In this document: positions 1 through 64,000 of the stretch, one piece after another
How the letters are laid out: each line of letters begins with the position of its first letter
Numbering within the stretch: the first letter of the stretch is position 1
Origin: Polaribacter gangjinensis
Lineage (GTDB): Bacteria > Bacteroidota > Bacteroidia > Flavobacteriales > Flavobacteriaceae
Reading direction: 5' to 3'
Assembly: GCF_038024125.1 (NCBI RefSeq)
Contig: NZ_CP150662.1
Coordinates: 2,187,501 to 2,251,500, forward strand
DNA length: 64,000 nt
Made by a program: the position numbers and the translations under genes
Notes under the pieces: model-generated
Told to the model about the DNA's origin: nothing
Databases searched by the model: none
What the model saw: the letters and a program-made list of their open reading frames with translations, nothing else

Positions 1-2277
1 TATGTGTTTTGTTTGCCCAAAAAGTTGTTTACAAAACCAACATCAACTGTAATTGTAAGCGAAAAAAACGAGTTGTTAGGGGCATTGATTGCAGATGATG
101 GTCAATGGCGTTTTCCGCATGAAAATAAAGTTCCTGAAAAATTTAAAACCTGTGTAGTTCAATTTGAAGATGCTTATTTTTACAAACATCCTGGCTTCAA
201 TCCAATTTCTATTTTCAAAGCAGTTTCTCAAAATATTGAAGCGGGTAAAGTTCAAAGAGGAGGAAGCACCATTACGCAACAAGTAATTCGTTTGAGTAGA
301 AATAATCAATCCAGAACGTATTTTGAAAAAATCATTGAAATCATTTTAGCAACACGTTTGGAAATCAGGCATTCTAAGGACGAAATTTTGGCTTTTTGGA
401 CATCAAATGCACCTTTTGGTGGAAATGTTGTTGGACTAAATGCGGCTTCTTGGCGCTATTTTAATAGAAAAGCAACAGAACTTTCTTGGGCAGAAGCAGC
501 CACGTTAGCAGTTTTGCCAAACGCACCCAATTTGATATATCCTGGAAAAAATAAGCAACAATTATTGCGAAAAAGAAATCGATTATTGAAAAAATTATTA
601 CTTGAAAAAAAGATTGATTCGCTCACGTATCAATTGTCAATTTTAGAGAAAATTCCTGACAAACCATATCCTTTGCCACAAATTGCACCTCATTTATTAC
701 AAAAGGTAAATCAACAAAAAAAAGGACAATTCGTTCAAACAACCATTGATAAAAATCTACAACAACAAGCCAATGATATTGTGCAACAGCATTACAATCA
801 ACTTTCTAAAAATGGCATTCACAACTTGGCAGTTTTGGTTTTAAATGTAAAAACACGAAAGGTATTGGCGTATGTTGGCAATTCTCCAACATCCAAAAAA
901 AACCAAAAAGATGTTGATGTTATTGACAAACCTAGAAGTACAGGGAGCATTTTAAAACCATTTTTATACGCAGCCATGTTAGATAATGGCGAATTATTAC
1001 CAAATGCCTTAGTTGCTGATGTTCCAACCAATTTTGGTAGTTATCATCCTGAAAATTTCGATAAAACCTATGCAGGCGCAGTCTCTGCAAAATTAGCGTT
1101 GTCAAAGTCTTTAAATGTACCAACAGTAAGCATGTTGCAGCAATTTGGTTTGGAAAAATTTCATCATTATTTACAGCAATTACAGTTAAAAGACATCAAA
1201 AAAAGTGCGAATCATTATGGATTGACATTGGCTTTAGGAGGTGCAGAAAGCAACTTATGGGATTTGTCAAAAACCTATGCTTCCATGGCTTCAACCATAA
1301 ATCATTATTCAGAAAATTCGAGTCGATATTTTACAAATGAGTTTTGCGAACCCACTTTTTATGCTGAAAAAAAAGTAGATTTCGGGACAAAAACTTCCCA
1401 AAAAACCATTTTTGATGCAGCTTCTTGCTATCTCACTTTCGAAAGTTTGAAAGAAGTAAACAGACCTGATGCTGAAGAAAATTGGGATTTTTTTGATTCC
1501 TCCAAACAAATTGCATGGAAAACAGGCACCAGTTTTGGCTTTAGAGATGCTTGGGCAATTGGCGCAACCAAAGATTTTGTAGTAGGAGTTTGGGTTGGCA
1601 ATGCTGATGGTGAAGGAAGGCCTGGTTTGGTTGGCGTACAAACTGCAGCACCCATTTTATTTGACGTTTTTGATAAACTCCCAAATTCAGCTTGGTTTGA
1701 AAAACCTTTTGATGAAATGACAGAAGTGGAAATTTGCACCAAAAGTGGTTTTAGAGCAACCCAAATTTGTGAAGAAAAAAAGTCAATTTTCATTCAAAAT
1801 AGTGGTTTAAAAACAGCACCTTGTCCATTTCATGTGCTGGTAAATTTGGACGTTTCTGAACAATATCAAGTAAATACTTCGTGTGAATCTTTTGCGAATA
1901 TCAAACAAAAATCGTGGTTTGTGTTGCCACCTTTGATGGCTTATTATTACAAAGAAAAAAATCCGTTCTACAAATCTTTGCCAGATTTTCGGAAAGATTG
2001 CATTTCTGATGAAAATAACGCTATGAAATTTTTATATCCATCAGAAAAAACCACCATTTTTTTACCCAAAGATTTTGAAGGAAAAACCAACGAATTGATT
2101 TTAAAAGTGGCACATTCTAACAAAAATGCTACACTGTTTTGGTATTTGAATAGTACTTTTTTAGGTACAACTAACGAGTTGCATCAAATGGCAATTGTAC
2201 CAAAAGTTGGATTACATACGATTTCTGTAACTGACAATTTTGGTTCAGAAATTCGGCAAACAATCATCATTAAATAG
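1..2277 (+). CDS. pbpC: Penicillin-binding protein 1C (5' end cut by window edge)
   Basis: Bifunctional class A penicillin-binding protein that polymerises and cross-links peptidoglycan on the outer face of the inner membrane. The frame is open to base 1, and the GTG at base 4 is probably internal, because the usual cytoplasmic tail and membrane anchor are missing. Counting from that GTG, the GT51 transglycosylase domain covers about residues 45-190, with the EDAYFYKHPG motif (catalytic Glu55) and GGSTITQQ at 86-93. The transpeptidase domain has SILK at 315-318 (nucleophile Ser315), SLN shortly after, and KTG at 506-508. The last 90 or so residues match the small beta-sandwich tail typical of PBP1C. 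In this phylum pbpC often follows a large alpha-2-macroglobulin gene, which would lie outside the window. Family assignment is firm; the true start is not visible. Confidence 0.93.
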   Translation, partial: YVFCLPKKLFTKPTSTVIVSEKNELLGALIADDGQWRFPHENKVPEKFKTCVVQFEDAYFYKHPGFNPISIFKAVSQNIEAGKVQRGGSTITQQVIRLSRNNQSRTYFEKIIEIILATRLEIRHSKDEILAFWTSNAPFGGNVVGLNAASWRYFNRKATELSWAEAATLAVLPNAPNLIYPGKNKQQLLRKRNRLLKKLLLEKKIDSLTYQLSILEKIPDKPYPLPQIAPHLLQKVNQQKKGQFVQTTIDKNLQQQANDIVQQHYNQLSKNGIHNLAVLVLNVKTRKVLAYVGNSPTSKKNQKDVDVIDKPRSTGSILKPFLYAAMLDNGELLPNALVADVPTNFGSYHPENFDKTYAGAVSAKLALSKSLNVPTVSMLQQFGLEKFHHYLQQLQLKDIKKSANHYGLTLALGGAESNLWDLSKTYASMASTINHYSENSSRYFTNEFCEPTFYAEKKVDFGTKTSQKTIFDAASCYLTFESLKEVNRPDAEENWDFFDSSKQIAWKTGTSFGFRDAWAIGATKDFVVGVWVGNADGEGRPGLVGVQTAAPILFDVFDKLPNSAWFEKPFDEMTEVEICTKSGFRATQICEEKKSIFIQNSGLKTAPCPFHVLVNLDVSEQYQVNTSCESFANIKQKSWFVLPPLMAYYYKEKNPFYKSLPDFRKDCISDENNAMKFLYPSEKTTIFLPKDFEGKTNELILKVAHSNKNATLFWYLNSTFLGTTNELHQMAIVPKVGLHTISVTDNFGSEIRQTIIIK

Positions 2278-2400
2278 TGAATTTATTTTATTGAAAAAGA
2301 ATTTTTTGTGTTTACAAAATCATAAAAAAGGTAAAAAAGATTTGCAACCATTTTGAAATGATTATTTTTATAACCTATTTCGTGAAGAACCTATTTTAAA

Positions 2401-3243
2401 ATGAAAATATATCCTATTGAAACAGGAAATTTTAAATTAGATGGAGGAGCCATGTTTGGCGTTGTTCCAAAATCTATTTGGCAAAAAACCAATCCTGCTG
2501 ATGCCAATAATTTGATTGAAATGAGCATGCGTTGCTTGTTAATTGAAGACGGAAATCGATTAATTTTGATTGATACTGGTTTAGGAAATAAACAATCAGA
2601 AAAGTTTTTTAGTTATTATGCTCTTTATGGAGATTTTTCTTTAGATGCTTCTTTGAAAAAATTAGGATTTCACAAAGATGATATTACCGATGTTTTTTTA
2701 ACACATTTGCATTTTGATCATTGTGGAGGTGTCATAGAAAAAGACAACAATGGGTTATTAATTCCTGCATTTAAAAATGCCAAAGTATGGTCTAATGACA
2801 AACATTGGAAATGGGCAACAGAACCAAATGCTCGTGAAAAGGCGTCATTTTTATCAGAAAATATTTTACCAATTCAAGAAAATGGACAATTGAATTTTAT
2901 CCATAGAAATGCGAAAGATCAAATGGGTTTTGATGTACTTTTTGTTGACGGACATACAGAAAAGCAAATGTTGCCAATCATTCAATATCAAGGAAAAACC
3001 ATCGTTTTTATGGCAGATTTGTTACCCACAGTTGGCCATATTCCATTACCCTATGTAATGGGTTATGACACAAGACCTTTATTGACTATCAAAGAAAAAG
3101 CGGCTTTTTTAAAACAGGCTGCTGACCATCAATTTTACCTGTTTTTAGAACATGATGCTTACAATGAATTATGTACTGTAAATCACACAGAAAAAGGCAT
3201 CAGACTAAATACAACTCACCAATTTTCAGAAATATTTAATTAA
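2401..3243 (+). CDS. MBL-fold metallo-hydrolase
   Basis: Metallo-beta-lactamase-fold hydrolase of 280 residues. The metal-binding signature HLHFDH is at residues 102-107, an upstream beta-strand ends in the Asp of LIDTG near residue 59, and later ligands are probably VDGH (about 183) and EHD (about 261). There is no signal peptide, so it should be cytoplasmic. The family includes lactonases, phosphodiesterases and glyoxalase-like thioesterases, and nothing in the sequence decides the substrate. It ends 13 bases before the subtilisin-like lipoprotein on the same strand, so the two are probably co-transcribed, though no functional link is obvious. Confidence 0.85.
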   Translation: MKIYPIETGNFKLDGGAMFGVVPKSIWQKTNPADANNLIEMSMRCLLIEDGNRLILIDTGLGNKQSEKFFSYYALYGDFSLDASLKKLGFHKDDITDVFLTHLHFDHCGGVIEKDNNGLLIPAFKNAKVWSNDKHWKWATEPNAREKASFLSENILPIQENGQLNFIHRNAKDQMGFDVLFVDGHTEKQMLPIIQYQGKTIVFMADLLPTVGHIPLPYVMGYDTRPLLTIKEKAAFLKQAADHQFYLFLEHDAYNELCTVNHTEKGIRLNTTHQFSEIFN

Positions 3244-3256
3244 GAATTTTACAGAA

Positions 3257-4972
3257 ATGAGAATCCTAAAATCACTTTTTTTAAGTGCCTTTGTTGCGCT
3301 TTTTTTAGCTAGTTGTTCATCAACTCAAAAAGTTTTGACCTTACCAAATTTTGATGCTCCTGTTAGCATCACTCCTAAAAAACAAGCGTTAACAGAAGAA
3401 GAAGAAAAGTTTTGGTCGCATGCAGATTTAATGAAAGATTCCGTTGCAGGTATGAGTTTGGCAAAAGCTTATCAATTTTTAGAAGGCAAAAAAGCAACAC
3501 CTGTTATTGTAGCAATTGCAGATTCTGGAGTAGATATAGAACACGAAGATTTAAAAGATGTATTGTGGACAAACCCTAAAGAAATCAAAGGAAATAACTT
3601 AGATGATGATAAAAATGGTTATATAGATGACATTCATGGTTGGAATTTTTTAGGAAATGCTGCAGGGAAAATCATCAATGCTGATCAATTAGAAATTACA
3701 CGATTGGTAAAAAAAGGCCGTGAGAAATTTGGCGATAAAAAAGCTGAAGACATCTCTGAAAATGACAAAGCTGCTTTTGAAGCCTATCAAAAATTAGAAG
3801 AAGAATATCGTTTAACCATCAGTCAAAAAGAATTTGAAATTCAAGATATGGAACAAACACAAAATAATTTAGAACGTTTGAAAGCTGTTTTTGAAGATGT
3901 TAGAAAATTTGCAGGTAAGGAAAAACTGAGAGTTAGTGATTTAGATAGTTTAAAACCAACGAGTTTGCTAATGATTACACAAATAGAAACTCTAAAAAAG
4001 ATTTTAGAAAATGGCGCTACAGAAGACGATTTGATAAAATATTTAAATGATGTTAAAGAGTATAAAACGGAATTAGTAAAAGCCATGAAAGGCTATGATT
4101 TAGATCTTAATGATCGTGCTAATTTAGGAGATAATTTATATGATATCAATGATAAGTTTTACGGGAATAACAATGTAATTGGTGATAAAGACTTGGAAAA
4201 TCACGGAACACATGTTGCCGGGATTGTTGCTGCATCAAGAGATAATAATAAAGGTGCAAAAGGAGTTGCGAATACTGTAAAAATTATGACAGTACGAGTT
4301 GTTCCTGATGGAGATGAACATGACAAAGATGTTGCTTTAGGTATCAGATATGCAGTTGATAATGGTGCAAAAATCATCAATACAAGTTTTGGAAAACGTT
4401 TTTCACCTAATAAAGAATGGGTTTTTGATGCCATTACCTATGCTGCAAAAAACGATGTGTTGATTGTGAATGCAGCTGGCAATGATGGAAAAGATATTGA
4501 TATTCGTGAAACATATCCAAATGATTCTAAAGATTTAAAAACCGAGTTTGCAGATAACGTGATTACGATTGGCGCAAGTAGTTTGTTTTACAATGAAGAA
4601 TTGGTTGCTGATTTTTCCAATTACGGTAAAATAAATGTAGATGTTTTTGCACCTGGAGTTGATATTTATTCAACAGTTCCAAAAAACGAATACGAACCTT
4701 TAAGTGGTACTTCTATGGCAGCACCATCAACATCAGGAGTTGCAGCTTTAATTCGATCGTATTATCCAAATTTGACTGCAAAAGAAGTAAAATATATTTT
4801 GATGAATTCAGGTGTAAAAATTGATTTTAAAGTCATCAAACCAGGTTCTCAAACTGAAGAAAATCCAGCAGGAGATTTGGTTCCTTTTGCAGATTTATCA
4901 GTTTCAGGGCGTTTGGTAAATGCGTATAACGCGTTGCAATTGGCTGATTATTTATCAAGAAAAAAACAGTAG
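3257..4972 (+). CDS. Subtilisin-like (S8) serine protease, lipoprotein
   Basis: S8 serine endopeptidase of 571 residues, probably lipid-anchored in the cell envelope: a hydrophobic signal ends in LASC with Cys20 as the lipidation site. The catalytic triad is visible as Asp89 (IADSG), His316 (NHGTH) and Ser486 (GTSMAAP). The spacing between Asp and His is unusual: about 227 residues, against roughly 30 in subtilisin. The insert is charged and rich in Glu/Lys, with coiled-coil character at about 165-230. The protein ends shortly after the catalytic domain and has no T9SS tail. It is 13 bases downstream of the MBL-fold gene. The protease call is firm; its substrate is unknown. Confidence 0.92.
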   Translation: MRILKSLFLSAFVALFLASCSSTQKVLTLPNFDAPVSITPKKQALTEEEEKFWSHADLMKDSVAGMSLAKAYQFLEGKKATPVIVAIADSGVDIEHEDLKDVLWTNPKEIKGNNLDDDKNGYIDDIHGWNFLGNAAGKIINADQLEITRLVKKGREKFGDKKAEDISENDKAAFEAYQKLEEEYRLTISQKEFEIQDMEQTQNNLERLKAVFEDVRKFAGKEKLRVSDLDSLKPTSLLMITQIETLKKILENGATEDDLIKYLNDVKEYKTELVKAMKGYDLDLNDRANLGDNLYDINDKFYGNNNVIGDKDLENHGTHVAGIVAASRDNNKGAKGVANTVKIMTVRVVPDGDEHDKDVALGIRYAVDNGAKIINTSFGKRFSPNKEWVFDAITYAAKNDVLIVNAAGNDGKDIDIRETYPNDSKDLKTEFADNVITIGASSLFYNEELVADFSNYGKINVDVFAPGVDIYSTVPKNEYEPLSGTSMAAPSTSGVAALIRSYYPNLTAKEVKYILMNSGVKIDFKVIKPGSQTEENPAGDLVPFADLSVSGRLVNAYNALQLADYLSRKKQ

Positions 4973-4975
4973 TCT

Positions 4976-5038
4976 AAACGCAAAGTTTACGCAAAGAGCG
5001 CAAAGAAACTTTGCTTACTTAGCGAACTTTGCGTTTAA
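4976..5038. repeat. CGCAAAG-rich inverted repeat element
   Basis: Twelve-base perfect arms at 4976-4987 and 5025-5036 enclose more copies of the same word. CGCAAAG occurs at 4979, 4990 and 4999, and its complement at 5009 and 5027. An inner hairpin (5000-5005 with 5009-5014, loop AAA) nests within the outer one. It fills almost the whole gap between the S8 protease and the M1 peptidase. It could act as a terminator or mRNA stabiliser, but it looks more like a small dispersed palindromic element. Confidence 0.7.
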
Positions 5039-5068
5039 ATTTTTTAAATATAATTTTAATATCAAACC

Positions 5069-6913
5069 ATGAAAAAAACACTTTTTATATCACTTTCAAT
5101 GCTTGTGATGATTGCTTGTGCACAAACTAAAGAAACGACTTACAAACAAAAAAAGTCGAAAAATCAATATTATTGGCAGCAACATGCGGATTATACTATG
5201 GATATTGATATGGATGTAAATAACTATCAATACAAAGGAATTCAGAAGCTAGTTTATACCAATAATTCTCCTGATGAATTAAACAAAGTTTTTTATCATT
5301 TGTATTTTAATGCATTTCAGCCAGGTTCGCAAATGGATATTCGTTCTTTAACGATCAAAGATCCAGATCAAAGAGTTGGAGACAGAATTAGTAAATTAAA
5401 ACCTAATGAAATTGGCTACATCAAGGTAAATTCATTGAAACAAAATGGCGCTGCTGTAAGTTATGAAACTGTTGGAACCATCTTAGAAGTTACGTTAAAC
5501 AAGCCTATCAAATCTGGTGAAACTGTAACTTTTGATATGCTTTTTGAAGCACAAGTTCCTGTTCAAATTCGTAGATCAGGTAGAAATAGTGCAGAAAATG
5601 TAGCATTGTCTATGGCACAATGGTATCCAAAAATGGCAGAATATGATTTTGAAGGATGGCATACACCTCCATATATTGCTAGAGAATTTCATGGAGTTTG
5701 GGGAAATTTTGATGTAACCATTCATATAGATAAAAATTACACCATTGGTGGCACAGGCTATTTACAAAATCCGCAAGAAGTCGGTCACGGTTATGAAGAC
5801 AAATCAAAGGCTTTGAAATTGCCAAAAGGCGATAAATTGACTTGGAAATTTAAAGCGCCAAGAGTACACGATTTTATGTGGGCTGCAGATCCTGAGTATA
5901 TTCACGATACTTATAAAATGGAAAATGGCATTGATTTGCACTTTTTCTACAAGAAAACCTTAGAAGAAAAATTCTTAAAAAACTGGAAAGAATTGCAACC
6001 AAAAACAGCTGAATTAATGACCTATTTTAGTACCAATGTTGGGCAATATCCATACAAACAATATTCTGTAATTCAAGGTGGAGATGGAGGAATGGAATAT
6101 GCCATGTCAACATTAGTAACTGGTCAGCGTAACTTTGGAAGTTTATTTGGCGTAACAGCTCACGAAATGGCACATACTTGGTTTCAGTTTTTGTTAGCAA
6201 CTAACGAAAGTTTACATCCTTGGATGGATGAAGGTTTTACATCTTACATTTCAAACAAAGCAGAGAACGAGATTTTAAAAGAAGGAAAAGAAAATCCGCA
6301 TTCAGGTTCTTACAGAGGTTATAGAGGAATAGTAGCAAGAGGTTATGAAGAATCTCTTTCTACACATTCTGATAGATATGAAACAAATTGGGCATATGGA
6401 ACTGCGAGTTACTCTAAAGGAAACATATTTTTGTCGCAATTAGAATATGTAATTGGAGCTGAAAATGTAGCAAATGGAATTAAAAAATACTTTGCAGATT
6501 TCAGTTTTAAACATCCAACACCAAATGATATCAAACGTTCCATGGAAAAAGTTTCTGGAATACATTTAGATTGGTATTTAAATGAATGGACACAAACAAC
6601 TCACACTATTGATTATGGCGTAAAATCGGTAGATGGTTCTATAATAACATTAGAAAGAATTGGTCAAATGCCAATGCCAATTGATATTGAAGTTGTTTAT
6701 ACAGATGGTAGCAAACAAGAATTCAACATTCCAATAGAAATGATGAGAGGTTCAAAACCAACATCAGCCACAGTTTTAAAAGATTGGGCTTGGGCAAATC
6801 CAATTTATACATTAGATGTAAAAAAACCTGTAAAATCGGTAATGATTGATAAAAGTGGTTTGATGGCAGATGTAAATCTGGACAACAATACCAATTTGAA
6901 AAAAACGAGATAA
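5069..6913 (+). CDS. M1 family metallopeptidase (aminopeptidase N-like), lipoprotein
   Basis: Zinc metallopeptidase of the gluzincin M1 family, 614 residues. HEMAH at residues 365-369 and Glu388 in MDEGFTSY form the HExxH-18x-E zinc site. GGMEYAMSTL, about 20 residues upstream of HEMAH, is the GxMEN-like substrate-binding strand of M1 enzymes. The N-terminus is a signal sequence ending in MIAC, a plausible lipobox with Cys17, so it is probably envelope-anchored. A beta-sandwich N-domain covers about residues 40-270. It is probably an exported aminopeptidase taking part in peptide scavenging. The palindromic repeat at 4976-5038 separates it from the upstream protease, and a strong hairpin terminator follows. 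Confidence 0.92.
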   Translation: MKKTLFISLSMLVMIACAQTKETTYKQKKSKNQYYWQQHADYTMDIDMDVNNYQYKGIQKLVYTNNSPDELNKVFYHLYFNAFQPGSQMDIRSLTIKDPDQRVGDRISKLKPNEIGYIKVNSLKQNGAAVSYETVGTILEVTLNKPIKSGETVTFDMLFEAQVPVQIRRSGRNSAENVALSMAQWYPKMAEYDFEGWHTPPYIAREFHGVWGNFDVTIHIDKNYTIGGTGYLQNPQEVGHGYEDKSKALKLPKGDKLTWKFKAPRVHDFMWAADPEYIHDTYKMENGIDLHFFYKKTLEEKFLKNWKELQPKTAELMTYFSTNVGQYPYKQYSVIQGGDGGMEYAMSTLVTGQRNFGSLFGVTAHEMAHTWFQFLLATNESLHPWMDEGFTSYISNKAENEILKEGKENPHSGSYRGYRGIVARGYEESLSTHSDRYETNWAYGTASYSKGNIFLSQLEYVIGAENVANGIKKYFADFSFKHPTPNDIKRSMEKVSGIHLDWYLNEWTQTTHTIDYGVKSVDGSIITLERIGQMPMPIDIEVVYTDGSKQEFNIPIEMMRGSKPTSATVLKDWAWANPIYTLDVKKPVKSVMIDKSGLMADVNLDNNTNLKKTR

Positions 6914-6929
6914 AGTATTTTATTCATAA

Positions 6930-6963
6930 CTAAAAAAGCGAAGTTTTTACTTCGCTTTTTTAG
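6930..6963. terminator. Bidirectional rho-independent terminator
   Basis: A 15-base stem (6930-6944 paired with 6949-6963) closes on a TTTT loop. T-runs flank it in both directions. It lies between convergent genes, the M1 peptidase (plus) and the metallophosphoesterase fusion (minus), and can serve both. Confidence 0.9.
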
Positions 6964-6978
6964 TTGAATTATTCTTTT

Positions 6979-9900
6979 TTAAAAATCAAAACCAATACTA
7001 AAGTTAAATCGCGAACCATCAGCTCCATAAAATAATCCTACACTTCCCAAAAATAAATCAGCTGCATTGAAAAAAAGACCTCCACCTGTTGAGGTATGTA
7101 ATTTTGAATCGGAATTAGGAATTACTGTTAATAAATTTGGAGTACCCCAAACCATTCCATAATCAAAACCTCCATAAAAACCAATGTTTAATGGCAATAA
7201 ATTTGTTTTGTATTTGCGCACATTCCAACGAATATCTGTTGAATGGTAAAACGAATTTTTACCATTAAAACGCTCGTTTCTAAAAGCACGTAAACCTTCA
7301 TTCGCACCAATATTTGCAGCTTGATAAAACTCGAAATTTTTACCAAAAATAAAATGTCCTTTTACTTTTGATGCTAAAACCAAACTTCCATTTGGATTTA
7401 TTTTGTGTGTAATTGACAATGAAGTATTGTTGTAAAAAAAGTTTCTTTGGGTATTTACATTGGTTGTAAATCCGTTTTTAGTTTCAAATTCCATTCCTAA
7501 AGTAGTAAAAGCTTTATTATCTGAATGCGAATAAAGATAACTTGCCTCGACATTTACAAATTCTTGATCTGAAAAAATGCTGTTTGATGCTGCAAATTGG
7601 GTTTCTAAAAATCTACCTGGTGTTCTTTCTACTTCAAATCGCTGAAATTGTGCTCCAATTTTAAATTCAGCGCCTAAATATCCACGCCATTTTAAAAAAG
7701 TCCCTGCTATGAATTGTTCAATTCGAACTCTATTAAAATCATTGTTCTCTTCGTCTTTTTTTGCCTCAGGATTTGAAGAATTGTTGCCAAATCCGAAGAA
7801 ATTTCTTGCAAAATTCGGACTTGTAAATCTCCCTAAAACACCCAAATTCCAATTGCCAAAAACATTGGCAAATTCACCCTCATAATTCAATTCATACCCT
7901 TGTGTAGCAAAATAATAGTAACCAGAAATTATATGACGTTTAGAAAACGGATTGCGAACCAAACCATTTTCTAAAAAAGTATTTTTAACACCAATTTTGA
8001 TGCCATCATCAGGATTGAAACCCAAACTTGGAGAAACCAAATTAGCCGTATTTTTGAGTTTTGTAAAATCGTAATTATTGATGTCGTAATCATCTGTAAG
8101 TTTTCTGCTAATTTTCTCAGTTATAAAGGTGTTTTTGGTTGATTTATAATCAAAAACTTTGATATTTTTTTCTGATTTTAAATCGTATAAATCATTGCTT
8201 AATCCACCAATAATTTTGATTTTAATATTACCATTTCCATTAAAACCTTTTGATGTAAAGCGATCAGCATCATCCAAACCAAACAACCAAATTTCTTTGG
8301 TAATGTCGCTATTGTAGGTTCTTTGATGAATAATTGCGCCTTTTTCTCCGTCTTTAATGTTGTAAACGGTTATTTTGGTTTCTCCATTTGAAAAGCGTTC
8401 AATTTCAAACCAATCATCCTTATTTGTTCCTGTAATTACTTGAAATTCATTGAGATATTTAAAATAGTTGTCTGATATTTTTTGCAAGTTTTTTCTTCTT
8501 CCTTGTAATTTTTGTTTGATTTCAGCAATCGTTTCACCTTGAACTTCTTTAGGAAATTTTTTAAAAGCTTCATCAATAACTTCATCTGTAATTTGAGTTT
8601 GAATTCGCGCAACTTGTGTATCCCATACTTTTTTATTGGATTGATTGATTAGCGCCATATCCAATGGATACGCGGAATAATTAAACCATTTTGGGTTTTT
8701 CAATGCTTCATCATATGAACGCATTCCTTTTATAGCTGGCAAAGTATTTGTTAAAAAATTTAGTAAAAACCCATCTCCAAAAACCGAAAAAGCCTGATCA
8801 CGATCTCTTGGTACAGGTTTGTAAATTACTTTTTTACCTTCTTCAAATGCAGCCCATCTCCATTGATCTTGATGTCTATCCCAATCACCAATCAACATAT
8901 CAAAAAGCCGCGCTCGAATGTAGGTTTCTTCATCTATACCATATTTTTTATCTTTTACTAAATTCGTCCGTAAATCGTCAGTGCTTATCAATTCATTTGA
9001 AAATCCGAAGTTTTTTTTATCTCCATGACCTTCATCCGTGCGCTCTTCAATCATGTACAATTCATCTCCAAAATCTTCATTAAATTCACCTAAAGTTTGT
9101 TGTTTTGGCACAAAATATAAAACGGGTTTTGTGTGATAAATGTCAATAGCTTCTGCTAATTTATCAATCGTAAATGGCGCATAGGGATGAGATCCTGTAA
9201 AAATATCCATCAGTAAACTTTCTGTCAATGTTTTATCTAATTGACCATCAACATATTGGTCTTTAAAAATTACAGCTTGTAAATATTGCACTGCATTTTT
9301 TCGCAAAGCGCGCATTACATATTCTCTTCCTTTAACATCTTTTAGTCGCAAAGATTTTGACTGATGACCTCCACCTTTTCTAATCGGCGTAAGTCCCCCA
9401 TACAAAGTATCTAAAGAAACTAAAGGAGCTAAAACTTTGGTGCCGAAATATTTACGATATCTTTCACCCCATAAAAATTTATGGAAATTGGTTTTTATAA
9501 TTTCTTCATTTGAATAAACAGAAGTAGCTTTTCCAGTCAAATTCGTGTTTTGGAAAGATTTGAAAATCAGTTTTTTATCAGCTTCAAAAACAGTGGTTTC
9601 AAACACTATTTTTTCATCTTTCACTGTATAAAAATGCACTTTTGAGGATCCATCTTCATACACATCCAATCTTGCAAAACCATTTTCTCCGTATGAAAAA
9701 ACACTCCCATTTGTGTGTTTTACAGAAGAAGTTTTAGAGCCAGATCCACTTACAATTTGAGGAACATTATCTCTAACAATGTACTGTAAACTGTGTTCAT
9801 GACCTGAAACAAAGAGAACTTTCTCGTTTTCTTGTGCAAGTGTAATGATGCGTTTTCGTAGTTCGTTATACTTTGTGTTTTGTTGGTCTGCATTGCTAAT

Positions 9901-10680
9901 TCCTGTAGTTTTTCGTAATATATTTTTTACAGTTCCTAGAAATGGAAAAGGTTGTAAATGACTTTTAAAATCGTAATATCCACCATGAGGTCCATTTGTA
10001 AACATTGGATGATGTAGCGCAATTAGTGTTGTTTTCCCTTGTGATTTTTTGATTTCACTTTCTAATTCATCTAAAAATTTGGCTCTCGTTTTAATGTCAC
10101 ATTCTTCGTTAATTTTTGGATGTTTGTTCCAATTGGTAACATACCAATGTGTATCAACAATGATCAAACTGATGTTTTCATTGATGTTAACTCTTTCAAT
10201 TGGACAGCCATTTTTGGGTAAAAATGAATTTTTCCCTAACGCATTTTCAACCAATTCTTGTTGTTCTTTTAGGCCATTTAAACCACTGTACCAATCATGA
10301 TTTCCTGGAATAAAATAAGTTTTTCCCGGAAATTGTTTGGCAATATCTGTTTGAACTTCTAAACGATGTTTGGCAAGTTTGTATTTTTTCTTCTTTTTTT
10401 TCTTCGGAATTCCGACTTCATAAACATTGTCTCCCAAAAAAAGTAAGGTTGCGTTTTTAGATGCCTTTGCAATTTCTTTTTCTAGATAGGCCAATGCAGG
10501 ATCTTTTTTATTCAACTCAGAATTTCCTGCATCACCAATCAAATAAAAAGAGTGCAATATTTTTGAAGTGTCTTTTTCAATTTTATTTTCTTGAAATACA
10601 GTTACTTGTATTTTTTTTGTTGCACATGCGTACATTAAAAACAAAAGAAATGTATAGAATGTAATTTTTAATAATTTCAT
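6979..10680 (-). CDS. Metallophosphoesterase / kinase-like / outer-membrane barrel fusion protein
   Basis: Large envelope protein of 1233 residues. An N-terminal signal ends at Cys19 (MYAC, an imperfect lipobox). Residues about 42-370 form a calcineurin-like metallophosphoesterase with all core motifs: GD (Asp50), GDN (83-85), GNHD (126-129), HH (223-224) and GHEH (293-296). Residues about 420-720 contain GDWDRHQDQW (598 onward; D601-R602-H603), resembling the catalytic Asp region of atypical kinases such as HipA and Fam20/CotH types. From about 870 the sequence alternates short hydrophobic strands and ends in a terminal Phe (GFDF), as outer-membrane barrels of the BamA/surface-antigen type do. 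The start overlaps the stop of the MocA-like gene (ATGA). The phosphoesterase part is clear; the kinase-like and barrel calls are inference. Confidence 0.8.
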   Translation of the reverse strand: MKLLKITFYTFLLFLMYACATKKIQVTVFQENKIEKDTSKILHSFYLIGDAGNSELNKKDPALAYLEKEIAKASKNATLLFLGDNVYEVGIPKKKKKKKYKLAKHRLEVQTDIAKQFPGKTYFIPGNHDWYSGLNGLKEQQELVENALGKNSFLPKNGCPIERVNINENISLIIVDTHWYVTNWNKHPKINEECDIKTRAKFLDELESEIKKSQGKTTLIALHHPMFTNGPHGGYYDFKSHLQPFPFLGTVKNILRKTTGISNADQQNTKYNELRKRIITLAQENEKVLFVSGHEHSLQYIVRDNVPQIVSGSGSKTSSVKHTNGSVFSYGENGFARLDVYEDGSSKVHFYTVKDEKIVFETTVFEADKKLIFKSFQNTNLTGKATSVYSNEEIIKTNFHKFLWGERYRKYFGTKVLAPLVSLDTLYGGLTPIRKGGGHQSKSLRLKDVKGREYVMRALRKNAVQYLQAVIFKDQYVDGQLDKTLTESLLMDIFTGSHPYAPFTIDKLAEAIDIYHTKPVLYFVPKQQTLGEFNEDFGDELYMIEERTDEGHGDKKNFGFSNELISTDDLRTNLVKDKKYGIDEETYIRARLFDMLIGDWDRHQDQWRWAAFEEGKKVIYKPVPRDRDQAFSVFGDGFLLNFLTNTLPAIKGMRSYDEALKNPKWFNYSAYPLDMALINQSNKKVWDTQVARIQTQITDEVIDEAFKKFPKEVQGETIAEIKQKLQGRRKNLQKISDNYFKYLNEFQVITGTNKDDWFEIERFSNGETKITVYNIKDGEKGAIIHQRTYNSDITKEIWLFGLDDADRFTSKGFNGNGNIKIKIIGGLSNDLYDLKSEKNIKVFDYKSTKNTFITEKISRKLTDDYDINNYDFTKLKNTANLVSPSLGFNPDDGIKIGVKNTFLENGLVRNPFSKRHIISGYYYFATQGYELNYEGEFANVFGNWNLGVLGRFTSPNFARNFFGFGNNSSNPEAKKDEENNDFNRVRIEQFIAGTFLKWRGYLGAEFKIGAQFQRFEVERTPGRFLETQFAASNSIFSDQEFVNVEASYLYSHSDNKAFTTLGMEFETKNGFTTNVNTQRNFFYNNTSLSITHKINPNGSLVLASKVKGHFIFGKNFEFYQAANIGANEGLRAFRNERFNGKNSFYHSTDIRWNVRKYKTNLLPLNIGFYGGFDYGMVWGTPNLLTVIPNSDSKLHTSTGGGLFFNAADLFLGSVGLFYGADGSRFNFSIGFDF

Positions 10681-11288
10681 TTTGTAGCGTCTGATTTTAT
10701 CAGATTTTTATAATTTTCATAGTCGATTTTCGTATCTAAATCTATCAAACAAACATCTAAAGAACTAACAATTGTTGCATTTTTATTTTTTTCTAAAAAG
10801 TCTCTAGCTCCAAAATCGCCTTTTAATAATTTCAATTCTTTGAAAAATTCTTTTGGAAAAATTGCTGGAACGCCATTTCTTCTCTGATAATTAGAGGCAA
10901 TAATCTTGTTTTTATGTTCAGCAAATAATTCAATTAAGTTTTTCAAATAGGCAATTTCAATGGCTGGTTGATCAGCTAATAAAATAAATACACCCTCTAA
11001 ATTTGGATGATTTTTTTCCAAATAATTAATTCCAAAAACGATGCTTGTACTTAATCCTTCATTAAAATTTTCATTGAAGATAAAATCAACATTTTTAGTA
11101 GCAATTTCTTGTTGAATTGTTGCCGCATTTGCACCTAAAACACAGTAAATGGGTGAAGATGAAATTGCTAAAGCTTTTTCTAAAACAATTTCTAAAAGTG
11201 ACTGATTGCCAATTTTTAACAACTGTTTTGTAGTGTGCATTCTGGAAGATTTTCCAGCAGCCAAAACTAAAACAGGGATATTTTTCAT
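10677..11288 (-). CDS. MocA-like molybdenum cofactor nucleotidyltransferase
   Basis: Nucleotidyltransferase of 203 residues in the MobA/MocA family. It has the nucleotide-binding LAAGKSSRM loop at about residues 9-17, LLADQP at about 103, and GDFGAR at about 157. The length and the STSI and ADQP motifs fit MocA, which transfers CMP to molybdopterin for xanthine-dehydrogenase-type hydroxylases. Its partner is the XdhC-like gene just upstream, which handles and inserts the cofactor. Their substrate enzyme is not in this window. The stop overlaps the start of the downstream phosphoesterase fusion by four bases, suggesting coupled translation. An 8-base inverted repeat covers its start codon. Confidence 0.82.
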   Translation of the reverse strand: MKNIPVLVLAAGKSSRMHTTKQLLKIGNQSLLEIVLEKALAISSSPIYCVLGANAATIQQEIATKNVDFIFNENFNEGLSTSIVFGINYLEKNHPNLEGVFILLADQPAIEIAYLKNLIELFAEHKNKIIASNYQRRNGVPAIFPKEFFKELKLLKGDFGARDFLEKNKNATIVSSLDVCLIDLDTKIDYENYKNLIKSDATK

Positions 11289-11321
11289 ATGTGTAAATAT
11301 TTTTTTAAGCGGTCACATATG
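11286..11321 (-). promoter_or_regulatory. Inverted repeat spanning the mocA-like start codon
   Basis: CATATGTG at 11286-11293 and CACATATG at 11314-11321 can pair in the minus-strand mRNA across a 20-base loop, and the ATG lies inside the 3' arm. The stem is AU-rich and short, so an effect on translation is only possible. A second small hairpin (GTTTGC-TTAC-GCAAAC) lies at 11345-11360. Confidence 0.3.
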
Positions 11322-11385
11322 CAATCGCATTTTTATTCATTGGTGTTTGCTTACGCAAACTCTTTCTTGATGGCGATTTCATGGA

Positions 11386-12405
11386 TTATTGATGAATTTT
11401 TCCTTTCAAATTTCGCAATGAAAAAGGTTCTTTTTTATTGAAAACACTCATGATTTCAGCAATGATTGAAACGGCAATTTCTTCGGGAGTTTGTGCGCCT
11501 AAATGCAATCCTGCAGGAGTGTAAATGGCATCTAAAAATTCGGGATTCAAATCAGGTTTTAGTTCAAAAAGTTCGTTAAATAAACGTTCTCCTCTTTTTG
11601 GAGCGCCTAAAATCCCGATATATTTTGGTTGATAATTAGATAATTGCATAACATATTTTAAATCTTGCACATAGCTATGATTCATAATTACAATGGCTGT
11701 GTTTTCTTCAAGATTTTCAAATTGAATGGTTTCAGGGCTTTCGCCAATAACAGAATTTGCTCCTGGAAAATCGGTCAAACTTTTTGGATCTTTTGCTGAG
11801 GTAATCACATCAATTTCCCAACCTAAATTAGATGCTATTTTGCACAATTTTACAGCATCATGCTCACCACCAATAATTAAAAGTTTGAATGCAGATTTTA
11901 AAATTTGAGTAAAAACTTCACAATCATTTTTCTCTTGAAACAAACTGTTTTTTTGGAATGAAAAAGTTTCTTGGGTTGGAAAAATAATTTGAGAACTAAA
12001 ATTGCCATAAGCTTCATCTTCTTTGATGAAAAAACTATTGATTTCTATTGATTCACGATTTTTTATAGCTTCAGAAAAACGATGTAAAAACTTATTTTCA
12101 ATGTAAAATGGTTCTATTAAAATATACAATATTCCTTCACAACCCAATCTGTATCTGCCATCATACGTGATTATTTTTGCTTTATTATCTAAAAAAACAC
12201 TTTTTGATCTCTGAATAATTTCTTTTTCAACACAACCACCACTTACAGCTCCAATAGTTGACAAATCTTCGGCAATTAACATGCGAACTCCCGGTTTTCT
12301 GTAAGAAGATCCCTCTAAAAAAACGACAGACGCCAACACATTTTTCAATCCTTTTTGTTGATTGATAACGGCTTGCTGAATGATTTCTTTGAGTTCGTGA
12401 ATCAT
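11386..12405 (-). CDS. XdhC/CoxI family protein
   Basis: XdhC-type accessory protein of 339 residues, expected to bind molybdenum cofactor and help sulfurate and insert it into xanthine-dehydrogenase-family enzymes. The N-terminal XdhC/CoxI domain (about residues 10-75) includes the SGGCVE motif, and the C-terminal Rossmann-like domain starts at LLIIGGEHDAV (about 185). It precedes the MocA-like gene by 97 bases on the same strand. The same pairing is seen in gene clusters for molybdenum hydroxylases, but no hydroxylase subunit is visible here. SelO lies about 30 bases upstream on the same strand and could share the transcript. Confidence 0.85.
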   Translation of the reverse strand: MIHELKEIIQQAVINQQKGLKNVLASVVFLEGSSYRKPGVRMLIAEDLSTIGAVSGGCVEKEIIQRSKSVFLDNKAKIITYDGRYRLGCEGILYILIEPFYIENKFLHRFSEAIKNRESIEINSFFIKEDEAYGNFSSQIIFPTQETFSFQKNSLFQEKNDCEVFTQILKSAFKLLIIGGEHDAVKLCKIASNLGWEIDVITSAKDPKSLTDFPGANSVIGESPETIQFENLEENTAIVIMNHSYVQDLKYVMQLSNYQPKYIGILGAPKRGERLFNELFELKPDLNPEFLDAIYTPAGLHLGAQTPEEIAVSIIAEIMSVFNKKEPFSLRNLKGKIHQ

Positions 12406-12436
12406 GATAAATTTGGTTGCTTAAAGATACATTTTT

Positions 12437-13993
12437 TTAGGAACTACAACTCAACATAGAACAACCTACTTTGTCACGAGCCCAATCAGGTCTTTTTGCA
12501 AACCATTTTTGATGATTTGGTTGTTCATCATAGGGTTTTTTTAGCAACTGAAATAGCTCATCAATCAAAGAATAATCCTCTAAATTTGCTGCATCAATTG
12601 CCAATTGCGCCATGTAATTTCGCAATACATATTTTGGGTTTACTGCATTCATTTTTAGTTTTCGTTCAATAGCAGATAAAGATTCTTGTTGTAAACGATT
12701 TGCATACATTCCAAACCAATTTTGCCATTTGCTTTTGATAGTTTCGCTAACGTTTTCAATGTCATAAAAAGCCTCTTTTATCATTTCAAAACCATTCTTT
12801 TCTGAGGTAAAATCACTTAATAACCTGAAAAAAATGGTCATGTCAGTTTCTGATAATTGCAAAGTATCTTCTAAATTTTGGATGAGTTTTGCATCATTTT
12901 TATCCGAAGAAAACAATCCTAATTTTGATTTCATCATTTGTAAAGATTGACTTTCAAAATTGGTTTTATAGTCTTTTAAAATAGATTCTAAAGGAGCAGC
13001 TTCTTCAATCAATGGGAAAAGTGCATTTGCCAATTGATATAAATTCCATAAACCTATATTTGGCTGATTTCCATAACGATAACGTTTGTGTTGGCGATCT
13101 GTAGTGTTTGGTGTCCAGCCAAAATCAAAGCCTTCTAACCAACCATAAGGTCCATAATCAATCGTCAACCCTAAAATCGACATGTTATCTGTGTTCATAA
13201 CACCATGCACAAAACCAACAAGTTGCCAATGAATAATCATTGATAAAGTTCGTTCAGCAACTTCTTTAAAAAATTGAATATAGGTTTCTTTGGATGAATT
13301 TTTTAAATGTGGAAAATGATGCCTCAAGGTATAATCCACCAAAATTTTTAGATTTTTTACATCATTTCTCGCTGCAAAAATTTCGTAATTTCCAAAACGC
13401 AAAAATGATTCAGCAACTCTGCAAACAATTGCGCCTTTTTCATACGCAGGATTTCCATCATACATAATATCACGCAATACGTTGTCTCCAGAAAGGCTTA
13501 GTGATAATGCTCTTGTAGTTGGAATTCCGAGATGAAACATGGCTTCACTGCACAAATATTCTCTGATTGATGAACGCAAAACAGCCAAACCATCAGCATT
13601 TCTTGAATAAGGAGTTTCGCCTGCACCTTTCAATTGCAATTTCCATTGTTTGTTTTGATTTTTAATTTCAAACAAATTAATCGCTCTTCCATCACCCAAT
13701 TGTCCAGCCCAAGAACCAAATTGATGCCCTCCATAACACATGGCAAAAGGTTTTGTGTTTGGATAAATTTCATTTCCTGTAAATATATTTTTAAAAAATT
13801 CTGATGTTGAATCTGCTTTTGAAATTCCAAGAGTTGCAAGCATTTCTTCAGAAACATGAATCAATTTTGGAGCAGCTGTTTTTTTTGGATTTACATACGA
13901 AAATGCCGCTTCAAAAACTTGTCGTCTTGAATTTTCAAGTGTTGAATCAGCAGGTAATTCTTTGGTGAAAGTTTCTGTAATATTTAATTTCAT
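12437..13993 (-). CDS. selO: Protein adenylyltransferase SelO (YdiU/UPF0061)
   Basis: Pseudokinase-fold enzyme of 518 residues that transfers AMP from ATP to protein Ser/Thr/Tyr side chains; the family is linked to redox stress. Family landmarks are the GAGETPYSRNADG loop, the REYLCSEAM segment, the MNTDNMS motif and the metal-binding DYGP. The C-terminus ends in the conserved SCSS tail; eukaryotic members carry selenocysteine here, while this one has Cys. Length is normal for bacterial SelO. The start overlaps the msrA stop by four bases (ATGA), so translation is probably coupled to the methionine sulfoxide reductase genes upstream. Confidence 0.94.
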   Translation of the reverse strand: MKLNITETFTKELPADSTLENSRRQVFEAAFSYVNPKKTAAPKLIHVSEEMLATLGISKADSTSEFFKNIFTGNEIYPNTKPFAMCYGGHQFGSWAGQLGDGRAINLFEIKNQNKQWKLQLKGAGETPYSRNADGLAVLRSSIREYLCSEAMFHLGIPTTRALSLSLSGDNVLRDIMYDGNPAYEKGAIVCRVAESFLRFGNYEIFAARNDVKNLKILVDYTLRHHFPHLKNSSKETYIQFFKEVAERTLSMIIHWQLVGFVHGVMNTDNMSILGLTIDYGPYGWLEGFDFGWTPNTTDRQHKRYRYGNQPNIGLWNLYQLANALFPLIEEAAPLESILKDYKTNFESQSLQMMKSKLGLFSSDKNDAKLIQNLEDTLQLSETDMTIFFRLLSDFTSEKNGFEMIKEAFYDIENVSETIKSKWQNWFGMYANRLQQESLSAIERKLKMNAVNPKYVLRNYMAQLAIDAANLEDYSLIDELFQLLKKPYDEQPNHQKWFAKRPDWARDKVGCSMLSCSS

Positions 13994-14526
13994 TTGAGTT
14001 TGTCAGCGTGTAATTTTCGCAAAGTCGCCAATTTTGGAGTGATTACATATTCGCAATAACCTTGAGTTTTATTGTTTTGATAATAATTTTGATGATAGTC
14101 TTCAGCTTCATAAAAAATTGGCAAAGGACTTAGTTCTGTTACAATTTTATCTGCATAATATCCTTGTACTTTTTGGATGGTTTTCAACGCAATTTCTTGT
14201 TGCAATTCATTGTGATAAAATATCACAGAACGATATTGTGTGCCTACATCAGCTCCTTGTCTGTTTAATGTTGTTGGATTGTGTGTGGTTAAAAAAATCA
14301 CTAAAATGTCTTCAAAAGAAATCAAATTTGCATCAAAAGTAATTTGGACTACTTCTGCATGACCAGTCAATCCTGAGCAAATTTCACGATACGTTGGTTT
14401 TCCAGGAGCATTTCCACCAGCATAACCAGAAACCACCTTTTCTACTCCTTTTACTTTTTGAAAAACAGCTTCTGTACACCAAAAACATCCTCCACCAATA
14501 GTAGTTACTTGAATATTTTTACTCAT
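13990..14526 (-). CDS. msrA: Peptide-methionine (S)-S-oxide reductase MsrA
   Basis: Reduces the S-epimer of methionine sulfoxide in proteins. The active-site motif is GGGCFWC, with nucleophile Cys14 and a second Cys at 17; GHAEVVQ and the YHQNYY segment are further hallmarks. At 178 residues it is a stand-alone enzyme without a signal peptide, hence cytoplasmic. The start codon overlaps the msrB stop by one base and the stop overlaps selO by four, giving a compact msrB-msrA-selO operon. Confidence 0.96.
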   Translation of the reverse strand: MSKNIQVTTIGGGCFWCTEAVFQKVKGVEKVVSGYAGGNAPGKPTYREICSGLTGHAEVVQITFDANLISFEDILVIFLTTHNPTTLNRQGADVGTQYRSVIFYHNELQQEIALKTIQKVQGYYADKIVTELSPLPIFYEAEDYHQNYYQNNKTQGYCEYVITPKLATLRKLHADKLK

Positions 14527-14978
14527 TATTTTTCTGATTTTTCAAGTTGCATAGACACAGAATTGATACAATAGCGCAGTCCACTTGGTGGTGGTCCATC
14601 AGGAAAAACGTGCCCTAAATGTGCATCACACGAATTACAAAGCACTTCAACACGCACCATTCCAAATGAAATATCTTTATGATATTGAATAGCATTTTCG
14701 GTAATAGGTTGTGTAAAACTTGGCCATCCTGAACTAGAATCAAATTTGATTGTGGAATCAAAAAGAGGTGCATTACAACAAATGCAATGATATTTTCCTG
14801 CTTCATAAATCGAACATAATTCTCCAGAAAAAGGCCTTTCAGTTCCTTTTTGTCTCGCAATTCTAAATTGTTCTGGAGTTAATATTTCGCGCCATTCAGC
14901 ATCTGTTTTTTCAACTCTTTTAGTAGGAGTTGGATTTCCTTTGGTGGCAAAATGAAGTATGTCTTTCCAAGTAAGCAT
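14526..14978 (-). CDS. msrB: Peptide-methionine (R)-S-oxide reductase MsrB
   Basis: Reduces the R-epimer of methionine sulfoxide, complementing MsrA. The protein has 150 residues. Zinc ligands are Cys65/Cys68 (CICC) and Cys114/Cys117 (CNSC); the catalytic Cys137 lies in RYCINS, and Cys55 may be the resolving residue. GWPSF and [10 protein letters not shown] are family signatures. It is the first gene of the operon that continues into msrA and selO. There is no signal peptide. Confidence 0.96.
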
Positions 14979-15061
14979 GTTTTTTAATAATTTTAAGATG
15001 TTGTATAAGAAAGAGTAAATTTACGACAAAACCCTCACTTACAATAGCCGTTTTATTTGCT

Positions 15062-15069
15062 TACATTTG
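15062..15069 (+). promoter_or_regulatory. Bacteroidota -7 promoter box for the HD/Pycsar-effector gene
   Basis: TACATTTG matches the TAnnTTTG consensus and lies 22 bases before the ATG. No clear -33 TTG is visible. Confidence 0.45.
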
Positions 15070-15091
15070 TTTTTATAAAATTTTTGTGATT

Positions 15092-16279
15092 ATGAGCACC
15101 TTGCTTTCTGAAATTGAAAATTATGTAACAACCCTTTTGGGTACTCAGTTAGATGCAATGTATGTATATCATAATTTGGCACATACACAACGCATTGTAA
15201 CTGTGGTTAAAGAACTTGTTGAAGCATCTCAATTAGGCGAAAATGAAGCCGAAAACGTAATTATTGCTGCTTGGTTTCACGACACAGGTTTTGTAAAAGG
15301 AGCCAAAAATCATGAGGAAGAAAGTGTAAAAATTGCAACTGATTTTTTAAAAGAGAAAGGCATTTCTGAAGATCAAATGGCAACAATTTCAGCCATTATA
15401 CTAGCAACCAAATTAGGACATCAACCTAAAAATGAACTTGAAAAAATAATTATAGATGCAGATTGTGCGCATTTGGCTTCCAAAAATTACGAAGATTTTG
15501 CCAATTTATTGCGAAAAGAATGGGAACTTACTTCATCAAAAAAACTTTCTGATTTGGAATGGACAAATCAAAATATTGCTTTTTTTGCTGAACAACATCG
15601 ATTTTACAGCACTTTTGCTTTGAAAGAATGGACAAAAAACAAATCGAAAAACTTTGCGAAATTGATTAAAAATCAACAAGAATTACAAGAAAGTTCTCTA
15701 AAATTCAACCAAAAACAAGAAGTTATCAAAATTAAAAAAAACAAAGGAGCTGTTCCTGAACGTGGGGTTGAAACCATGTTTAGAGTGGCTTTGCGAAACC
15801 ACATTACGTTGAGTGACATTGCAGATACGAAAGCCAATATTTTATTATCTGTAAATGCTATCATAATTTCAATGTCATTTTCAACTTTGATTCCTAAATT
15901 AGACAATCCTCATAATAGTTTTTTAATTGTTCCTTCTGTAATTTTTATTTTGTTTACAGTTGCGAGCATGATTTTATCGATTTTGGCAACAAGACCCAAT
16001 GTTACTCAAGGAAAATTTTCGAAAGAAGACGTAGCCAACAAAAAAGTTAATTTGTTGTTTTTTGGAAATTTTCATCAAATGAAATTAGAGGATTTTGAAT
16101 GGGGGATTTCAGAAATGATGCATGATAAAGACTATTTATATGGTTCGTTAACTAAAGATTTGTATTTTTTAGGATTGGTTTTGAACCGTAAATACGGATT
16201 GTTGCGAACTACGTACACCGTTTTTATGATTGGAATAATAGTAAGTGTCATTGCTTTTGGATTGGCTTTTGTGCTTTAA
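15092..16279 (+). CDS. HD domain fused to Pycsar-effector-type (DUF5706) membrane domain
   Basis: Two-part protein of 395 residues. The N-terminal half is an HD-type metal phosphohydrolase: His31 in the NLAHT segment, HD at 63-64, and a later Asp in IIIDADCAH near 130. The C-terminal half, from about residue 225, matches the Pycsar effector family: RNHITLSDIADTKAN, two central membrane segments (about 250-303), a KEDVANKKVNLLFFGNF segment and a last membrane helix at about 372-395. In Pycsar defence such domains respond to cyclic CMP or UMP and damage the membrane, but no cyclase is nearby. I chose the ATG at 15092 over the in-frame GTG at 15086, as it fits the promoter spacing and usual start use. 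Whether it is defensive or signalling is open. Confidence 0.82.
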   Translation: MSTLLSEIENYVTTLLGTQLDAMYVYHNLAHTQRIVTVVKELVEASQLGENEAENVIIAAWFHDTGFVKGAKNHEEESVKIATDFLKEKGISEDQMATISAIILATKLGHQPKNELEKIIIDADCAHLASKNYEDFANLLRKEWELTSSKKLSDLEWTNQNIAFFAEQHRFYSTFALKEWTKNKSKNFAKLIKNQQELQESSLKFNQKQEVIKIKKNKGAVPERGVETMFRVALRNHITLSDIADTKANILLSVNAIIISMSFSTLIPKLDNPHNSFLIVPSVIFILFTVASMILSILATRPNVTQGKFSKEDVANKKVNLLFFGNFHQMKLEDFEWGISEMMHDKDYLYGSLTKDLYFLGLVLNRKYGLLRTTYTVFMIGIIVSVIAFGLAFVL

Positions 16280-16320
16280 AAAAGTAACCTAAAAGCCTAA
16301 AAACACTAAAAAAAACCAAT

Positions 16321-18708
16321 TTAATTTGCAATTTCTTTCAATAAATCATTAAAAGTGATGGTCTTTTTTTCATTAAAATCTTTTTGATATAAAACTTCAA
16401 CTCTCAATGCTTTCAATCCAGCAACACCTTGTAAATCCTCCAATTCAAGAAACTCGATGTTTCCTAATTGTTTTTTAGATTGCAAGTAGTTAATGTATTT
16501 TACATACTCTAAAGCGTCTTTTTCTTGCGAATATACAATTGCAATTTTTCCTGGTGTTGTCAATCTTTCAAGATTGCCTTTGATGTTCACTTTATCAATG
16601 CGTTTTTTGATGATTTCGTAACGGATATTGTAAGCGCCATCAACATCAAACTGTTTTTCATCCATTCTAAATTTTATGGACATGGGGTTGCTATGCACCA
16701 AAATTAAGGAGGCAACTTGCAAATCGTGTGTCATCTTTTTACGTTCTTCAAAGGCAATATTTTCCATTTCAACCATGGTTTGCAATTGCCACAATCGTAA
16801 GTTGTAGAGATAAATTTCGTTGAAAGAGGTATCTTTATTGATGGATTTTCCGATGTACATATTAAATTCAACGCCATCAGTTTTGTATCTTTCAAAATAA
16901 TGAGGATACATTTGTTGCGCTTCTTTTTGTTTAGCATCTAAAAATTTTGCCAATCGGTTATTTAACAAATTGACACTATCTTCATAGGCTTTTCTTTGAT
17001 CGTAAATGACACCTAAATCTGGATTTAATAGTTGTTTATATTGCTGAACTTTAGCTGTTAGCTGTTCATTTAACAGCTCAAGATGATTAAAAACTGGATA
17101 AATATCTTTCTTTAAAAATTCTAAAATGCTGATTTCATCTCCCGCTTTTAATTCACTTTCAACTTCATTTAGATAAGATGAAACACGAAACATCAATTCT
17201 TCGTAAATAGGTAATTTTTCAAAATCAAGCGCATTTTTTAAAACCTCAATAGCCACTTGAAGTTGTTTACTTAAATCTTTTTTGATAGCGATATTTCTAG
17301 CTTCTGATGAACCTTTAATGTCACTTTGACCAAATAAAGGATACACATCTTCAAAAATAATTTCATCTAATTTGGCATTTTCGCTGATTTGCGATTCAGC
17401 AAAAAATTTCTCTGCAGCATCATAAAAACGCCATTTTACAGCAGGATGAATGGCTGTATAATTTTCTTGAATGGTTGCTTCAAGCATATTTTGACGCTCT
17501 TCTGACATCCTTTTAACTGCCGTTTCAAAAACAGGAATGATGTCTTTTAGCTTATTGATATTTACTGAATTTAAATCGTAAGCTCTTGGACTTGCAATTT
17601 CTAATAATGCTAAATCTCCTTTTTTAGTAGCAGGAATCGGAATTAAAATGATGCTTCCAATGCCAAGTTGATGTATATTTTGATAAAATAAATTGTGATT
17701 TGTTTTGCTGCCATAAGCTTCAACATCAGAAATGATAAAAGTTTCGTGCTTTTGAAACACTTTTTCCATGATGCCTTTGCAAAAATAATTGCTGTCACAT
17801 TTTATTTCTTCTTTGTTTTTTAGCAATAAACTGTTGGATGTTTTAACTACAGTTTCACAAATTTTACCGTTCTTTTTGTCGAAAATAGAGAATCCTAAAA
17901 GCAAATCTTTCAATCCATAAAAATCTCTAAAATTACTTTGAAGATTGAAAATGATTCCTTCTTTTCCGGAAAGTAAATTTGCTTTGATAGATGAAATACT
18001 TTCTTCGGCAGTTACATCAAACAAATTGATGAGTCCAAATCCTTTGAAAATATAACTATTTGGTGGGAATTTTTCTTTCCAGATAGAAATATCGTGGTAG
18101 TTTTTTAATAATGTTTTAAAATCTTCTTCAGTAAGTTTTGGGGCTTTTTCGGTTGGAATTATTTCAGAAAAATCAGCATTAAATGCAGCTCTATAGTATT
18201 TCATAGTTCCTGTGGTTTCATCAGGAATGTCAAAATAAAATGGCCTTTTCATATCAATTTTATAACCATAAACGGCACCTAAAATAAAGGTGCAAGCCAT
18301 GATATACATGCCATCATCCTCAAAATTTCGAACCGTTAGTTCAAAATTCTCTCCAGCATTTTCAACAATATTTTTAAATCGAGATGAAAATTTGAAAGTG
18401 GTAAATGAAAAAGGAATACTTGCTGCTTTAATTTCATTTAAAAGTAATGCCTCAGGAAACAAAGGCTCTAGCAATATATTGATTGACTCTTTAAATTTTT
18501 CTATGGATGTTGTATCTGTAAAACCTTCTATCAAAGCAGGGTTTTTGTTTACAACTTTCTTCATCTCTAGTGCAATTGTGTGCAGAGGATGCTTTTCAAA
18601 TTCAGTATCAGCATATTTTTGATAAGCCTGAAATACTTTTTCAAACGAAATATGCAGTTGCAAAGGCAAAGAAGATTGTGAGAGGATTCCTGGCGCGAAC
18701 ATAAGCAT
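16321..18708 (-). CDS. GAF-domain-like cytoplasmic protein of unknown function
   Basis: Protein of 795 residues with no signal peptide or membrane segment. Residues about 265-400 resemble a GAF sensory domain: LLGFSIFDKKNG, then FIISDVEAYG and IGSIILIPIP. Long amphipathic, probably helical regions flank it, at 1-120 and about 430-620. I see no output domain such as a kinase, cyclase or DNA-binding motif. It sits alone, convergent with the HD/Pycsar-effector gene and divergent from the CotH cassette. The start is either the ATG at 18708 or the second ATG two codons later; a -7 box lies 16 bases upstream. GAF assignment is moderately supported. Confidence 0.6.
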   Translation of the reverse strand: MLMFAPGILSQSSLPLQLHISFEKVFQAYQKYADTEFEKHPLHTIALEMKKVVNKNPALIEGFTDTTSIEKFKESINILLEPLFPEALLLNEIKAASIPFSFTTFKFSSRFKNIVENAGENFELTVRNFEDDGMYIMACTFILGAVYGYKIDMKRPFYFDIPDETTGTMKYYRAAFNADFSEIIPTEKAPKLTEEDFKTLLKNYHDISIWKEKFPPNSYIFKGFGLINLFDVTAEESISSIKANLLSGKEGIIFNLQSNFRDFYGLKDLLLGFSIFDKKNGKICETVVKTSNSLLLKNKEEIKCDSNYFCKGIMEKVFQKHETFIISDVEAYGSKTNHNLFYQNIHQLGIGSIILIPIPATKKGDLALLEIASPRAYDLNSVNINKLKDIIPVFETAVKRMSEERQNMLEATIQENYTAIHPAVKWRFYDAAEKFFAESQISENAKLDEIIFEDVYPLFGQSDIKGSSEARNIAIKKDLSKQLQVAIEVLKNALDFEKLPIYEELMFRVSSYLNEVESELKAGDEISILEFLKKDIYPVFNHLELLNEQLTAKVQQYKQLLNPDLGVIYDQRKAYEDSVNLLNNRLAKFLDAKQKEAQQMYPHYFERYKTDGVEFNMYIGKSINKDTSFNEIYLYNLRLWQLQTMVEMENIAFEERKKMTHDLQVASLILVHSNPMSIKFRMDEKQFDVDGAYNIRYEIIKKRIDKVNIKGNLERLTTPGKIAIVYSQEKDALEYVKYINYLQSKKQLGNIEFLELEDLQGVAGLKALRVEVLYQKDFNEKKTITFNDLLKEIAN

Positions 18709-18724
18709 TCTTAAAAATGAGTAA

Positions 18725-18732
18725 CAAATTTA
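18725..18732 (-). promoter_or_regulatory. -7 promoter box for the GAF-like gene
   Basis: On the minus strand the sequence reads TAAATTTG, a match to TAnnTTTG, 16 bases upstream of the start. No good -33 element is seen. Confidence 0.45.
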
Positions 18733-18893
18733 GTCAATTATATGCAGTTTGTCGCTTTATGTCATAGATTCTTACTTTAGTGCACTAGAGAAAATTTAGT
18801 GAGTAGGTTGCAAAATTGTATCTAATGCATGAAATCTTAAATTTTATATTACATTGAATAACAGTTCATCATAAATTATTTTTAAGATTTCAT

Positions 18894-18901
18894 TATATTT
18901 G
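18894..18901 (+). promoter_or_regulatory. -7 promoter box for the CotH cassette
   Basis: TATATTTG at 18894-18901 matches TAnnTTTG and would give a leader of about 50 bases before the CotH gene. It is the only such box seen before the four-gene cassette. Confidence 0.45.
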
Positions 18902-18958
18902 TAGTTAATTTTAGGTTATTTCTTTTTTTTGTCAATACCCTTTATTTTATAAAACGCT

Positions 18959-21900
18959 ATGTTTAAAAATTACAGTCTAATTATTTCATTTCTATTTAGC
19001 GTTTTGTGTTCTTCAGAATACTTTTCCCAGCAAATTTCTATAAATGAGATTATGTCTTCAAATACCAAAATCATAAAAGATGAAAATGGTGATTTTGAAG
19101 ATTGGATAGAAATTTACAATTATGATACCACAACCATCAATTTGGCTGGTTATGGTTTGTCTGATGAAGTTGACAATCCTTATAAATGGAAATTTCCATC
19201 AAGAAATTTAGCGCCAAATCAATATTTGATTGTTTGGGCATCAGATAAAAATCGCGCAAATGTTTCGGGTCAACTTCACACAAATTTTAAACTAAAATCT
19301 GGAGGAGAAACCATTGTTTTAACCAGTTTGTCAGGTACAAAAATTGATGAATCTCCTGCAGTAGCAATTCCCACTGATAAATCATATGGAAGAAAACCAG
19401 ATGGAACAGGAGATTGGAATTTTTTTGAAACACCAACACCCAATGCTAGTAATTCAACAGCATCTAACGTAGTTTCTGAAAAAATTGCCATCAATGAATT
19501 TATGTCTTCTAATGGAAAAATAATTGCTGATGAAGACGGAACTTACCAAGATTGGATTGAGCTTTATAATTACGGGCAAACAACTGTAAACTTAACTGGT
19601 TTTGGGTTGTCTGATGATGAAGAGTTGCCTTTTAAATGGGTTTTTCCATCAGTTAGTATTTCTCCAGGACAATTTTTGTTGATATGGGCTTCTGGAAAAG
19701 ATCGAAAAACTGCCAACAATTTGCATACAAATTTTGGAATTTCTGCCACTGGTGAAAATATTTTTTTAACCAATCTTTCAGGTGTTTTGGTTAGTGGTTC
19801 GCCATCCATTGATTTAGGAGTTGATGTTTCTTATGGAAGACAACCAGATGGCACAGGTTCTTGGTTGTATTTTAATACTCCAACTCCATTAGCTTCAAAT
19901 GCAAATCCTGGAACAACAACTCCTTTGTATCCACCCTCATTTTCTCACGAATCTGGATTGTATTCAAGTGGATTTGATTTGACTTTAACCGCCCAAAATC
20001 AGGGAGCTACTATCATTTACACTTTAGATGGTTCTGAGCCAGACATTAATAATTTATCAGGGAAAACGTATCAATTTAAAAATGATTATCCTCTTTTACC
20101 AGGAGATCCTTTTGGGGCTTTTTTAAATGATTCTTATAAATCAAATACGTATTCAAACACAATTTCGATTTCAGATAGATCAAGTCAACCAGATGAATTG
20201 GCAAATAAAAATACAACACAATTTGCGCACTATATTCCACCAACTCCCGTTAGAAAAGCTACTGTTATAAGAGCAAAAACTTATTTGAATGGAGCGCAAT
20301 CAAAAACTATTTCTAAAACATTTTTTGTTTTCAATGGAGGAAACCCATACAACATTCCTGTAGTTTCTTTACAAATTCAAGAAAATTTACTTTTTGATTA
20401 TGAAGAAGGAATTTACACTGCTGGAAAAGATTTTGATACTTGGAGAATACAAAACCCATCAAATAATCAATCTTGGAGACCTGAAATTAGTAATTTTTCA
20501 AGAAGTGGTGATGAATGGGAATATCCTGTAAATGTTGAATTTTTTCAACCTTCTTCCCTCACAAGTGTCCAAAATATAAATGCTGGTTTTAGAATTCATG
20601 GTAATAATTCTCGTGTTCAAAATATCAAAAATTTGAGACTTTATGCAAGAAATGATTATGATACAAAGAACGAATTCAGGCATAATTTTTTTAAACAAAA
20701 TATTCCAGATGCTGTAAATCCATACAATAAAGATTTTAGAAGAATTTTGTTAAGAGGTGATGGTGCTGGAGGTCCAATTGCTTATGATGTGGCATTTAGT
20801 AAAGCATTGCAAGCAGTTTTTAATGGAGTTACGCGTATTGAACCTGCAGTTCATTTTATCAATGGAGAATTTTGGGGATTGACTGCTTTTCGTGATCGTT
20901 TTGATCGTTTTCATTATGAGTTAAATTTCGGAGTTTCTGAAGATAATTTTGTTCAAGTTAGTTGTAATGGATCGCAATGTGAATTAGATGAAGGTTTAGA
21001 TGCTGATTTTCAATCTTATATTACAATGAGAGATTTTATTATTAATAATGATATGTCTGATAATCAGATTTTTAATCAAGCCTCTCAAATGCTCGATATG
21101 AATTCGATGATTGAGAATGTAATCATGATGTCTTTTGCCTCTAACAATAGTTACGAACGAAAATATTGGAAGGCAAGAAATATAGAAAATGATGAATATG
21201 GAGATGGAAGATGGAGATTGAGCGTGCAAGATTTTGAAGCTTCACTCTCTACAAATACTGATTGGTTGGCCTATTTAGCAGATTTAAATGGAGTTCCTAA
21301 TAATCTTATTTTTGCTAAACTATTAGCGAATGGAAAATTTAAAGCCCAATTTATTACTAGGTTTGCAGATGTATTAAATACCGTATTTAAAACTTCTTAT
21401 TTTACGGGAGTTATTAATGAAACTTTTGATGAAGTTGCCCCATACCTATCTGAAGATGTAAATCGTTATCCAAGAGAGAATTTTTATAAGTCAGAGGAAA
21501 AACAAAACCTACTTAATTGGGCAACTAATAGACCTCAAGAACAAATTGATATTATAAAAAATCAATTTAATATTGCTGAAACTTTTGAGGTTGATTTGAA
21601 TGTTTCTGACACAAAAGAAGGGTATATAAAAATAAATACGATTGATGTCAAAGGAACTACACCAGGAGTTGATGAAAATCCATATCCTTGGAATGGTACT
21701 TATTTTAAAACGATTCCTGTTTCTATTGAAGCAATTGCTTTTCCAGGATTCGAATTTTCACATTGGTCAGGAGATTTAAATAGTACAAATCCTAAAGTTT
21801 TAGTAACACCAATAGCTGATTTTCAAGTACAAGCAAATTTTAAAGCGATTGAAAATTATTCTCACTTAATGCATTTTTGGTTGTTTGATGAAAATATACC

Positions 21901-22732
21901 TAATGACACTCCTTTACAAAACGTAAATGCAACCTACTCTAGAAGCAACACAAATGCGGCTTTAAATTTTAATTCTTCTTTGAATGGTTATCCTTTCAAG
22001 AGCACAGATCCTAATTGGAGAAAAGCTTCTTTAGAAAGAATCAACCAACCAACGCCAATCAATTACCAACCAATTGCTAACAATGAAATTGAATACAATC
22101 CTATAATAATGAGAGGTTTGCAAGTAAGGCAACCTTTTAAATCTAGTGGATTAGAAAACAGTTTAGAACTTGCTTTTTCAACAGTAAATTATAAAGAAAT
22201 TAAATTGTCTTTTGCTGTTGCTACTGATGGTGCAGCACAAACGCTCATTGTTGAATATTGGAATGGAACAAATTGGGTTTCTACTGGGATTTCTGGAACA
22301 TCATCAGCATTAAATTTAGCTTTTGATTTAAAAGAATTCGACTTTACAAATGTCGCACTTGCCAATAATAATGCTAATTTTAAAGTTCGCATTCGTTTTG
22401 ATGGAACAAACATGACAGCAGATGAAGGAAAAAGAGTTATGTTAAATAATATCGCTATTAATGGTATTGATACTGCCGTACTTTCTTCAGATGATTTTGT
22501 TTTAAATCGCTTGTCAGTTTATCCAAATCCAACAACAGATAACCTTAAAATTGTATCTGAAAAACCAATCAATCAAGTTGCTATTTACAATCTATTTGGC
22601 CAATCATTATTTACCAAAAAATACGATTCTGCGAATGTAACAATCGATTTAAGTCAATACGCTAGAGGCATGTATTTGGTAAAAATTTCCTCCGAAAATT
22701 CCTCCATCATTAAAAAAATTATAAAAAAATAA
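18959..22732 (+). CDS. CotH kinase family protein with lamin-tail domains and T9SS sorting signal
   Basis: Secreted protein of 1257 residues. After a signal peptide come two lamin-tail-like domains (about 25-135 and 175-290), each starting with INE(I/F)MSSN and containing DWIE(I/L)YNY. Next is a chitobiase-type beta-sandwich around TIIYTLDGSEPD (about 350), then a CotH-kinase-like domain (about 450-860) with GFRIHGNNSR, RRILLRGDG, FINGEFWGLTAFRDRF and VQDFEASL. An InlB/FIVAR-like repeat follows (FSHWSGD, about 930), then a galactose-binding-like sandwich. The last 75 residues are a T9SS type A sorting domain (VYPNPTTDNL). It should be exported and surface-attached or released. CotH proteins of spores phosphorylate serines; the substrate here is unknown. 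It heads a cassette with VTC, DUF4956 and DUF2490 genes. Confidence 0.88.
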   Translation: MFKNYSLIISFLFSVLCSSEYFSQQISINEIMSSNTKIIKDENGDFEDWIEIYNYDTTTINLAGYGLSDEVDNPYKWKFPSRNLAPNQYLIVWASDKNRANVSGQLHTNFKLKSGGETIVLTSLSGTKIDESPAVAIPTDKSYGRKPDGTGDWNFFETPTPNASNSTASNVVSEKIAINEFMSSNGKIIADEDGTYQDWIELYNYGQTTVNLTGFGLSDDEELPFKWVFPSVSISPGQFLLIWASGKDRKTANNLHTNFGISATGENIFLTNLSGVLVSGSPSIDLGVDVSYGRQPDGTGSWLYFNTPTPLASNANPGTTTPLYPPSFSHESGLYSSGFDLTLTAQNQGATIIYTLDGSEPDINNLSGKTYQFKNDYPLLPGDPFGAFLNDSYKSNTYSNTISISDRSSQPDELANKNTTQFAHYIPPTPVRKATVIRAKTYLNGAQSKTISKTFFVFNGGNPYNIPVVSLQIQENLLFDYEEGIYTAGKDFDTWRIQNPSNNQSWRPEISNFSRSGDEWEYPVNVEFFQPSSLTSVQNINAGFRIHGNNSRVQNIKNLRLYARNDYDTKNEFRHNFFKQNIPDAVNPYNKDFRRILLRGDGAGGPIAYDVAFSKALQAVFNGVTRIEPAVHFINGEFWGLTAFRDRFDRFHYELNFGVSEDNFVQVSCNGSQCELDEGLDADFQSYITMRDFIINNDMSDNQIFNQASQMLDMNSMIENVIMMSFASNNSYERKYWKARNIENDEYGDGRWRLSVQDFEASLSTNTDWLAYLADLNGVPNNLIFAKLLANGKFKAQFITRFADVLNTVFKTSYFTGVINETFDEVAPYLSEDVNRYPRENFYKSEEKQNLLNWATNRPQEQIDIIKNQFNIAETFEVDLNVSDTKEGYIKINTIDVKGTTPGVDENPYPWNGTYFKTIPVSIEAIAFPGFEFSHWSGDLNSTNPKVLVTPIADFQVQANFKAIENYSHLMHFWLFDENIPNDTPLQNVNATYSRSNTNAALNFNSSLNGYPFKSTDPNWRKASLERINQPTPINYQPIANNEIEYNPIIMRGLQVRQPFKSSGLENSLELAFSTVNYKEIKLSFAVATDGAAQTLIVEYWNGTNWVSTGISGTSSALNLAFDLKEFDFTNVALANNNANFKVRIRFDGTNMTADEGKRVMLNNIAINGIDTAVLSSDDFVLNRLSVYPNPTTDNLKIVSEKPINQVAIYNLFGQSLFTKKYDSANVTIDLSQYARGMYLVKISSENSSIIKKIIKK

Positions 22733-22761
22733 TGGGTGATAAATCGAAAGAAATATAAAAT

Positions 22762-23526
22762 ATGATTGTTGAAACATCAATTGTAGATCTTAAAAATAAT
22801 CTAAAACAATTCAAAAAAATTACGTTAGATGAAATGAATTCAGTGGCTTTGTTGAAAAGGAAAGACACTAAATTCATCATCAATATTTCCTATTTACCTG
22901 AAATTTTAGAAGCTCTTAAAAACTCCTATAAAGTTTTAGAGATTGATGGGAAAAGAATTATGAATTATTCTTCTTTATATCTTGATACGCCCGATTTTAA
23001 ATTTTACCATGATCATCATAATGGACGAATTAATAGAACTAAAATTAGGCAACGAAAATATGTGGACTCTAATCTAACCTTTATCGAAATTAAAAAGAAA
23101 AATGGCAAAGGAGAAACAGATAAATTTAGAAAGCAAATTGCTGATTTTGAGACAGAATTATCCCAAAAATCAAAAGATTTTATTTTTAAAATCACAAACA
23201 ACAATTTAGATTTACAGCCAAGTTTGTGGAACAATTTTAAGAGAATTACTTTGGTAAATTTAGAGAGTAAAGAGCGGGTTACAATCGATTTAAACCTGAG
23301 TTTTTCAATTGATGCAAAACAAAAAGTATATAGCAAATTAGTTGTTATAGAACTAAAACAAGCTAAATTTGATAGAACATCCGAAGTTGTTAAATTATTA
23401 AAAAGTATTCAATGCAATCCTTATAGTATTAGCAAATATTGTGTGGGCGCAACCAATTTATATCAAGATTTAAAAAACAATCTTATCAAACCTAAACTAT
23501 TAAAAATTAATAAATTATCCCTGTAA
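22762..23526 (+). CDS. VTC-domain (polyphosphate polymerase-type) protein
   Basis: Protein of 254 residues with the VTC fold, a tunnel-shaped triphosphate-binding barrel related to CYTH enzymes. Basic residues expected inside the tunnel appear as LLKRKDTKF (about 29-37), RTKIRQRKY (about 92-100) and FIEIKKKNG (about 107-115), with a late acidic/basic strand VVIELKQAKF. There are no membrane segments, so it should be cytoplasmic, beside the DUF4956 membrane protein. Yeast VTC makes polyphosphate; the activity of the short bacterial relatives is not established. It lies 29 bases after the CotH gene and 2 bases before DUF4956, so one operon is likely. Confidence 0.85.
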   Translation: MIVETSIVDLKNNLKQFKKITLDEMNSVALLKRKDTKFIINISYLPEILEALKNSYKVLEIDGKRIMNYSSLYLDTPDFKFYHDHHNGRINRTKIRQRKYVDSNLTFIEIKKKNGKGETDKFRKQIADFETELSQKSKDFIFKITNNNLDLQPSLWNNFKRITLVNLESKERVTIDLNLSFSIDAKQKVYSKLVVIELKQAKFDRTSEVVKLLKSIQCNPYSISKYCVGATNLYQDLKNNLIKPKLLKINKLSL

Positions 23527-23528
23527 TT

Positions 23529-24146
23529 ATGGACTTATTGAATTTCCCAATATTTGATCAAGATTTTTATTCAATGGCATTGTTGTTTTTCTTAAATCTG
23601 TTTTTTATTACCATCATAATTCGTTGGTTTTATTACGGATCAACAGGAAGAAAAGACTATTTGTTTACTTTTTTCATGATCAGTATTGTATTGTTTTTTA
23701 TCTCATTTACTTTAAAAAAATTCAATTTAAATATTGGTTTGGCAATCGGACTTTTTGCTGTTTTTGGAATTATTAGGTACAGAACAGAATCCATTCCAAT
23801 CAGAGAAATGACTTATTTGTTTATTGTAATTGGAATTTCATTGATGAATGCGGTTGTGAACAGTAAATTGAGTTATACTGAAATTTTGTTTTCAAATGTT
23901 GCCATTACTTGGGCAGTTGGGTTTATTGAAAAAGTATGGCATGTAAAGCACGAAATTACTAAGAAAATAATTTATGAAAAGATAGAAAATATCAAATCTG
24001 AAAATTATGAATTTCTTATTGCCGATTTAGAAGAACGAACGGGAATTCCAATCAATAAAGTAACAATTGATGATATCGACTTTGTCAAAGATTGTGCAAC
24101 ACTCACTATTTACTATAATCTTCAACCAGAAAAAAGAAAAAAATGA
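23529..24146 (+). CDS. DUF4956 inner-membrane protein
   Basis: Integral membrane protein of 205 residues. Four hydrophobic segments are seen at about 15-37, 45-62, 68-85 and 95-125. A conserved stretch, AVFGIIRYRTESIPIREM, lies between the third and fourth. A soluble C-terminal domain of about 70 residues follows and is presumably cytoplasmic. Function is unknown. DUF4956 genes recur next to VTC-domain and CotH genes in several phyla, as here. The stop overlaps the start of the DUF2490 gene (ATGA), consistent with coupled translation. Confidence 0.83.
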   Translation: MDLLNFPIFDQDFYSMALLFFLNLFFITIIIRWFYYGSTGRKDYLFTFFMISIVLFFISFTLKKFNLNIGLAIGLFAVFGIIRYRTESIPIREMTYLFIVIGISLMNAVVNSKLSYTEILFSNVAITWAVGFIEKVWHVKHEITKKIIYEKIENIKSENYEFLIADLEERTGIPINKVTIDDIDFVKDCATLTIYYNLQPEKRKK

Positions 24147-24844
24147 AAACACAACTTATAAACTTCAGTAAATTATTTTTTGCTTTTTTGCTGATAAACA
24201 GTTCGTTATTTGCTCAAGATGAAACAGATTTTGGTTCTTGGAACTCAATTGGAGTTGATTATACCATAAAAAAGAAACTAAAACTGAATCTTGAATACAA
24301 CATGCGTTTTAAAGAAAATGCCAAAGTTTTAGAAGAAAGATTTACTGAAATTGGGGCAGAGTATAAGATTTATAAAAAGTTTGAATTAGGTGGTTCAGTT
24401 CGTTTTATTGATGAAAATGATACGCAAGGAAATAGACAAGGCATTCGAAAACATTTCAGATATCAATTTGATCTTTCGTACAAATACAAGTTCAATAAAC
24501 TTTCAATAAATCACAGATTTCGCTATCAAAATAAAAATGAAGTAGCTGTTTCAGAACTTGAAGGAGATATTCCAAATGCCAACATTCGTTTTAGAACAGG
24601 TGTTGATTATAATTTTAAAAAGTGGCCTTTAGACCCTGAGTTTGATGCCGAAATTTTTAGACGTGTTTCAAAGGATGAAAAAAACCAATTTACAAAGTAT
24701 AGATTGACCTTTGGAACAAAGTACAAATGGAAAAATTTCGGAGAATTTGGCATCAATTACAGATACGAAAGAAGTCTAATAGATGGAAATCTCCCAATGA
24801 ATTTGGATGTAATTGAATTAAGATACAGATACTCTATAAATTAA
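24143..24844 (+). CDS. DUF2490 outer-membrane-type protein
   Basis: Exported protein of 233 residues: the signal peptide ends near SSLFAQ, and the mature part is made of short alternating strands (LKLNLEYNMRF, YQFDLSYKYKF, LSINHRFRYQN) typical of a small outer-membrane beta-barrel. It closes the CotH-VTC-DUF4956 cassette and overlaps the preceding gene by four bases. Its stop directly abuts the stop of the convergent der gene, leaving no room for a separate terminator. Function is unknown. It may give the cassette an outer-membrane component (inference). Confidence 0.78.
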   Translation: MKTQLINFSKLFFAFLLINSSLFAQDETDFGSWNSIGVDYTIKKKLKLNLEYNMRFKENAKVLEERFTEIGAEYKIYKKFELGGSVRFIDENDTQGNRQGIRKHFRYQFDLSYKYKFNKLSINHRFRYQNKNEVAVSELEGDIPNANIRFRTGVDYNFKKWPLDPEFDAEIFRRVSKDEKNQFTKYRLTFGTKYKWKNFGEFGINYRYERSLIDGNLPMNLDVIELRYRYSIN

Positions 24845-26155
24845 TTATTTCTGCCTAAAATAAATGGTAATTGGCACACCCGAAAAATTGTAAATTTCAC
24901 GCAATTTGTTTTCAACAAATCGTTTGTAAGGATCTTTTACATATTGTGGCAAGTTACAGAAAAACACAAACTGAGGTGTTGGTGTAGGTAACTGCATACA
25001 ATATTTAATTTTTACATATTTTCCTTTAATTGCAGGAGGTGGAAACGTTTTAACCAATTCTAACATCGTTTCATTGAATTTACTAGTAGGAATTTTATTC
25101 TTACGATTTTGAAAAACTTCTACAGCAGTTTCAATAGCTTTGAAAATACGTTGCTTTGTCAATGTTGAAATAAAAATAATTGGCACATCAGTAAATGGTG
25201 CAATTTGAGTTCTTATTTTAGCCTCAAAATCTCGCAAAGTATTGGTTTCTTTTTCCATTAAATCCCATTTGTTAATGAGAATCACAATCCCTTTTCTGTT
25301 TTTTTCTGCCAACCAAAAAATGTTTTGATCTTGTCCTTCAAAACCACGAGTTGCATCAACAATTAAAATAATCACATCTGCATATTCAATTGTACGAACT
25401 GCACGCATTACTGAATAAAACTCTAAATCGTCTTTTACTTTCGATTTTTTTCTAATTCCAGCAGTATCCACCAAATTGAAATCAAATCCAAAACGATTGT
25501 ATTTCGTGTCAATGGCATCTCTAGTTGTACCTGCAATGTCAGTAACAATATTGCGTTCTTCACCAATCAAAGCATTGATAAAAGATGATTTTCCAGCATT
25601 AGGTCGTCCAACAACTGCAAATCTTGGCAATTCTTCTTCATCAGGATTTATGGCTTCTGGTTCAGGCATTTTAGCGGTAATTGCGTCTAATAAATCACCA
25701 GTTCCACTTCCATTCATGGAAGAAATCGTATGATAATCGCCCAAACCTAAGTTGTAAAATTCCAATGCATCTGTTTCGCGCATGGAATTATCCACCTTAT
25801 TTACTACAGTAAAAATGGGTTTTTTTACCTTGTGTAACAATTTGGCAACTTCAGCATCCATAGGTGTAATGCCCTCTTCAACATCCACTACAAAAATGAT
25901 GATGTCAGCTTCATCAATCGCCAAAGCTACTTGTTTTCGAATTTCTTCTTCAAAAATATCATCAGATCCAATGACATAACCACCTGTATCAATTACTGAA
26001 AATTGCTTTCCATTCCAATCAGATTTTCCGTAATGACGGTCTCTTGTTACCCCACTTACAGAATCGACGATGGCATCTCTTCTTTGAACCAACCTGTTAA
26101 AAAGTGTTGATTTTCCTACATTGGGTCTTCCTACAATGGCAACAATACTATTCAT
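24845..26155 (-). CDS. der: Ribosome biogenesis GTPase Der (EngA)
   Basis: Essential GTPase needed for 50S subunit assembly. The protein has 436 residues with two tandem G domains: GRPNVGKST (about 8-16) with later NKVD, and GRPNAGKSS (about 182-190) with DTAGIRKK and NKWD. A C-terminal KH-like domain follows. Length and order are normal for Der. It is convergent with the DUF2490 gene, and stop meets stop. A -7 box lies 20 bases upstream of its start. Confidence 0.97.
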
Positions 26156-26175
26156 TTTTTACGGATAATTTTTTG

Positions 26176-26183
26176 CAAAGGTA
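26176..26183 (-). promoter_or_regulatory. -7 promoter box for der
   Basis: The minus strand reads TACCTTTG followed by C, a full match to TAnnTTTGC, 20 bases before the der ATG. Confidence 0.6.
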
Positions 26184-26240
26184 CAATTTACAATACGATT
26201 ATTTATCGTAAATTTCAACTGACTTAAATGAATCCATTTT

Positions 26241-26771
26241 ATGGACAATGTTACCAAGCTTTTAATTGAAAAAAGGAATGCAGAACTTTTTTTACGTCCA
26301 CGTTTTTCTATTGATTTAGATGAAACTTCGGATGTTGTAATTCAACGTTTTTCTGATATTTTTAAAAACAAAAAAACGGATTGTAGAGGTGTTCTTGTAG
26401 ATCAGCATATTTTTATGAGTGTTCCCAAAAAAGACGAACATTTTTGGTCTCCTCAATTACATTTGGAATTTATTTCGAAAGAAAATAATACTACAGAAAT
26501 GAAGGGTTTATTTGGTCCTAAACCTCAAGTTTGGACGTTTTTTATGTTCATTCATTTTGTAGTTGGTGGATTGTTTTTAATATCGGCAACAATGCTTTAC
26601 TCTAAAATATCTTTAAAAGAACCTTTTACTTTTCCTTTAATGATGGTAATTGTTTTGCCAATTATTTGGATAATGCTCTATTTTTTGGGAACTATTGGTA
26701 AAGACACTGGCAAACCGCAAATTAAATATTTACACGATGTAATGATTCAAATTATAACCAATCAACTTTGA
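26241..26771 (+). CDS. Conserved hypothetical membrane protein
   Basis: Protein of 176 residues. The first 90 are soluble, with a beta-rich pattern (CRGVLVDQHIFMSVP, LHLEFISKE). Two membrane helices follow at about 98-120 and 128-150, and then a short tail. No catalytic motif is visible and I do not recognise a family. It lies between the divergent der and the convergent era genes, and its last ten bases overlap the end of era on the opposite strand. Length, uninterrupted frame and position support a real gene. Confidence 0.7.
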   Translation: MDNVTKLLIEKRNAELFLRPRFSIDLDETSDVVIQRFSDIFKNKKTDCRGVLVDQHIFMSVPKKDEHFWSPQLHLEFISKENNTTEMKGLFGPKPQVWTFFMFIHFVVGGLFLISATMLYSKISLKEPFTFPLMMVIVLPIIWIMLYFLGTIGKDTGKPQIKYLHDVMIQIITNQL

Positions 26772-27646
26772 TCGTATCCAAATCTTTTTAATTGATTTTT
26801 GTCATTTCGCCAATCTTTATTGACTTTTACATACAATTCAATGAAAACTTTTTTCATGAAAAAGCGTTCTAAATCTTTGCGAGCTTCAGCGCCAACTCTT
26901 TTAATTGCAGTCCCTTTATGACCGATAATGATGCCTTTTTGAGTGTCTCTTTCAACCATAATTACAGATCGAATTCTCACAATTGTTTCCTCTTCAATAA
27001 AACTTTCGGTTTCAACTTCTACTGAATATGGAATTTCTTTTTTGTAGTGCATCAATATTTTTTCGCGAATTTTTTCATTCACAAAAAAACGTTCAGGTTT
27101 ATCTGTTAATTGGTCTTTTGGATAATAAGGAGGTCCTTCTGGTAATAATTCAATGATTTTGTAAAAAACGGTATCTACATTGAATTTTTCTAACGCAGAA
27201 ATGATGTAAACAAATGAATTAGGCACTTTTTCTCGCCAATAGGCAATTTTTTCAGCAACTTCATCTTGAGAAGATTTATCAATCTTATTCAATAATAAAA
27301 TTACTGGAATTTTACTATTGATAATTTTATTGAAAAAAGCTTCGTTTTTTTGAGCAGTTTCACCCACTTCAACCATATAAATCAAAATGTCTGCGTCATC
27401 CAAGGCTGATTTAACAAAATCCATCATTGATGCTTGCAATTCGTAAGCAGGTTTTATGATTCCTGGAGTATCAGAAAAAACGATTTGATATTCTTCGTGA
27501 TTGACAATGCCTAAAATACGATGTCTTGTAGTTTGTGCTTTTGGAGTAATTATGGAGAGTTTTTCACCCACCAAAGCATTCATCAAAGTTGATTTTCCAA
27601 CATTTGGATTTCCAATAATATTTACAAAACCAGCTTTGTGCATCAT
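26762..27646 (-). CDS. era: GTPase Era
   Basis: GTPase that binds the 3' end of 16S rRNA and assists 30S subunit maturation. The protein has 294 residues: the G domain has GNPNVGKST (about 12-20), DTPG and NKID, and a C-terminal KH domain has GHKGTAIKRVG. A promoter -7 box lies so close to the two possible ATGs (27646 and 27643) that the mRNA may be nearly leaderless. It overlaps the convergent hypothetical gene by ten bases at the 3' end. Confidence 0.97.
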   Translation of the reverse strand: MMHKAGFVNIIGNPNVGKSTLMNALVGEKLSIITPKAQTTRHRILGIVNHEEYQIVFSDTPGIIKPAYELQASMMDFVKSALDDADILIYMVEVGETAQKNEAFFNKIINSKIPVILLLNKIDKSSQDEVAEKIAYWREKVPNSFVYIISALEKFNVDTVFYKIIELLPEGPPYYPKDQLTDKPERFFVNEKIREKILMHYKKEIPYSVEVETESFIEEETIVRIRSVIMVERDTQKGIIIGHKGTAIKRVGAEARKDLERFFMKKVFIELYVKVNKDWRNDKNQLKRFGYDQS

Positions 27647-27651
27647 AGTTG

Positions 27652-27659
27652 CAAAGATA
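27652..27659 (-). promoter_or_regulatory. -7 promoter box for era
   Basis: The minus strand reads TATCTTTG followed by C, only five bases before the first era ATG. A start site about six bases downstream of the box would fall at or inside the start codons. Confidence 0.55.
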
Positions 27660-27751
27660 GGTAGTTTTAAAATGCGAATGAACGATAAATTGCAATGATT
27701 TTTTTTTGAATTTAGGATGGATTAAAAATCAGTAAGATTCCTCAATTTTTG

Positions 27752-27759
27752 TAAGTTTG
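27752..27759 (+). promoter_or_regulatory. -7 promoter box for the MFS transporter gene
   Basis: TAAGTTTG (followed by C) matches the consensus and lies 24 bases before the ATG at 27784. The in-frame TTG at 27757 falls inside this box and so is unlikely to be the start. Confidence 0.55.
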
Positions 27760-27783
27760 CACGCGATAATTGTTCCCATCACT

Positions 27784-28920
27784 ATGGATGTAAAAGTTAC
27801 ACAAAGAATTGCACTCAGCAGCTTTTTTTTCTTATCAGGATTAACATTTGCTACTTGGGCTTCCCGAATTCCGACAATCAAATCATTTTTTCAATTGAAT
27901 GAGGCTGAATTGGGTTCTTTGCTTTTAGCCATGCCAATAAGTTCGTTAGTTGGTGTGCCAATTTCAGGATGGTTAGTGGCAAAATTTGATAGTAGAAAAC
28001 CACTATTAATATCTTTTTTGTTATTTAATATTTCTTTGATTTTTATTGGATTTGCAACTTCTATAATGTCATTGCTTGTAGGAATTTCAATGTTTGCGTT
28101 TTTTATGCGAATTTTAAATATATCTATCAATACACAATCCATTGTCTTGCAAAAAAGTTATCAAAAACCCATTGTAGGCTCATTTCATGGATTGTGGAGT
28201 TTGGGTGGTTTGGTCGGTGTTGCTTTTTCTACATTGATGGTGAAATTTGATGTTTCAATGGGAAATCATTTGACAGGAATATCAATTTTTACAAGTGTAC
28301 TCATTGTGATTTCCTATTTTTATACATTGAAAAATGACAGATCTCCCTCAGGAAATAAATTAATTTTAGGAAAGCCAGATCCTTTTATTTTGACCTTAGG
28401 ATTGATCATTTTTTTAGCAGCCATTTGTGAAGGAGGTATGTTTGATTGGAGTGGTGTTTATTTTAAAGAAGTTATAAATGAAGAAGTTTTTACGCTAGGA
28501 TACTTATCATTTATGGCATGTATGGCACTTTCAAGATTTTTTTCAGATAAATTGATTTTGCATTTTGGCGCAAAAAAAACCTATGTTTTTAGTGCTGTAA
28601 CTATAAAAATTGGCATATTAACAGCAATTTTATTTCCAACATTTTGGACAGCTTTGCTCGGATTTTGTCTAGTTGGATTTGGAACGGCTGCTATTTTTCC
28701 GATGACATTTGCTTTGGCAGGGACATCCAAAAAATATTCGCCAGGAATGGCAATTTCTATCATTTCTACGTATGGAATTGTTGGAATGTTTGTTGGACCT
28801 CCATTAATTGGGTATTTAGCGCATGCTTTTGGTTTGCAAAAAGCATTTTTTGTCTTTGTTATTGCGGGCTTTTTATTGATTCCTATTTCGCGTTTGTTTT
28901 TCAAGCATCAAACACAATAA
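27784..28920 (+). CDS. MFS transporter
   Basis: Major facilitator superfamily permease of 378 residues with about 12 membrane helices. The first helix begins near IALSSFFFLSGLTFATW; the loop between helices 2 and 3 has a relaxed MFS motif (GWLVAKFDSRKPL). It resembles the YbjJ/FucP-like branch of small MFS proteins without large loops. The substrate cannot be read from the sequence. The start at 27784 was preferred because the upstream TTG lies in the promoter. The gene stands alone, ahead of the initiator tRNA. Confidence 0.85.
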   Translation: MDVKVTQRIALSSFFFLSGLTFATWASRIPTIKSFFQLNEAELGSLLLAMPISSLVGVPISGWLVAKFDSRKPLLISFLLFNISLIFIGFATSIMSLLVGISMFAFFMRILNISINTQSIVLQKSYQKPIVGSFHGLWSLGGLVGVAFSTLMVKFDVSMGNHLTGISIFTSVLIVISYFYTLKNDRSPSGNKLILGKPDPFILTLGLIIFLAAICEGGMFDWSGVYFKEVINEEVFTLGYLSFMACMALSRFFSDKLILHFGAKKTYVFSAVTIKIGILTAILFPTFWTALLGFCLVGFGTAAIFPMTFALAGTSKKYSPGMAISIISTYGIVGMFVGPPLIGYLAHAFGLQKAFFVFVIAGFLLIPISRLFFKHQTQ

Positions 28921-28951
28921 AATTTTTACACTAAAAAATTACAAATAAAGT

Positions 28952-28983
28952 TTGGAGTTTAGTTGTGATGTGTTGTATCTTTG
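28952..28983 (+). promoter_or_regulatory. Promoter of the initiator tRNA gene
   Basis: A -33 TTG at 28952-28954 and a -7 TATCTTTG at 28976-28983 are separated by 21 bases, a good two-part Bacteroidota promoter. The tRNA begins ten bases after the -7 box. Confidence 0.7.
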
Positions 28984-28993
28984 CAATCCAGAT

Positions 28994-29066
<73 letters not shown>

Positions 29067-29073
29067 CTAGGCT

Positions 29074-29107
29074 AAAAGACAAACTTAATTAAAGTTTGTC
29101 TTTTTTT
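29074..29107 (+). terminator. Terminator after tRNA-fMet
   Basis: A 13-base stem (29074-29086 with 29092-29104) has a five-base loop and runs into a T tract, 7 bases after the tRNA. Confidence 0.85.
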
Positions 29108-29410
29108 GTTTTACTGATTATTTGTTTTATTATTGAAAAGGTATTCACTGAAATCATCAAAATATTGGGGTATTTTCCATTAATAGAATTAAAATACAGA
29201 CTTATATAAGTCTGTATTTTTTAATTTATACTGAAGTTCTTTTTTCAAGTTCAAAAAAGATTTTTAATAGAATTTTTTAACCTTTTTCAATTAGGGTAAA
29301 TTATTACAATCACGAAAGATTAATTATCGAAAAAGCGGAATCTCAAATTTTTGAAATTCCGCTTTTTTAATAAACACTTTAAATTATTTTTTATTTAAAT
29401 AGCTTTTTAA
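29108..29410. other. Intergenic stretch with two hairpins, no gene seen
   Basis: About 300 bases without a convincing reading frame. A perfect 13-base stem with an ATAT loop lies at 29191-29220, flanked by T on the plus side. A second stem, 29330-29341 with 29356-29367, has T-runs on both sides and probably ends the minus-strand operon that finishes at 29411. Confidence 0.6.
29330..29368 (-). terminator. Terminator of the beta-helix/small-protein operon
   Basis: A 12-base stem (29330-29341 with 29356-29367) has a 14-base interior that can pair further. On the minus strand it is followed by a run of five T. It lies about 40 bases past the stop of the 55-residue gene. Confidence 0.7.
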
Positions 29411-29578
29411 TTAAAATCCTTGTCCTGGTTCAGCAGGACTTTGAGCCTGCGCTTTTTTAGGATTTAAAATCAAATAGGTACCTAAAGCTGTTAATGCAGC
29501 ATATTTACCGTAAGTTCCTATTTTTTTGATAGCTTCTTTTCTTGTGATTTCTTCTGAGTTTTTATCTTGATTTTTCAT
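29411..29578 (-). CDS. 55-residue exported small protein with PGQGF tail
   Basis: A short but convincing gene. The N-terminus is polar and charged (residues 1-20, ending EAIKKI), followed by a hydrophobic stretch (about 26-38, YAALTALGTYLIL) and an AQAQS motif that could be a signal peptidase site. The mature remainder would be only about ten residues, ending SPAEPGQGF. It lies 28 bases after the 890-residue T9SS protein on the same strand and is followed by a terminator, so it is the last gene of that operon. Function is unknown. It could be a membrane-tethered micropeptide, or an exported peptide released from its leader (inference). Confidence 0.7.
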   Translation of the reverse strand: MKNQDKNSEEITRKEAIKKIGTYGKYAALTALGTYLILNPKKAQAQSPAEPGQGF

Positions 29579-29606
29579 GATGTCTTCTTTTTTAAAATGG
29601 GATTAA

Positions 29607-32279
29607 TTATTCTAAAACGATTTTTTTGTTCAATTTGCCAGCAGCAGTTTCTACTTGAACAATGTACATTCCTGTTGACAATTTTGGCAATGAAATCTCT
29701 TTCATTCCAGTTGAACTAAAAGAAGTTTGCATCACTTGTTTTCCTAAAATGCTGTACATTTTTACATTCGCATTTCCTGAAGGCAATCCAACTACTCTCA
29801 AGGTATTGTTGTTGATGGCATAGATGCTTGTGTTTTGTAAAACAACCTCATCAGTGCTCAATACACCTGATGCTTTTGTGTGTAAAAAGAAACGTCCTGT
29901 TCCATTTAAAGCATCGTTCAAAGTTACTTTGTATGATGAATTTGCTTCGTCTAAACGAGTAATGGTATTTGTTGCTCTATCTTCTAAGAATACTTTTAAA
30001 CCTTCAGGCAAATTTGTGATAGTTGCTTCAATAGTGATTTGTTTTCCTGCAATTGCATTAATTCCAATTGGAATTATTGTATTTTCTAAATCAGTTTTTG
30101 GTACAGATTGAACTTGTAAATCTACCCCAACTTCTGTTGAAGCCAAATGACTGTAGATTGCGAAAGGATTTTGAACTCCTTTGAATAGTGCTCCATCAAA
30201 ACCGTTATCAAAACCTTTGGTTGCTCCATCAACATAATACAATCGCGCTTTTCTGATATCATTCCCAGAAGATAGTTGCAATAATATTGAAGTTTTTTCT
30301 TCTGATTTTGAGAAAGTATCTGCTTCATGACTTTGGAAAGCTTCATTTATTGATAAGGTACCAGCAGCTCCATCTGATTTTACAAAAAACCCTTGTGTTG
30401 GTGCAATTTTAAATGCTTCAGTAGAAACCTTTGTATCATAAACACCTGTTGATTGATCCCAAACCCAAATTGTTTTTGATGCTAATGATTCAGAATTTGA
30501 AGTTAAATCAAGCATCGTTTCACTATTTATAAAAGAAGGGTAAGGATTTGAAACCAAATTGAATCCGTTTCCTGTTGTTGTTAAAGTTATTGGAGTTAAA
30601 TCATTTGTCAACATACTTCCTGAAAATGAAATATTTTCAGCAGTCATTTTTTTCACTGAATATCCAATTCCAGATGTTAAAACATTTGCACTTGGTGTGC
30701 CAGTGTAATAAGTCCAATTATCATTTAACGTATTGTACGATGCAAAACCTCTATTACTTCCTGTTCCATAAGCAAAATTAGCATCTGAAATAAAATCATC
30801 TTCATCTTGGTTTGTTACTGGCGAACCAATTAAATACCAATTGGTAGTAGCAAGATTTCTGTTATAAACTAAATTTCCAGCATAAGTTGAAGTTGTTATA
30901 AAAGAAGTCCCTGAATCCATTACAATATTACTAACATCAATAGTTGCTGCAGTTGGCATGAATGCAGAAGATTTAATGTGAACTAAACCACCACTAACAG
31001 GATTACCATCAGACCAATTGTTTGCGTCTGTAAAGTCATTGTTTGTTCCATTCCAAATATTGTAATATTCAAATGCCCCTGCATCTGGAGTAGCATCTCT
31101 TAAAAATCCTCTTTGATCTATGTTTGAAATTGAAATTGGTAAAGATACTGAACAGTAATTTTTGAAAGCAATGTCTTTATCCATAGTTAACACTTGTGTT
31201 TTACCACCATTATCAATTAACCCTCCAGAAATACCTGCTTGAGTTGCAGTTTGGCCAGTTAAATTATTATTACCACTATCAGTAATAATTGCTGGTACAA
31301 CACCTTCTAATCCTCCAAAAATTGTATTAATTGAGTTTGAAATTGTAACATTAGCGAGATTTAATGACTTTCTTGTTATATCACCTGTGTTTACAATAAT
31401 TGAATTATATATACTAAACAAAGTTGGGTTTGTACCTGCAAATTGTAAACCCGATTTAGTTAATGCAGCATGAGAATTATTGTAAGTTGTAACATGAATA
31501 AAACTTAAAGTAACACCACCACCAGTTGGTGAGGTTGTATATATTGCTCCACCTCCCAAACCACTTGATGCGCTGGTTGTAATATTATTTGAAATTGTGC
31601 TATTTTCAATTATTACATCTATTTTATATGATGCAGAATTATTTCCATTTATCCACATTCCACCACCATTTCTTCCAGTATTTGCATTTATAAGTGATTG
31701 TTTAATATTTACATTGCAATTGATTGCAGCAGCAGTATTTGGAGATGCCATAATTCCTCCACCTTCAAGGGTAGCAGTGTTATTGCTGATCGTACAATCT
31801 GTGATATTTACGTTTGACCCATCAAATGATAATCCACCACCATTTCTAGCTGTCTTGTTATTATTGATAATTAAATTATTTAGTGTAATTAATCCAGTTA
31901 CTTTATCCCCAAAAATTCCACCACCATTATTTGAGGAATCAGCATTTCCATGTCTAATGCCTAAATTTTCTATTGTTATATTATAACTACCAGATGATAA
32001 AGTAACAACTCTAGTTGTTGCAGTATTGGGTGCTGCATTCGCTTGTATAATATCCGTTAAAGGATTTGAGCCTTTTAGTGTAATACTCTTTGCAATAGTA
32101 ATAGATTCTGTATGAATTCCTGAGATTAAAATGACATCTCCATCATTTGAAGCTGAAATTGCATCTGCAATTGTTGCATATGGATTTCCTCCATAAGGGT
32201 TTCCTGCAATATTTACTGTCTGTGAAAAAAGAAATCCTTGTGTAAGGAAAAAAATTAGTAATGTAAGCTTTAGTTTCAT
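29607..32279 (-). CDS. T9SS-exported parallel beta-helix protein (890 aa)
   Basis: Signal peptide (ending GFLFSQ), then a right-handed parallel beta-helix (about residues 25-400) built of repeated IENS/ITNC-type turns such as NNLIINNNKTARNGGGL and CTISNNTATLEGGGI. The middle region (about 420-680) is sandwich-like, with W and GNP-rich strands (YNIWNGTNNDF). Residues about 815-890 are a T9SS type A sorting domain ending KKIVLE. It is expected on the cell surface or in the medium as an adhesin or polysaccharide-binding protein; no catalytic motif is visible. The helix is clearly paralogous to the next gene upstream (both contain GIHTE.I.I.KSITL.G and TDIIQA). Confidence 0.82.
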   Translation of the reverse strand: MKLKLTLLIFFLTQGFLFSQTVNIAGNPYGGNPYATIADAISASNDGDVILISGIHTESITIAKSITLKGSNPLTDIIQANAAPNTATTRVVTLSSGSYNITIENLGIRHGNADSSNNGGGIFGDKVTGLITLNNLIINNNKTARNGGGLSFDGSNVNITDCTISNNTATLEGGGIMASPNTAAAINCNVNIKQSLINANTGRNGGGMWINGNNSASYKIDVIIENSTISNNITTSASSGLGGGAIYTTSPTGGGVTLSFIHVTTYNNSHAALTKSGLQFAGTNPTLFSIYNSIIVNTGDITRKSLNLANVTISNSINTIFGGLEGVVPAIITDSGNNNLTGQTATQAGISGGLIDNGGKTQVLTMDKDIAFKNYCSVSLPISISNIDQRGFLRDATPDAGAFEYYNIWNGTNNDFTDANNWSDGNPVSGGLVHIKSSAFMPTAATIDVSNIVMDSGTSFITTSTYAGNLVYNRNLATTNWYLIGSPVTNQDEDDFISDANFAYGTGSNRGFASYNTLNDNWTYYTGTPSANVLTSGIGYSVKKMTAENISFSGSMLTNDLTPITLTTTGNGFNLVSNPYPSFINSETMLDLTSNSESLASKTIWVWDQSTGVYDTKVSTEAFKIAPTQGFFVKSDGAAGTLSINEAFQSHEADTFSKSEEKTSILLQLSSGNDIRKARLYYVDGATKGFDNGFDGALFKGVQNPFAIYSHLASTEVGVDLQVQSVPKTDLENTIIPIGINAIAGKQITIEATITNLPEGLKVFLEDRATNTITRLDEANSSYKVTLNDALNGTGRFFLHTKASGVLSTDEVVLQNTSIYAINNNTLRVVGLPSGNANVKMYSILGKQVMQTSFSSTGMKEISLPKLSTGMYIVQVETAAGKLNKKIVLE

Positions 32280-32355
32280 AAGTAATGATTTTAGTTAATT
32301 TTTGATTTTGAAATAGTAAAACACTAATACATAAAGTGAACTTGTTATGTTTTAC

Positions 32356-33867
32356 TTATTCAATTATAATTTTTTTAGTTAAAGAACTGACATCGTTTTT
32401 AATGGTAAGCATGTAAATTCCTTTTGAAAGTCCTTCTAATTGTAAGGTATTTGAGTTTTTAACAGATTTTATTTTTTTACCTAAAATTGAGAACAATTCA
32501 AGTGATTGTAAATTAGAAACTCCTTTCACCGAAACCACATTTTTTGCTGGATTAGGATATACAACCATATTAACAAAGTCATTTTTTATAGTACTTAAAA
32601 CTCCCCCAACTTCAAAAGCTCCAGCATCTGGTGTGCCTTCTCTAGTTGCACCTCTTTGGTCTACATTTGGTAATGAAAAAGGCACTGTTGCTGTACAAAA
32701 ATCATCTCCACTACTTCCTTCTGTTATGGCTAGTACTTGAGTTTTTCCTCCCTCGCTTGTTAAAGCACCTGTTAAACCAGCATAGGTTGCTTCTTTACCA
32801 GTTATGTTATTATTTGCCGCATCTGAGATTACAGTTGGAATTGCTCCGTCAATTCCACCAATAATTGAATTTTTAACATCTGTAGTATTTGTATTACTAA
32901 AATTTAAAAATACTTTTCTTGTTAAATCATCAGCAGCAACAATGATTGAATTGTATGCGCTAAAATTGGTTTTTGATCCAGCAGGATCTGCTGTAAAGTT
33001 TATTCCAGATTTTATTAAGGCAACATGAGTGTTATTATAAACAGTTGTATGTACCAAACTTAAAGTAACATTTCCGGTATTATTACTATCTCCTGTCCAA
33101 GTTGAACCTTTCGACCAAATTGCTCCACCACCAGTTGCACTTGATGCGCTTGTTGCATTATTATTCGATATTGTACTGTTTTCAATAGAAATATTAATTT
33201 TATAAGCGTCACCAAAAGTTTTATTTCCATTTATATAGATACCTCCACCATTTCTACCGTTATTACTATCGATTAAAGATTGTTTTATGTTTATGGCACT
33301 ATCAATTCCGTTTCCACCGTTATTGTTTGGTGCTGCAATAATTGCCCCTCCATCAAAAGTAGCCGTGTTATTTTGGAAAGTACAATTGGTAATGTTAACA
33401 TTTGATCCTGCTATTCCTAGTGCTCCACCATTTGTTGTCGTGTAATTATTTTTGAAGATAAGGTTGTTAAGTGTTAAAAGTCCCATTATTTTATCAGCAT
33501 TGATTCCTCCACCATTTGCGTTAAAGTTTCCATGTCTGATTCCTAAATTCTCGATTGTTATGGTTAAAATATCTGTATTTACTGTAGGAGCTAGCGAAAT
33601 TACTCTTGCGCCAGAACCATCTTTTATTTCAGTTGCAGCTGCCTGAATAATATCAGTTGTTGGGTCTGTTCCTCTTAGTGTGATACTTTTAGAAATGGAA
33701 ATAGGCTCTGTATGAATACCTGTAATTTCAATAATATCTCCATCAGCTGCAGCTGTAATCGCTTCAGTAATTGTTCCGTATGTAGTTGCACCAATTTTAA
33801 CTGTTTGTGCATTGATGTTTAAAATGCTAATAAAAGCAAATAATAATAGAGTAATTTTTAGTTTCAT
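32356..33867 (-). CDS. T9SS-exported parallel beta-helix protein (503 aa)
   Basis: A shorter paralogue of the 890-residue neighbour. The signal peptide ends INAQ, the beta-helix covers about residues 22-415 with repeated GGGI/NNTAT turns, and a T9SS type A domain (YPNPAKNVVSVKG) occupies the last 75 residues. It lacks the sandwich region present in the larger protein. The start is two bases after the stop of the 110-residue gene, so the two are co-transcribed. A 9-base stem (32315-32323 with 32348-32356) sits in the 76-base gap to the next gene and might reduce read-through. Function is unknown. Confidence 0.82.
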   Translation of the reverse strand: MKLKITLLLFAFISILNINAQTVKIGATTYGTITEAITAAADGDIIEITGIHTEPISISKSITLRGTDPTTDIIQAAATEIKDGSGARVISLAPTVNTDILTITIENLGIRHGNFNANGGGINADKIMGLLTLNNLIFKNNYTTTNGGALGIAGSNVNITNCTFQNNTATFDGGAIIAAPNNNGGNGIDSAINIKQSLIDSNNGRNGGGIYINGNKTFGDAYKINISIENSTISNNNATSASSATGGGAIWSKGSTWTGDSNNTGNVTLSLVHTTVYNNTHVALIKSGINFTADPAGSKTNFSAYNSIIVAADDLTRKVFLNFSNTNTTDVKNSIIGGIDGAIPTVISDAANNNITGKEATYAGLTGALTSEGGKTQVLAITEGSSGDDFCTATVPFSLPNVDQRGATREGTPDAGAFEVGGVLSTIKNDFVNMVVYPNPAKNVVSVKGVSNLQSLELFSILGKKIKSVKNSNTLQLEGLSKGIYMLTIKNDVSSLTKKIIIE

Positions 33868-33869
33868 AA

Positions 33870-34202
33870 TTAGTTGTTTTTATTGGTTCTAAATTCGTTC
33901 CATTGTTTCATTTTTTCTTTTCCTAATAAATTTTTCATCTCATTGAAAACTTTATTGCCTAATTCTTTTAATTTTTCTTTTCTCGTTTCTTCATCATCTT
34001 CAAATTCTTTTTTGATTGATTCGCTGTCTTTAAATCGTGCCAATTGAATTTTATAGACGCTATCAGATTCTTCTTTTGTTAACGATAAAGCTTCAGTAAT
34101 TCTGTCTGTAAATTTCTTTGCTTGTTTCTCAGGATTTTGTGCATTCACTTGTGTAAAAGCAGCTAAAAAAATGAGTAAAAAGAGTGTTTTTAGTGTTTTC
34201 AT
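33870..34202 (-). CDS. Small periplasmic LTxxQ/Spy-like helical protein
   Basis: 110 residues with a signal peptide ending QVNAQ. The mature part is highly charged and helical, with a motif (LSLTKEESDSVYKIQLARF) recalling the LTxxQ repeats of Spy/CpxP periplasmic proteins. It is the first gene of the operon with the two T9SS beta-helix proteins, which suggests a chaperone or accessory role for them in the periplasm (inference). The family match is weak. There are no cysteines or metal-binding residues of note. Confidence 0.6.
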   Translation of the reverse strand: MKTLKTLFLLIFLAAFTQVNAQNPEKQAKKFTDRITEALSLTKEESDSVYKIQLARFKDSESIKKEFEDDEETRKEKLKELGNKVFNEMKNLLGKEKMKQWNEFRTNKNN

Positions 34203-34525
34203 TTTTATTGTATTTGTTAAGTAGTTAAAAAAGTAAATTTTAATTCGCTAACAATAGTAAATCAATAAAATTCGAAATGAGTTTAGATATGATTCAGAAA
34301 GGTTTAAAAACTAACCAGGCTAAAAAATAAGGTGTATTTCCTAGTATTTTTAATTGATTTATGGGATATTTTAAATAAAATTACTCTATTGTAATTTTAT
34401 TTTTTTGGAAAATGGATTGACTAAGTTTTTTAAATTTTAAAAGTAGTTGATTGATACGTTTTCAAGAAGAAATCGGATTTTTCCTTAATAAAATGAAAAA
34501 AGATTAATCTTTTTTAAAATTGATT
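34203..34525. other. Intergenic region at the PUL boundary, no gene seen
   Basis: 323 bases with no supported gene. It holds a 12-base stem (34373-34384 with 34391-34402, loop TCTATT) followed by a run of seven T on the plus strand. This may end the PUL operon that stops at 34526, though the T-run suits the plus strand better. No convincing promoter for the beta-helix operon was found. Confidence 0.5.
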
Positions 34526-35368
34526 TTATTCAACTTCAATTTTTGGTTTTTCTTCTAGATATCCTAAAGATTTTAAAAAAGCATCCGCTTTTAAGAGTGT
34601 GCTTTTATAGTTATCAAACTTATTGTAATTAAAAAAGCCGTGTGTTTTTCCTTCGTATAAATGCACTTCGCAGTTGCTACCAGCTTTATTCATCAATTTT
34701 TGATATTTTTTTACTGTTTCAACTGGAATTAATGCATCTTTTGTTCCTAAAAATATGATAGTAGGAGGTGTTCTTTTTTTGATGTTATGAATGGGCGAAA
34801 AGTTTTTGTAATCATCCTTTACGCGATCAAAACCCACACCTCCTGGACCATTATCAATAGCTGGATTGAAGAGGATTAAAGCATTTGGTTTACAGCTAAT
34901 AAACGTATTGTCAGAGGTTTCGTTATAGCCATCAATTAAAGCAGTTGCAGCTGCTAATTGCCCTCCTGCAGAACCACCTGAAGCTACAATTTTTTCAGAA
35001 TCTATATGATAATTTTTTGCATTTTCCCTAATAAATCTTATGGCTGATTTGGCATCTTTCAACGATTCAAAGGGAGTTGTTTGATGTTTTTTTTTAACTC
35101 TGTAATCAACTAAAAAACAAACCAAACCTCTTTGAGCAAAATATTTGGCATGGGGTTCAAATTGTTTTACTGAGCCTTCATTCCAACCTCCACCAAAAAA
35201 GAAAACGATGGCTGGATGTTTTTTTGATGTATCAATATTCTCTGGAGAATAAATAAACATACTCAAAGCAATAGAGTCAATTTGTTTGTACACTACTTTT
35301 TCTTGTGAAAAAAGCGATGAACACATAAAAAAAACAATCAATACAAATTTTAAATGCCACTTTTTCAT
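34526..35368 (-). CDS. Exported alpha/beta-hydrolase, probable carbohydrate esterase
   Basis: Esterase/lipase of 280 residues with a signal peptide (ending SLFSQ), so probably periplasmic. The catalytic triad is Ser133 in GGSAGG, Asp211 in GTKDALIP and His243 in KTHGFF. The oxyanion segment is FFFGGGWNEG at about 57-66, with GGG in place of the usual HGGG. It resembles the BD-FAE-like esterases that remove acetyl or feruloyl groups from polysaccharides. It is the last gene of the susCD operon, so deacetylation of the PUL substrate is a reasonable guess. A long palindrome separates it from the GH116 gene. Confidence 0.8.
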   Translation of the reverse strand: MKKWHLKFVLIVFFMCSSLFSQEKVVYKQIDSIALSMFIYSPENIDTSKKHPAIVFFFGGGWNEGSVKQFEPHAKYFAQRGLVCFLVDYRVKKKHQTTPFESLKDAKSAIRFIRENAKNYHIDSEKIVASGGSAGGQLAAATALIDGYNETSDNTFISCKPNALILFNPAIDNGPGGVGFDRVKDDYKNFSPIHNIKKRTPPTIIFLGTKDALIPVETVKKYQKLMNKAGSNCEVHLYEGKTHGFFNYNKFDNYKSTLLKADAFLKSLGYLEEKPKIEVE

Positions 35369-35397
35369 TTTTGAATTCTTTGATGAATTTTCATTTG

Positions 35398-35431
35398 ATT
35401 ATAAATAAACTTTTAAAAGTTTATTTATAAT
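35398..35431. repeat. 34-base perfect palindrome between GH116 and esterase genes
   Basis: The 17-base arms 35398-35414 and 35415-35431 are perfectly complementary with no loop bases. The sequence is AT-rich and not followed by a T-run, so it may be an mRNA processing or stability hairpin rather than a terminator. Confidence 0.75.
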
Positions 35432-35451
35432 TTCATTGATATCGAATTTAT

Positions 35452-38076
35452 TTAATTGACTAATTCAATAGTTAAATTTTCATTTTCCTTTAGAATAATA
35501 GCTTTTTTAAAAGTTTTCATTTTTTGATTTTCTAAGACAAATTTTTTCAGTTCAATTGAACCATATTTTACAGAGAGGTTTACTTGATACCCTTTTTTGC
35601 TTTCTGAAATTTCACAAATACCCCAAGCACTTCCATTAGACCAAAAGTAATTTCCTGCTTTATTTGTGAACTTTATTGTTTTTTCTACAGCCGAATATTG
35701 GAAACCACTTTGCTGAATAATTGCGGCCCATGATGCCATTGCTCGCGCATAATGATGTCCACATTCTGCTTCATCAAAAGGATTTCTTTTTTGTCCATCA
35801 TATCTATTTCTAATATTTCCTATAACATCAAGTCCTTCCTCATTCATACCTTCATATAACATACCAATAGCAGCAGTATATTCAAAACCTGTCATCACTT
35901 CAGACCAATAAGGAAAGGGTATTAGTGGGCGCCCACCTTTTGGCCAGCTTGCCATCAACAAGCCTTTTTCATCTCCCATTGCAAAAGAGCGCATGTTGTT
36001 GAAATGCTCAAACATGCTTTCATTTTTATTATACTTTAAAATGCTTTGTAAGGTAGTTTTAATATTTTCTTTCTTTACAAGATATCCCAAGCCTAAAATA
36101 TGAGACATGTATTGTCCAACTAATTGATCAACTAAACAACCTGTTGCTAATTGATAATCAGGATTTTCAATGTTTTTACTACCCATTCCTGCCATAAGTC
36201 CTTTAGCTATTTTTGATTTATTGACAGGAACTTCTATTTTTTGGATGTAATATTCTCCATTAAAGAGGTTTTCATCTGTCCACTTTGATCCCATTTCAAA
36301 AAGTTTTCTGCTTTTTTTTGCAAAAGTAGTGTCTTTCAAATATGTTGCCATTTCTTCAGCAGCTCTTAATGCTCCAAGATACCATAATTGCATTTGAGGA
36401 TTAGGTCCAAAATATTCAACATCCATTGTATTGTGTTGAACGCCTTCCATCACACCATCTTGATTTGCATCCCATCCATTTTCAACCCATGCAAATGAAA
36501 GTGCAGTTTTGACTTGCGACCAATGTTTTTTTAGAAAAACATCATCTCCTGACAGTTGCCATTCTCTGTAAAATTTCATAATGGTTCCCATTTGTCCATC
36601 TGCAGCAGCAACATTAATTCCTGAACCTGATGGTATTAATGGGAGGTTAGCTCTAAAGCCCATATGTCCATTTTCTTTCATTGCATAAGCAAATTCAACT
36701 TCACGCATTGTTTTGGCTAAATCATTAAAAAGAAAAGGTGTAGCTTGTTCGTAATTCCAAACATGAGTGCAGGAACCTTTGCAGGAGCCAAATCTGTCCA
36801 TAATTCCTTCCCAACCAAACATTTTTCCATCTTCAATACGAAAAACAGTTTGTGAGCGTAATGTACTTAGATTAAATAGTGCAGCTTCTTTTATTGTTTC
36901 AGGATACGTACTGCCCATAAATGAATTTACAAAATCAAGAGTTTTTTGAGTTAATCTTGGTAGTTCATCAAATTTATTTTTTATTACATTCCAGGCATCA
37001 GGATATTGAGTGGTGTAATAATTTCCAACTTTTGAATTGGACCAAGCAAAGCGATTTGGATAATGCCAAGTGAAATAAAAAGTAAATGTTTTTTTCTCTC
37101 CTGGTTTAAGAACTTTAGAAACTGATAGTGAAGCCATTGGATCATCATCAATTAACTTTTCTTTTTCAGTTAGCTCACCATCTTTACTAAAATCATCCCA
37201 AAAATCAAGCAATCCATTACCCCATTCATTTTGTGCAGAACTTGTTCGATAACTAATTTTGGTATTTTTTTCATTTGGAGTTGTAAGTGCCATTGTACCC
37301 CATGCAGGAGATGTTTTATTTACTTCATCAGAATACATATAAATCCCTGAAAATTGATTTTCAGATCGGTATTCATTTTTGTTTTTCTTTGCGCCTATTG
37401 GAATATAATCTCCTTTCCAATCAGAGGTGTGTTCACTACCATCTTTACCAATAAAATTTCTTATGTTTCCAGATATAGAAACATCTATTTCTGTATTGCT
37501 AATGTTTTCAACTTCATATTTAATGATGGCTATTGGTATGCCTGAGGCATCAGCATTTCCAGGGATAAATGGATTGTATCCAATCATTTTAATCTTAACA
37601 GGCATTTTAGTATCCGACAAGTTTACAATACCAAATGGGTAAGTAGATTCAAATGAAGCGTTTCTAAAACGAGGCAATCCATGATGATCTACAGATCTAC
37701 CTTCATAATGCTGATAATCAGCGTGATTTATTGGGCCTAAAAGCGCTTTTGAAATGGGAGCTTCATTTCTTTTCTTTGTGTAAATGGCAAAAAAAGGAGC
37801 GTCATTGCCTGTGGTTACAGTACTGTAATTTTTACCAGGAATGTTCATAATTTCCCAGTCTCTAAATTCTCCTATTCCTCCTAAAGAGACAGTTCCTGTG
37901 CCAATTCCGCCAATAGGCATTGCAATTCGATGTAAATGATTGCTATCATATTTCTTAAGGATCATTATTTTTTCACTTAGTAACTCATTTTGAGCATTTA
38001 TAAAATTTGGCATGATCAACATCATGAAAAATATAAATGTTATTAAAATTGGTTTTGCAGAATTTATTTTTGTCAT
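35452..38076 (-). CDS. GH116 family glycoside hydrolase (DUF608)
   Basis: Exported enzyme of 874 residues (signal peptide ending FINAQ). The N-terminal beta-sandwich opens with GGIGTGTVSLGG, as in GBA2/GH116. The C-terminal (alpha/alpha)6 barrel has CTHVWNYEQ with the proposed nucleophile Glu443 and HNTMDVEYFGPN with the proposed acid/base Asp552, then the late PYWSEVMTGFEY motif. GH116 enzymes are beta-glucosidases, beta-xylosidases or glucosylceramidases, acting exo and retaining. In this PUL it should trim beta-linked glucose or a related sugar in the periplasm. Residue assignments rest on remembered family motifs. Confidence 0.88.
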   Translation of the reverse strand: MTKINSAKPILITFIFFMMLIMPNFINAQNELLSEKIMILKKYDSNHLHRIAMPIGGIGTGTVSLGGIGEFRDWEIMNIPGKNYSTVTTGNDAPFFAIYTKKRNEAPISKALLGPINHADYQHYEGRSVDHHGLPRFRNASFESTYPFGIVNLSDTKMPVKIKMIGYNPFIPGNADASGIPIAIIKYEVENISNTEIDVSISGNIRNFIGKDGSEHTSDWKGDYIPIGAKKNKNEYRSENQFSGIYMYSDEVNKTSPAWGTMALTTPNEKNTKISYRTSSAQNEWGNGLLDFWDDFSKDGELTEKEKLIDDDPMASLSVSKVLKPGEKKTFTFYFTWHYPNRFAWSNSKVGNYYTTQYPDAWNVIKNKFDELPRLTQKTLDFVNSFMGSTYPETIKEAALFNLSTLRSQTVFRIEDGKMFGWEGIMDRFGSCKGSCTHVWNYEQATPFLFNDLAKTMREVEFAYAMKENGHMGFRANLPLIPSGSGINVAAADGQMGTIMKFYREWQLSGDDVFLKKHWSQVKTALSFAWVENGWDANQDGVMEGVQHNTMDVEYFGPNPQMQLWYLGALRAAEEMATYLKDTTFAKKSRKLFEMGSKWTDENLFNGEYYIQKIEVPVNKSKIAKGLMAGMGSKNIENPDYQLATGCLVDQLVGQYMSHILGLGYLVKKENIKTTLQSILKYNKNESMFEHFNNMRSFAMGDEKGLLMASWPKGGRPLIPFPYWSEVMTGFEYTAAIGMLYEGMNEEGLDVIGNIRNRYDGQKRNPFDEAECGHHYARAMASWAAIIQQSGFQYSAVEKTIKFTNKAGNYFWSNGSAWGICEISESKKGYQVNLSVKYGSIELKKFVLENQKMKTFKKAIILKENENLTIELVN

Positions 38077-38166
38077 TTCATTTAAAAATTATTTGATGTG
38101 AAATAGGAAGAATTTTTGAATATTTTTGAACTGCAACAGGAATTTTATCTCCAAGAATTGCATCTT

Positions 38167-38903
38167 TTAGTAAAATAAGGCATATTCTTTAAAGTTAGAA
38201 GAAGCATCTAAAATGATTTCATTCTTTTTTAAAGTTGTAATGATTGGACTGTATTCTTGAAAACGCCATTCAGCCAAGGTTTGAAAATACATTTCTTTAA
38301 ATATATTTTGGTGTTCTTTACAAAAAATCAAATTATTCAATTTATTTGGGTCGTTTTTTACATCATACAATTGATGTATAACACCATGAGTATAAATAAA
38401 TTTATAATATCCTTTTTTCATCATTCTTGATGGCACATTTTTTTCTTTTGGTAAAAGGGTATAATCCTCTCCTCTAAATACAGAAAAAACTACTCTGTCT
38501 TTTATTTCGATATTGTTTTTTAAGACATTTACTAATGAGATTCCTTGTTCAGTTGTAGGAGTTTTTCCAACAATCAATTCAGTCAAAGTAGGTATGAGAT
38601 CTAAAAACTTACGTTGGAATTATTGATAACATTTTGTTTGAATAATTTAGGATATGAAATGATAAATGGCACATTTACAGCATCTTCATACCATGTGTGT
38701 AACAATTGTTAAAAATTACTCTAGTTTTTACTAACTTATCAATGTTTGGTTTAATGACTATTTTGCTACCATAAGCGCCTATTGCTTCTAATTTATATTG
38801 GTCAGAAATGATAAAAACAACATTTGGTTTTCTTGTTTTATTTTCCTGACCAACAATAATTGTTACAAAAAGAACTGATGAATAACAAAAAAAATCTTTT
38901 CAT
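38167..38903 (-). pseudogene. Decayed S1 sulfatase gene
   Basis: Remnant of a formylglycine-dependent sulfatase directly after susD, with at least three lesions. After the ATG at 38903 the frame shifts within the signal peptide; the next frame reads KPNVVFIISDQYKLEAIGAY and NIDKLVK, a normal sulfatase N-terminus. At NNCYTH the sequence jumps to EDAVNVPFIISYPK, so roughly 250 codons, including the CxPSR active site, are deleted. A further shift lies at about 38598, before FLDLIPTLTELIVG. The remaining open frame (38167-38586, 139 codons) is the sulfatase C-terminus (YKFIYTHG, YDVKNDPNKLNNL). It cannot be catalytically active. Confidence 0.88.
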
Positions 38904-40484
38904 TTAATCGATATTATCGTTGGCCGAAACTTCGATTAACGGAATTGGCCAAGTATAATCTTCTGCTTGTCTAGCACCATCAATGTTGCCATAAGCTGCT
39001 CTACACATTTCATCATAAACCCCCATTCTTGTAATGTCAAAAAAGCGATGACCTTCTACCGATAATTCAGCTGCACGCTCACGTAACAATGCTGTCCTGA
39101 AAGCATCCATATTCATTCCAAAGCCAGAAAAATTTGGCATACCAACTCTTGCTCTTAAAATATTGATATCTGCCTCAGCAGTTATTGGGTTTTGATTAAT
39201 TTCAGCCAATGCTTCAGCTCTCATTAAATACACATCTGCTAAACGAATTACATGCCAATTTTGTTGACTAGTATATTCTGTAGTGGCATCTCTATCAATA
39301 TATTTTGATGTAAAAACTCTAAATAAAGCACCAACAGAAGCGTTTGTTGAAAGGTTGGTTCTTAAGTACCCTGTGCTAGTTGGGTTTAAAACATGGTAAA
39401 AGGTTTCATCTTGATATTCACGAATGATAGAATTTTGAAAACGAATGTCATTTTTATCAATATTTCTATTGATAAAATTCGGAATCATTGCGTTTGTGCC
39501 TCCAAATCCACCTCCACTTAAACCGGCATTTCTTGGCGTAAATAAATTAGACAAAGCAGTTCCTTGTTCAACGATTGATGACCCTTGAATATCAAAAAGC
39601 ATCTCTGGATTATTACCGTTTTTTGCATCAAAAATATTGATCCAGTCAGTTAAATTAGAAACTAATTGATAACCACTTTCAGCCAAAACTAAATCACACT
39701 GTTCTTTAGCCATTTGATAATACGATTGTGCAGAATTTACAATTCCTAAGTAACGTGCATTACCTAAATTTCCTTCAGTTGCAGTTCTTTTTGATGAAGC
39801 AATTTGTAAGTATACTTTTGCTAACATAGCGTGAGCTGAAGCCTTAGTAACGCGCCCAATATTGTTAGTATATCCGTTTCTAGTTTCGTTAAAACCCCAG
39901 CAGTTTTCAGTTGCGTATTGTAAATCGCTTATAATTACTTCATAAATATCTTGAATTGGAGATTTTGGCAAACCACCTTCTCCTGGTTTAACAGGAGTAG
40001 TTCTTAAAGGAACTTCACCAAAACATCTAACCAAATTGAAATAGTTTAAGGCTCTTAAAAACTTTGCTTCACCAAGAACTCTTTTTTTCAATTGTTCGTC
40101 CATATCAACAATATCCGGAACACGAGCAATAACATTGTTTGCATCTTTAATTCCCACATAAATTTCGGTCCAAACAGCAGGTAAATTAGGATCAGTAGAT
40201 TCTATAGTACCTCTTCTAAAGCTACCATGTCTTCCTGCATTTGGTGTTCCTTGATCAGAAGCTCCAAAAAGGTTTGATAAAAATAATTGTCTATAGTAAC
40301 CATTCCCTTTTTTTAAATCGGCATATACAGCCGTTAAAGCGGCTAATGCATCTGTTTCATTTTTATAGAAAAAATCTGTTCCTATTTGATTTAGTGGTTG
40401 TTCTTCTAAAATACTATCACAGCTAAGAAATAAGATTGTAAATCCTAAAAATAAAAGCTTTTTAAAGTTGAAAGTTGTTTTCAT
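38904..40484 (-). CDS. SusD/RagB family outer-membrane lipoprotein
   Basis: Surface glycan-binding lipoprotein of 526 residues that caps the SusC channel. The lipobox is FLSC with Cys22. Typical SusD features are the ALAALTAVYADL segment early in the protein, TPR-like helices with LGEAKFLRALNYFNLVRCFG (about 133-152), the PLR segment after it, and the C-terminal ERAAELSVEGHRFFDITR motif. It ends in the usual DYTWPIP region. It lies 7 bases after susC, and its stop codon directly abuts the start of the decayed sulfatase. Confidence 0.96.
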   Translation of the reverse strand: MKTTFNFKKLLFLGFTILFLSCDSILEEQPLNQIGTDFFYKNETDALAALTAVYADLKKGNGYYRQLFLSNLFGASDQGTPNAGRHGSFRRGTIESTDPNLPAVWTEIYVGIKDANNVIARVPDIVDMDEQLKKRVLGEAKFLRALNYFNLVRCFGEVPLRTTPVKPGEGGLPKSPIQDIYEVIISDLQYATENCWGFNETRNGYTNNIGRVTKASAHAMLAKVYLQIASSKRTATEGNLGNARYLGIVNSAQSYYQMAKEQCDLVLAESGYQLVSNLTDWINIFDAKNGNNPEMLFDIQGSSIVEQGTALSNLFTPRNAGLSGGGFGGTNAMIPNFINRNIDKNDIRFQNSIIREYQDETFYHVLNPTSTGYLRTNLSTNASVGALFRVFTSKYIDRDATTEYTSQQNWHVIRLADVYLMRAEALAEINQNPITAEADINILRARVGMPNFSGFGMNMDAFRTALLRERAAELSVEGHRFFDITRMGVYDEMCRAAYGNIDGARQAEDYTWPIPLIEVSANDNID

Positions 40485-40491
40485 AATATTA

Positions 40492-43400
40492 TTAATAATT
40501 AAATTGTAAACCGAAAGTATAAGTTTTTACGCCAGGATATCCTCCAAAATCAACACCTCTTCTTTGAGGATCTTTGCTGAATGATGTTGCTTCTGGGTCA
40601 TAACCAGGATATTTTGTCCAGGTTAGTAAATTTTGACCTGCAGCATACAATCTTAAACTGCTTGAACCTTTAAAATTTAAGGTATAACCAATGTTTAAGT
40701 TTTTTAATCTTACGAATGAGCCATCATAGATTTGTCTGTCAGAAACGATAGCTCTAGGTCCTGAACCTTCAACCAAAGCAGCAGGATTTCCAACACCTGT
40801 TGTATTTCCAATAGCAGGATTATAAGTAAGTTCGCCAGTAGCTCTATTGAGTTCTAAAGGAGCTTTCCAAGAGTCTTGAAATGCAGATAATAAACCGTTT
40901 CTCGCTCCAGTATTTGATAAAAGTTGCCAAGAATCTACCCAAAATAAATCACCTCCTTTTTGAGCTGTAACTAAAAAGCTTGCATCCCAATTTTTATATT
41001 TAAAATTGTTTGTAATTGCGATGTTAAAGTCTGGATTTGGATCCCCAATTTGAACATAATCATCAAAATTGATTACTTGTTTACCATCACCATCAATAGT
41101 ATTGGTGTTATTATTTATGTATTTAATTTCTCCAGGAGTTGCTCCACTAATTCCGCTATTATTAGCCTCTTCCCAATCACGATAAATTCCATCAGTTTGA
41201 GCTCCCCAAAAAATACCTAGTGGCATTCCTTCCATAAACATGATTGGATTAGTTTGTGCAAAACCAACATTTGGACCTAATTGAAATTCTAGATTTGAAT
41301 TTAAGCTTATCAATTTATTTCTATTCAAAGAAAAATTACCAGAAATGTCCCAGCTAAAATCTTTTTCTTCAAAAATTGCTGTATTGATGGCTAATTCAAA
41401 TCCTTTGTTTTCTACTTCTCCAAAATTATCTACAATAGAGGCAAATCCGTTGGATGCTGGTAAGGTTACAAACTGTAATAAATCTTTGGTTCTTTTCAAA
41501 TAGGTATCAATTGTGATGTTCACTTTTGATTTAAAAAGACTGATATCTAAACCTGCATTGAATTGATCTGTTTTTTCCCAAGTTAAATCGTCGTTTGCTA
41601 AATTTGATTCAAAATAACCTGTAACTAACTGATTGTTAAAATTATACCTAATAGGATCTAACAAAGCCAATGATTGATAAGGCGCGATAGGATTACTACC
41701 TGTTCTACCATATGACATCCTTAATTTCATATCAGAAATTGTTTTAGAATCTTTTAAGAATTTTTCTTTTGATACTGTCCAAGAGAGAGCAAGTGAAGGA
41801 AAAATTGCGCTTTTGTTGTTTTCAGCAAACTTAGATGAAGCATCAATTCTTGCATTTACATCAACAAAATATTTGTTTTTATAAGAATACCCAACTCTGG
41901 CAAGTCCTGATAACAAACCAAAATCTCTAAATTGTGATACAGGAACTAAGATATCTGTTGCAGCTTGAAAATCGTAAAATTTAGTAGCATCAGAACCAAA
42001 ACCAAAGGCTTTGTTAAATAAAGATCGAATGCTGTTTTTTTCTAAGGTACCTACAATAATTGCATCAATTTTGTGTCCATTAAAATTATTTCTATATCGC
42101 AAACTAGTTTCTGCATAAATTTTTTCATTTTCAATGTAAGCTTGGGTTGCTTCGCCATTGTTTCTTCTACCTCTTGTAGTAGTTGTTGGATAGTAACTAT
42201 CTCTATTACTTCTTTGAAAGTTGAAAGCACCTTTTACCATAGCAGTTAATTTTGGGGAAAGTTTTGCTGACAATGATAAATTTTGAACAAAATTGTAGGA
42301 TTCTTTCAAATCTATTACCTGAGTTGCCAATGTAAATGGATTTGAAATGACATTTCCTTCATTTAAATCGGCATAAATATCATCATCTTCACCAGGATTT
42401 AACAATCCAAAAATTGGTTGGAATTGGAGTGTTTGAGAAACAATACCTCTTTGTAAGAAAATTTCGCCATTACCAACAGAAGTTGCATTGCCTTTGTTAT
42501 GTGCAAAATTGGTTCTCGAAATCACATCAATTTTATTATTAAAAGCTTTAGTACGAGCATTTAAATTGAAAGTAATTCTTTTATTTCCTGTATTTAAAAT
42601 AACACCTTCAGTATCTTGCATACCTAAGCTCATTAAAATATTTTTTCTTTCATCACCACTTCTATAAGATAAATTATAGTTGTTAGAAATGGCTTGTCTA
42701 TAAGTTAGTTTTTGCCAATTATTGTCAACTCCTGTTGTTGTTGGAAAAGGAATTGAAAAATTTGCTAATTCAGGAAAATTCGTTGTATTTAATGCTTGTG
42801 TACCATCAAATGGACCTCCAACTCTTAAAGGATTTGTTGCATTGATATAAAATTGATTGATGGCGCGTTGATTCATAAATTCTTCAAATTGAGGGCCATT
42901 CATCACGTCAATTTCGTTGGAAACGTTCGTAATAAAATTATCAATAGTTACTGTTATTGCGTCTTTTCCTCCTTCAGTTGCGCCGCTTTTTGTAGTAATT
43001 AAAACTACTCCATTTGCACCTCTGGCACCATAAACCGCAGTTGCAGCAGCATCTTTTAATACTTCAATTTTTTCGATATCATTTGGATTGATAAAACTCA
43101 ACGAATTTTGAGATTGTCCTGAACCTCCATTTCCTTCAGCATCAGTCATTGGATCTAAAGGAACACCATCAATCACATACAAAGGTTGTGTACCGCCTAA
43201 AATTGAGTTTGTTCCTCGAATTGAAATTGCAATTCCTCCTCCAGGTTCACCGCTATTGGTAACTACAACACCTGCAACTTGACCTTGTATCAATTGCTCA
43301 ACTGTATTTGTTCTTACTTTTTCTAAGTCTTTGGCTTTAATTTGAGCAATTGATCCAGATAAATCTTTTTTATTTACATCAAAATAACCAACACTAACGA

Positions 43401-43707
43401 CAACTTCATCCAATTGATTTAAATCGGTTTGTAAATAAACCACCATTGGAACTTCAGTTGCTTTTAACTCCATTGTTTTCATTCCGATAAATGAAAAAAC
43501 GAGTATTTTATCTTTGGAAGTTTTAATTTCAAAATTTCCATCAAAATCTGTGTAGGTTCCTACTTTTGTGCCTTTTACAAGAATTGATACTCCAGGTAAA
43601 GTTTCGCTAGTTTCTTTGTCATACACTTTTCCTTTGATGGTAATTTCTTGCGAAAGCACCACAAAAGGTAAAAAAAGTAATAGTAAATAGATGATTTTTG
43701 TTTTCAT
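40492..43707 (-). CDS. SusC/RagA family TonB-linked outer-membrane transporter
   Basis: TonB-dependent oligosaccharide importer of 1071 residues. Order: signal peptide; carboxypeptidase-regulatory-like domain (about 22-95, ITIKGKVYDKETSETLPG); plug domain with LDEVVVSVGYF, the LIQGQVAGVVV helix and YVIDGVPLDP (about 97-240); then a 22-stranded barrel ending in VKTYTFGLQFNY with an aromatic C-terminus. The TonB-box region is VVVSVGYFDV rather than the common VVVGYG. It lies 5 bases after the largest of the three GH-like genes and 7 bases before susD, in a single operon. Confidence 0.97.
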   Translation of the reverse strand: MKTKIIYLLLLFLPFVVLSQEITIKGKVYDKETSETLPGVSILVKGTKVGTYTDFDGNFEIKTSKDKILVFSFIGMKTMELKATEVPMVVYLQTDLNQLDEVVVSVGYFDVNKKDLSGSIAQIKAKDLEKVRTNTVEQLIQGQVAGVVVTNSGEPGGGIAISIRGTNSILGGTQPLYVIDGVPLDPMTDAEGNGGSGQSQNSLSFINPNDIEKIEVLKDAAATAVYGARGANGVVLITTKSGATEGGKDAITVTIDNFITNVSNEIDVMNGPQFEEFMNQRAINQFYINATNPLRVGGPFDGTQALNTTNFPELANFSIPFPTTTGVDNNWQKLTYRQAISNNYNLSYRSGDERKNILMSLGMQDTEGVILNTGNKRITFNLNARTKAFNNKIDVISRTNFAHNKGNATSVGNGEIFLQRGIVSQTLQFQPIFGLLNPGEDDDIYADLNEGNVISNPFTLATQVIDLKESYNFVQNLSLSAKLSPKLTAMVKGAFNFQRSNRDSYYPTTTTRGRRNNGEATQAYIENEKIYAETSLRYRNNFNGHKIDAIIVGTLEKNSIRSLFNKAFGFGSDATKFYDFQAATDILVPVSQFRDFGLLSGLARVGYSYKNKYFVDVNARIDASSKFAENNKSAIFPSLALSWTVSKEKFLKDSKTISDMKLRMSYGRTGSNPIAPYQSLALLDPIRYNFNNQLVTGYFESNLANDDLTWEKTDQFNAGLDISLFKSKVNITIDTYLKRTKDLLQFVTLPASNGFASIVDNFGEVENKGFELAINTAIFEEKDFSWDISGNFSLNRNKLISLNSNLEFQLGPNVGFAQTNPIMFMEGMPLGIFWGAQTDGIYRDWEEANNSGISGATPGEIKYINNNTNTIDGDGKQVINFDDYVQIGDPNPDFNIAITNNFKYKNWDASFLVTAQKGGDLFWVDSWQLLSNTGARNGLLSAFQDSWKAPLELNRATGELTYNPAIGNTTGVGNPAALVEGSGPRAIVSDRQIYDGSFVRLKNLNIGYTLNFKGSSSLRLYAAGQNLLTWTKYPGYDPEATSFSKDPQRRGVDFGGYPGVKTYTFGLQFNY

Positions 43708-43712
43708 AAAAA

Positions 43713-46178
43713 TTAGTTGATTATTATTTTTCTTGTTACGATTGATTGATTTTTATTTTTGATGAGCACCAAATACAAGCCTTTTGTTAATTGATTTACA
43801 TTGAGTTCTTGTTCGTTTTGTACATTTATAAATGTTTTCACTGTTTTCCCTGTAATATCAATAATGGAAACACGTTCGTTGTTTTCTAATTGATTTATTT
43901 TAAAAATTCCATTATTTGGATTTGGATATAATACAAAGCTCTCATCATTCTTAGAAATATCAGAGATAGATAATGAATTTGCCCATTGTTGTCTTAAAAA
44001 GTTGGCAGCAACTCCCCAATTTCCATCAGGTTTTTTCATCCATTTACCTACCAACCATTGATTGAGGAAATCTCTATTGTATTGTGTGTTTTTTTCCCAA
44101 GTAAAACCATCAGGACCTGCTTTGTCATTTCCATACAAATTCCAAACATAAAAGTTCGGAATTCCAAGTCCTAAAGCCACACCAATATATCTTGTGTATC
44201 TGTTTGTAATTCCTGTAGGATTTTGAATTCCCTCATAAAATGAAGGATTTTCATTGATCCCAAATTCACCAATTTGCACAGGGAAATTGGTATTCATTTC
44301 TTTGGTTTCATTGGTGTAATAACGAGCCACTTCTAAACCTTTCCACATGGCATGCCCAAGAGGATTATTGCTATCAAACCATCCACCATCATAGGCTGAC
44401 CAAGAAGATAAATCAATTCTTGTTGCAGGTATGACATTTCCTAAAACACTAGGCGTGTTGTTTTGCATCATGGTCATTCTTACACCATTTTTTAACATCC
44501 AAAGTTTATTGAATTCTATAGCATGAAAAACTTTTGCACTGGCATTGGTATGCTCACTTCTGGCACGTTCTACACCTCTTTGTCTGGCTCTGAACAAACG
44601 AGCCATTCCTTCTATTTTCCAATCAACATCATCAGGAATTAAGTTCACATCATTTTCCCATAAAACACCTTGACCTCTCAACATCCAGTCACCTTCCCAG
44701 TTTTGGTATACAAAGGTTTTGTCCATTGATCCATAAGTTTCAAGAAGATGTTTTGTTAAATCATAGAATTGTTGTTCTTGATCTAAATATCTATCGTGAT
44801 TTAAATCAGGACCATCTTGATAAAACGATTGGTTTTTGGTGGTTGTCCAAAAAGTATGTCTTTTGATGTGAGTTCTTTTGAATAAAGAATCTACATGTTG
44901 ATGTTGAGCAACATCTTTTAGATTATTAAAATTCGGCCAAGTATGATTAAAATGATAGGCAGATTCCATATTTCCATTTTGGGCAGTTAGGGTAGTTTTA
45001 AAAGAGGTTGCTCCAAAATCTTTATATACATCCAAACCTTCTAACAAATAAGGTCTGTCAGTAAAATTATACCATCCAGCAATGTGACTTGCTCCAAAAA
45101 TATCTTTGATTTGAGGAACAGAAGCCCCTTTACTTGGGTCAAACTCGTCAATTTTTGCAGTGATTGTTTCTTTACTTGATTGTGTTGCTAGGTAGTGTTT
45201 TCTAACCTCTCCATTATTCACGAAAGTAAAATTTGGGTTGTTTGATGTGACACTTTCTATAGTTGTATTCTCTCCTAAACGAAATAATCCGCCTGAATTT
45301 ATGGTGAAATTAAATCCTGCAACAGCAGCAGCTCTAGTCACATTGTTGTTGATGAGTTGTGTATACAAAACACCTTGATTTTCGATAGTAAGTGAAGTTG
45401 TTTCACCAACATTGGTGTTTCTTGTAAACAGACTCACATCATTGGTAACTACAATTCCTTTGATGGTAAGGCTTGATTTTGCGGTAGTTGAACTAAATTC
45501 GTGTGTACTTCCTGTTAAACCCAACACTTTTTTTATTCTTACGTAAGCAAAATGTTCGATAGAAACATTGACTTTGTGATTAGATCTAATTACAAAATTA
45601 TCATCAAGTGTCATGTTGTATAAATCAATGATGACATTTTTTTCACCATCAGCGCTTGCAATACTTAGCACTCTTGGATTGAAATATCCTGAGCCAGAAA
45701 TGTAGGTTACATTGCTAGTTAGATTTAAAAAAATACGACTGTTTAAAGAATACAAACTTCCATCACCTGAACTTCCTGGAAGATTTCTTCCTGAAGAAAA
45801 AGTACCATCACATAAAATATTTCCATTGATGCGTAAATCTTTTTCGAAACTAGCTTGATTGTGTCCCATTCGTAAAACAGCTTTGGGTTTTACGTTTAGG
45901 TTTTTGCATAAATCTACCACAACTCCTGAACTTGTTCCTTGAATATCAATATAAACTGTATGATTATCATTGATGATGACATCTGTATTTGCAGTAGGCA
46001 CTTGTCCATTACTCCAAACTGTTGCATCACTCCAATTACCACTTTTGGTTGTTGTTACAGCGTTTGAAAAATCGATATTTTGATTGCTAACAATTGATAA
46101 TTGCGCAAGCGAAGTAAAGAAAGTAAAAAACAAAACTACAAATGATGCAGCTTGTTTATTGTTCAATAGCTGTATCAT
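43713..46178 (-). CDS. Putative clan GH-A glycoside hydrolase with N-terminal beta domain and T9SS tail (paralogue 3)
   Basis: Secreted protein of 821 residues. A signal peptide (ending SLAQ) is followed by a beta-rich, probably carbohydrate-binding region (about 40-330) starting GNWSDATVWSNGQVP. A TIM-barrel-like domain spans about 375-730. Its strand 4 end reads YQNWEGDW (proposed acid/base Glu495), a later strand VFHAIEFN, and the strand 7 end QIGEFG (proposed nucleophile Glu638). A T9SS type A domain (YPNPNNGIFK) covers 749-821. The barrel is paralogous to the two genes upstream. T9SS export suggests it acts outside the cell, as an endo-enzyme would. I do not recognise a CAZy family. It overlaps the preceding gene by four bases. 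Confidence 0.72.
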   Translation of the reverse strand: MIQLLNNKQAASFVVLFFTFFTSLAQLSIVSNQNIDFSNAVTTTKSGNWSDATVWSNGQVPTANTDVIINDNHTVYIDIQGTSSGVVVDLCKNLNVKPKAVLRMGHNQASFEKDLRINGNILCDGTFSSGRNLPGSSGDGSLYSLNSRIFLNLTSNVTYISGSGYFNPRVLSIASADGEKNVIIDLYNMTLDDNFVIRSNHKVNVSIEHFAYVRIKKVLGLTGSTHEFSSTTAKSSLTIKGIVVTNDVSLFTRNTNVGETTSLTIENQGVLYTQLINNNVTRAAAVAGFNFTINSGGLFRLGENTTIESVTSNNPNFTFVNNGEVRKHYLATQSSKETITAKIDEFDPSKGASVPQIKDIFGASHIAGWYNFTDRPYLLEGLDVYKDFGATSFKTTLTAQNGNMESAYHFNHTWPNFNNLKDVAQHQHVDSLFKRTHIKRHTFWTTTKNQSFYQDGPDLNHDRYLDQEQQFYDLTKHLLETYGSMDKTFVYQNWEGDWMLRGQGVLWENDVNLIPDDVDWKIEGMARLFRARQRGVERARSEHTNASAKVFHAIEFNKLWMLKNGVRMTMMQNNTPSVLGNVIPATRIDLSSWSAYDGGWFDSNNPLGHAMWKGLEVARYYTNETKEMNTNFPVQIGEFGINENPSFYEGIQNPTGITNRYTRYIGVALGLGIPNFYVWNLYGNDKAGPDGFTWEKNTQYNRDFLNQWLVGKWMKKPDGNWGVAANFLRQQWANSLSISDISKNDESFVLYPNPNNGIFKINQLENNERVSIIDITGKTVKTFINVQNEQELNVNQLTKGLYLVLIKNKNQSIVTRKIIIN

Positions 46179-47419
46179 TTTTTTGAATTTACAATATTTA
46201 TAACTTCTACTCTCAATTCATTATAAACTTCATTCAGCACTTTTAATGCTTCAATTTTAAAAACTTCTTGAGTAGGATATACTTTATGTTGTTCTTTATA
46301 ATCTTTTAAATACTCATTAATTTTTTTGTAATAATTTTGATGTAGGTAGTACATGGTCCTTTTTTCACCTTTTTCATTGATTAAAGACATGTTTTTAGAT
46401 TTACCAGTTTCTGTATATTCGTTGTTATACAATTGCCAATACAGTGCAAAAGGGTAGTCTTCTTCTAAAGAAATCTGCATGATGTCTTTTGCATTGTCAA
46501 ATTGTTTAAGGAGTGTTTCAGGCTTATCATCCATTGCATGCCCACCATATTCGCCAATAAAAACTCTTCTTTTAAAAGGCAATCCTTCTTTAGGTTTTAA
46601 CTGACTTTCTATATAATTCATCACTTTTGTCATCGATTCTTTATTTGCCTCGTAATCTTTTTTCTTGCTAGATTCGTAGCTAGAATATGATACAAAATCA
46701 ACATCAACATTTGGTAAAATATGGCTTGTGATAGAGATTTTACCTTCCATCCCTTTTACAGCCAAGTTCACTTCGATATAATTGTACACAGAAACATTTT
46801 TGTGAGGAGTTTTTTCTTTGGCATCAGCAATTGCTCGTTGTCTTATTTGGAACCATTGGGTCATGTTTTCAACTGTTTGTTGTGAAGGTTCTATATTTTT
46901 TTTCCCTTCACCATGTAGCAACCAATCACCTTCCCAATTTCCAATCATAAAAGTTTTGCCAGTGTTATTGTATTTTTTTAGTAGATATGCCGTAAAATCA
47001 TACATTTCTTTATAAAGAATTTTTTCTTGTTCTTTAGTGATGCCATTTTTCCATTTAATTCCTGTAACGGTATGTACCCAGAAAAAGAAGTACTTAAAAT
47101 CCATCTGAAATACTTTGTCAAAGTCAGGAATTAGCTTTATTACATCTAATGTGTTTTTTGCATCACTTTTATTGTAACCATAATTTGATAAGATTTTATC
47201 GGTGATTGTAGTTTTAAAAATATTAGAACCTACAGCTCTGGTTTGTTTGGCTTGTTCTATTAGTTTTGAATCTTTTGTAAATTGATATTTTGTTGGAAAA
47301 CTATTCAATCCTAACACAAAATTATAGTCCTCTAAAGCTATTGTTTTATCATAAGTAATTTCTTGACCAACAATAAATGTGGTTGATAAAAGGAATAGTA
47401 TTATTGAAAAATGTTTCAT
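46175..47419 (-). CDS. Putative clan GH-A glycoside hydrolase, periplasmic (paralogue 2)
   Basis: 414 residues with a cleavable signal peptide (ending IVGQ), no T9SS tail and no lipobox, hence probably periplasmic. Eight candidate barrel strands can be followed: YNFVLGLNS, GSNIFKTTI, FKYFFFWVH, KTFMIGNWEGDW, VSVYNYIEVN, VDFVSYSSY, RRVFIGEYG and PFALYWQLYNNE. The Glu at the end of strand 4 (Glu163, NWEGDW) and strand 7 (Glu290, IGEYG) are placed as in retaining clan GH-A hydrolases. It is paralogous to both neighbours. It overlaps the next gene by four bases. The substrate is unknown, but the PUL context favours a sulfated mannose-containing glycan. Confidence 0.72.
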   Translation of the reverse strand: MKHFSIILFLLSTTFIVGQEITYDKTIALEDYNFVLGLNSFPTKYQFTKDSKLIEQAKQTRAVGSNIFKTTITDKILSNYGYNKSDAKNTLDVIKLIPDFDKVFQMDFKYFFFWVHTVTGIKWKNGITKEQEKILYKEMYDFTAYLLKKYNNTGKTFMIGNWEGDWLLHGEGKKNIEPSQQTVENMTQWFQIRQRAIADAKEKTPHKNVSVYNYIEVNLAVKGMEGKISITSHILPNVDVDFVSYSSYESSKKKDYEANKESMTKVMNYIESQLKPKEGLPFKRRVFIGEYGGHAMDDKPETLLKQFDNAKDIMQISLEEDYPFALYWQLYNNEYTETGKSKNMSLINEKGEKRTMYYLHQNYYKKINEYLKDYKEQHKVYPTQEVFKIEALKVLNEVYNELRVEVINIVNSKK

Positions 47420-47424
47420 TAATT

Positions 47425-48699
47425 TTATGGGTTTAAACTTTTAAATTGCAATGCTTTTTTCTTGAATTCATTAAAACTTGGGGACTTTCCATTGGCTTTT
47501 ACGTATTTTTCTACAAACGCTTTTGACTCCTTATAAAACGAATTGTGTGTGTACCAAATGGGTTGTTTTTTACCTTTGTCGTTGATTAACCAATAACCTA
47601 CTTGCTCACCATTGGTATTTATTTCATTGTTGTACATTTCCCAATACAAAATAAATGGTGTTCCCCATTCTAAAGCAGCTTTAATTGTCCAAATAGAACG
47701 CAAATTTTGAGATTCATCACTGTTAGAAATACTTGGACTTCCGTATTCACCAATCCATACTCTTTTTCCTTCAGGAAGTCCTGTTTTTGGAGAAAGTTGA
47801 GATTCTAAATAATCTAGCGCTTTTTGAAGATTTTTTTTCAATTTTTCTTCAGTTTTATAAGGATTTGTTGCGTCGTAAGAAGAATATGAAACATAATCAG
47901 GATTTACCACATTTACAATACTATTGGCAACAACCTGAGCATTTGGTTCATCCAAGGCTTTTTTTACCAGATTTACTTCAATATAATGATACACTTCTAT
48001 ATCATTATGAGTAACCGCTTTTTTTGCATCATCAATGGCTTTTTGTCTGATTTTTGCCCATTTGATCATGCCTTCTAATGTTTTAGGGTTTGCAGGTTTT
48101 GTTCGGTCATAATCAGAGCGTAAGTGCCAATCACCTTCCCAATTTCCTAAATAAAATATTTTACCAGTTCCATTATAAGTTTTTAAAAGATATGAGGTAA
48201 ATTCATACAATTCATCATACAATGCTTTTTCATATTTTTCTGAAAATCCATCAATAAATTTAATTTGAGCGGTATCGTCTTTTTTTCCTTCAGGTTCAGG
48301 AGTGTATTGAGAAAATCCATATGTCCAAATATGATAAAATTTAAAATCCATGTCCAATACTTCTTTCATTGAGGGCTCTAGCGTTGCTAATTTTGTTAAA
48401 GAAGTAATTTGATCATTGTGTGGTAATCCATAATTTTCAGAGGAATATCTTGGATGCATAGAAAATTTTAAGAGATTGGAACCCATTTTTTGAATTTCTA
48501 AGGCAGTTTCTACCAACATAGATTTATCAGTGAACTTGTATTTAGAACCCACAGTTTGCGTCCCAATCACATAGTTAAAAGAGTTTACATGATGTTTTAC
48601 ATTTTTACCACCCTTTTTAAATGAGGTGATAAAAAAATAACCAACAATACTGATTGCGATCATAATGATGGTAAAGTAGAATGGGTTAATTTTTTTCAT
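47425..48699 (-). CDS. Putative clan GH-A glycoside hydrolase, membrane-anchored (paralogue 1)
   Basis: 424 residues. A single hydrophobic segment (about 8-25) with no clear cleavage site suggests an inner-membrane signal anchor with the barrel in the periplasm. Barrel landmarks match paralogue 2: KIFYLGNWEGDW (Glu188 proposed acid/base), VYHYIEVN (Glu241), DYVSYSSYD, RVWIGEYG (Glu318 proposed nucleophile) and FILYWEMYNNE. It is the first gene of the susCD operon. About 190 bases upstream of it are free of genes and hold a perfect 18-base palindrome and one GGTCAAT word. The family is unrecognised, and the catalytic assignment is inferred from fold order. Confidence 0.72.
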   Translation of the reverse strand: MKKINPFYFTIIMIAISIVGYFFITSFKKGGKNVKHHVNSFNYVIGTQTVGSKYKFTDKSMLVETALEIQKMGSNLLKFSMHPRYSSENYGLPHNDQITSLTKLATLEPSMKEVLDMDFKFYHIWTYGFSQYTPEPEGKKDDTAQIKFIDGFSEKYEKALYDELYEFTSYLLKTYNGTGKIFYLGNWEGDWHLRSDYDRTKPANPKTLEGMIKWAKIRQKAIDDAKKAVTHNDIEVYHYIEVNLVKKALDEPNAQVVANSIVNVVNPDYVSYSSYDATNPYKTEEKLKKNLQKALDYLESQLSPKTGLPEGKRVWIGEYGSPSISNSDESQNLRSIWTIKAALEWGTPFILYWEMYNNEINTNGEQVGYWLINDKGKKQPIWYTHNSFYKESKAFVEKYVKANGKSPSFNEFKKKALQFKSLNP

Positions 48700-48721
48700 T
48701 CTAAAAAATAATTAAATTTTA

Positions 48722-48756
48722 ATTGACCGCAATTTCAATTATTTTTTAAAAAATAA
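48722..48756 (-). promoter_or_regulatory. Possible regulatory sites upstream of the susCD operon
   Basis: A GGTCAAT word (minus strand, 48728-48722) and a perfect 18-base palindrome (48739-48756, TTATTTTTT with AAAAAATAA) lie 23-57 bases upstream of the first operon gene. The same word occurs as a direct repeat before the divergent sulfatase/GH130 genes. A link to the PUL regulator is speculative. Confidence 0.25.
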
Positions 48757-48890
48757 GGTTTGTAATCCATTCAACTAGGTTTAAAATATAGTCATGAGTC
48801 TAGGATTATTAATAAATATCTAGTAACGAAGTCTCATTTTTATAAATGCTAGTTTTAACTTAGAATTAAAATTGTTTTCTAAAGAGTATT

Positions 48891-51800
48891 TTACTGTGAG
48901 TCTATAAATTCTTTGGGAGTTTGTCCGTAATATTTTTTGAAAATTGTACTGAAGTACTTTGGGTCTTGAAAGCCAGATTCATACGCAATGTCTGAAATTC
49001 GAGTATTTGGTTTGTTTTTCATTAATTCTTCAGCATGGCTTAGTTTAATTTTTATAATCAAATCAGAAGGTGACATTTGTATCAATCCTTTTAATTTTCT
49101 GAATAAATTTGATCTACTCAATCCCATATTTTCGCTCAAATTGTCTATCGAAAAATCTTTGGAGTGTAAATTAGATTTTATCATTTCAATTACATCAGAT
49201 AAAAATCGTTCATCAGGCGTAAGTTGTTTTTCTACTTCTTTATCATCTAAAAGACGATGAATATTTTCTCTTGATTTGATTAAATTCTGAATGGTAACTT
49301 TTAATATTTCTAAATTGAACGGTTTCTCAACATACGCATCAGCACCAGTTTCCAATCCTTTTAATTTATCGTCAATATCAACCAATGCCGTTAACATAAT
49401 TATAGGAATATGGCTTGTTTTGAAGTTGGTTTTCAGTAAGTTACACAATTCTTTGCCATTCATTTCTGGCATCATAACATCCGTAATGATCAAATCAGGA
49501 TTTTTAGATAGTGCAATTAGCAAACCCTCTTTTCCGTTTGAAGCCTCTAAAACAGTATATTGTTTATCCAATTCGTTTTTGATGGCTTTTCGCAATTCTT
49601 CAGTATCTTCTATCAATAAAATTACCTTGTCCTCTTGAATTAAATTATCAACCGATTTTTCTGAAGTTGCTTTTTGAATCTCGGTTTTTAATTCTCCTTG
49701 CTTGTAATGCTCAGTGCCATAAGGCAAAACAATGGTAAATTTCGATCCAATATTTTCTTTACTTTCCAACAATATTTTTCCTCCATGCAATTCAATTATT
49801 TTTTTGGAGAGCATCAATCCAATGCCAGTTCCAGGAATTCCTTTGTTAGAAACATTAGTTCCACGTGTAAATCTTTTAAAAACGAGTTCTTGCTGTTTTT
49901 CGGGAATTCCAATTCCAGTATCTATAAATTCAATGGATAAATTGTTGTTTTTTACATACGCTTTTATGTCAATTTGACCTCCATCTTCACTGTATTTTAT
50001 GGCATTTGAAATCAGGTTGTAAAAAATTCGAGTCATTTTTACCTTATCAAACCAAACAGGAATGTTTTTAACATCCATCTGAATATCCAAAGATCGTTCT
50101 TGTAAAATGGGTGTAAAATCTTTCACCACATTTGCCAAACATTCGCTCAAATCAACTTTTGTAACCGAAAGTTTCAACTGATTTCTATCAATTTTTTGAA
50201 AATCTAATAATTGAGTTACATATTCATTCAAATTTTCAGTGTTTCTTTGAATCAATTCAATTGATTTCTTGGTGTTTTCTTGATTGGTCAATTGTTTCAC
50301 CAATAATTGAATTAGTGAAACTGGTGTTCTAATATCATGTGCAACTTCAATAAAAAATTTGATGCGATCTTCATCAGTCCGTTTTCTAATGTTTGCTTTA
50401 GTAACTCTATAAATCAAATAAATGAAAAAACAAATGATGATAAAATAGCTGATGATGGCAACTGCTGTTTTCCAAAATGGTTTTTTAACGGTGATTTTTA
50501 ATACTAATTCTTTGTCTCCTTGAACGCCTTCAGCATTGAAACCTTTTGCCAATAATCGATAGTTACCAGGTGCTAAATTAGAATAGGTGATTTTTTCATT
50601 GCCATAAATGGTTTTTGATTTTTCGTCAAATCCATGCAATTGATATTCAAATTTATTTCTTTTAGAGCCATGAAATTTGATGGTTTCAAAATTGAAAGAA
50701 ATGGAGTTTTGATCAAATTCAAGTTCAATTTCATCTAAAAAATTGATGTTTTTTTTGAGTGAAATTGTATCAGGTTTTTTTCCATTGATTTGAAAATTAC
50801 CAAGAAAAATATCATTGATTGGGCGATCTTTTTCTAATTCAATGGGTTGAAAAATGATAGCGCCATTAGGACCACCAAATGCAAAACGACCATCTTTTAG
50901 TTTTGTAGAAGCGCCCAAACCAAATTCTTCAATTATTAAACCATCTTGATCATTATATTTTCTAAATAATTTGGTTTTGATTTGATACATCCAAAGTCCA
51001 GAAATGGTCCCTAAAAACAAGCGATGCATATTGTCTTTTTTGATGGAAAAAACAGTGCCAATTTCTTTTTTTGAATCTTCACTACTGTTTTCAATAGTTT
51101 CATCACTCAAATTAAATTTGTACAAACCGTTCGTACTTCCAATCCAGATTGCATTATTCAATTGATCAAAATGCAAACTTTGTATTTCATTGATATTGTT
51201 AAAAAAATCACCTTTTAGTTTTCGAACACTTTTGTTACGATCATTAATCTCAAAAAAGCCATTACTAGTGCCTGCATAATAAATATCATCATAACCTTGT
51301 ACAATTGCTCTAACCAAACCAATGGCATATTTGCTGATTAATTTATTTTGATGATAGTGCATTAATGGGCCATCACTACCAGAAACCCACAAATTTTCAC
51401 CAAAAACAACGAGGTTAAAAATAAATTGTAAAGGTACTTTGGGTTCTAAATTAGGTAAACTTACTGTTTCTTCTTTCGGATTAAATTTTAAAATTCCTTC
51501 GCCATAAGTTCCTATCAAAAGTTCGTTTTGATATTCATTAATAGCCAATACAGCAGTGTTGTATAACTTAGGATTTTTGTTGTAGTTTGTCCATTTTTTA
51601 TCACCAAATTTACTAATACCATTTTCCGTTCCAAACCATAAATCACCATTTTCAGATTCGTAAACAGCTCTCACACTATTATTGTTGATACTGTTTGGAT
51701 TGTTCAATTCATGCGTTATTTGCTGAAAAATATTGTCTTTTTGATAAATAATATTGATGCCACCTTCTCTTAAACCAATCCAATAGGCATTTAATTTATC

Positions 51801-52706
51801 TACAAAAATTTCATAAATACTGTTTTGGCTGATGCTATTGGCATTGTCAACATTATGACTAAAAGACGAAGTTATTTTCAAATTTTCATCTATCACAAAA
51901 AGACCCAATCTATCAATAGCAACAAGAGCATTGTTTTGATTATCGAATTTAATTTTTCTGATAGCATACGTTTTTTTCAGAATTTCATCAATTACAATTG
52001 GTTTTATCTCATTGTTATCTTTGATGAAAAGTCCGCCAACTTCGGTTCCAATCCAAAGTCTATTTTTAGCATCTAAGGCAATATTGATGATGTCATTTTT
52101 CTCTAAAATTCTATCAGAAAAAATGAGTTTATTTGTTTTGGTATCATAGTTATATACAAAACATCCTTTTCCAGTAGCAGAAAAAACGGTATTGTTTTTT
52201 ACCAATACTTTTCTGTTGAAATTGGTTTCAGGGTAAAAAATTTCAGATTTCTTTTTGGAAGTTGTATTGTAAATCAAAAGTCCTGTGTCCAGACCAATCA
52301 CTATTTTATCATCTTGTAGTTTTGCAATTGATAAAAATCGTTTTTTATCAATGTGTAACACTTTTTCAAAAGAGTCAAATTTGTATAAATATTTGATGAG
52401 GTAACCATTAGGGCTAATCATGTAAATGGTTCCATTCAAATTTATAATATCAACAATTCCTGTACTTTCAGAAGAAGTAATTGTTTCTAAATCATACTTT
52501 TTAAATTCAACACCCGAAAATCTATTGATTCCTTTGTCTGATCCAATCCAAAGGTACCCAAGGCTGTCTTTTTCAAAAACATTGATAGTACCGTTTATTA
52601 TGCCTTCTTTGGTATCAAGTCTTTTAACATATTGAGAAAAACCTGTAAAGTAAACACACAATAAAGTAATGAAATGCAGAAAAAAAGGATTGTTGTAGTG
52701 TTTCAT
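48891..52706 (-). CDS. Hybrid two-component system regulator (HTCS) of the PUL
   Basis: One-protein sensor and response regulator of 1271 residues. A signal peptide is followed by a periplasmic two-propeller sensor with repeated LWIG/WIGT units (about 30-640) and a Y_Y_Y domain (about 690-735). One membrane helix lies at about 748-768. The histidine kinase has phospho-acceptor His790 in VAHDIRTP and an ATPase domain with GTGIGLMLSKKI. The receiver has Asp1076 in ITDVMMP. An AraC-type helix-turn-helix closes the protein (ISDIAYESGF, YFSTIFKKYYG). HTCS proteins sense PUL oligosaccharides in the periplasm and switch the locus on. I start it at the ATG at 52706, because the ten preceding codons overlap the -7 box. 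Confidence 0.96.
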   Translation of the reverse strand: MKHYNNPFFLHFITLLCVYFTGFSQYVKRLDTKEGIINGTINVFEKDSLGYLWIGSDKGINRFSGVEFKKYDLETITSSESTGIVDIINLNGTIYMISPNGYLIKYLYKFDSFEKVLHIDKKRFLSIAKLQDDKIVIGLDTGLLIYNTTSKKKSEIFYPETNFNRKVLVKNNTVFSATGKGCFVYNYDTKTNKLIFSDRILEKNDIINIALDAKNRLWIGTEVGGLFIKDNNEIKPIVIDEILKKTYAIRKIKFDNQNNALVAIDRLGLFVIDENLKITSSFSHNVDNANSISQNSIYEIFVDKLNAYWIGLREGGINIIYQKDNIFQQITHELNNPNSINNNSVRAVYESENGDLWFGTENGISKFGDKKWTNYNKNPKLYNTAVLAINEYQNELLIGTYGEGILKFNPKEETVSLPNLEPKVPLQFIFNLVVFGENLWVSGSDGPLMHYHQNKLISKYAIGLVRAIVQGYDDIYYAGTSNGFFEINDRNKSVRKLKGDFFNNINEIQSLHFDQLNNAIWIGSTNGLYKFNLSDETIENSSEDSKKEIGTVFSIKKDNMHRLFLGTISGLWMYQIKTKLFRKYNDQDGLIIEEFGLGASTKLKDGRFAFGGPNGAIIFQPIELEKDRPINDIFLGNFQINGKKPDTISLKKNINFLDEIELEFDQNSISFNFETIKFHGSKRNKFEYQLHGFDEKSKTIYGNEKITYSNLAPGNYRLLAKGFNAEGVQGDKELVLKITVKKPFWKTAVAIISYFIIICFFIYLIYRVTKANIRKRTDEDRIKFFIEVAHDIRTPVSLIQLLVKQLTNQENTKKSIELIQRNTENLNEYVTQLLDFQKIDRNQLKLSVTKVDLSECLANVVKDFTPILQERSLDIQMDVKNIPVWFDKVKMTRIFYNLISNAIKYSEDGGQIDIKAYVKNNNLSIEFIDTGIGIPEKQQELVFKRFTRGTNVSNKGIPGTGIGLMLSKKIIELHGGKILLESKENIGSKFTIVLPYGTEHYKQGELKTEIQKATSEKSVDNLIQEDKVILLIEDTEELRKAIKNELDKQYTVLEASNGKEGLLIALSKNPDLIITDVMMPEMNGKELCNLLKTNFKTSHIPIIMLTALVDIDDKLKGLETGADAYVEKPFNLEILKVTIQNLIKSRENIHRLLDDKEVEKQLTPDERFLSDVIEMIKSNLHSKDFSIDNLSENMGLSRSNLFRKLKGLIQMSPSDLIIKIKLSHAEELMKNKPNTRISDIAYESGFQDPKYFSTIFKKYYGQTPKEFIDSQ

Positions 52707-52724
52707 TTGTTGTGTAATTGTTAT

Positions 52725-52732
52725 CAAAAATA
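52725..52732 (-). promoter_or_regulatory. -7 promoter box for the HTCS gene
   Basis: The minus strand reads TATTTTTG, matching TAnnTTTG, 18 bases before the ATG. It starts directly after the T-run of the upstream sulfatase terminator. Confidence 0.55.
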
Positions 52733-52760
52733 GCAAAAAACCCAGTGAATTTTCACTGGG
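52733..52760 (-). terminator. Rho-independent terminator of the GH130-symporter-sulfatase operon
   Basis: The GC-containing stem CCCAGTGA/TCACTGGG (52741-52748 with 52753-52760) has a four-base loop. On the minus strand it is followed by a run of six T. It lies 8 bases past the sulfatase stop. Confidence 0.92.
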
Positions 52761-52767
52761 CTAACTT

Positions 52768-54246
52768 TTATTTCTTCTTAGGAACTTGTGTTCTTAGCCA
52801 CCAGTCTCTGTCAGTATTGTATTTGTATTTTATTTTTTGTTTTTCAAGTTCTTTTCGAAGTTGAGTTACTACTTTTTGATATGCTGGATTGTTGATGAGG
52901 TTTACCATTTCACCAGGATCTTTTTCCAAATCATACAATTCGTCAATATCATTTTCTAAAAAAGCATCTACCAATTTGTATTTTTCTGTTCTTAATGCTA
53001 ACATATTTGGTCCTGCATATGGATACGCATCATCCACATAATATTCAAACATAAATGCATCTCTCCATTTGGAGTTTTTTTGTTTTTTATCAAACAGTGG
53101 CATTAACGATTCTCCTTGCATATATGTTGGTTTTTTAACTCCAGCCCATTCTAAAATTGTGGGAGCTAAATCGATATTTAAAGCTGTTTTTTCAATCACA
53201 GTTTTTTTCTGAATTGATTTTGGATAACGAATCAACATTGGAATTCGGATTGAATTTTCATAGGCAATTCTTTTGTCCCAATAACCATGTTCGCCCATAA
53301 AATAACCATTGTCACTGCTAAAAATTATTACAGTATTGTCTAGTTCACCCAATTCTTCAAGAGCTGCTAAAACACGTCCTAAAGATTCATCAACGGAAGC
53401 TAAGGTTTCTAATAATTTTTTGAATTTATCACCTTTTATAGGCCAAGGTTTTGGTGCTATAGAATCAGCAGGAATGTAGTTTTTCCAGTCAGAATCCCAT
53501 GTTTTGATGCGTTGCCATTCAGGTTTTCCTTTAAAATTCTCTAAATGAGTATTGTAAGGAGGTAAAGGCAAATCATCTTTTGCATACATATTATTGTGTC
53601 TTGGAGCAGGTAAGTGGTCTTCATGAACCGCTTTGTGCCATAAATTTAAACTGAAAGGTTTGTTTGGATCTCTTTTCTCTTTTAACCAACTTATGGCTTT
53701 GTCAGTCAAAATATCAGTCATATAGCCTTTTTCTTGATATTCTTTTCCATTGTCATTTACTTTTGGATCAAAATATTCACCTTGACCAATAAAACTATAC
53801 CAATAATCAAAACCAGGTCTGATGTGTTTTTTTCCTTTATAATGAGCCATGTGAATTTTTCCAACATGAGCTGTTTGATATCCAGCATTTTGTAGATGTT
53901 CGTTGTAAGGTTTGTATGTTTTCCAATCTGGATCAACATGTGGATTGTTTTGATTTACACCATGAATATGAGGATACGTTCCTGTTAAAAAACTTGCTCT
54001 TGATGGTGAACAGATGGATTGTGTTACAAAATAATTGGTGAATTTTACCCCTTCATCTTCCAATCTTTGCAAGTTTGGAGTTTTCAAAAAGGGATATCTT
54101 CCACTTGATTCCAATGCGTCAAAAGGTTGATCATCTACTAAAATAAATAAGAAATTGGGTTGCTTATTTTTTTCTTGACCAATAATTGTAGAAAAGGTCA
54201 ATATCAATAAAACAAGAAACGAATTTTTTATGTTTAATTTATTCAT
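52768..54246 (-). CDS. S1 family sulfatase (Cys-type)
   Basis: Exported sulfatase of 492 residues (signal peptide ending IIGQ). The formylglycine site is CSPSR at residues 79-83, so it needs a maturase to convert Cys79. Metal ligands begin with DDQ at about 38-40 and continue with SSDNGYF near the middle. The C-terminal subdomain ends in the usual YDLEKDPGEMVNL. It lies 10 bases after the symporter gene and is the last gene of that operon. It removes sulfate esters from the PUL substrate, probably in the periplasm. The S1 subfamily cannot be assigned from motifs alone. Confidence 0.95.
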   Translation of the reverse strand: MNKLNIKNSFLVLLILTFSTIIGQEKNKQPNFLFILVDDQPFDALESSGRYPFLKTPNLQRLEDEGVKFTNYFVTQSICSPSRASFLTGTYPHIHGVNQNNPHVDPDWKTYKPYNEHLQNAGYQTAHVGKIHMAHYKGKKHIRPGFDYWYSFIGQGEYFDPKVNDNGKEYQEKGYMTDILTDKAISWLKEKRDPNKPFSLNLWHKAVHEDHLPAPRHNNMYAKDDLPLPPYNTHLENFKGKPEWQRIKTWDSDWKNYIPADSIAPKPWPIKGDKFKKLLETLASVDESLGRVLAALEELGELDNTVIIFSSDNGYFMGEHGYWDKRIAYENSIRIPMLIRYPKSIQKKTVIEKTALNIDLAPTILEWAGVKKPTYMQGESLMPLFDKKQKNSKWRDAFMFEYYVDDAYPYAGPNMLALRTEKYKLVDAFLENDIDELYDLEKDPGEMVNLINNPAYQKVVTQLRKELEKQKIKYKYNTDRDWWLRTQVPKKK

Positions 54247-54256
54247 TTTTATTTTT

Positions 54257-55882
54257 TTACCAGAAAATTATTAAAATTATAAAACAAAATGCGATTAATA
54301 GATAAGACCAGAAACGGTAGTTTGCTAGTAATGGTTGACTTTTTAAAGCCAGTGTTTCTTCATTAAATTCTTTCATCGTAAATGTTAATTGATCCGTTTT
54401 AACCAAAGGCGGTTTTTTGGTTAACAAACTCACAACAACCATCACTAAAATACTCCAAGAAAAATAAAATGGCACTGTAATTAAAAAGTGCATTTCACCA
54501 AAAATTGAGGTGCCTACTTGCAGTTTGTAAATAATATTGATTACACCTAACAAAACCCCTGCAATCAATCCAACAAAAGCGCCTGTTGCATTGGTTCTTT
54601 TCCAAAAAATTCCCAACATAAAAGCCGCTACAATTGGTGGAGCCATTACCGAAAGCATTTCTTGATAATATTTTAGGAGTGTCCCAAACTGTTTTCCAAT
54701 TTGAGGTGCCCACATTACAGCAATAATTAATACAGTTAATGATACAATTTTTCCTACTCTAACTTTCTTTTTTGAGGAGCTTTCAGGATAAAATTTATCG
54801 TAAAAGTCCATCGTGAAAAGTGTAGCTACCGAATTTAACAATCCACTTAATGAAGATGTCAACGCAGCAACCATGGCAGCAATCATAAATCCAATCAAAA
54901 CATTAGGCAATAATTCCATGATTAATTTTGGATACACCATATCTGGCTTTGGCAAGTTTGGAAATAATTTGATAGCCATTACTCCAGGAATGATGATTAA
55001 AAACAAGGTTAACATGGTTAAAAATCCAACCAAAAGAACTCCTTTTCTTCCTTCATCAATAGATTTTGCAGTTAAAACTCTTTGAACCAATTGCTGGTTA
55101 TTTCCCCAAAAGAACATTCCTAAAATTGGGATTCCTAAAAGCATACCCAACCAAGGTACAGAGGCATCATTATTGTCTCTGACTAGTTTCATCATGGTAT
55201 CACCACTAGCAAAAAGTTCTTTCACGTATTCAACTCCACCATTTTTTGTAGCATAAAATGTCAAAACAATAGAGCCAACGAGTAAGAAAATTCCTTGCAT
55301 CAAATCTACTCTAATGGCTGCTGAAAGTCCACCAGGAATGGTATATGCAGCAACAACGATCGCAAAAACAATAGAAAGCGTTAATAATGAAGCTTCAGGA
55401 AATACAATTTTCATTACCATTGCTGCAGCATACAAAGAACCAGCTGCATCTAAAAATATATTAACAACAATGGTGATTGCAGAAAAATAGTATCGTGAAG
55501 CAACACTGAAACGTTTTTCTAAAAATTCAGGAATCGTAAAAATTTTAGATTTGATGTAAAATGGCAAAATAAACCAAGCAAAAAAGATCATTACCAATAC
55601 AGAAACTAGGTTGTAATTGAATACTGCAATTCCTGTGCTGTATGCATCTCCAGCTTGACCTATCAAAGTAGAACTCGAAATACTTGCTGCAAACAACGAA
55701 AAACCAATGACACTCCAACTCATGCCTCTTCCAGCCAAAAAGTAGGATTTTTCATCCCCACTTTTGCTATATTTTACACCCAAATAAACAATGAATAAAA
55801 AATATAAAACAATGATGAATATATCAGCCCAGGATAAACCATTTACCCAACTTGGACCATCAGTAATAAAGTTTGTTTGCAT
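54257..55882 (-). CDS. Sodium:solute symporter (SSS family)
   Basis: Inner-membrane sodium-coupled permease of 541 residues with 13-14 hydrophobic helices. SSS hallmarks are YFLAGRGMSWSVIGFSLFAASISSS near the start and the central FWGNNQQLVQRVL segment, both typical of SGLT-like sugar transporters. Placed between GH130 and a sulfatase in one operon (gaps of 14 and 10 bases), it probably imports the monosaccharide or disaccharide released in the periplasm. That would feed the GH130 enzyme and ManA. The exact substrate is inference. Confidence 0.92.
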   Translation of the reverse strand: MQTNFITDGPSWVNGLSWADIFIIVLYFLFIVYLGVKYSKSGDEKSYFLAGRGMSWSVIGFSLFAASISSSTLIGQAGDAYSTGIAVFNYNLVSVLVMIFFAWFILPFYIKSKIFTIPEFLEKRFSVASRYYFSAITIVVNIFLDAAGSLYAAAMVMKIVFPEASLLTLSIVFAIVVAAYTIPGGLSAAIRVDLMQGIFLLVGSIVLTFYATKNGGVEYVKELFASGDTMMKLVRDNNDASVPWLGMLLGIPILGMFFWGNNQQLVQRVLTAKSIDEGRKGVLLVGFLTMLTLFLIIIPGVMAIKLFPNLPKPDMVYPKLIMELLPNVLIGFMIAAMVAALTSSLSGLLNSVATLFTMDFYDKFYPESSSKKKVRVGKIVSLTVLIIAVMWAPQIGKQFGTLLKYYQEMLSVMAPPIVAAFMLGIFWKRTNATGAFVGLIAGVLLGVINIIYKLQVGTSIFGEMHFLITVPFYFSWSILVMVVVSLLTKKPPLVKTDQLTFTMKEFNEETLALKSQPLLANYRFWSYLLIAFCFIILIIFW

Positions 55883-55896
55883 AGTATTTTTGGTTT

Positions 55897-56910
55897 TTAT
55901 TGATTAAGTGTAAAATCGATCAATTCATGGACATTGCAAGTTGCCACGCCAATATATTTATCAGCTCCACCATAATATACATAAAGCGTATCATCAATAA
56001 TCATGTTTCCTGTTGGGAACACACATCCTTTGTAATAACCCTCTATTTCATAATCAAATTCAGGTTCCATGATGAAATCTTTGGTTCTACCCAATACTTT
56101 TGTTGGATCTTCTAAATCTAACATCACACAACCAACTCTGTAATATCCTAAGCCACCATTTTCAACGCCATGATATAAAACCAACCAACCTTTATCGGTT
56201 CTTAATGGGGGAGTGCTACCACCAACTTTTTCTTCCCATCCACCATCAATACCACCAATAATCATGGTACTAGGTTCTTTCCATACTAACATATCATCGC
56301 TAAAACGCAACCATACTGCAGGTTTTGTAACACCATAATCTCCATTAATCCATTCTTTTGGACGGTGTAACATGGCATATTTTCCATTAATTTTTTCAGG
56401 AAATAAAATCACATCTCTATCATCCAAATTAGAATCAGTGATTCTGCCTAATTTTATCCAATTTTTAAAATCTTTAGTCATTGCCAAAGCAGAGTTTGCC
56501 ATATTTTTTTTGATAAAATGTGGCGCGTGATCACCATGATTTTCAGTTAAAACTTCATCATGTCTAAATTTCCAATATTGTCCAGGAGGAAAAGGTCTAA
56601 AAGCATAAGTTACATAATAATAATCATCAAATTTAATAATTCGTGCATCTTCAATACAACCCATATCAGGACCTTGTTCACTCGGGCCTAAAACTGGCTC
56701 ATCAGAAACTCTCTCAAAATGAAACCCATCTTCACTTGTTGCCAAACCAAAACGAATTACGTGTCCTTCATCATCACCTGCAGCTCTATAAAGCATATAA
56801 AATTTTCCATTGTCATAGTAAACACCAGGATTACAAACGACTAAATTTTCCCAATCATTCTTTGGGTTTGGAACTAAGATTGGATTTCCTTCAAATTTTT
56901 TGAGTTTCAT
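55897..56910 (-). CDS. GH130 family beta-mannoside phosphorylase/hydrolase
   Basis: Five-bladed propeller enzyme of 337 residues without a signal peptide, so cytoplasmic. GH130 signatures are FEGNPILVPNP at the start, LYRAAGDDEG, the central CIEDARI with catalytic Asp88, WEEKVGGSTPPLRTDKGWLVLYHG, and the terminal YVYYGGADKYIG. GH130 enzymes either phosphorolyse beta-mannosides to mannose 1-phosphate or hydrolyse beta-1,2-mannosides; which applies here cannot be settled by eye. I use the ATG at 56910, because the longer frame begins at a TTG within the leader. It heads the operon with the symporter and sulfatase. Confidence 0.92.
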   Translation of the reverse strand: MKLKKFEGNPILVPNPKNDWENLVVCNPGVYYDNGKFYMLYRAAGDDEGHVIRFGLATSEDGFHFERVSDEPVLGPSEQGPDMGCIEDARIIKFDDYYYVTYAFRPFPPGQYWKFRHDEVLTENHGDHAPHFIKKNMANSALAMTKDFKNWIKLGRITDSNLDDRDVILFPEKINGKYAMLHRPKEWINGDYGVTKPAVWLRFSDDMLVWKEPSTMIIGGIDGGWEEKVGGSTPPLRTDKGWLVLYHGVENGGLGYYRVGCVMLDLEDPTKVLGRTKDFIMEPEFDYEIEGYYKGCVFPTGNMIIDDTLYVYYGGADKYIGVATCNVHELIDFTLNQ

Positions 56911-57213
56911 TTTTTTAAAATCTTTGATTAACAGAATATTTTCTTTGGGCAATATTAGTTTTGTATTTTAAAAAGAAGGTTTTTAAATAGGTCAATCTAT
57001 TTGAAAATATGGTCAATGAATCATTTTTATTAAAATAATTAATAAATCAAGGGCTTTTACTGTATGTTTTAAAATCAGTAAATACCCTAATTTTAATGTT
57101 AGTTTTTATCTTTTTGGTTAAATTCAAGATACATTTGCGCTATTATCAAACTTTAAAAAATACTTACAGAGGTATCTTTGTTGCGAAATCATTATTTAAT
57201 AAAATACCAAATC
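56911..57213. promoter_or_regulatory. Divergent PUL control region
   Basis: This stretch separates the minus-strand GH130 operon from the plus-strand sulfatase operon and holds no gene. GGTCAAT occurs twice as a direct repeat (56990-56996 and 57011-57017), 21 bases apart start to start, about two helical turns. That spacing would suit a dimeric AraC-type output domain such as that of the HTCS. Two -7 boxes lie on the plus strand: TACATTTG (57130-57137) and TATCTTTG (57173-57180). A one-mismatch box, TAATATTG, lies on the minus strand near 56951-56958. Confidence 0.4.
57173..57180 (+). promoter_or_regulatory. -7 promoter box for the sulfatase-sulfatase-manA operon
   Basis: TATCTTTG matches the consensus, 33 bases before the ATG at 57214. 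It overlaps the TTG at 57178 that would otherwise extend the frame. Confidence 0.55.
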
Positions 57214-58779
57214 ATGAAAAAAATAAGCATATTATTTTTTATTGCAATCTCTCCGTTTTTAAGTGCTCAAAAAATGAAAGATTCATCAAAAAAACCAAAT
57301 ATCATTTTCATTTTTTCTGATGATCATGCAACAAATGCCATCTCAGCTTACAGCAAAAGATTTGCAGCAATTGCTCCAACTCCAAATATTGATTTGTTAG
57401 CAAATGAAGGTGCCATTTTAACAAATGCATTTAGTACAAATGCCATTTGTGGTCCAAGTAGAGCTTCAGTCATTACTGGAAAATACAGTCATGTAAACAA
57501 GTATTATAAAAATTATCAAGGTGGTTATTTTGATGGTTCACAATGGACTTTCCCAAAAGCATTGCAAGCAGGAGGTTATGAAACTGCACTTGTTGGCAAA
57601 TGGCATTTGGCGTCAACTCCTCAAGGATTTGACTATTATAAATATCATATAGATCATGGTGAACAAGGGCTTTATTGGGATCCAACATACAATGAAAATG
57701 GCAAAAAAGTAAAAGAAAAAGGCTATGCAACAAATATTACTACTGATTTTGCATTGAATTGGTTGCAAGAAAGAGACACAACCAAAGCTTTCTGTTTGCT
57801 GTTACAATACAAAGCACCTCACAGAGAATGGACTCCAGATGAAAAATATGTAAATCTGTATGAAAATGAAACATTTCCATTGCCTGAAAATTTTTATGAT
57901 GCCTATGTTGGCAGAGAAAAAACAGCTGGTGACACACACATGACCATGGATTTTTTCAACAGAAGAGACATGAAATTAACACCACCAGATTCTTTGTCAA
58001 AAAAGGAACTCAATAAGTGGTTTGATTATGGAAACAATCCAGGAGAAATTGTAGTTCCAAATCCTGATTTGAAAGGAAATGCCTTAAAAGAATGGAAGTT
58101 TCAACGATATATTAAAGATTACTTAGCAACCATAAAATCTGTTGATGACAATATTGGACGTGTTTTAAAATATATAAAAGACAATAATTTAGATGAAAAT
58201 ACCATTATTGTATATGCTTCTGACCAAGGATTTTTTTTAGGAGAACATGGTTGGTTTGACAAACGTTTTATGTACGAAGAATCTATGAGGATGCCTTTTA
58301 TCATTCGTTATCCAAAAATGATTCAACCAAAAACGGTGGTTGATGACGTTATTTCTAATATTGATATTGCTCCAACTTTATTAGAATTAGGGGGAATTGC
58401 AGTACCAAAAGAAGTTCAAGGAAAAAGTTTTATGGCTAATTTACAAGGAAAAACATCCAAAAAATGGCGTCAATCCATGTATTATCATTATTACGAATAC
58501 CCATTTTGGCATCATGTACAACCACATTATGGCATCAGAACAGAGAGATACAAACTCATTCATTTTTACTATAATATTGATGTTTGGGAATTGTACGATT
58601 TGAAAAATGATCCATCAGAGATGACTAATTTGATACATTCTAAAAAGCATACTTCAGTAATCAAAAAGTTGAAAAAAGAATTGGCAAACTTAAAATCAGG
58701 TTACGGGAATAACATGACTTTTGATGAATTACGAGCCATTTCTGATAAAAATTTTGGAGGTCATGAATCACACAAATAA
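57214..58779 (+). CDS. S1 family sulfatase (Cys-type)
   Basis: Exported sulfatase of 521 residues (signal peptide ending FLSAQ). The formylglycine motif is CGPSR at residues 79-83. Metal-site residues are SDDH at about 35-38 and ASDQGFF later. The C-terminal YDLKNDPSEMTNL is typical of the family. The ATG at 57214 is preferred over the in-frame TTG at 57178, which falls on the promoter and would add non-signal residues. It is only moderately similar to the sulfatase at 52768, so the two probably attack different sulfate positions. It is followed closely by another sulfatase gene. Confidence 0.95.
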   Translation: MKKISILFFIAISPFLSAQKMKDSSKKPNIIFIFSDDHATNAISAYSKRFAAIAPTPNIDLLANEGAILTNAFSTNAICGPSRASVITGKYSHVNKYYKNYQGGYFDGSQWTFPKALQAGGYETALVGKWHLASTPQGFDYYKYHIDHGEQGLYWDPTYNENGKKVKEKGYATNITTDFALNWLQERDTTKAFCLLLQYKAPHREWTPDEKYVNLYENETFPLPENFYDAYVGREKTAGDTHMTMDFFNRRDMKLTPPDSLSKKELNKWFDYGNNPGEIVVPNPDLKGNALKEWKFQRYIKDYLATIKSVDDNIGRVLKYIKDNNLDENTIIVYASDQGFFLGEHGWFDKRFMYEESMRMPFIIRYPKMIQPKTVVDDVISNIDIAPTLLELGGIAVPKEVQGKSFMANLQGKTSKKWRQSMYYHYYEYPFWHHVQPHYGIRTERYKLIHFYYNIDVWELYDLKNDPSEMTNLIHSKKHTSVIKKLKKELANLKSGYGNNMTFDELRAISDKNFGGHESHK

Positions 58780-58786
58780 CAAAAAG

Positions 58787-60328
58787 ATGCAAAAAACGTA
58801 TATACTTTTAAATCTATTTTTGGGGTTGATGATTTCAACAAGTTTTTCTCAAAACGAAAAGCCAAACATTTTGCTCATTACTTTAGATGATATGAATTGG
58901 GATTCACCTGCAAGTTTTGGAGGTTTTATTCCTGACTTAACTCCAAATATTGATGCAATTGCAAAAAAAGGTGTGCAATTTAACAATGCGTTTGTACAAG
59001 CACCCAATTGTTCGCCATCAAGAGCTGTAATACAAACAGGTTTGTATCCGCATCAAACAGGAACTCGTGGTTTTTATTTCGTCAAAGATAATTTTGAAAC
59101 ATTGCCCGAAATTTTAAAAGAAAACGGCTATTTCACTGGGGTTTTAAACAAAGTTACAGATACTAATATTCATCCAGATTTTAATCATTATTGGAGTGAG
59201 GCAATGAATATAAAAGGCGATAAAAGAGATCCAAAATCGTATGGAAAACTCCTAAATACATTTTTATCAAAAGCAAAAAACAGTAACAAACCTTTTTATT
59301 GCGTGGTAAACGTTGCAGATCCTCACAAACCTTTTTACAACGATGAAAAACCAAATGCGAAGAATATCAAAGAAATTCATCCTTCTAAAATTTATGAACT
59401 AAAGGATGTTAAAATTCCTGATTTTTTACCTGATAATGATGTGATTAAAAATGATGTGTTGAATTATTACAATTCCGTTAAAAGAGGTGATGATTGTGTA
59501 GGTGAAATTATTGCTGCTTTAGAAAAAGCAAACATAGCAGAAAACACGATTATCATTATTTTGTCAGATCATGGAGCTTCTTTTCCTTTTGCAAAATCTT
59601 CCATTTATTTACATGGAATAAAAACACCTTTAATCATCGCGTTTCCAAAAGCATTCAAGCCAAAATCTGAAGAAAAATCTATTGTTTCTGCGGTTGATTT
59701 GGCGCCAACTATTTTAGATATTACATCACAAAAAGTTCCAAAAGAAATGGTTGGAAACTCTTTTTATGAAGTTTTAACAGGCAAAAAAGAGCAAATAGGT
59801 GCTTATGTTTTTGCTCAATTTGATGAAAATGCAGGAGGTGTTCCAAGACCATCAAGAACAGTTTTATCAAAAAAATATGGGTATATTTTTAATCCGTGGG
59901 CAACTGGAAAGTTTCCATTTGTGTCAGCAGCCTCTTACGATGCAACATACAAAGCCATGCAAGAATTGAGTAAAAATGACGAAGATGTTGCCAAAAGATT
60001 CAATTTTTGGAAATACAGAACGCTAGAAGAATTTTATGATTATGAAAACGATCCAAATGCATTAAACAACTTAATTGATGATCCTAAATACAAAGAGTTG
60101 ATTGCTGAATTCAAAAACGAATTAAAAAATCATATGAAAGCAACCAATGATTATGTGTTGCCAGCTTTTGAAAATATGCATAAAACAACATTTTTAAATT
60201 CTTGGATGCAAAATGAAATTGATTTATCAATCAAAAGACAAAAAACTATCAAATGGAAGCGCGAAAAAAATCAATCAGGATCAACAAAAAATAACGCTGA
60301 ATTATTTGAAAATACAGAAAAGAAATAA
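58787..60328 (+). CDS. S1 family sulfatase (Cys-type)
   Basis: Exported sulfatase of 513 residues. The formylglycine motif is CSPSR starting at Cys75, and the first metal ligands are in LDDM at about 33-36. It has the arrangement of iduronate- or heparan-type relatives (DPHKPFY, SDHGASF), though the target sugar cannot be inferred. The start is the ATG at 58787, 7 bases after the previous stop. This gives a normal signal peptide (ending TSFSQ), whereas the alternative ATG at 58763 overlaps the upstream gene by 17 bases. The polar Lys-rich tail after about residue 480 is unusual. It precedes manA by 20 bases. Confidence 0.94.
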   Translation: MQKTYILLNLFLGLMISTSFSQNEKPNILLITLDDMNWDSPASFGGFIPDLTPNIDAIAKKGVQFNNAFVQAPNCSPSRAVIQTGLYPHQTGTRGFYFVKDNFETLPEILKENGYFTGVLNKVTDTNIHPDFNHYWSEAMNIKGDKRDPKSYGKLLNTFLSKAKNSNKPFYCVVNVADPHKPFYNDEKPNAKNIKEIHPSKIYELKDVKIPDFLPDNDVIKNDVLNYYNSVKRGDDCVGEIIAALEKANIAENTIIIILSDHGASFPFAKSSIYLHGIKTPLIIAFPKAFKPKSEEKSIVSAVDLAPTILDITSQKVPKEMVGNSFYEVLTGKKEQIGAYVFAQFDENAGGVPRPSRTVLSKKYGYIFNPWATGKFPFVSAASYDATYKAMQELSKNDEDVAKRFNFWKYRTLEEFYDYENDPNALNNLIDDPKYKELIAEFKNELKNHMKATNDYVLPAFENMHKTTFLNSWMQNEIDLSIKRQKTIKWKREKNQSGSTKNNAELFENTEKK

Positions 60329-60348
60329 GTAACCTAAAAAAAATAAAC

Positions 60349-61323
60349 ATGCAATTACATCCATTAAAATTTACACCCATTTCAAAATACAGAATTTGGG
60401 GAGGAAACAAATTAAACACTCTTTTAAATAAAGGGTTTGAAGGAGAAATGAATGGAGAATCTTGGGAAATTTCTGATGTAAAAGGTGATGAAACGTTGGT
60501 TTCAGAAGGACTTTTTGCAGGAAAATCTCTCAAGCAACTTTCACAAGAATTCAAAGAAAAATTATTAGGAAACAAGGTTTACAAAGCTTTTGGTGATGAA
60601 TTTCCGTTGTTAATTAAATTTATTGATGCTGAAAAACCATTGTCTATTCAAGTGCATCCTCATGATGAAATTGCCAAAGAGAGACACGACACTTTTGGTA
60701 AAAATGAAATGTGGTATGTAATGAATGCGGATAATGATGCAGAAATTATTGTGGGTTTTAAAAAAGAATTGGATAAAAAAAGTTATTTGCAATGCTTAGA
60801 AAACAATCAAATTTTAGAAGTTTTAAACACCGTAAAAACTAAAGCAGGTGATGCTTTCAACATTCCTACAGGAAGAGTCCATGCCATTGGAGCAGGAGTA
60901 TTGTTGGCTGAAATTCAGCAAACTTCGGATATAACTTACCGAATTTATGATTACAATCGTGTAGATGCTCAAACAGGAAAAGAACGCGAATTGCACAATG
61001 AGTTGGCTTTAGATGTAATTACTTTTGAAGTAGAAGATAGTTATAAAACTACTTACGAAACCGCAGAAAACACAAGTAATAAGCTGATTCATACTCCGTA
61101 TTTCAAATCAAATGTGTTGATTGTAACGGATGTTATTTCTAAGGATTATTCACAAATTGATTCTTTCGTTATTTATATTTGTACAGAGGGTTTTGTAAAA
61201 ATAGCTGCAGATAATGAGATTTATCAACTTGCTATGGGCGAAACTATTTTGATTCCTGCAAGCGTTAAAAAACTACAAATCCTTCCTGAAAAAGACTCGA
61301 AAGTTATTGAGGTTTATTTATAA
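60349..61323 (+). CDS. manA: Mannose-6-phosphate isomerase, class I
   Basis: Interconverts mannose 6-phosphate and fructose 6-phosphate, carrying mannose into glycolysis. 324 residues, the shorter ManA form seen in many Firmicutes and Bacteroidota. Zinc-site residues are in QVHPHD (101-106), NEMWYV (Glu120) and GRVHAIGAG (His near 176). No signal peptide, so cytoplasmic. Its place in the sulfatase operon, 20 bases after the last sulfatase, is the strongest hint that mannose is a product of the PUL. A terminator follows. Confidence 0.95.
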   Translation: MQLHPLKFTPISKYRIWGGNKLNTLLNKGFEGEMNGESWEISDVKGDETLVSEGLFAGKSLKQLSQEFKEKLLGNKVYKAFGDEFPLLIKFIDAEKPLSIQVHPHDEIAKERHDTFGKNEMWYVMNADNDAEIIVGFKKELDKKSYLQCLENNQILEVLNTVKTKAGDAFNIPTGRVHAIGAGVLLAEIQQTSDITYRIYDYNRVDAQTGKERELHNELALDVITFEVEDSYKTTYETAENTSNKLIHTPYFKSNVLIVTDVISKDYSQIDSFVIYICTEGFVKIAADNEIYQLAMGETILIPASVKKLQILPEKDSKVIEVYL

Positions 61324-61328
61324 AATTA

Positions 61329-61353
61329 AAATCCTGCATTAGCAGGATTTTTT
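61329..61353. terminator. Bidirectional terminator between manA and aguA
   Basis: A nine-base stem AAATCCTGC/GCAGGATTT (61329-61337 with 61342-61350) has an ATTA loop. T follows on the plus strand, and it lies between convergent genes. Confidence 0.85.
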
Positions 61354-61383
61354 CATTTTTATTAAAATAGTATTTGTATAAAA

Positions 61384-62415
61384 TTAACTCGGAATTTGCT
61401 GACTCAAACAATGCAACGTTCCAAAACCCCAGATTAAATCTATGGCGCTAATGCCAATAATTTCCCTGTCAGGAAAACAGTTGGCAATGATGTTGAGCGC
61501 AATTCTGTCATTAGCATCATTAAATGTAGGAACTAAAACAATTTTATTGATAATCAAAAAGTTAGCGTAACTAGCAGGAATCACTAAGCCATCAAACTCA
61601 ACCGTTTTTGGCATTGGCAACGTAACAATTCTTGGTTTTGATCCATCTTCTAAAACTGCTTTTTGAAGTCTTTCTAAATTATCTTGTAAAGCAGCATAAT
61701 TCGGACTTTTGATATCTGTTTCAACAACAGTAATGATCGTTTTTTCATCAACAAATCTGCACAAATCATCAATATGACCATGTGTATCATCACCAATAAT
61801 GCCATCACCCAACCAAATGACGTTGGTAACACCTAAATATTCTTTAAAAATGGCTTCGTAATCTTCTTTGGTAAAACCCGGATTTCGAACTTGAATTGTT
61901 GGATGCAACAAACATTCTTCAGATGTTAATAAAGTTCCTTTGCCATTTACATCAATAGCACCACCTTCTAAAATGACAGGCTTTCCTTTGTAGGTAGCTT
62001 GAGTTAGCGGAATATTTAAATGATTTGCCACTTTTGATGGTACAAATTTATCTAACTGATAATTTTTATATTTTGCCCATCCATTAAAATTGAAATTGAT
62101 GGCTTCTCTTTTTGATCCATTTTGAACGATGATTGGTCCTGAATCGCGCATCCAACTTCTGTTGGTTTTATGAATGATGAAAGACACTTTTTCTAATGGG
62201 ACATGTGCCATTAGCAACATTTCAGTAACTTTTTCTTGTAGTTTTTTATCAGCAACAACTAAGAAAACGGTTTCAACAGCTGTAATTTTTTTGATAAACT
62301 CAACAAAAGCCCATTGAATTGCACCATATTTTCCTGGCCAATCATTGCCATTGTGAGGAAAACAAAGCAAGATGCCTTCTTGGTTTTCCCATTCTGCTGG
62401 AAATCTTCTCATCAA
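61384..62415 (-). CDS. aguA: Agmatine deiminase
   Basis: Converts agmatine to N-carbamoylputrescine in the cytoplasm. 343 residues of the guanidino-modifying fold. The nucleophile is Cys336 in GFGTLHC near the C-terminus; SWMRDSGP, ILEGGAIDVNG and GDDTHGHIDD provide the substrate and catalytic Asp/His sites. The start overlaps the stop of aguB by four bases, forming the usual two-gene putrescine pathway from arginine. Arginine decarboxylase is not in this window. Confidence 0.95.
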   Translation of the reverse strand: MMRRFPAEWENQEGILLCFPHNGNDWPGKYGAIQWAFVEFIKKITAVETVFLVVADKKLQEKVTEMLLMAHVPLEKVSFIIHKTNRSWMRDSGPIIVQNGSKREAINFNFNGWAKYKNYQLDKFVPSKVANHLNIPLTQATYKGKPVILEGGAIDVNGKGTLLTSEECLLHPTIQVRNPGFTKEDYEAIFKEYLGVTNVIWLGDGIIGDDTHGHIDDLCRFVDEKTIITVVETDIKSPNYAALQDNLERLQKAVLEDGSKPRIVTLPMPKTVEFDGLVIPASYANFLIINKIVLVPTFNDANDRIALNIIANCFPDREIIGISAIDLIWGFGTLHCLSQQIPS

Positions 62416-63299
62416 TCTATCGCTCTTTTTGTGATGTCACCAAAAGCATCAATTCTTCTATCTCTAAAAAATGGCCAATTCTGACGTACATTTTCTTGCA
62501 AATCCAAATTTACTTCAGCAATCAATATTTCTTCTTTGTCATGAGATGCTTGTGCTAAAATTTCTCCTTGAGGACCTGCAATAAAGGATGCTCCCCAAAA
62601 TTCCAATCCATCAGTATCTGGTATGTATTTTTCTAAACCAATTCTGTTTGCTGCTGCTACATAAACGCCATTTGCAACTGCATGTCCTTTCATCACATTC
62701 ATCCAAGCACCATACTGATTTTCACCATATTGAGCTTTTTCTTTAGGATGCCAACCAATAGCAGTTGGATAAAACAATACTTCTGCTCCTTTCAACGCAG
62801 TTAGTCTTGCAGCTTCAGGATACCATTGATCCCAGCAAATCAACACTCCCACTTTTCCTTTGTTGGTTTGGTTTGATTTAAAGCCTAAATCACCAGGAGT
62901 AAAATAGAATTTTTCGTAAAAGTGAGGGTCATCTGGAATGTGCATTTTGCGATACAAGCCAGCTTCAGTTCCATCAGTATCAATAATGTAAGCACTGTTG
63001 TGATAAATACCTGCCATGCGTTTTTCAAAAAAAGGCACAACGATTACGACACCTAATTCTTTGGCTAATTCGCTAAAAGCAGTAAACGAAATGCTATACA
63101 AAGGCTCAGCATAAGCAAAATTATCTGTATCTTCACTTTGACAGAAATAATGACTGCTATACAATTCTGGTAAAGAAATTACTTCTGCGCCTTTTCCGGC
63201 AGCATCTCTTACCCATTGCAAACACTTTTTAAGGTTATTCTCTGGAGTGTTATTAAGGTTTAATTGAATAACTGCTATTTTATAGGTGTTCTTCATCAT
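62412..63299 (-). CDS. aguB: N-carbamoylputrescine amidohydrolase
   Basis: Nitrilase-family enzyme that hydrolyses N-carbamoylputrescine to putrescine, ammonia and CO2. 295 residues. The catalytic triad is Glu45 (SLPELYSS), Lys118 (RKMHIPDD) and Cys155 (LICWDQWYPEA). I place the start at the ATG at 63299 (a second ATG follows at 63296), because the longer frame begins with a TTG that overlaps the -7 box. It is first in the aguBA operon. Confidence 0.95.
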   Translation of the reverse strand: MMKNTYKIAVIQLNLNNTPENNLKKCLQWVRDAAGKGAEVISLPELYSSHYFCQSEDTDNFAYAEPLYSISFTAFSELAKELGVVIVVPFFEKRMAGIYHNSAYIIDTDGTEAGLYRKMHIPDDPHFYEKFYFTPGDLGFKSNQTNKGKVGVLICWDQWYPEAARLTALKGAEVLFYPTAIGWHPKEKAQYGENQYGAWMNVMKGHAVANGVYVAAANRIGLEKYIPDTDGLEFWGASFIAGPQGEILAQASHDKEEILIAEVNLDLQENVRQNWPFFRDRRIDAFGDITKRAID

Positions 63300-63317
63300 C
63301 AGTTGAAATTTGAAGCA

Positions 63318-63325
63318 CAAAAGTA
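63318..63325 (-). promoter_or_regulatory. -7 promoter box for aguBA
   Basis: The minus strand reads TACTTTTG, a match to TAnnTTTG, 18 bases before the aguB ATG. Confidence 0.55.
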
Positions 63326-63342
63326 TGAATTTCTATGAAATT

Positions 63343-63382
63343 GTTTAAGGGTTTAAAGGTTTAACTGTTTGAAGGTTTAATT
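63343..63382. repeat. Five tandem copies of an 8-base GTTTAARG repeat
   Basis: Units begin at 63343, 63351, 63359, 63367 and 63375: GTTTAAGG, GTTTAAAG, GTTTAACT, GTTTGAAG, GTTTAATT. The period is exact with slight divergence. It lies between aguB and the DASS transporter gene, upstream of the aguB promoter. Confidence 0.85.
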
Positions 63383-63398
63383 AGTCAGGAGTTTTTTA

Positions 63399-64000
63399 TC
63401 AAAATCCGAATAAGAAGAAACTTGCAATTGTAAACAAAATCAAAACGATAGGGCCAAATAATCCTATAAACAATCCTCCAGGAAAAAATTCTTTTTGATT
63501 TACAATTCCCAAACTATATGCTACCGCATTTGGTGGAGTAGAAACAGGAAGTAGTAACGCACAAGAAGCTGTTAATCCGATAATTACAGGTAAAAATGCT
63601 ACGTTTGCTCCCGGAATTAAACTTACTAACGAAATTCCAACTGGCACTAAAATTGTTGTAGCAGCAGTGTTACTCATAAAGTTAGATAATAACACTGAAA
63701 CATAACCAAAAAGAGCAATTAGAATGTAGTAATTCAATTCAAAATTTTGAATACTCTGTACAAAATACTCTGCAATTCCCTGTTCTTTTATTGCCAAACC
63801 TAGTGATAATCCACCAGCAACCAACATCAAAGTGTCCCAAGGTAATTTTCTAACATCTTCAGAATCAACAATTCCAAGCATGGTTAGTAGTACAATTGGC
63901 AAACCAGAAACTACAGCAACAGGAATTCCTGTCCATTGAGAAGTTAACCATAATGTAAGTGTACAAACTAGCACAATCAACACAATATTTTTTTTGATTT
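63399..64000 (-). CDS. SLC13/DASS family anion symporter (5' end cut by window edge)
   Basis: C-terminal part (about 200 residues) of a sodium-coupled dicarboxylate, citrate or sulfate transporter in the inner membrane. The family signature SNFMSNTAATTILVP and the late PVSTPPNAVAYS motif (the second SNT-like sodium/substrate site is modified) are both present, along with about five membrane helices. The frame is open to the window edge, and the GTG at 63983 is internal. The substrate cannot be told. A sulfate-carrying member would be interesting next to a sulfatase locus, but aguBA lies between them. Confidence 0.88.
   Translation of the reverse strand, partial: IKKNIVLIVLVCTLTLWLTSQWTGIPVAVVSGLPIVLLTMLGIVDSEDVRKLPWDTLMLVAGGLSLGLAIKEQGIAEYFVQSIQNFELNYYILIALFGYVSVLLSNFMSNTAATTILVPVGISLVSLIPGANVAFLPVIIGLTASCALLLPVSTPPNAVAYSLGIVNQKEFFPGGLFIGLFGPIVLILFTIASFFLFGF

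Follow-up and report, generated by a model that had tools for sequence, protein, structure and literature searches.

Three tandem clan GH-A-like paralogues in a polysaccharide utilisation locus of Polaribacter gangjinensis: a candidate glycosidase family for a sulfated, mannose-containing glycan

Polysaccharide utilisation loci (PULs) of marine bacteria often have only 'hypothetical proteins' in the place expected of the enzyme that cuts the backbone. The window analysed here, a stretch of 64,000 nucleotides of P. gangjinensis (NZ_CP150662.1, positions 2,187,501 to 2,251,500), raises the question of whether three adjacent genes of no recognised family fill that place, and on which glycan their products would act. 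A family with hundreds of members in the backbone-cutter slot would help in reading which glycan such loci consume, and could supply an enzyme with which to detect marine sulfated beta-mannans. It would also add to clan GH-A a family with an altered strand-4 motif, a test of how fixed the catalytic machinery of the clan is. We know of no dedicated endo-enzyme for sulfated beta-mannan.

The locus and its three paralogues

The region carries a SusC/SusD pair, a regulator and several carbohydrate-active genes, and so qualifies as a PUL (Table 1). No endo-acting family was found in the PUL ORFs scanned, and GH5, GH26, GH39 and GH42 had no match in the genome. The first-pass annotation had seen no other endo-acting enzyme in the locus, which holds for the PUL ORFs scanned but is weakened by two T9SS-exported proteins of unknown function that adjoin the PUL (29607-32279 and 32356-33867).

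Three adjacent, related genes had been described as sharing the motifs NWEGDW, IE(V/F)N and IGE(Y/F)G. All are present on the minus strand at the positions of Table 1, and the numbering of the glutamate pairs 495/638, 163/290 and 188/318 proved correct on the translations. In pairwise comparison the 414-aa and 424-aa proteins are 36% identical (E 2e-82), while the 821-aa protein matches the former at E 2e-17 (29% identity across 198 residues) and the latter at E 9e-19 (25% across 344 residues). Chance sharing of the motifs was ruled out, because the paralogy is significant outside them.

Glutamates after strands 4 and 7 are the clan GH-A arrangement. Predicted models of the 414-aa and 821-aa proteins, made separately, are both clan GH-A-type barrels (in the latter at about residues 350-735) with glutamates at these two strand ends, as had been proposed. 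The structural matches shown for the models are likewise barrels of this type, from families that we take to belong to the clan, the best being GH39. The models support the view that the three proteins are clan GH-A-like.

Table 1. Features of the locus, with positions in the window
Feature	Position	Strand	Basis or remark
BD-FAE / alpha-beta hydrolase, esterase-like	34526..35368	-	domain search
GH116-like protein	35452..38076	-	nearest solved relative 8ic6, exo-beta-D-arabinofuranosidase
SusD-like protein	38904..40484	-	PF07980 E 6.4e-35, SusD_RagB at 38910-39668
SusC-like TonB-dependent transporter	40492..43707	-	PF07715 E 1.2e-24, Plug domain at 43006-43371
821-aa paralogue: signal region, N-terminal beta-rich domain, clan GH-A-like barrel, T9SS type A sorting tail	43713..46178	-	ORF, domain search, predicted model
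T9SS C-terminal sorting domain of 821-aa protein, residues 748-821	43716..43937	-	domain search
E638 codon (IGEFG), predicted nucleophile, 821 aa	44265..44267	-	strand 7 end, inside 634-639
E495 codon (NWEGDW), predicted acid/base, 821 aa	44694..44696	-	three residues past strand 4 (488-492)
N-terminal beta-rich domain of 821-aa protein, about residues 30-330	45189..46091	-	model; weak G8 match
414-aa paralogue: predicted exported/periplasmic clan GH-A-like barrel	46175..47419	-	ORF, model; signal peptide by eye
E290 codon (IGEYG), predicted nucleophile, 414 aa	46550..46552	-	two residues past strand 7 (286-288)
E216 codon (IEVN, strand 5), invariant third Glu, 414 aa	46772..46774	-	alignment, model
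E163 codon (NWEGDW), predicted acid/base, 414 aa	46931..46933	-	two residues past strand 4 (156-161)
424-aa paralogue: predicted membrane-anchored barrel	47425..48699	-	ORF, homology to 414-aa protein; anchor by eye
Glu 318 codon, predicted nucleophile, 424 aa	47746-47748	-	homology
Glu 188 codon, predicted acid/base, 424 aa	48136-48138	-	homology
Hybrid two-component regulator (Reg_prop, Y_Y_Y, HisKA, HATPase, response regulator, AraC)	48891..52736	-	domain search
Sulfatase (PF00884)	52768..54246	-	best solved relative 5g2v, N-acetylglucosamine-6-sulfatase
Sodium:solute symporter (SSF)	54257..55882	-	domain search
GH130	55897..56952	-	nearest to beta-1,2-mannoside phosphorylases; by eye without signal peptide
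Two further sulfatases (PF00884)	57178..60328	+	domain search
Mannose-6-phosphate isomerase (ManA)	60349..61323	+	domain search

Proposed pathway

On balance, the three proteins probably represent one so far unclassified clan GH-A family of retaining beta-glycosidases that act in succession on a sulfated polysaccharide containing beta-mannose. The proposal draws on paralogy, predicted fold, position and conservation of the glutamates, locus make-up and gene co-occurrence, all computed directly. The glutamate at the end of strand 4 (E163, E188, E495) would be the acid/base, and that at the end of strand 7 (E290, E318, E638) the nucleophile. The T9SS-exported 821-aa enzyme would cut the polymer at the surface, the pieces would be imported through SusC/D, and the two enzymes of the envelope (of 414 and 424 aa) would shorten them to small oligosaccharides as sulfatases remove the sulfate. 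The SSF symporter would then import a mannosyl disaccharide, which GH130 would split, feeding ManA. Catalysis, retention, endo action, the beta-mannan substrate, the location of the 414-aa and 424-aa proteins and the order of steps are presumed in this scheme, in which a breakdown spread in steps over three compartments would be plausible.

Relatives in other genomes and the substrate

The search for loci with relatives used the patterns GNWEGDW and WQ[ML]YNNE and gave 78 loci (best 80 of 101 matching stretches) that are not independent, as they include same-contig pairs (e.g. L067/L083, L026/L031, L027/L030 and L069/L087). The three window proteins and 110 of the 122 family ORFs of these GTDB loci (those with at least 300 profile columns) make up a 113-row alignment and tree. 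Two other sets, A2 and A5, draw on 57 of 120 proteins listed and 63 of another 120 listed, respectively, and in one sequence search scoring was limited to the 8000 candidates with the most words in common. Neighbour proteins were scanned in Verrucomicrobiota and similar loci (75 of 82) and in sphingomonads (32 of 40).

The earlier suggestion of a sulfated mannan stood in part. The context (GH130, ManA, an S1_11-like sulfatase, and GH2 and GH5/esterase genes as neighbours or replacements) points towards a beta-mannoside-containing glycan, and a beta-mannan may be the substrate of the three-paralogue family; the GH116-like gene does not speak for mannan. The probable start of the GH130 gene is an ATG 14 codons inside the ORF, and its product reaches 231 bits where the cut-off for beta-1,2-mannobiose phosphorylase is 450, which counts somewhat against the proposed substrate.

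A beta-linked polysaccharide other than beta-mannan, attacked with the same fold and retaining mechanism and with mannose as no more than a side sugar or repeat-unit sugar, seems a rather unlikely substrate; an example would be a mixed glycan that contains D-arabinofuranose, glucose, glucosamine or uronic acid. The resemblance of the GH116-like protein to an arabinofuranosidase would fit such a glycan, as would the 20 of 50 long loci that have neither GH130 nor GH2 and the fusion of the family domain to a CBM2 module in a gammaproteobacterium. The sphingomonad GH2 also has a closer match in exo-beta-D-glucosaminidase (1e-73) than in beta-mannosidase (8e-42), and the Pedobacter GH2 is about equally close to both. 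These points are offset by the very close pairing of family loci with one GH130 type, by ManA in the window, and by replacement loci that carry GH5, a SASA esterase and, in one, a GH2 of mannosidase type. In the replacement loci neither the GH5 nor the esterase genes have a specific NCBIfam name, the GH5 match of L214 falls just below the cut-off, a point against the proposed pathway, and a 519-aa neighbour in L213 had no PDB sequence match.

The sulfated beta-mannan reading can be compared with two described systems. Beta-mannan PULs of North Sea Flavobacteriia, in the available text of PMC6298971, combine GH130 with SusC/D and an endo-enzyme, as here; theirs is a GH26, whereas the Polaribacter genome has no GH26, its locus includes sulfatases, and the NWEGDW family apparently fills the endo-enzyme slot. 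A literature search for GH130, GH116 and sulfatase in one PUL found none, and a beta-mannan search gave the same result. A diatom-type sulfated alpha-1,3-mannan was rejected as the target, by an argument from location only, because its pathway uses GH195 and GH92 (available text of PMC13063451), and the GH99-like and GH92 genes of the same genome lie about 240-270 kb away.

Comparison with known families

That the family is unrecognised was borne out in the collections compared: the catalytic parts have no Pfam or NCBIfam match, and the PDB sequence search gave nothing beyond chance (best E 0.34, with a diverse family profile). Membership in GH5, GH26, GH39, GH42, GH164 and GH99 was rejected by sequence or profile comparison. 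The cut-off of PF00150 (GH5) was not reached in the family domain of the window proteins and 28 diverse members scanned; in P0297, a fusion of the family domain to GH5, PF00150 matches only the other domain (residues 58-347). The window proteins had no match to PF02156 (GH26; profile comparison prob 0.64%) or PF01229 (GH39; prob 0.03% with a profile of 10 Bacteroidota sequences), and GH42 gave no significant profile match. That the best structural match, GH39, should lack a profile match may count against the clan GH-A reading, as may the GH26 and GH42 results. PslG of Pseudomonas aeruginosa (GH39) is 10-12% identical to the family, and the GH164 beta-mannosidase of Bacteroides salyersiae, a larger protein, 9-11%; sequence searches taken to E 10 did not retrieve GH164, though GH164 entries are present in the PDB.

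GH5 shares the barrel and the nucleophile motif, but has Asn-Glu at strand 4 where the NWEGDW family has Trp-Glu. The profile match to GH5 (E 1.5e-10, from 27 of 30 loci, without L117, L118 and L119) aligns E290 with the nucleophile motif but is interrupted at strand 4, where position is the sole guide to the acid/base. A trimmed profile used 14 loci. Against the match, one of 20 shuffles outscored the real alignment (132.7 vs 49.5), and the probability fell to 52% once gapped columns were removed.

GH195 is described, in the available text of PMC13063451, as GH99-related and endo-acting on C6-sulfated alpha-1,3-mannan of diatoms. It resembles the present case as a T9SS-exported endo-enzyme accompanied by sulfatases in marine Bacteroidota, and as a new family for a sulfated mannan. 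It works with GH92, of which there is none among the window ORFs scanned, and its description as GH99-related would set it apart, as judged from GH99-like relatives: PF16317 had no match, and 13 GH99-like sequences below 700 aa from the family of the window's organism (three long frames and the strong GH99 of L194 were left out) gave prob 0.14%.

It is unlikely that the family already stands in CAZy while having no Pfam or NCBIfam model or solved structure. New GH families appear yearly, and the comparison made here covered Pfam, NCBIfam, PDB and the literature; on the other hand, the motif NWEGDW was absent from the literature searched (subscription papers fell mostly outside its scope), and no title or abstract pointed to the family in the literature on GH187-190, GH192-194 and GH196-200 or on new clan GH-A families in marine Flavobacteria. 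The GH195 and PDB results argue in the same direction.

Candidate catalytic residues

In most clan GH-A enzymes an Asn directly precedes the strand-4 acid/base Glu. In the 113-row alignment Trp takes its place in every row. The same position bears a His-Glu motif in 17 of 20 GH26 sequences, and since GH26 is an accepted member of the clan (available text of PMC9032380), the Asn is taken as usual, not defining. E163, E216 and E290 (414-aa numbering) are invariant in the alignment. Conservation near E163, and partly that of W328, is biased because the loci were collected with patterns covering these sites; E216 and E290 are unaffected.

The third Glu, in IE(V/F)N, is common to all three proteins (residues 555, 216 and 241 of the 821-, 414- and 424-aa proteins). 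Were it part of the catalytic pair, a different pair or mechanism would operate in the same barrel, which we regard as improbable. E216 and N218 are as invariant (113 of 113 rows) as E163 and E290, and the missing Asn before the strand-4 Glu could also be read this way and against the proposed pair; yet E290 aligns with the nucleophile motif of GH5 (and, without significance, with that of GH26), and glutamates after strands 4 and 7 are what the matched clan typically has. That the barrels bind glycans or are non-catalytic in some other way, for which one may cite the lack of a known activity and the atypical residue before E163, is very improbable given the acidic barrel-end residues invariant across phyla, the keeping together of the three paralogues, and fusions in which the domain is joined to GH5, esterase and CBM2 modules.

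A more specific version of the proposed clan GH-A family can be put forward tentatively, as perhaps correct: a new endo-beta-glycosidase family, with members from seven phyla among the genomes seen, where Trp stands in for the Asn before the acid/base Glu and the strand-5 Glu and Asn would contribute to the -1 subsite, with three old marine Bacteroidota paralogues forming a surface-to-envelope relay on sulfated beta-mannan.

Predicted location of the proteins

Three different places of action had been predicted. For the 821-aa protein the T9SS tail and the beta-rich N-terminal domain were confirmed, the former by a Por_Secre_tail match (residues 750-820, E 4.6e-15); the N-terminal domain gave a G8 match at E 0.013, below the cut-off. 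The N-terminus of the 414-aa protein resembles a cleavable signal peptide and that of the 424-aa protein a hydrophobic anchor, and their orthologues look alike; as judged by eye, a periplasmic and a membrane-anchored location would fit these two proteins. The sorting domain PF18962 is present in 117 of 120 relatives among the matches listed, and a T9SS tail was seen in 6 of 13 full-length 821-type ORFs of the GTDB loci by a simple test for a YxNP C-terminus, in which a miss does not mean absence. A crude lipobox pattern flagged a few rows among the orthologue N-termini.

Three paralogues of an apparently undescribed family

The first-pass annotation had described three adjacent genes (821, 414 and 424 codons) as paralogues with paired glutamates at the ends of barrel strands 4 and 7. 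Both points held: the coordinates were as claimed, all three genes being on the minus strand, the 414- and 424-aa proteins share 36% identity (E 2e-82) and the 821-aa protein 25–29% with either (E 2e-17 and 9e-19) in pairwise comparison, and the Glu pairs, encoded by GAA, fall on aligned invariant columns. The 4-base overlap of the 414- and 821-codon genes suggests translational coupling.

The barrels of the three proteins matched nothing in Pfam above cut-off or in NCBIfam, and 28 diverse family members scanned singly gave only scattered weak Pfam matches (best E 0.0075). Against PDB sequences, the 414-aa protein had no match at E up to 10, a 59-sequence family profile a single chance match (E 1) and a profile of diverse members chance matches only; significant PDB matches of the 821-aa protein were to its T9SS tail. 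At E up to 0.001 the protein database holds 836 relatives of the 414-aa protein, with no Pfam domain among the 120 listed, and 136 of the 821-aa barrel, where the 120 listed had as Pfam domains the T9SS tail and G8, plus PF14828 in a single protein. A search with the 28 diverse members gave at least 590 relatives (Pfam domain in 2 of the 120 listed). In GTDB genomes the best 80 of 101 matching stretches yielded 78 loci, and seven phyla are named in the labels of the tree rows (Bacteroidota, Verrucomicrobiota, Pseudomonadota, Armatimonadota, Lentisphaerota, Planctomycetota and Kiritimatiellota). The family is real and broadly distributed and, as far as Pfam, NCBIfam and PDB allow this to be tested, is an undescribed clan GH-A-like family. 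Good indirect evidence points to a role in the breakdown of a sulfated beta-mannan-type glycan, both catalysis and substrate being putative.

Domain fusions occur in two database relatives (P0297, GH5 + family; P0290, family + SASA esterase) and in locus L056 (CBM2 + family + a sub-threshold GDSL match). The member in Thalassotalea sp. 42_200_T64 (L074) is spread across two frames, and is a broken gene or a sequencing error.

Relationship to clan GH-A

In an alignment of 113 rows (110 of 122 locus ORFs plus the three window proteins; 414-aa numbering), G64, K69, W162, E163, G164, D165, E216, N218, D241, S246, G289, E290 and W328 are invariant, although the loci were gathered by the patterns GNWEGDW and WQ[ML]YNNE, which biases invariance around E163 and, partly, at W328. 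The residue directly before E163 is Trp, whereas most clan GH-A families have Asn before the strand-4 Glu; among the clan traits tested, the family departs from this one only, and GH26 has His there in 17 of 20 sequences.

The family profile matched a profile of 27 GH5 sequences (probability 97.1%, E 1.5e-10), its IGEYG aligning with the GH5 nucleophile motif LGEWG. The strand-4 Glu lies in a gap of this alignment, and it is therefore assigned by its position within the barrel. A trimmed comparison (14 GH5 sequences) scored 49.5 (85%), against 12.3 for a reversed profile and at most 19.4 for 19 of 20 column shuffles; the remaining shuffle scored 132.7, taken for an artefact of gapped columns. 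With gapped columns removed, the real comparison scored 39.5 (52%, 75 columns), and 100 shuffles peaked at 25.2. Profiles of GH26, GH42, GH39 and GH99-like sequences gave no significant match (scores 20.1, 28.8, 0.8 and 15.4); the GH26 alignment has the same strand-7 register as that with GH5.

A quick maximum-likelihood tree, arbitrarily rooted and with several long branches unsure, separates three groups: the 821-type (13 rows, support 100), the 424-type (19 rows, support 99) and a broader 414-type one (33 rows, support 98) that takes in sphingomonads and one planctomycete. Flavobacteriaceae and Marinilabiliaceae occur in all three, so the triplication either predates these lineages or moved as a unit. 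Loci L034, L038, L046, L052 and L079 contribute a divergent branch whose strand-7 motif is LGEIG; it groups with the 821-type, and these loci also carry another family member.

The locus and its neighbours

Transcription runs GH130, SSF, sulfatase, HTCS regulator, 424, 414, 821, SusC, SusD, with a GH116-like and an esterase-like gene further downstream; beyond GH130 lie, divergently, two more sulfatases and ManA. The GH130 is nearest to beta-1,2-mannoside phosphorylases, and the nearest solved relative of the sulfatase is 5g2v, a member of subfamily S1_11 according to PMC13063451.

Coordinates of features (window positions unless a locus or genome is named)
Feature	Position	Strand	Remarks
PycTM (Pycsar effector) domain protein	15086–16279		possible anti-phage gene
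795-aa protein	16321–18708		no Pfam match at E up to 1e-4
Two T9SS-exported proteins (890, 503 aa)	29607–33867		no catalytic family; weak beta-helix-type repeat matches
GH116-like protein	35452–38076		solved exo-beta-D-arabinofuranosidase (E 1e-130) nearer than beta-glucosidases
821-aa paralogue	43713–46178	-	
Overlap, 414- and 821-codon genes	46175–46178		
414-aa paralogue	46175–47419	-	
424-aa paralogue	47425–48699	-	
Peptidyl-arginine-deiminase-type and carbon-nitrogen hydrolase genes	61384–63320		adjoining
Split family member	L074:9842–11979		
GH99-like/GH92 locus	G000:C1:2473528–2507608		window's own genome, outside the window
Fourth GH92	876504		window's own genome

The GH116-like protein has relatives at 61% in Pedobacter loci L034, L038 and L046, which also carry the barrel family. 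The two T9SS-exported proteins, with homologues in some sister loci (L018, L020, L021, L040), could be further glycan-active proteins.

The order from GH130 through to SusC is kept in six GTDB loci (L017–L020, L023, L024). Within the Flavobacteriaceae the family is present in 4 of 199 genomes, with three matches in each, and one same-genus genome is without it; the locus is therefore patchy. GH130 at 88–100% identity was found in 4 of 198 of these genomes, exactly the four bearing the family. The next-closest GH130s (69–71%; then at most 43% among the matches listed) are in two genomes, G180 and G001, where the search of 199 genomes found no member of the barrel family. Here (L213, L214) GH130 and SSF stand beside SusC/D relatives, SASA esterases and GH5-like barrels, two in L213, which also has a mannosidase-type GH2, and one in L214, just under the PF00150 cut-off. 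We interpret these two cases as a swap between endo-enzyme types that would act on related beta-mannans.

Fifty of the 78 loci are at least 18 kb long; of these, 33 contain a sulfatase, 17 a SusC relative, 16 a GH2 and 15 a GH130, and 20 lack both GH130 and GH2. In the window's taxonomic family 81 of 198 genomes carry a GH130 match, with up to five match rows per genome, so GH130 in 15 of 50 loci of about 20 kb greatly exceeds chance, although the loci are not independent. In sphingomonads GH2 adjoins the family gene (6 GH2 among 32 neighbours, 7 loci), and the single GH2 that was compared resembles exo-beta-D-glucosaminidase more than beta-mannosidase. In Verrucomicrobiota-type loci, 6 of the 75 scanned neighbours are GH130 and 7 are sulfatases. 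Lone family members occur in Legionella anisa and Legionella sp. PC1000 (L091 and L092, around 10001), with no sulfatase or GH130 match in either locus; L091 has a sugar-transporter-like and a PhyH gene nearby.

Proposed pathway

Beyond the predicted fold, we infer the following steps. The T9SS-exported 821-aa enzyme would cleave the polymer extracellularly, and the pieces would be imported via SusC/D and shortened by the other two enzymes, the 414-aa one predicted to be exported and the 424-aa one to be anchored. The 5g2v-like sulfatase would remove 6-sulfate, SSF would import the small sugar, and cytoplasmic GH130 would release mannose 1-phosphate, with ManA leading into central metabolism. 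In the literature, secreted GH130s tend to be hydrolases and others intracellular phosphorylases (PMC4599007), beta-mannan PULs with GH130 and GH26 are described (PMC6298971), GH5, GH26 and GH113 are the clan GH-A mannanase families (PMC9032380), and diatom alpha-mannan is degraded by a GH195/GH92 pathway (PMC13063451).

A separate locus of the same genome carries three GH99-like matches, of which two are above cut-off and one below, and one of which lies within a 1458-aa frame, together with three GH92 genes and a TonB plug domain. It is like in kind to the diatom sulfated alpha-1,3-mannan locus described in PMC13063451.

Within the window, the deiminase-type and carbon-nitrogen hydrolase genes adjoin each other, an arrangement known from agmatine breakdown.
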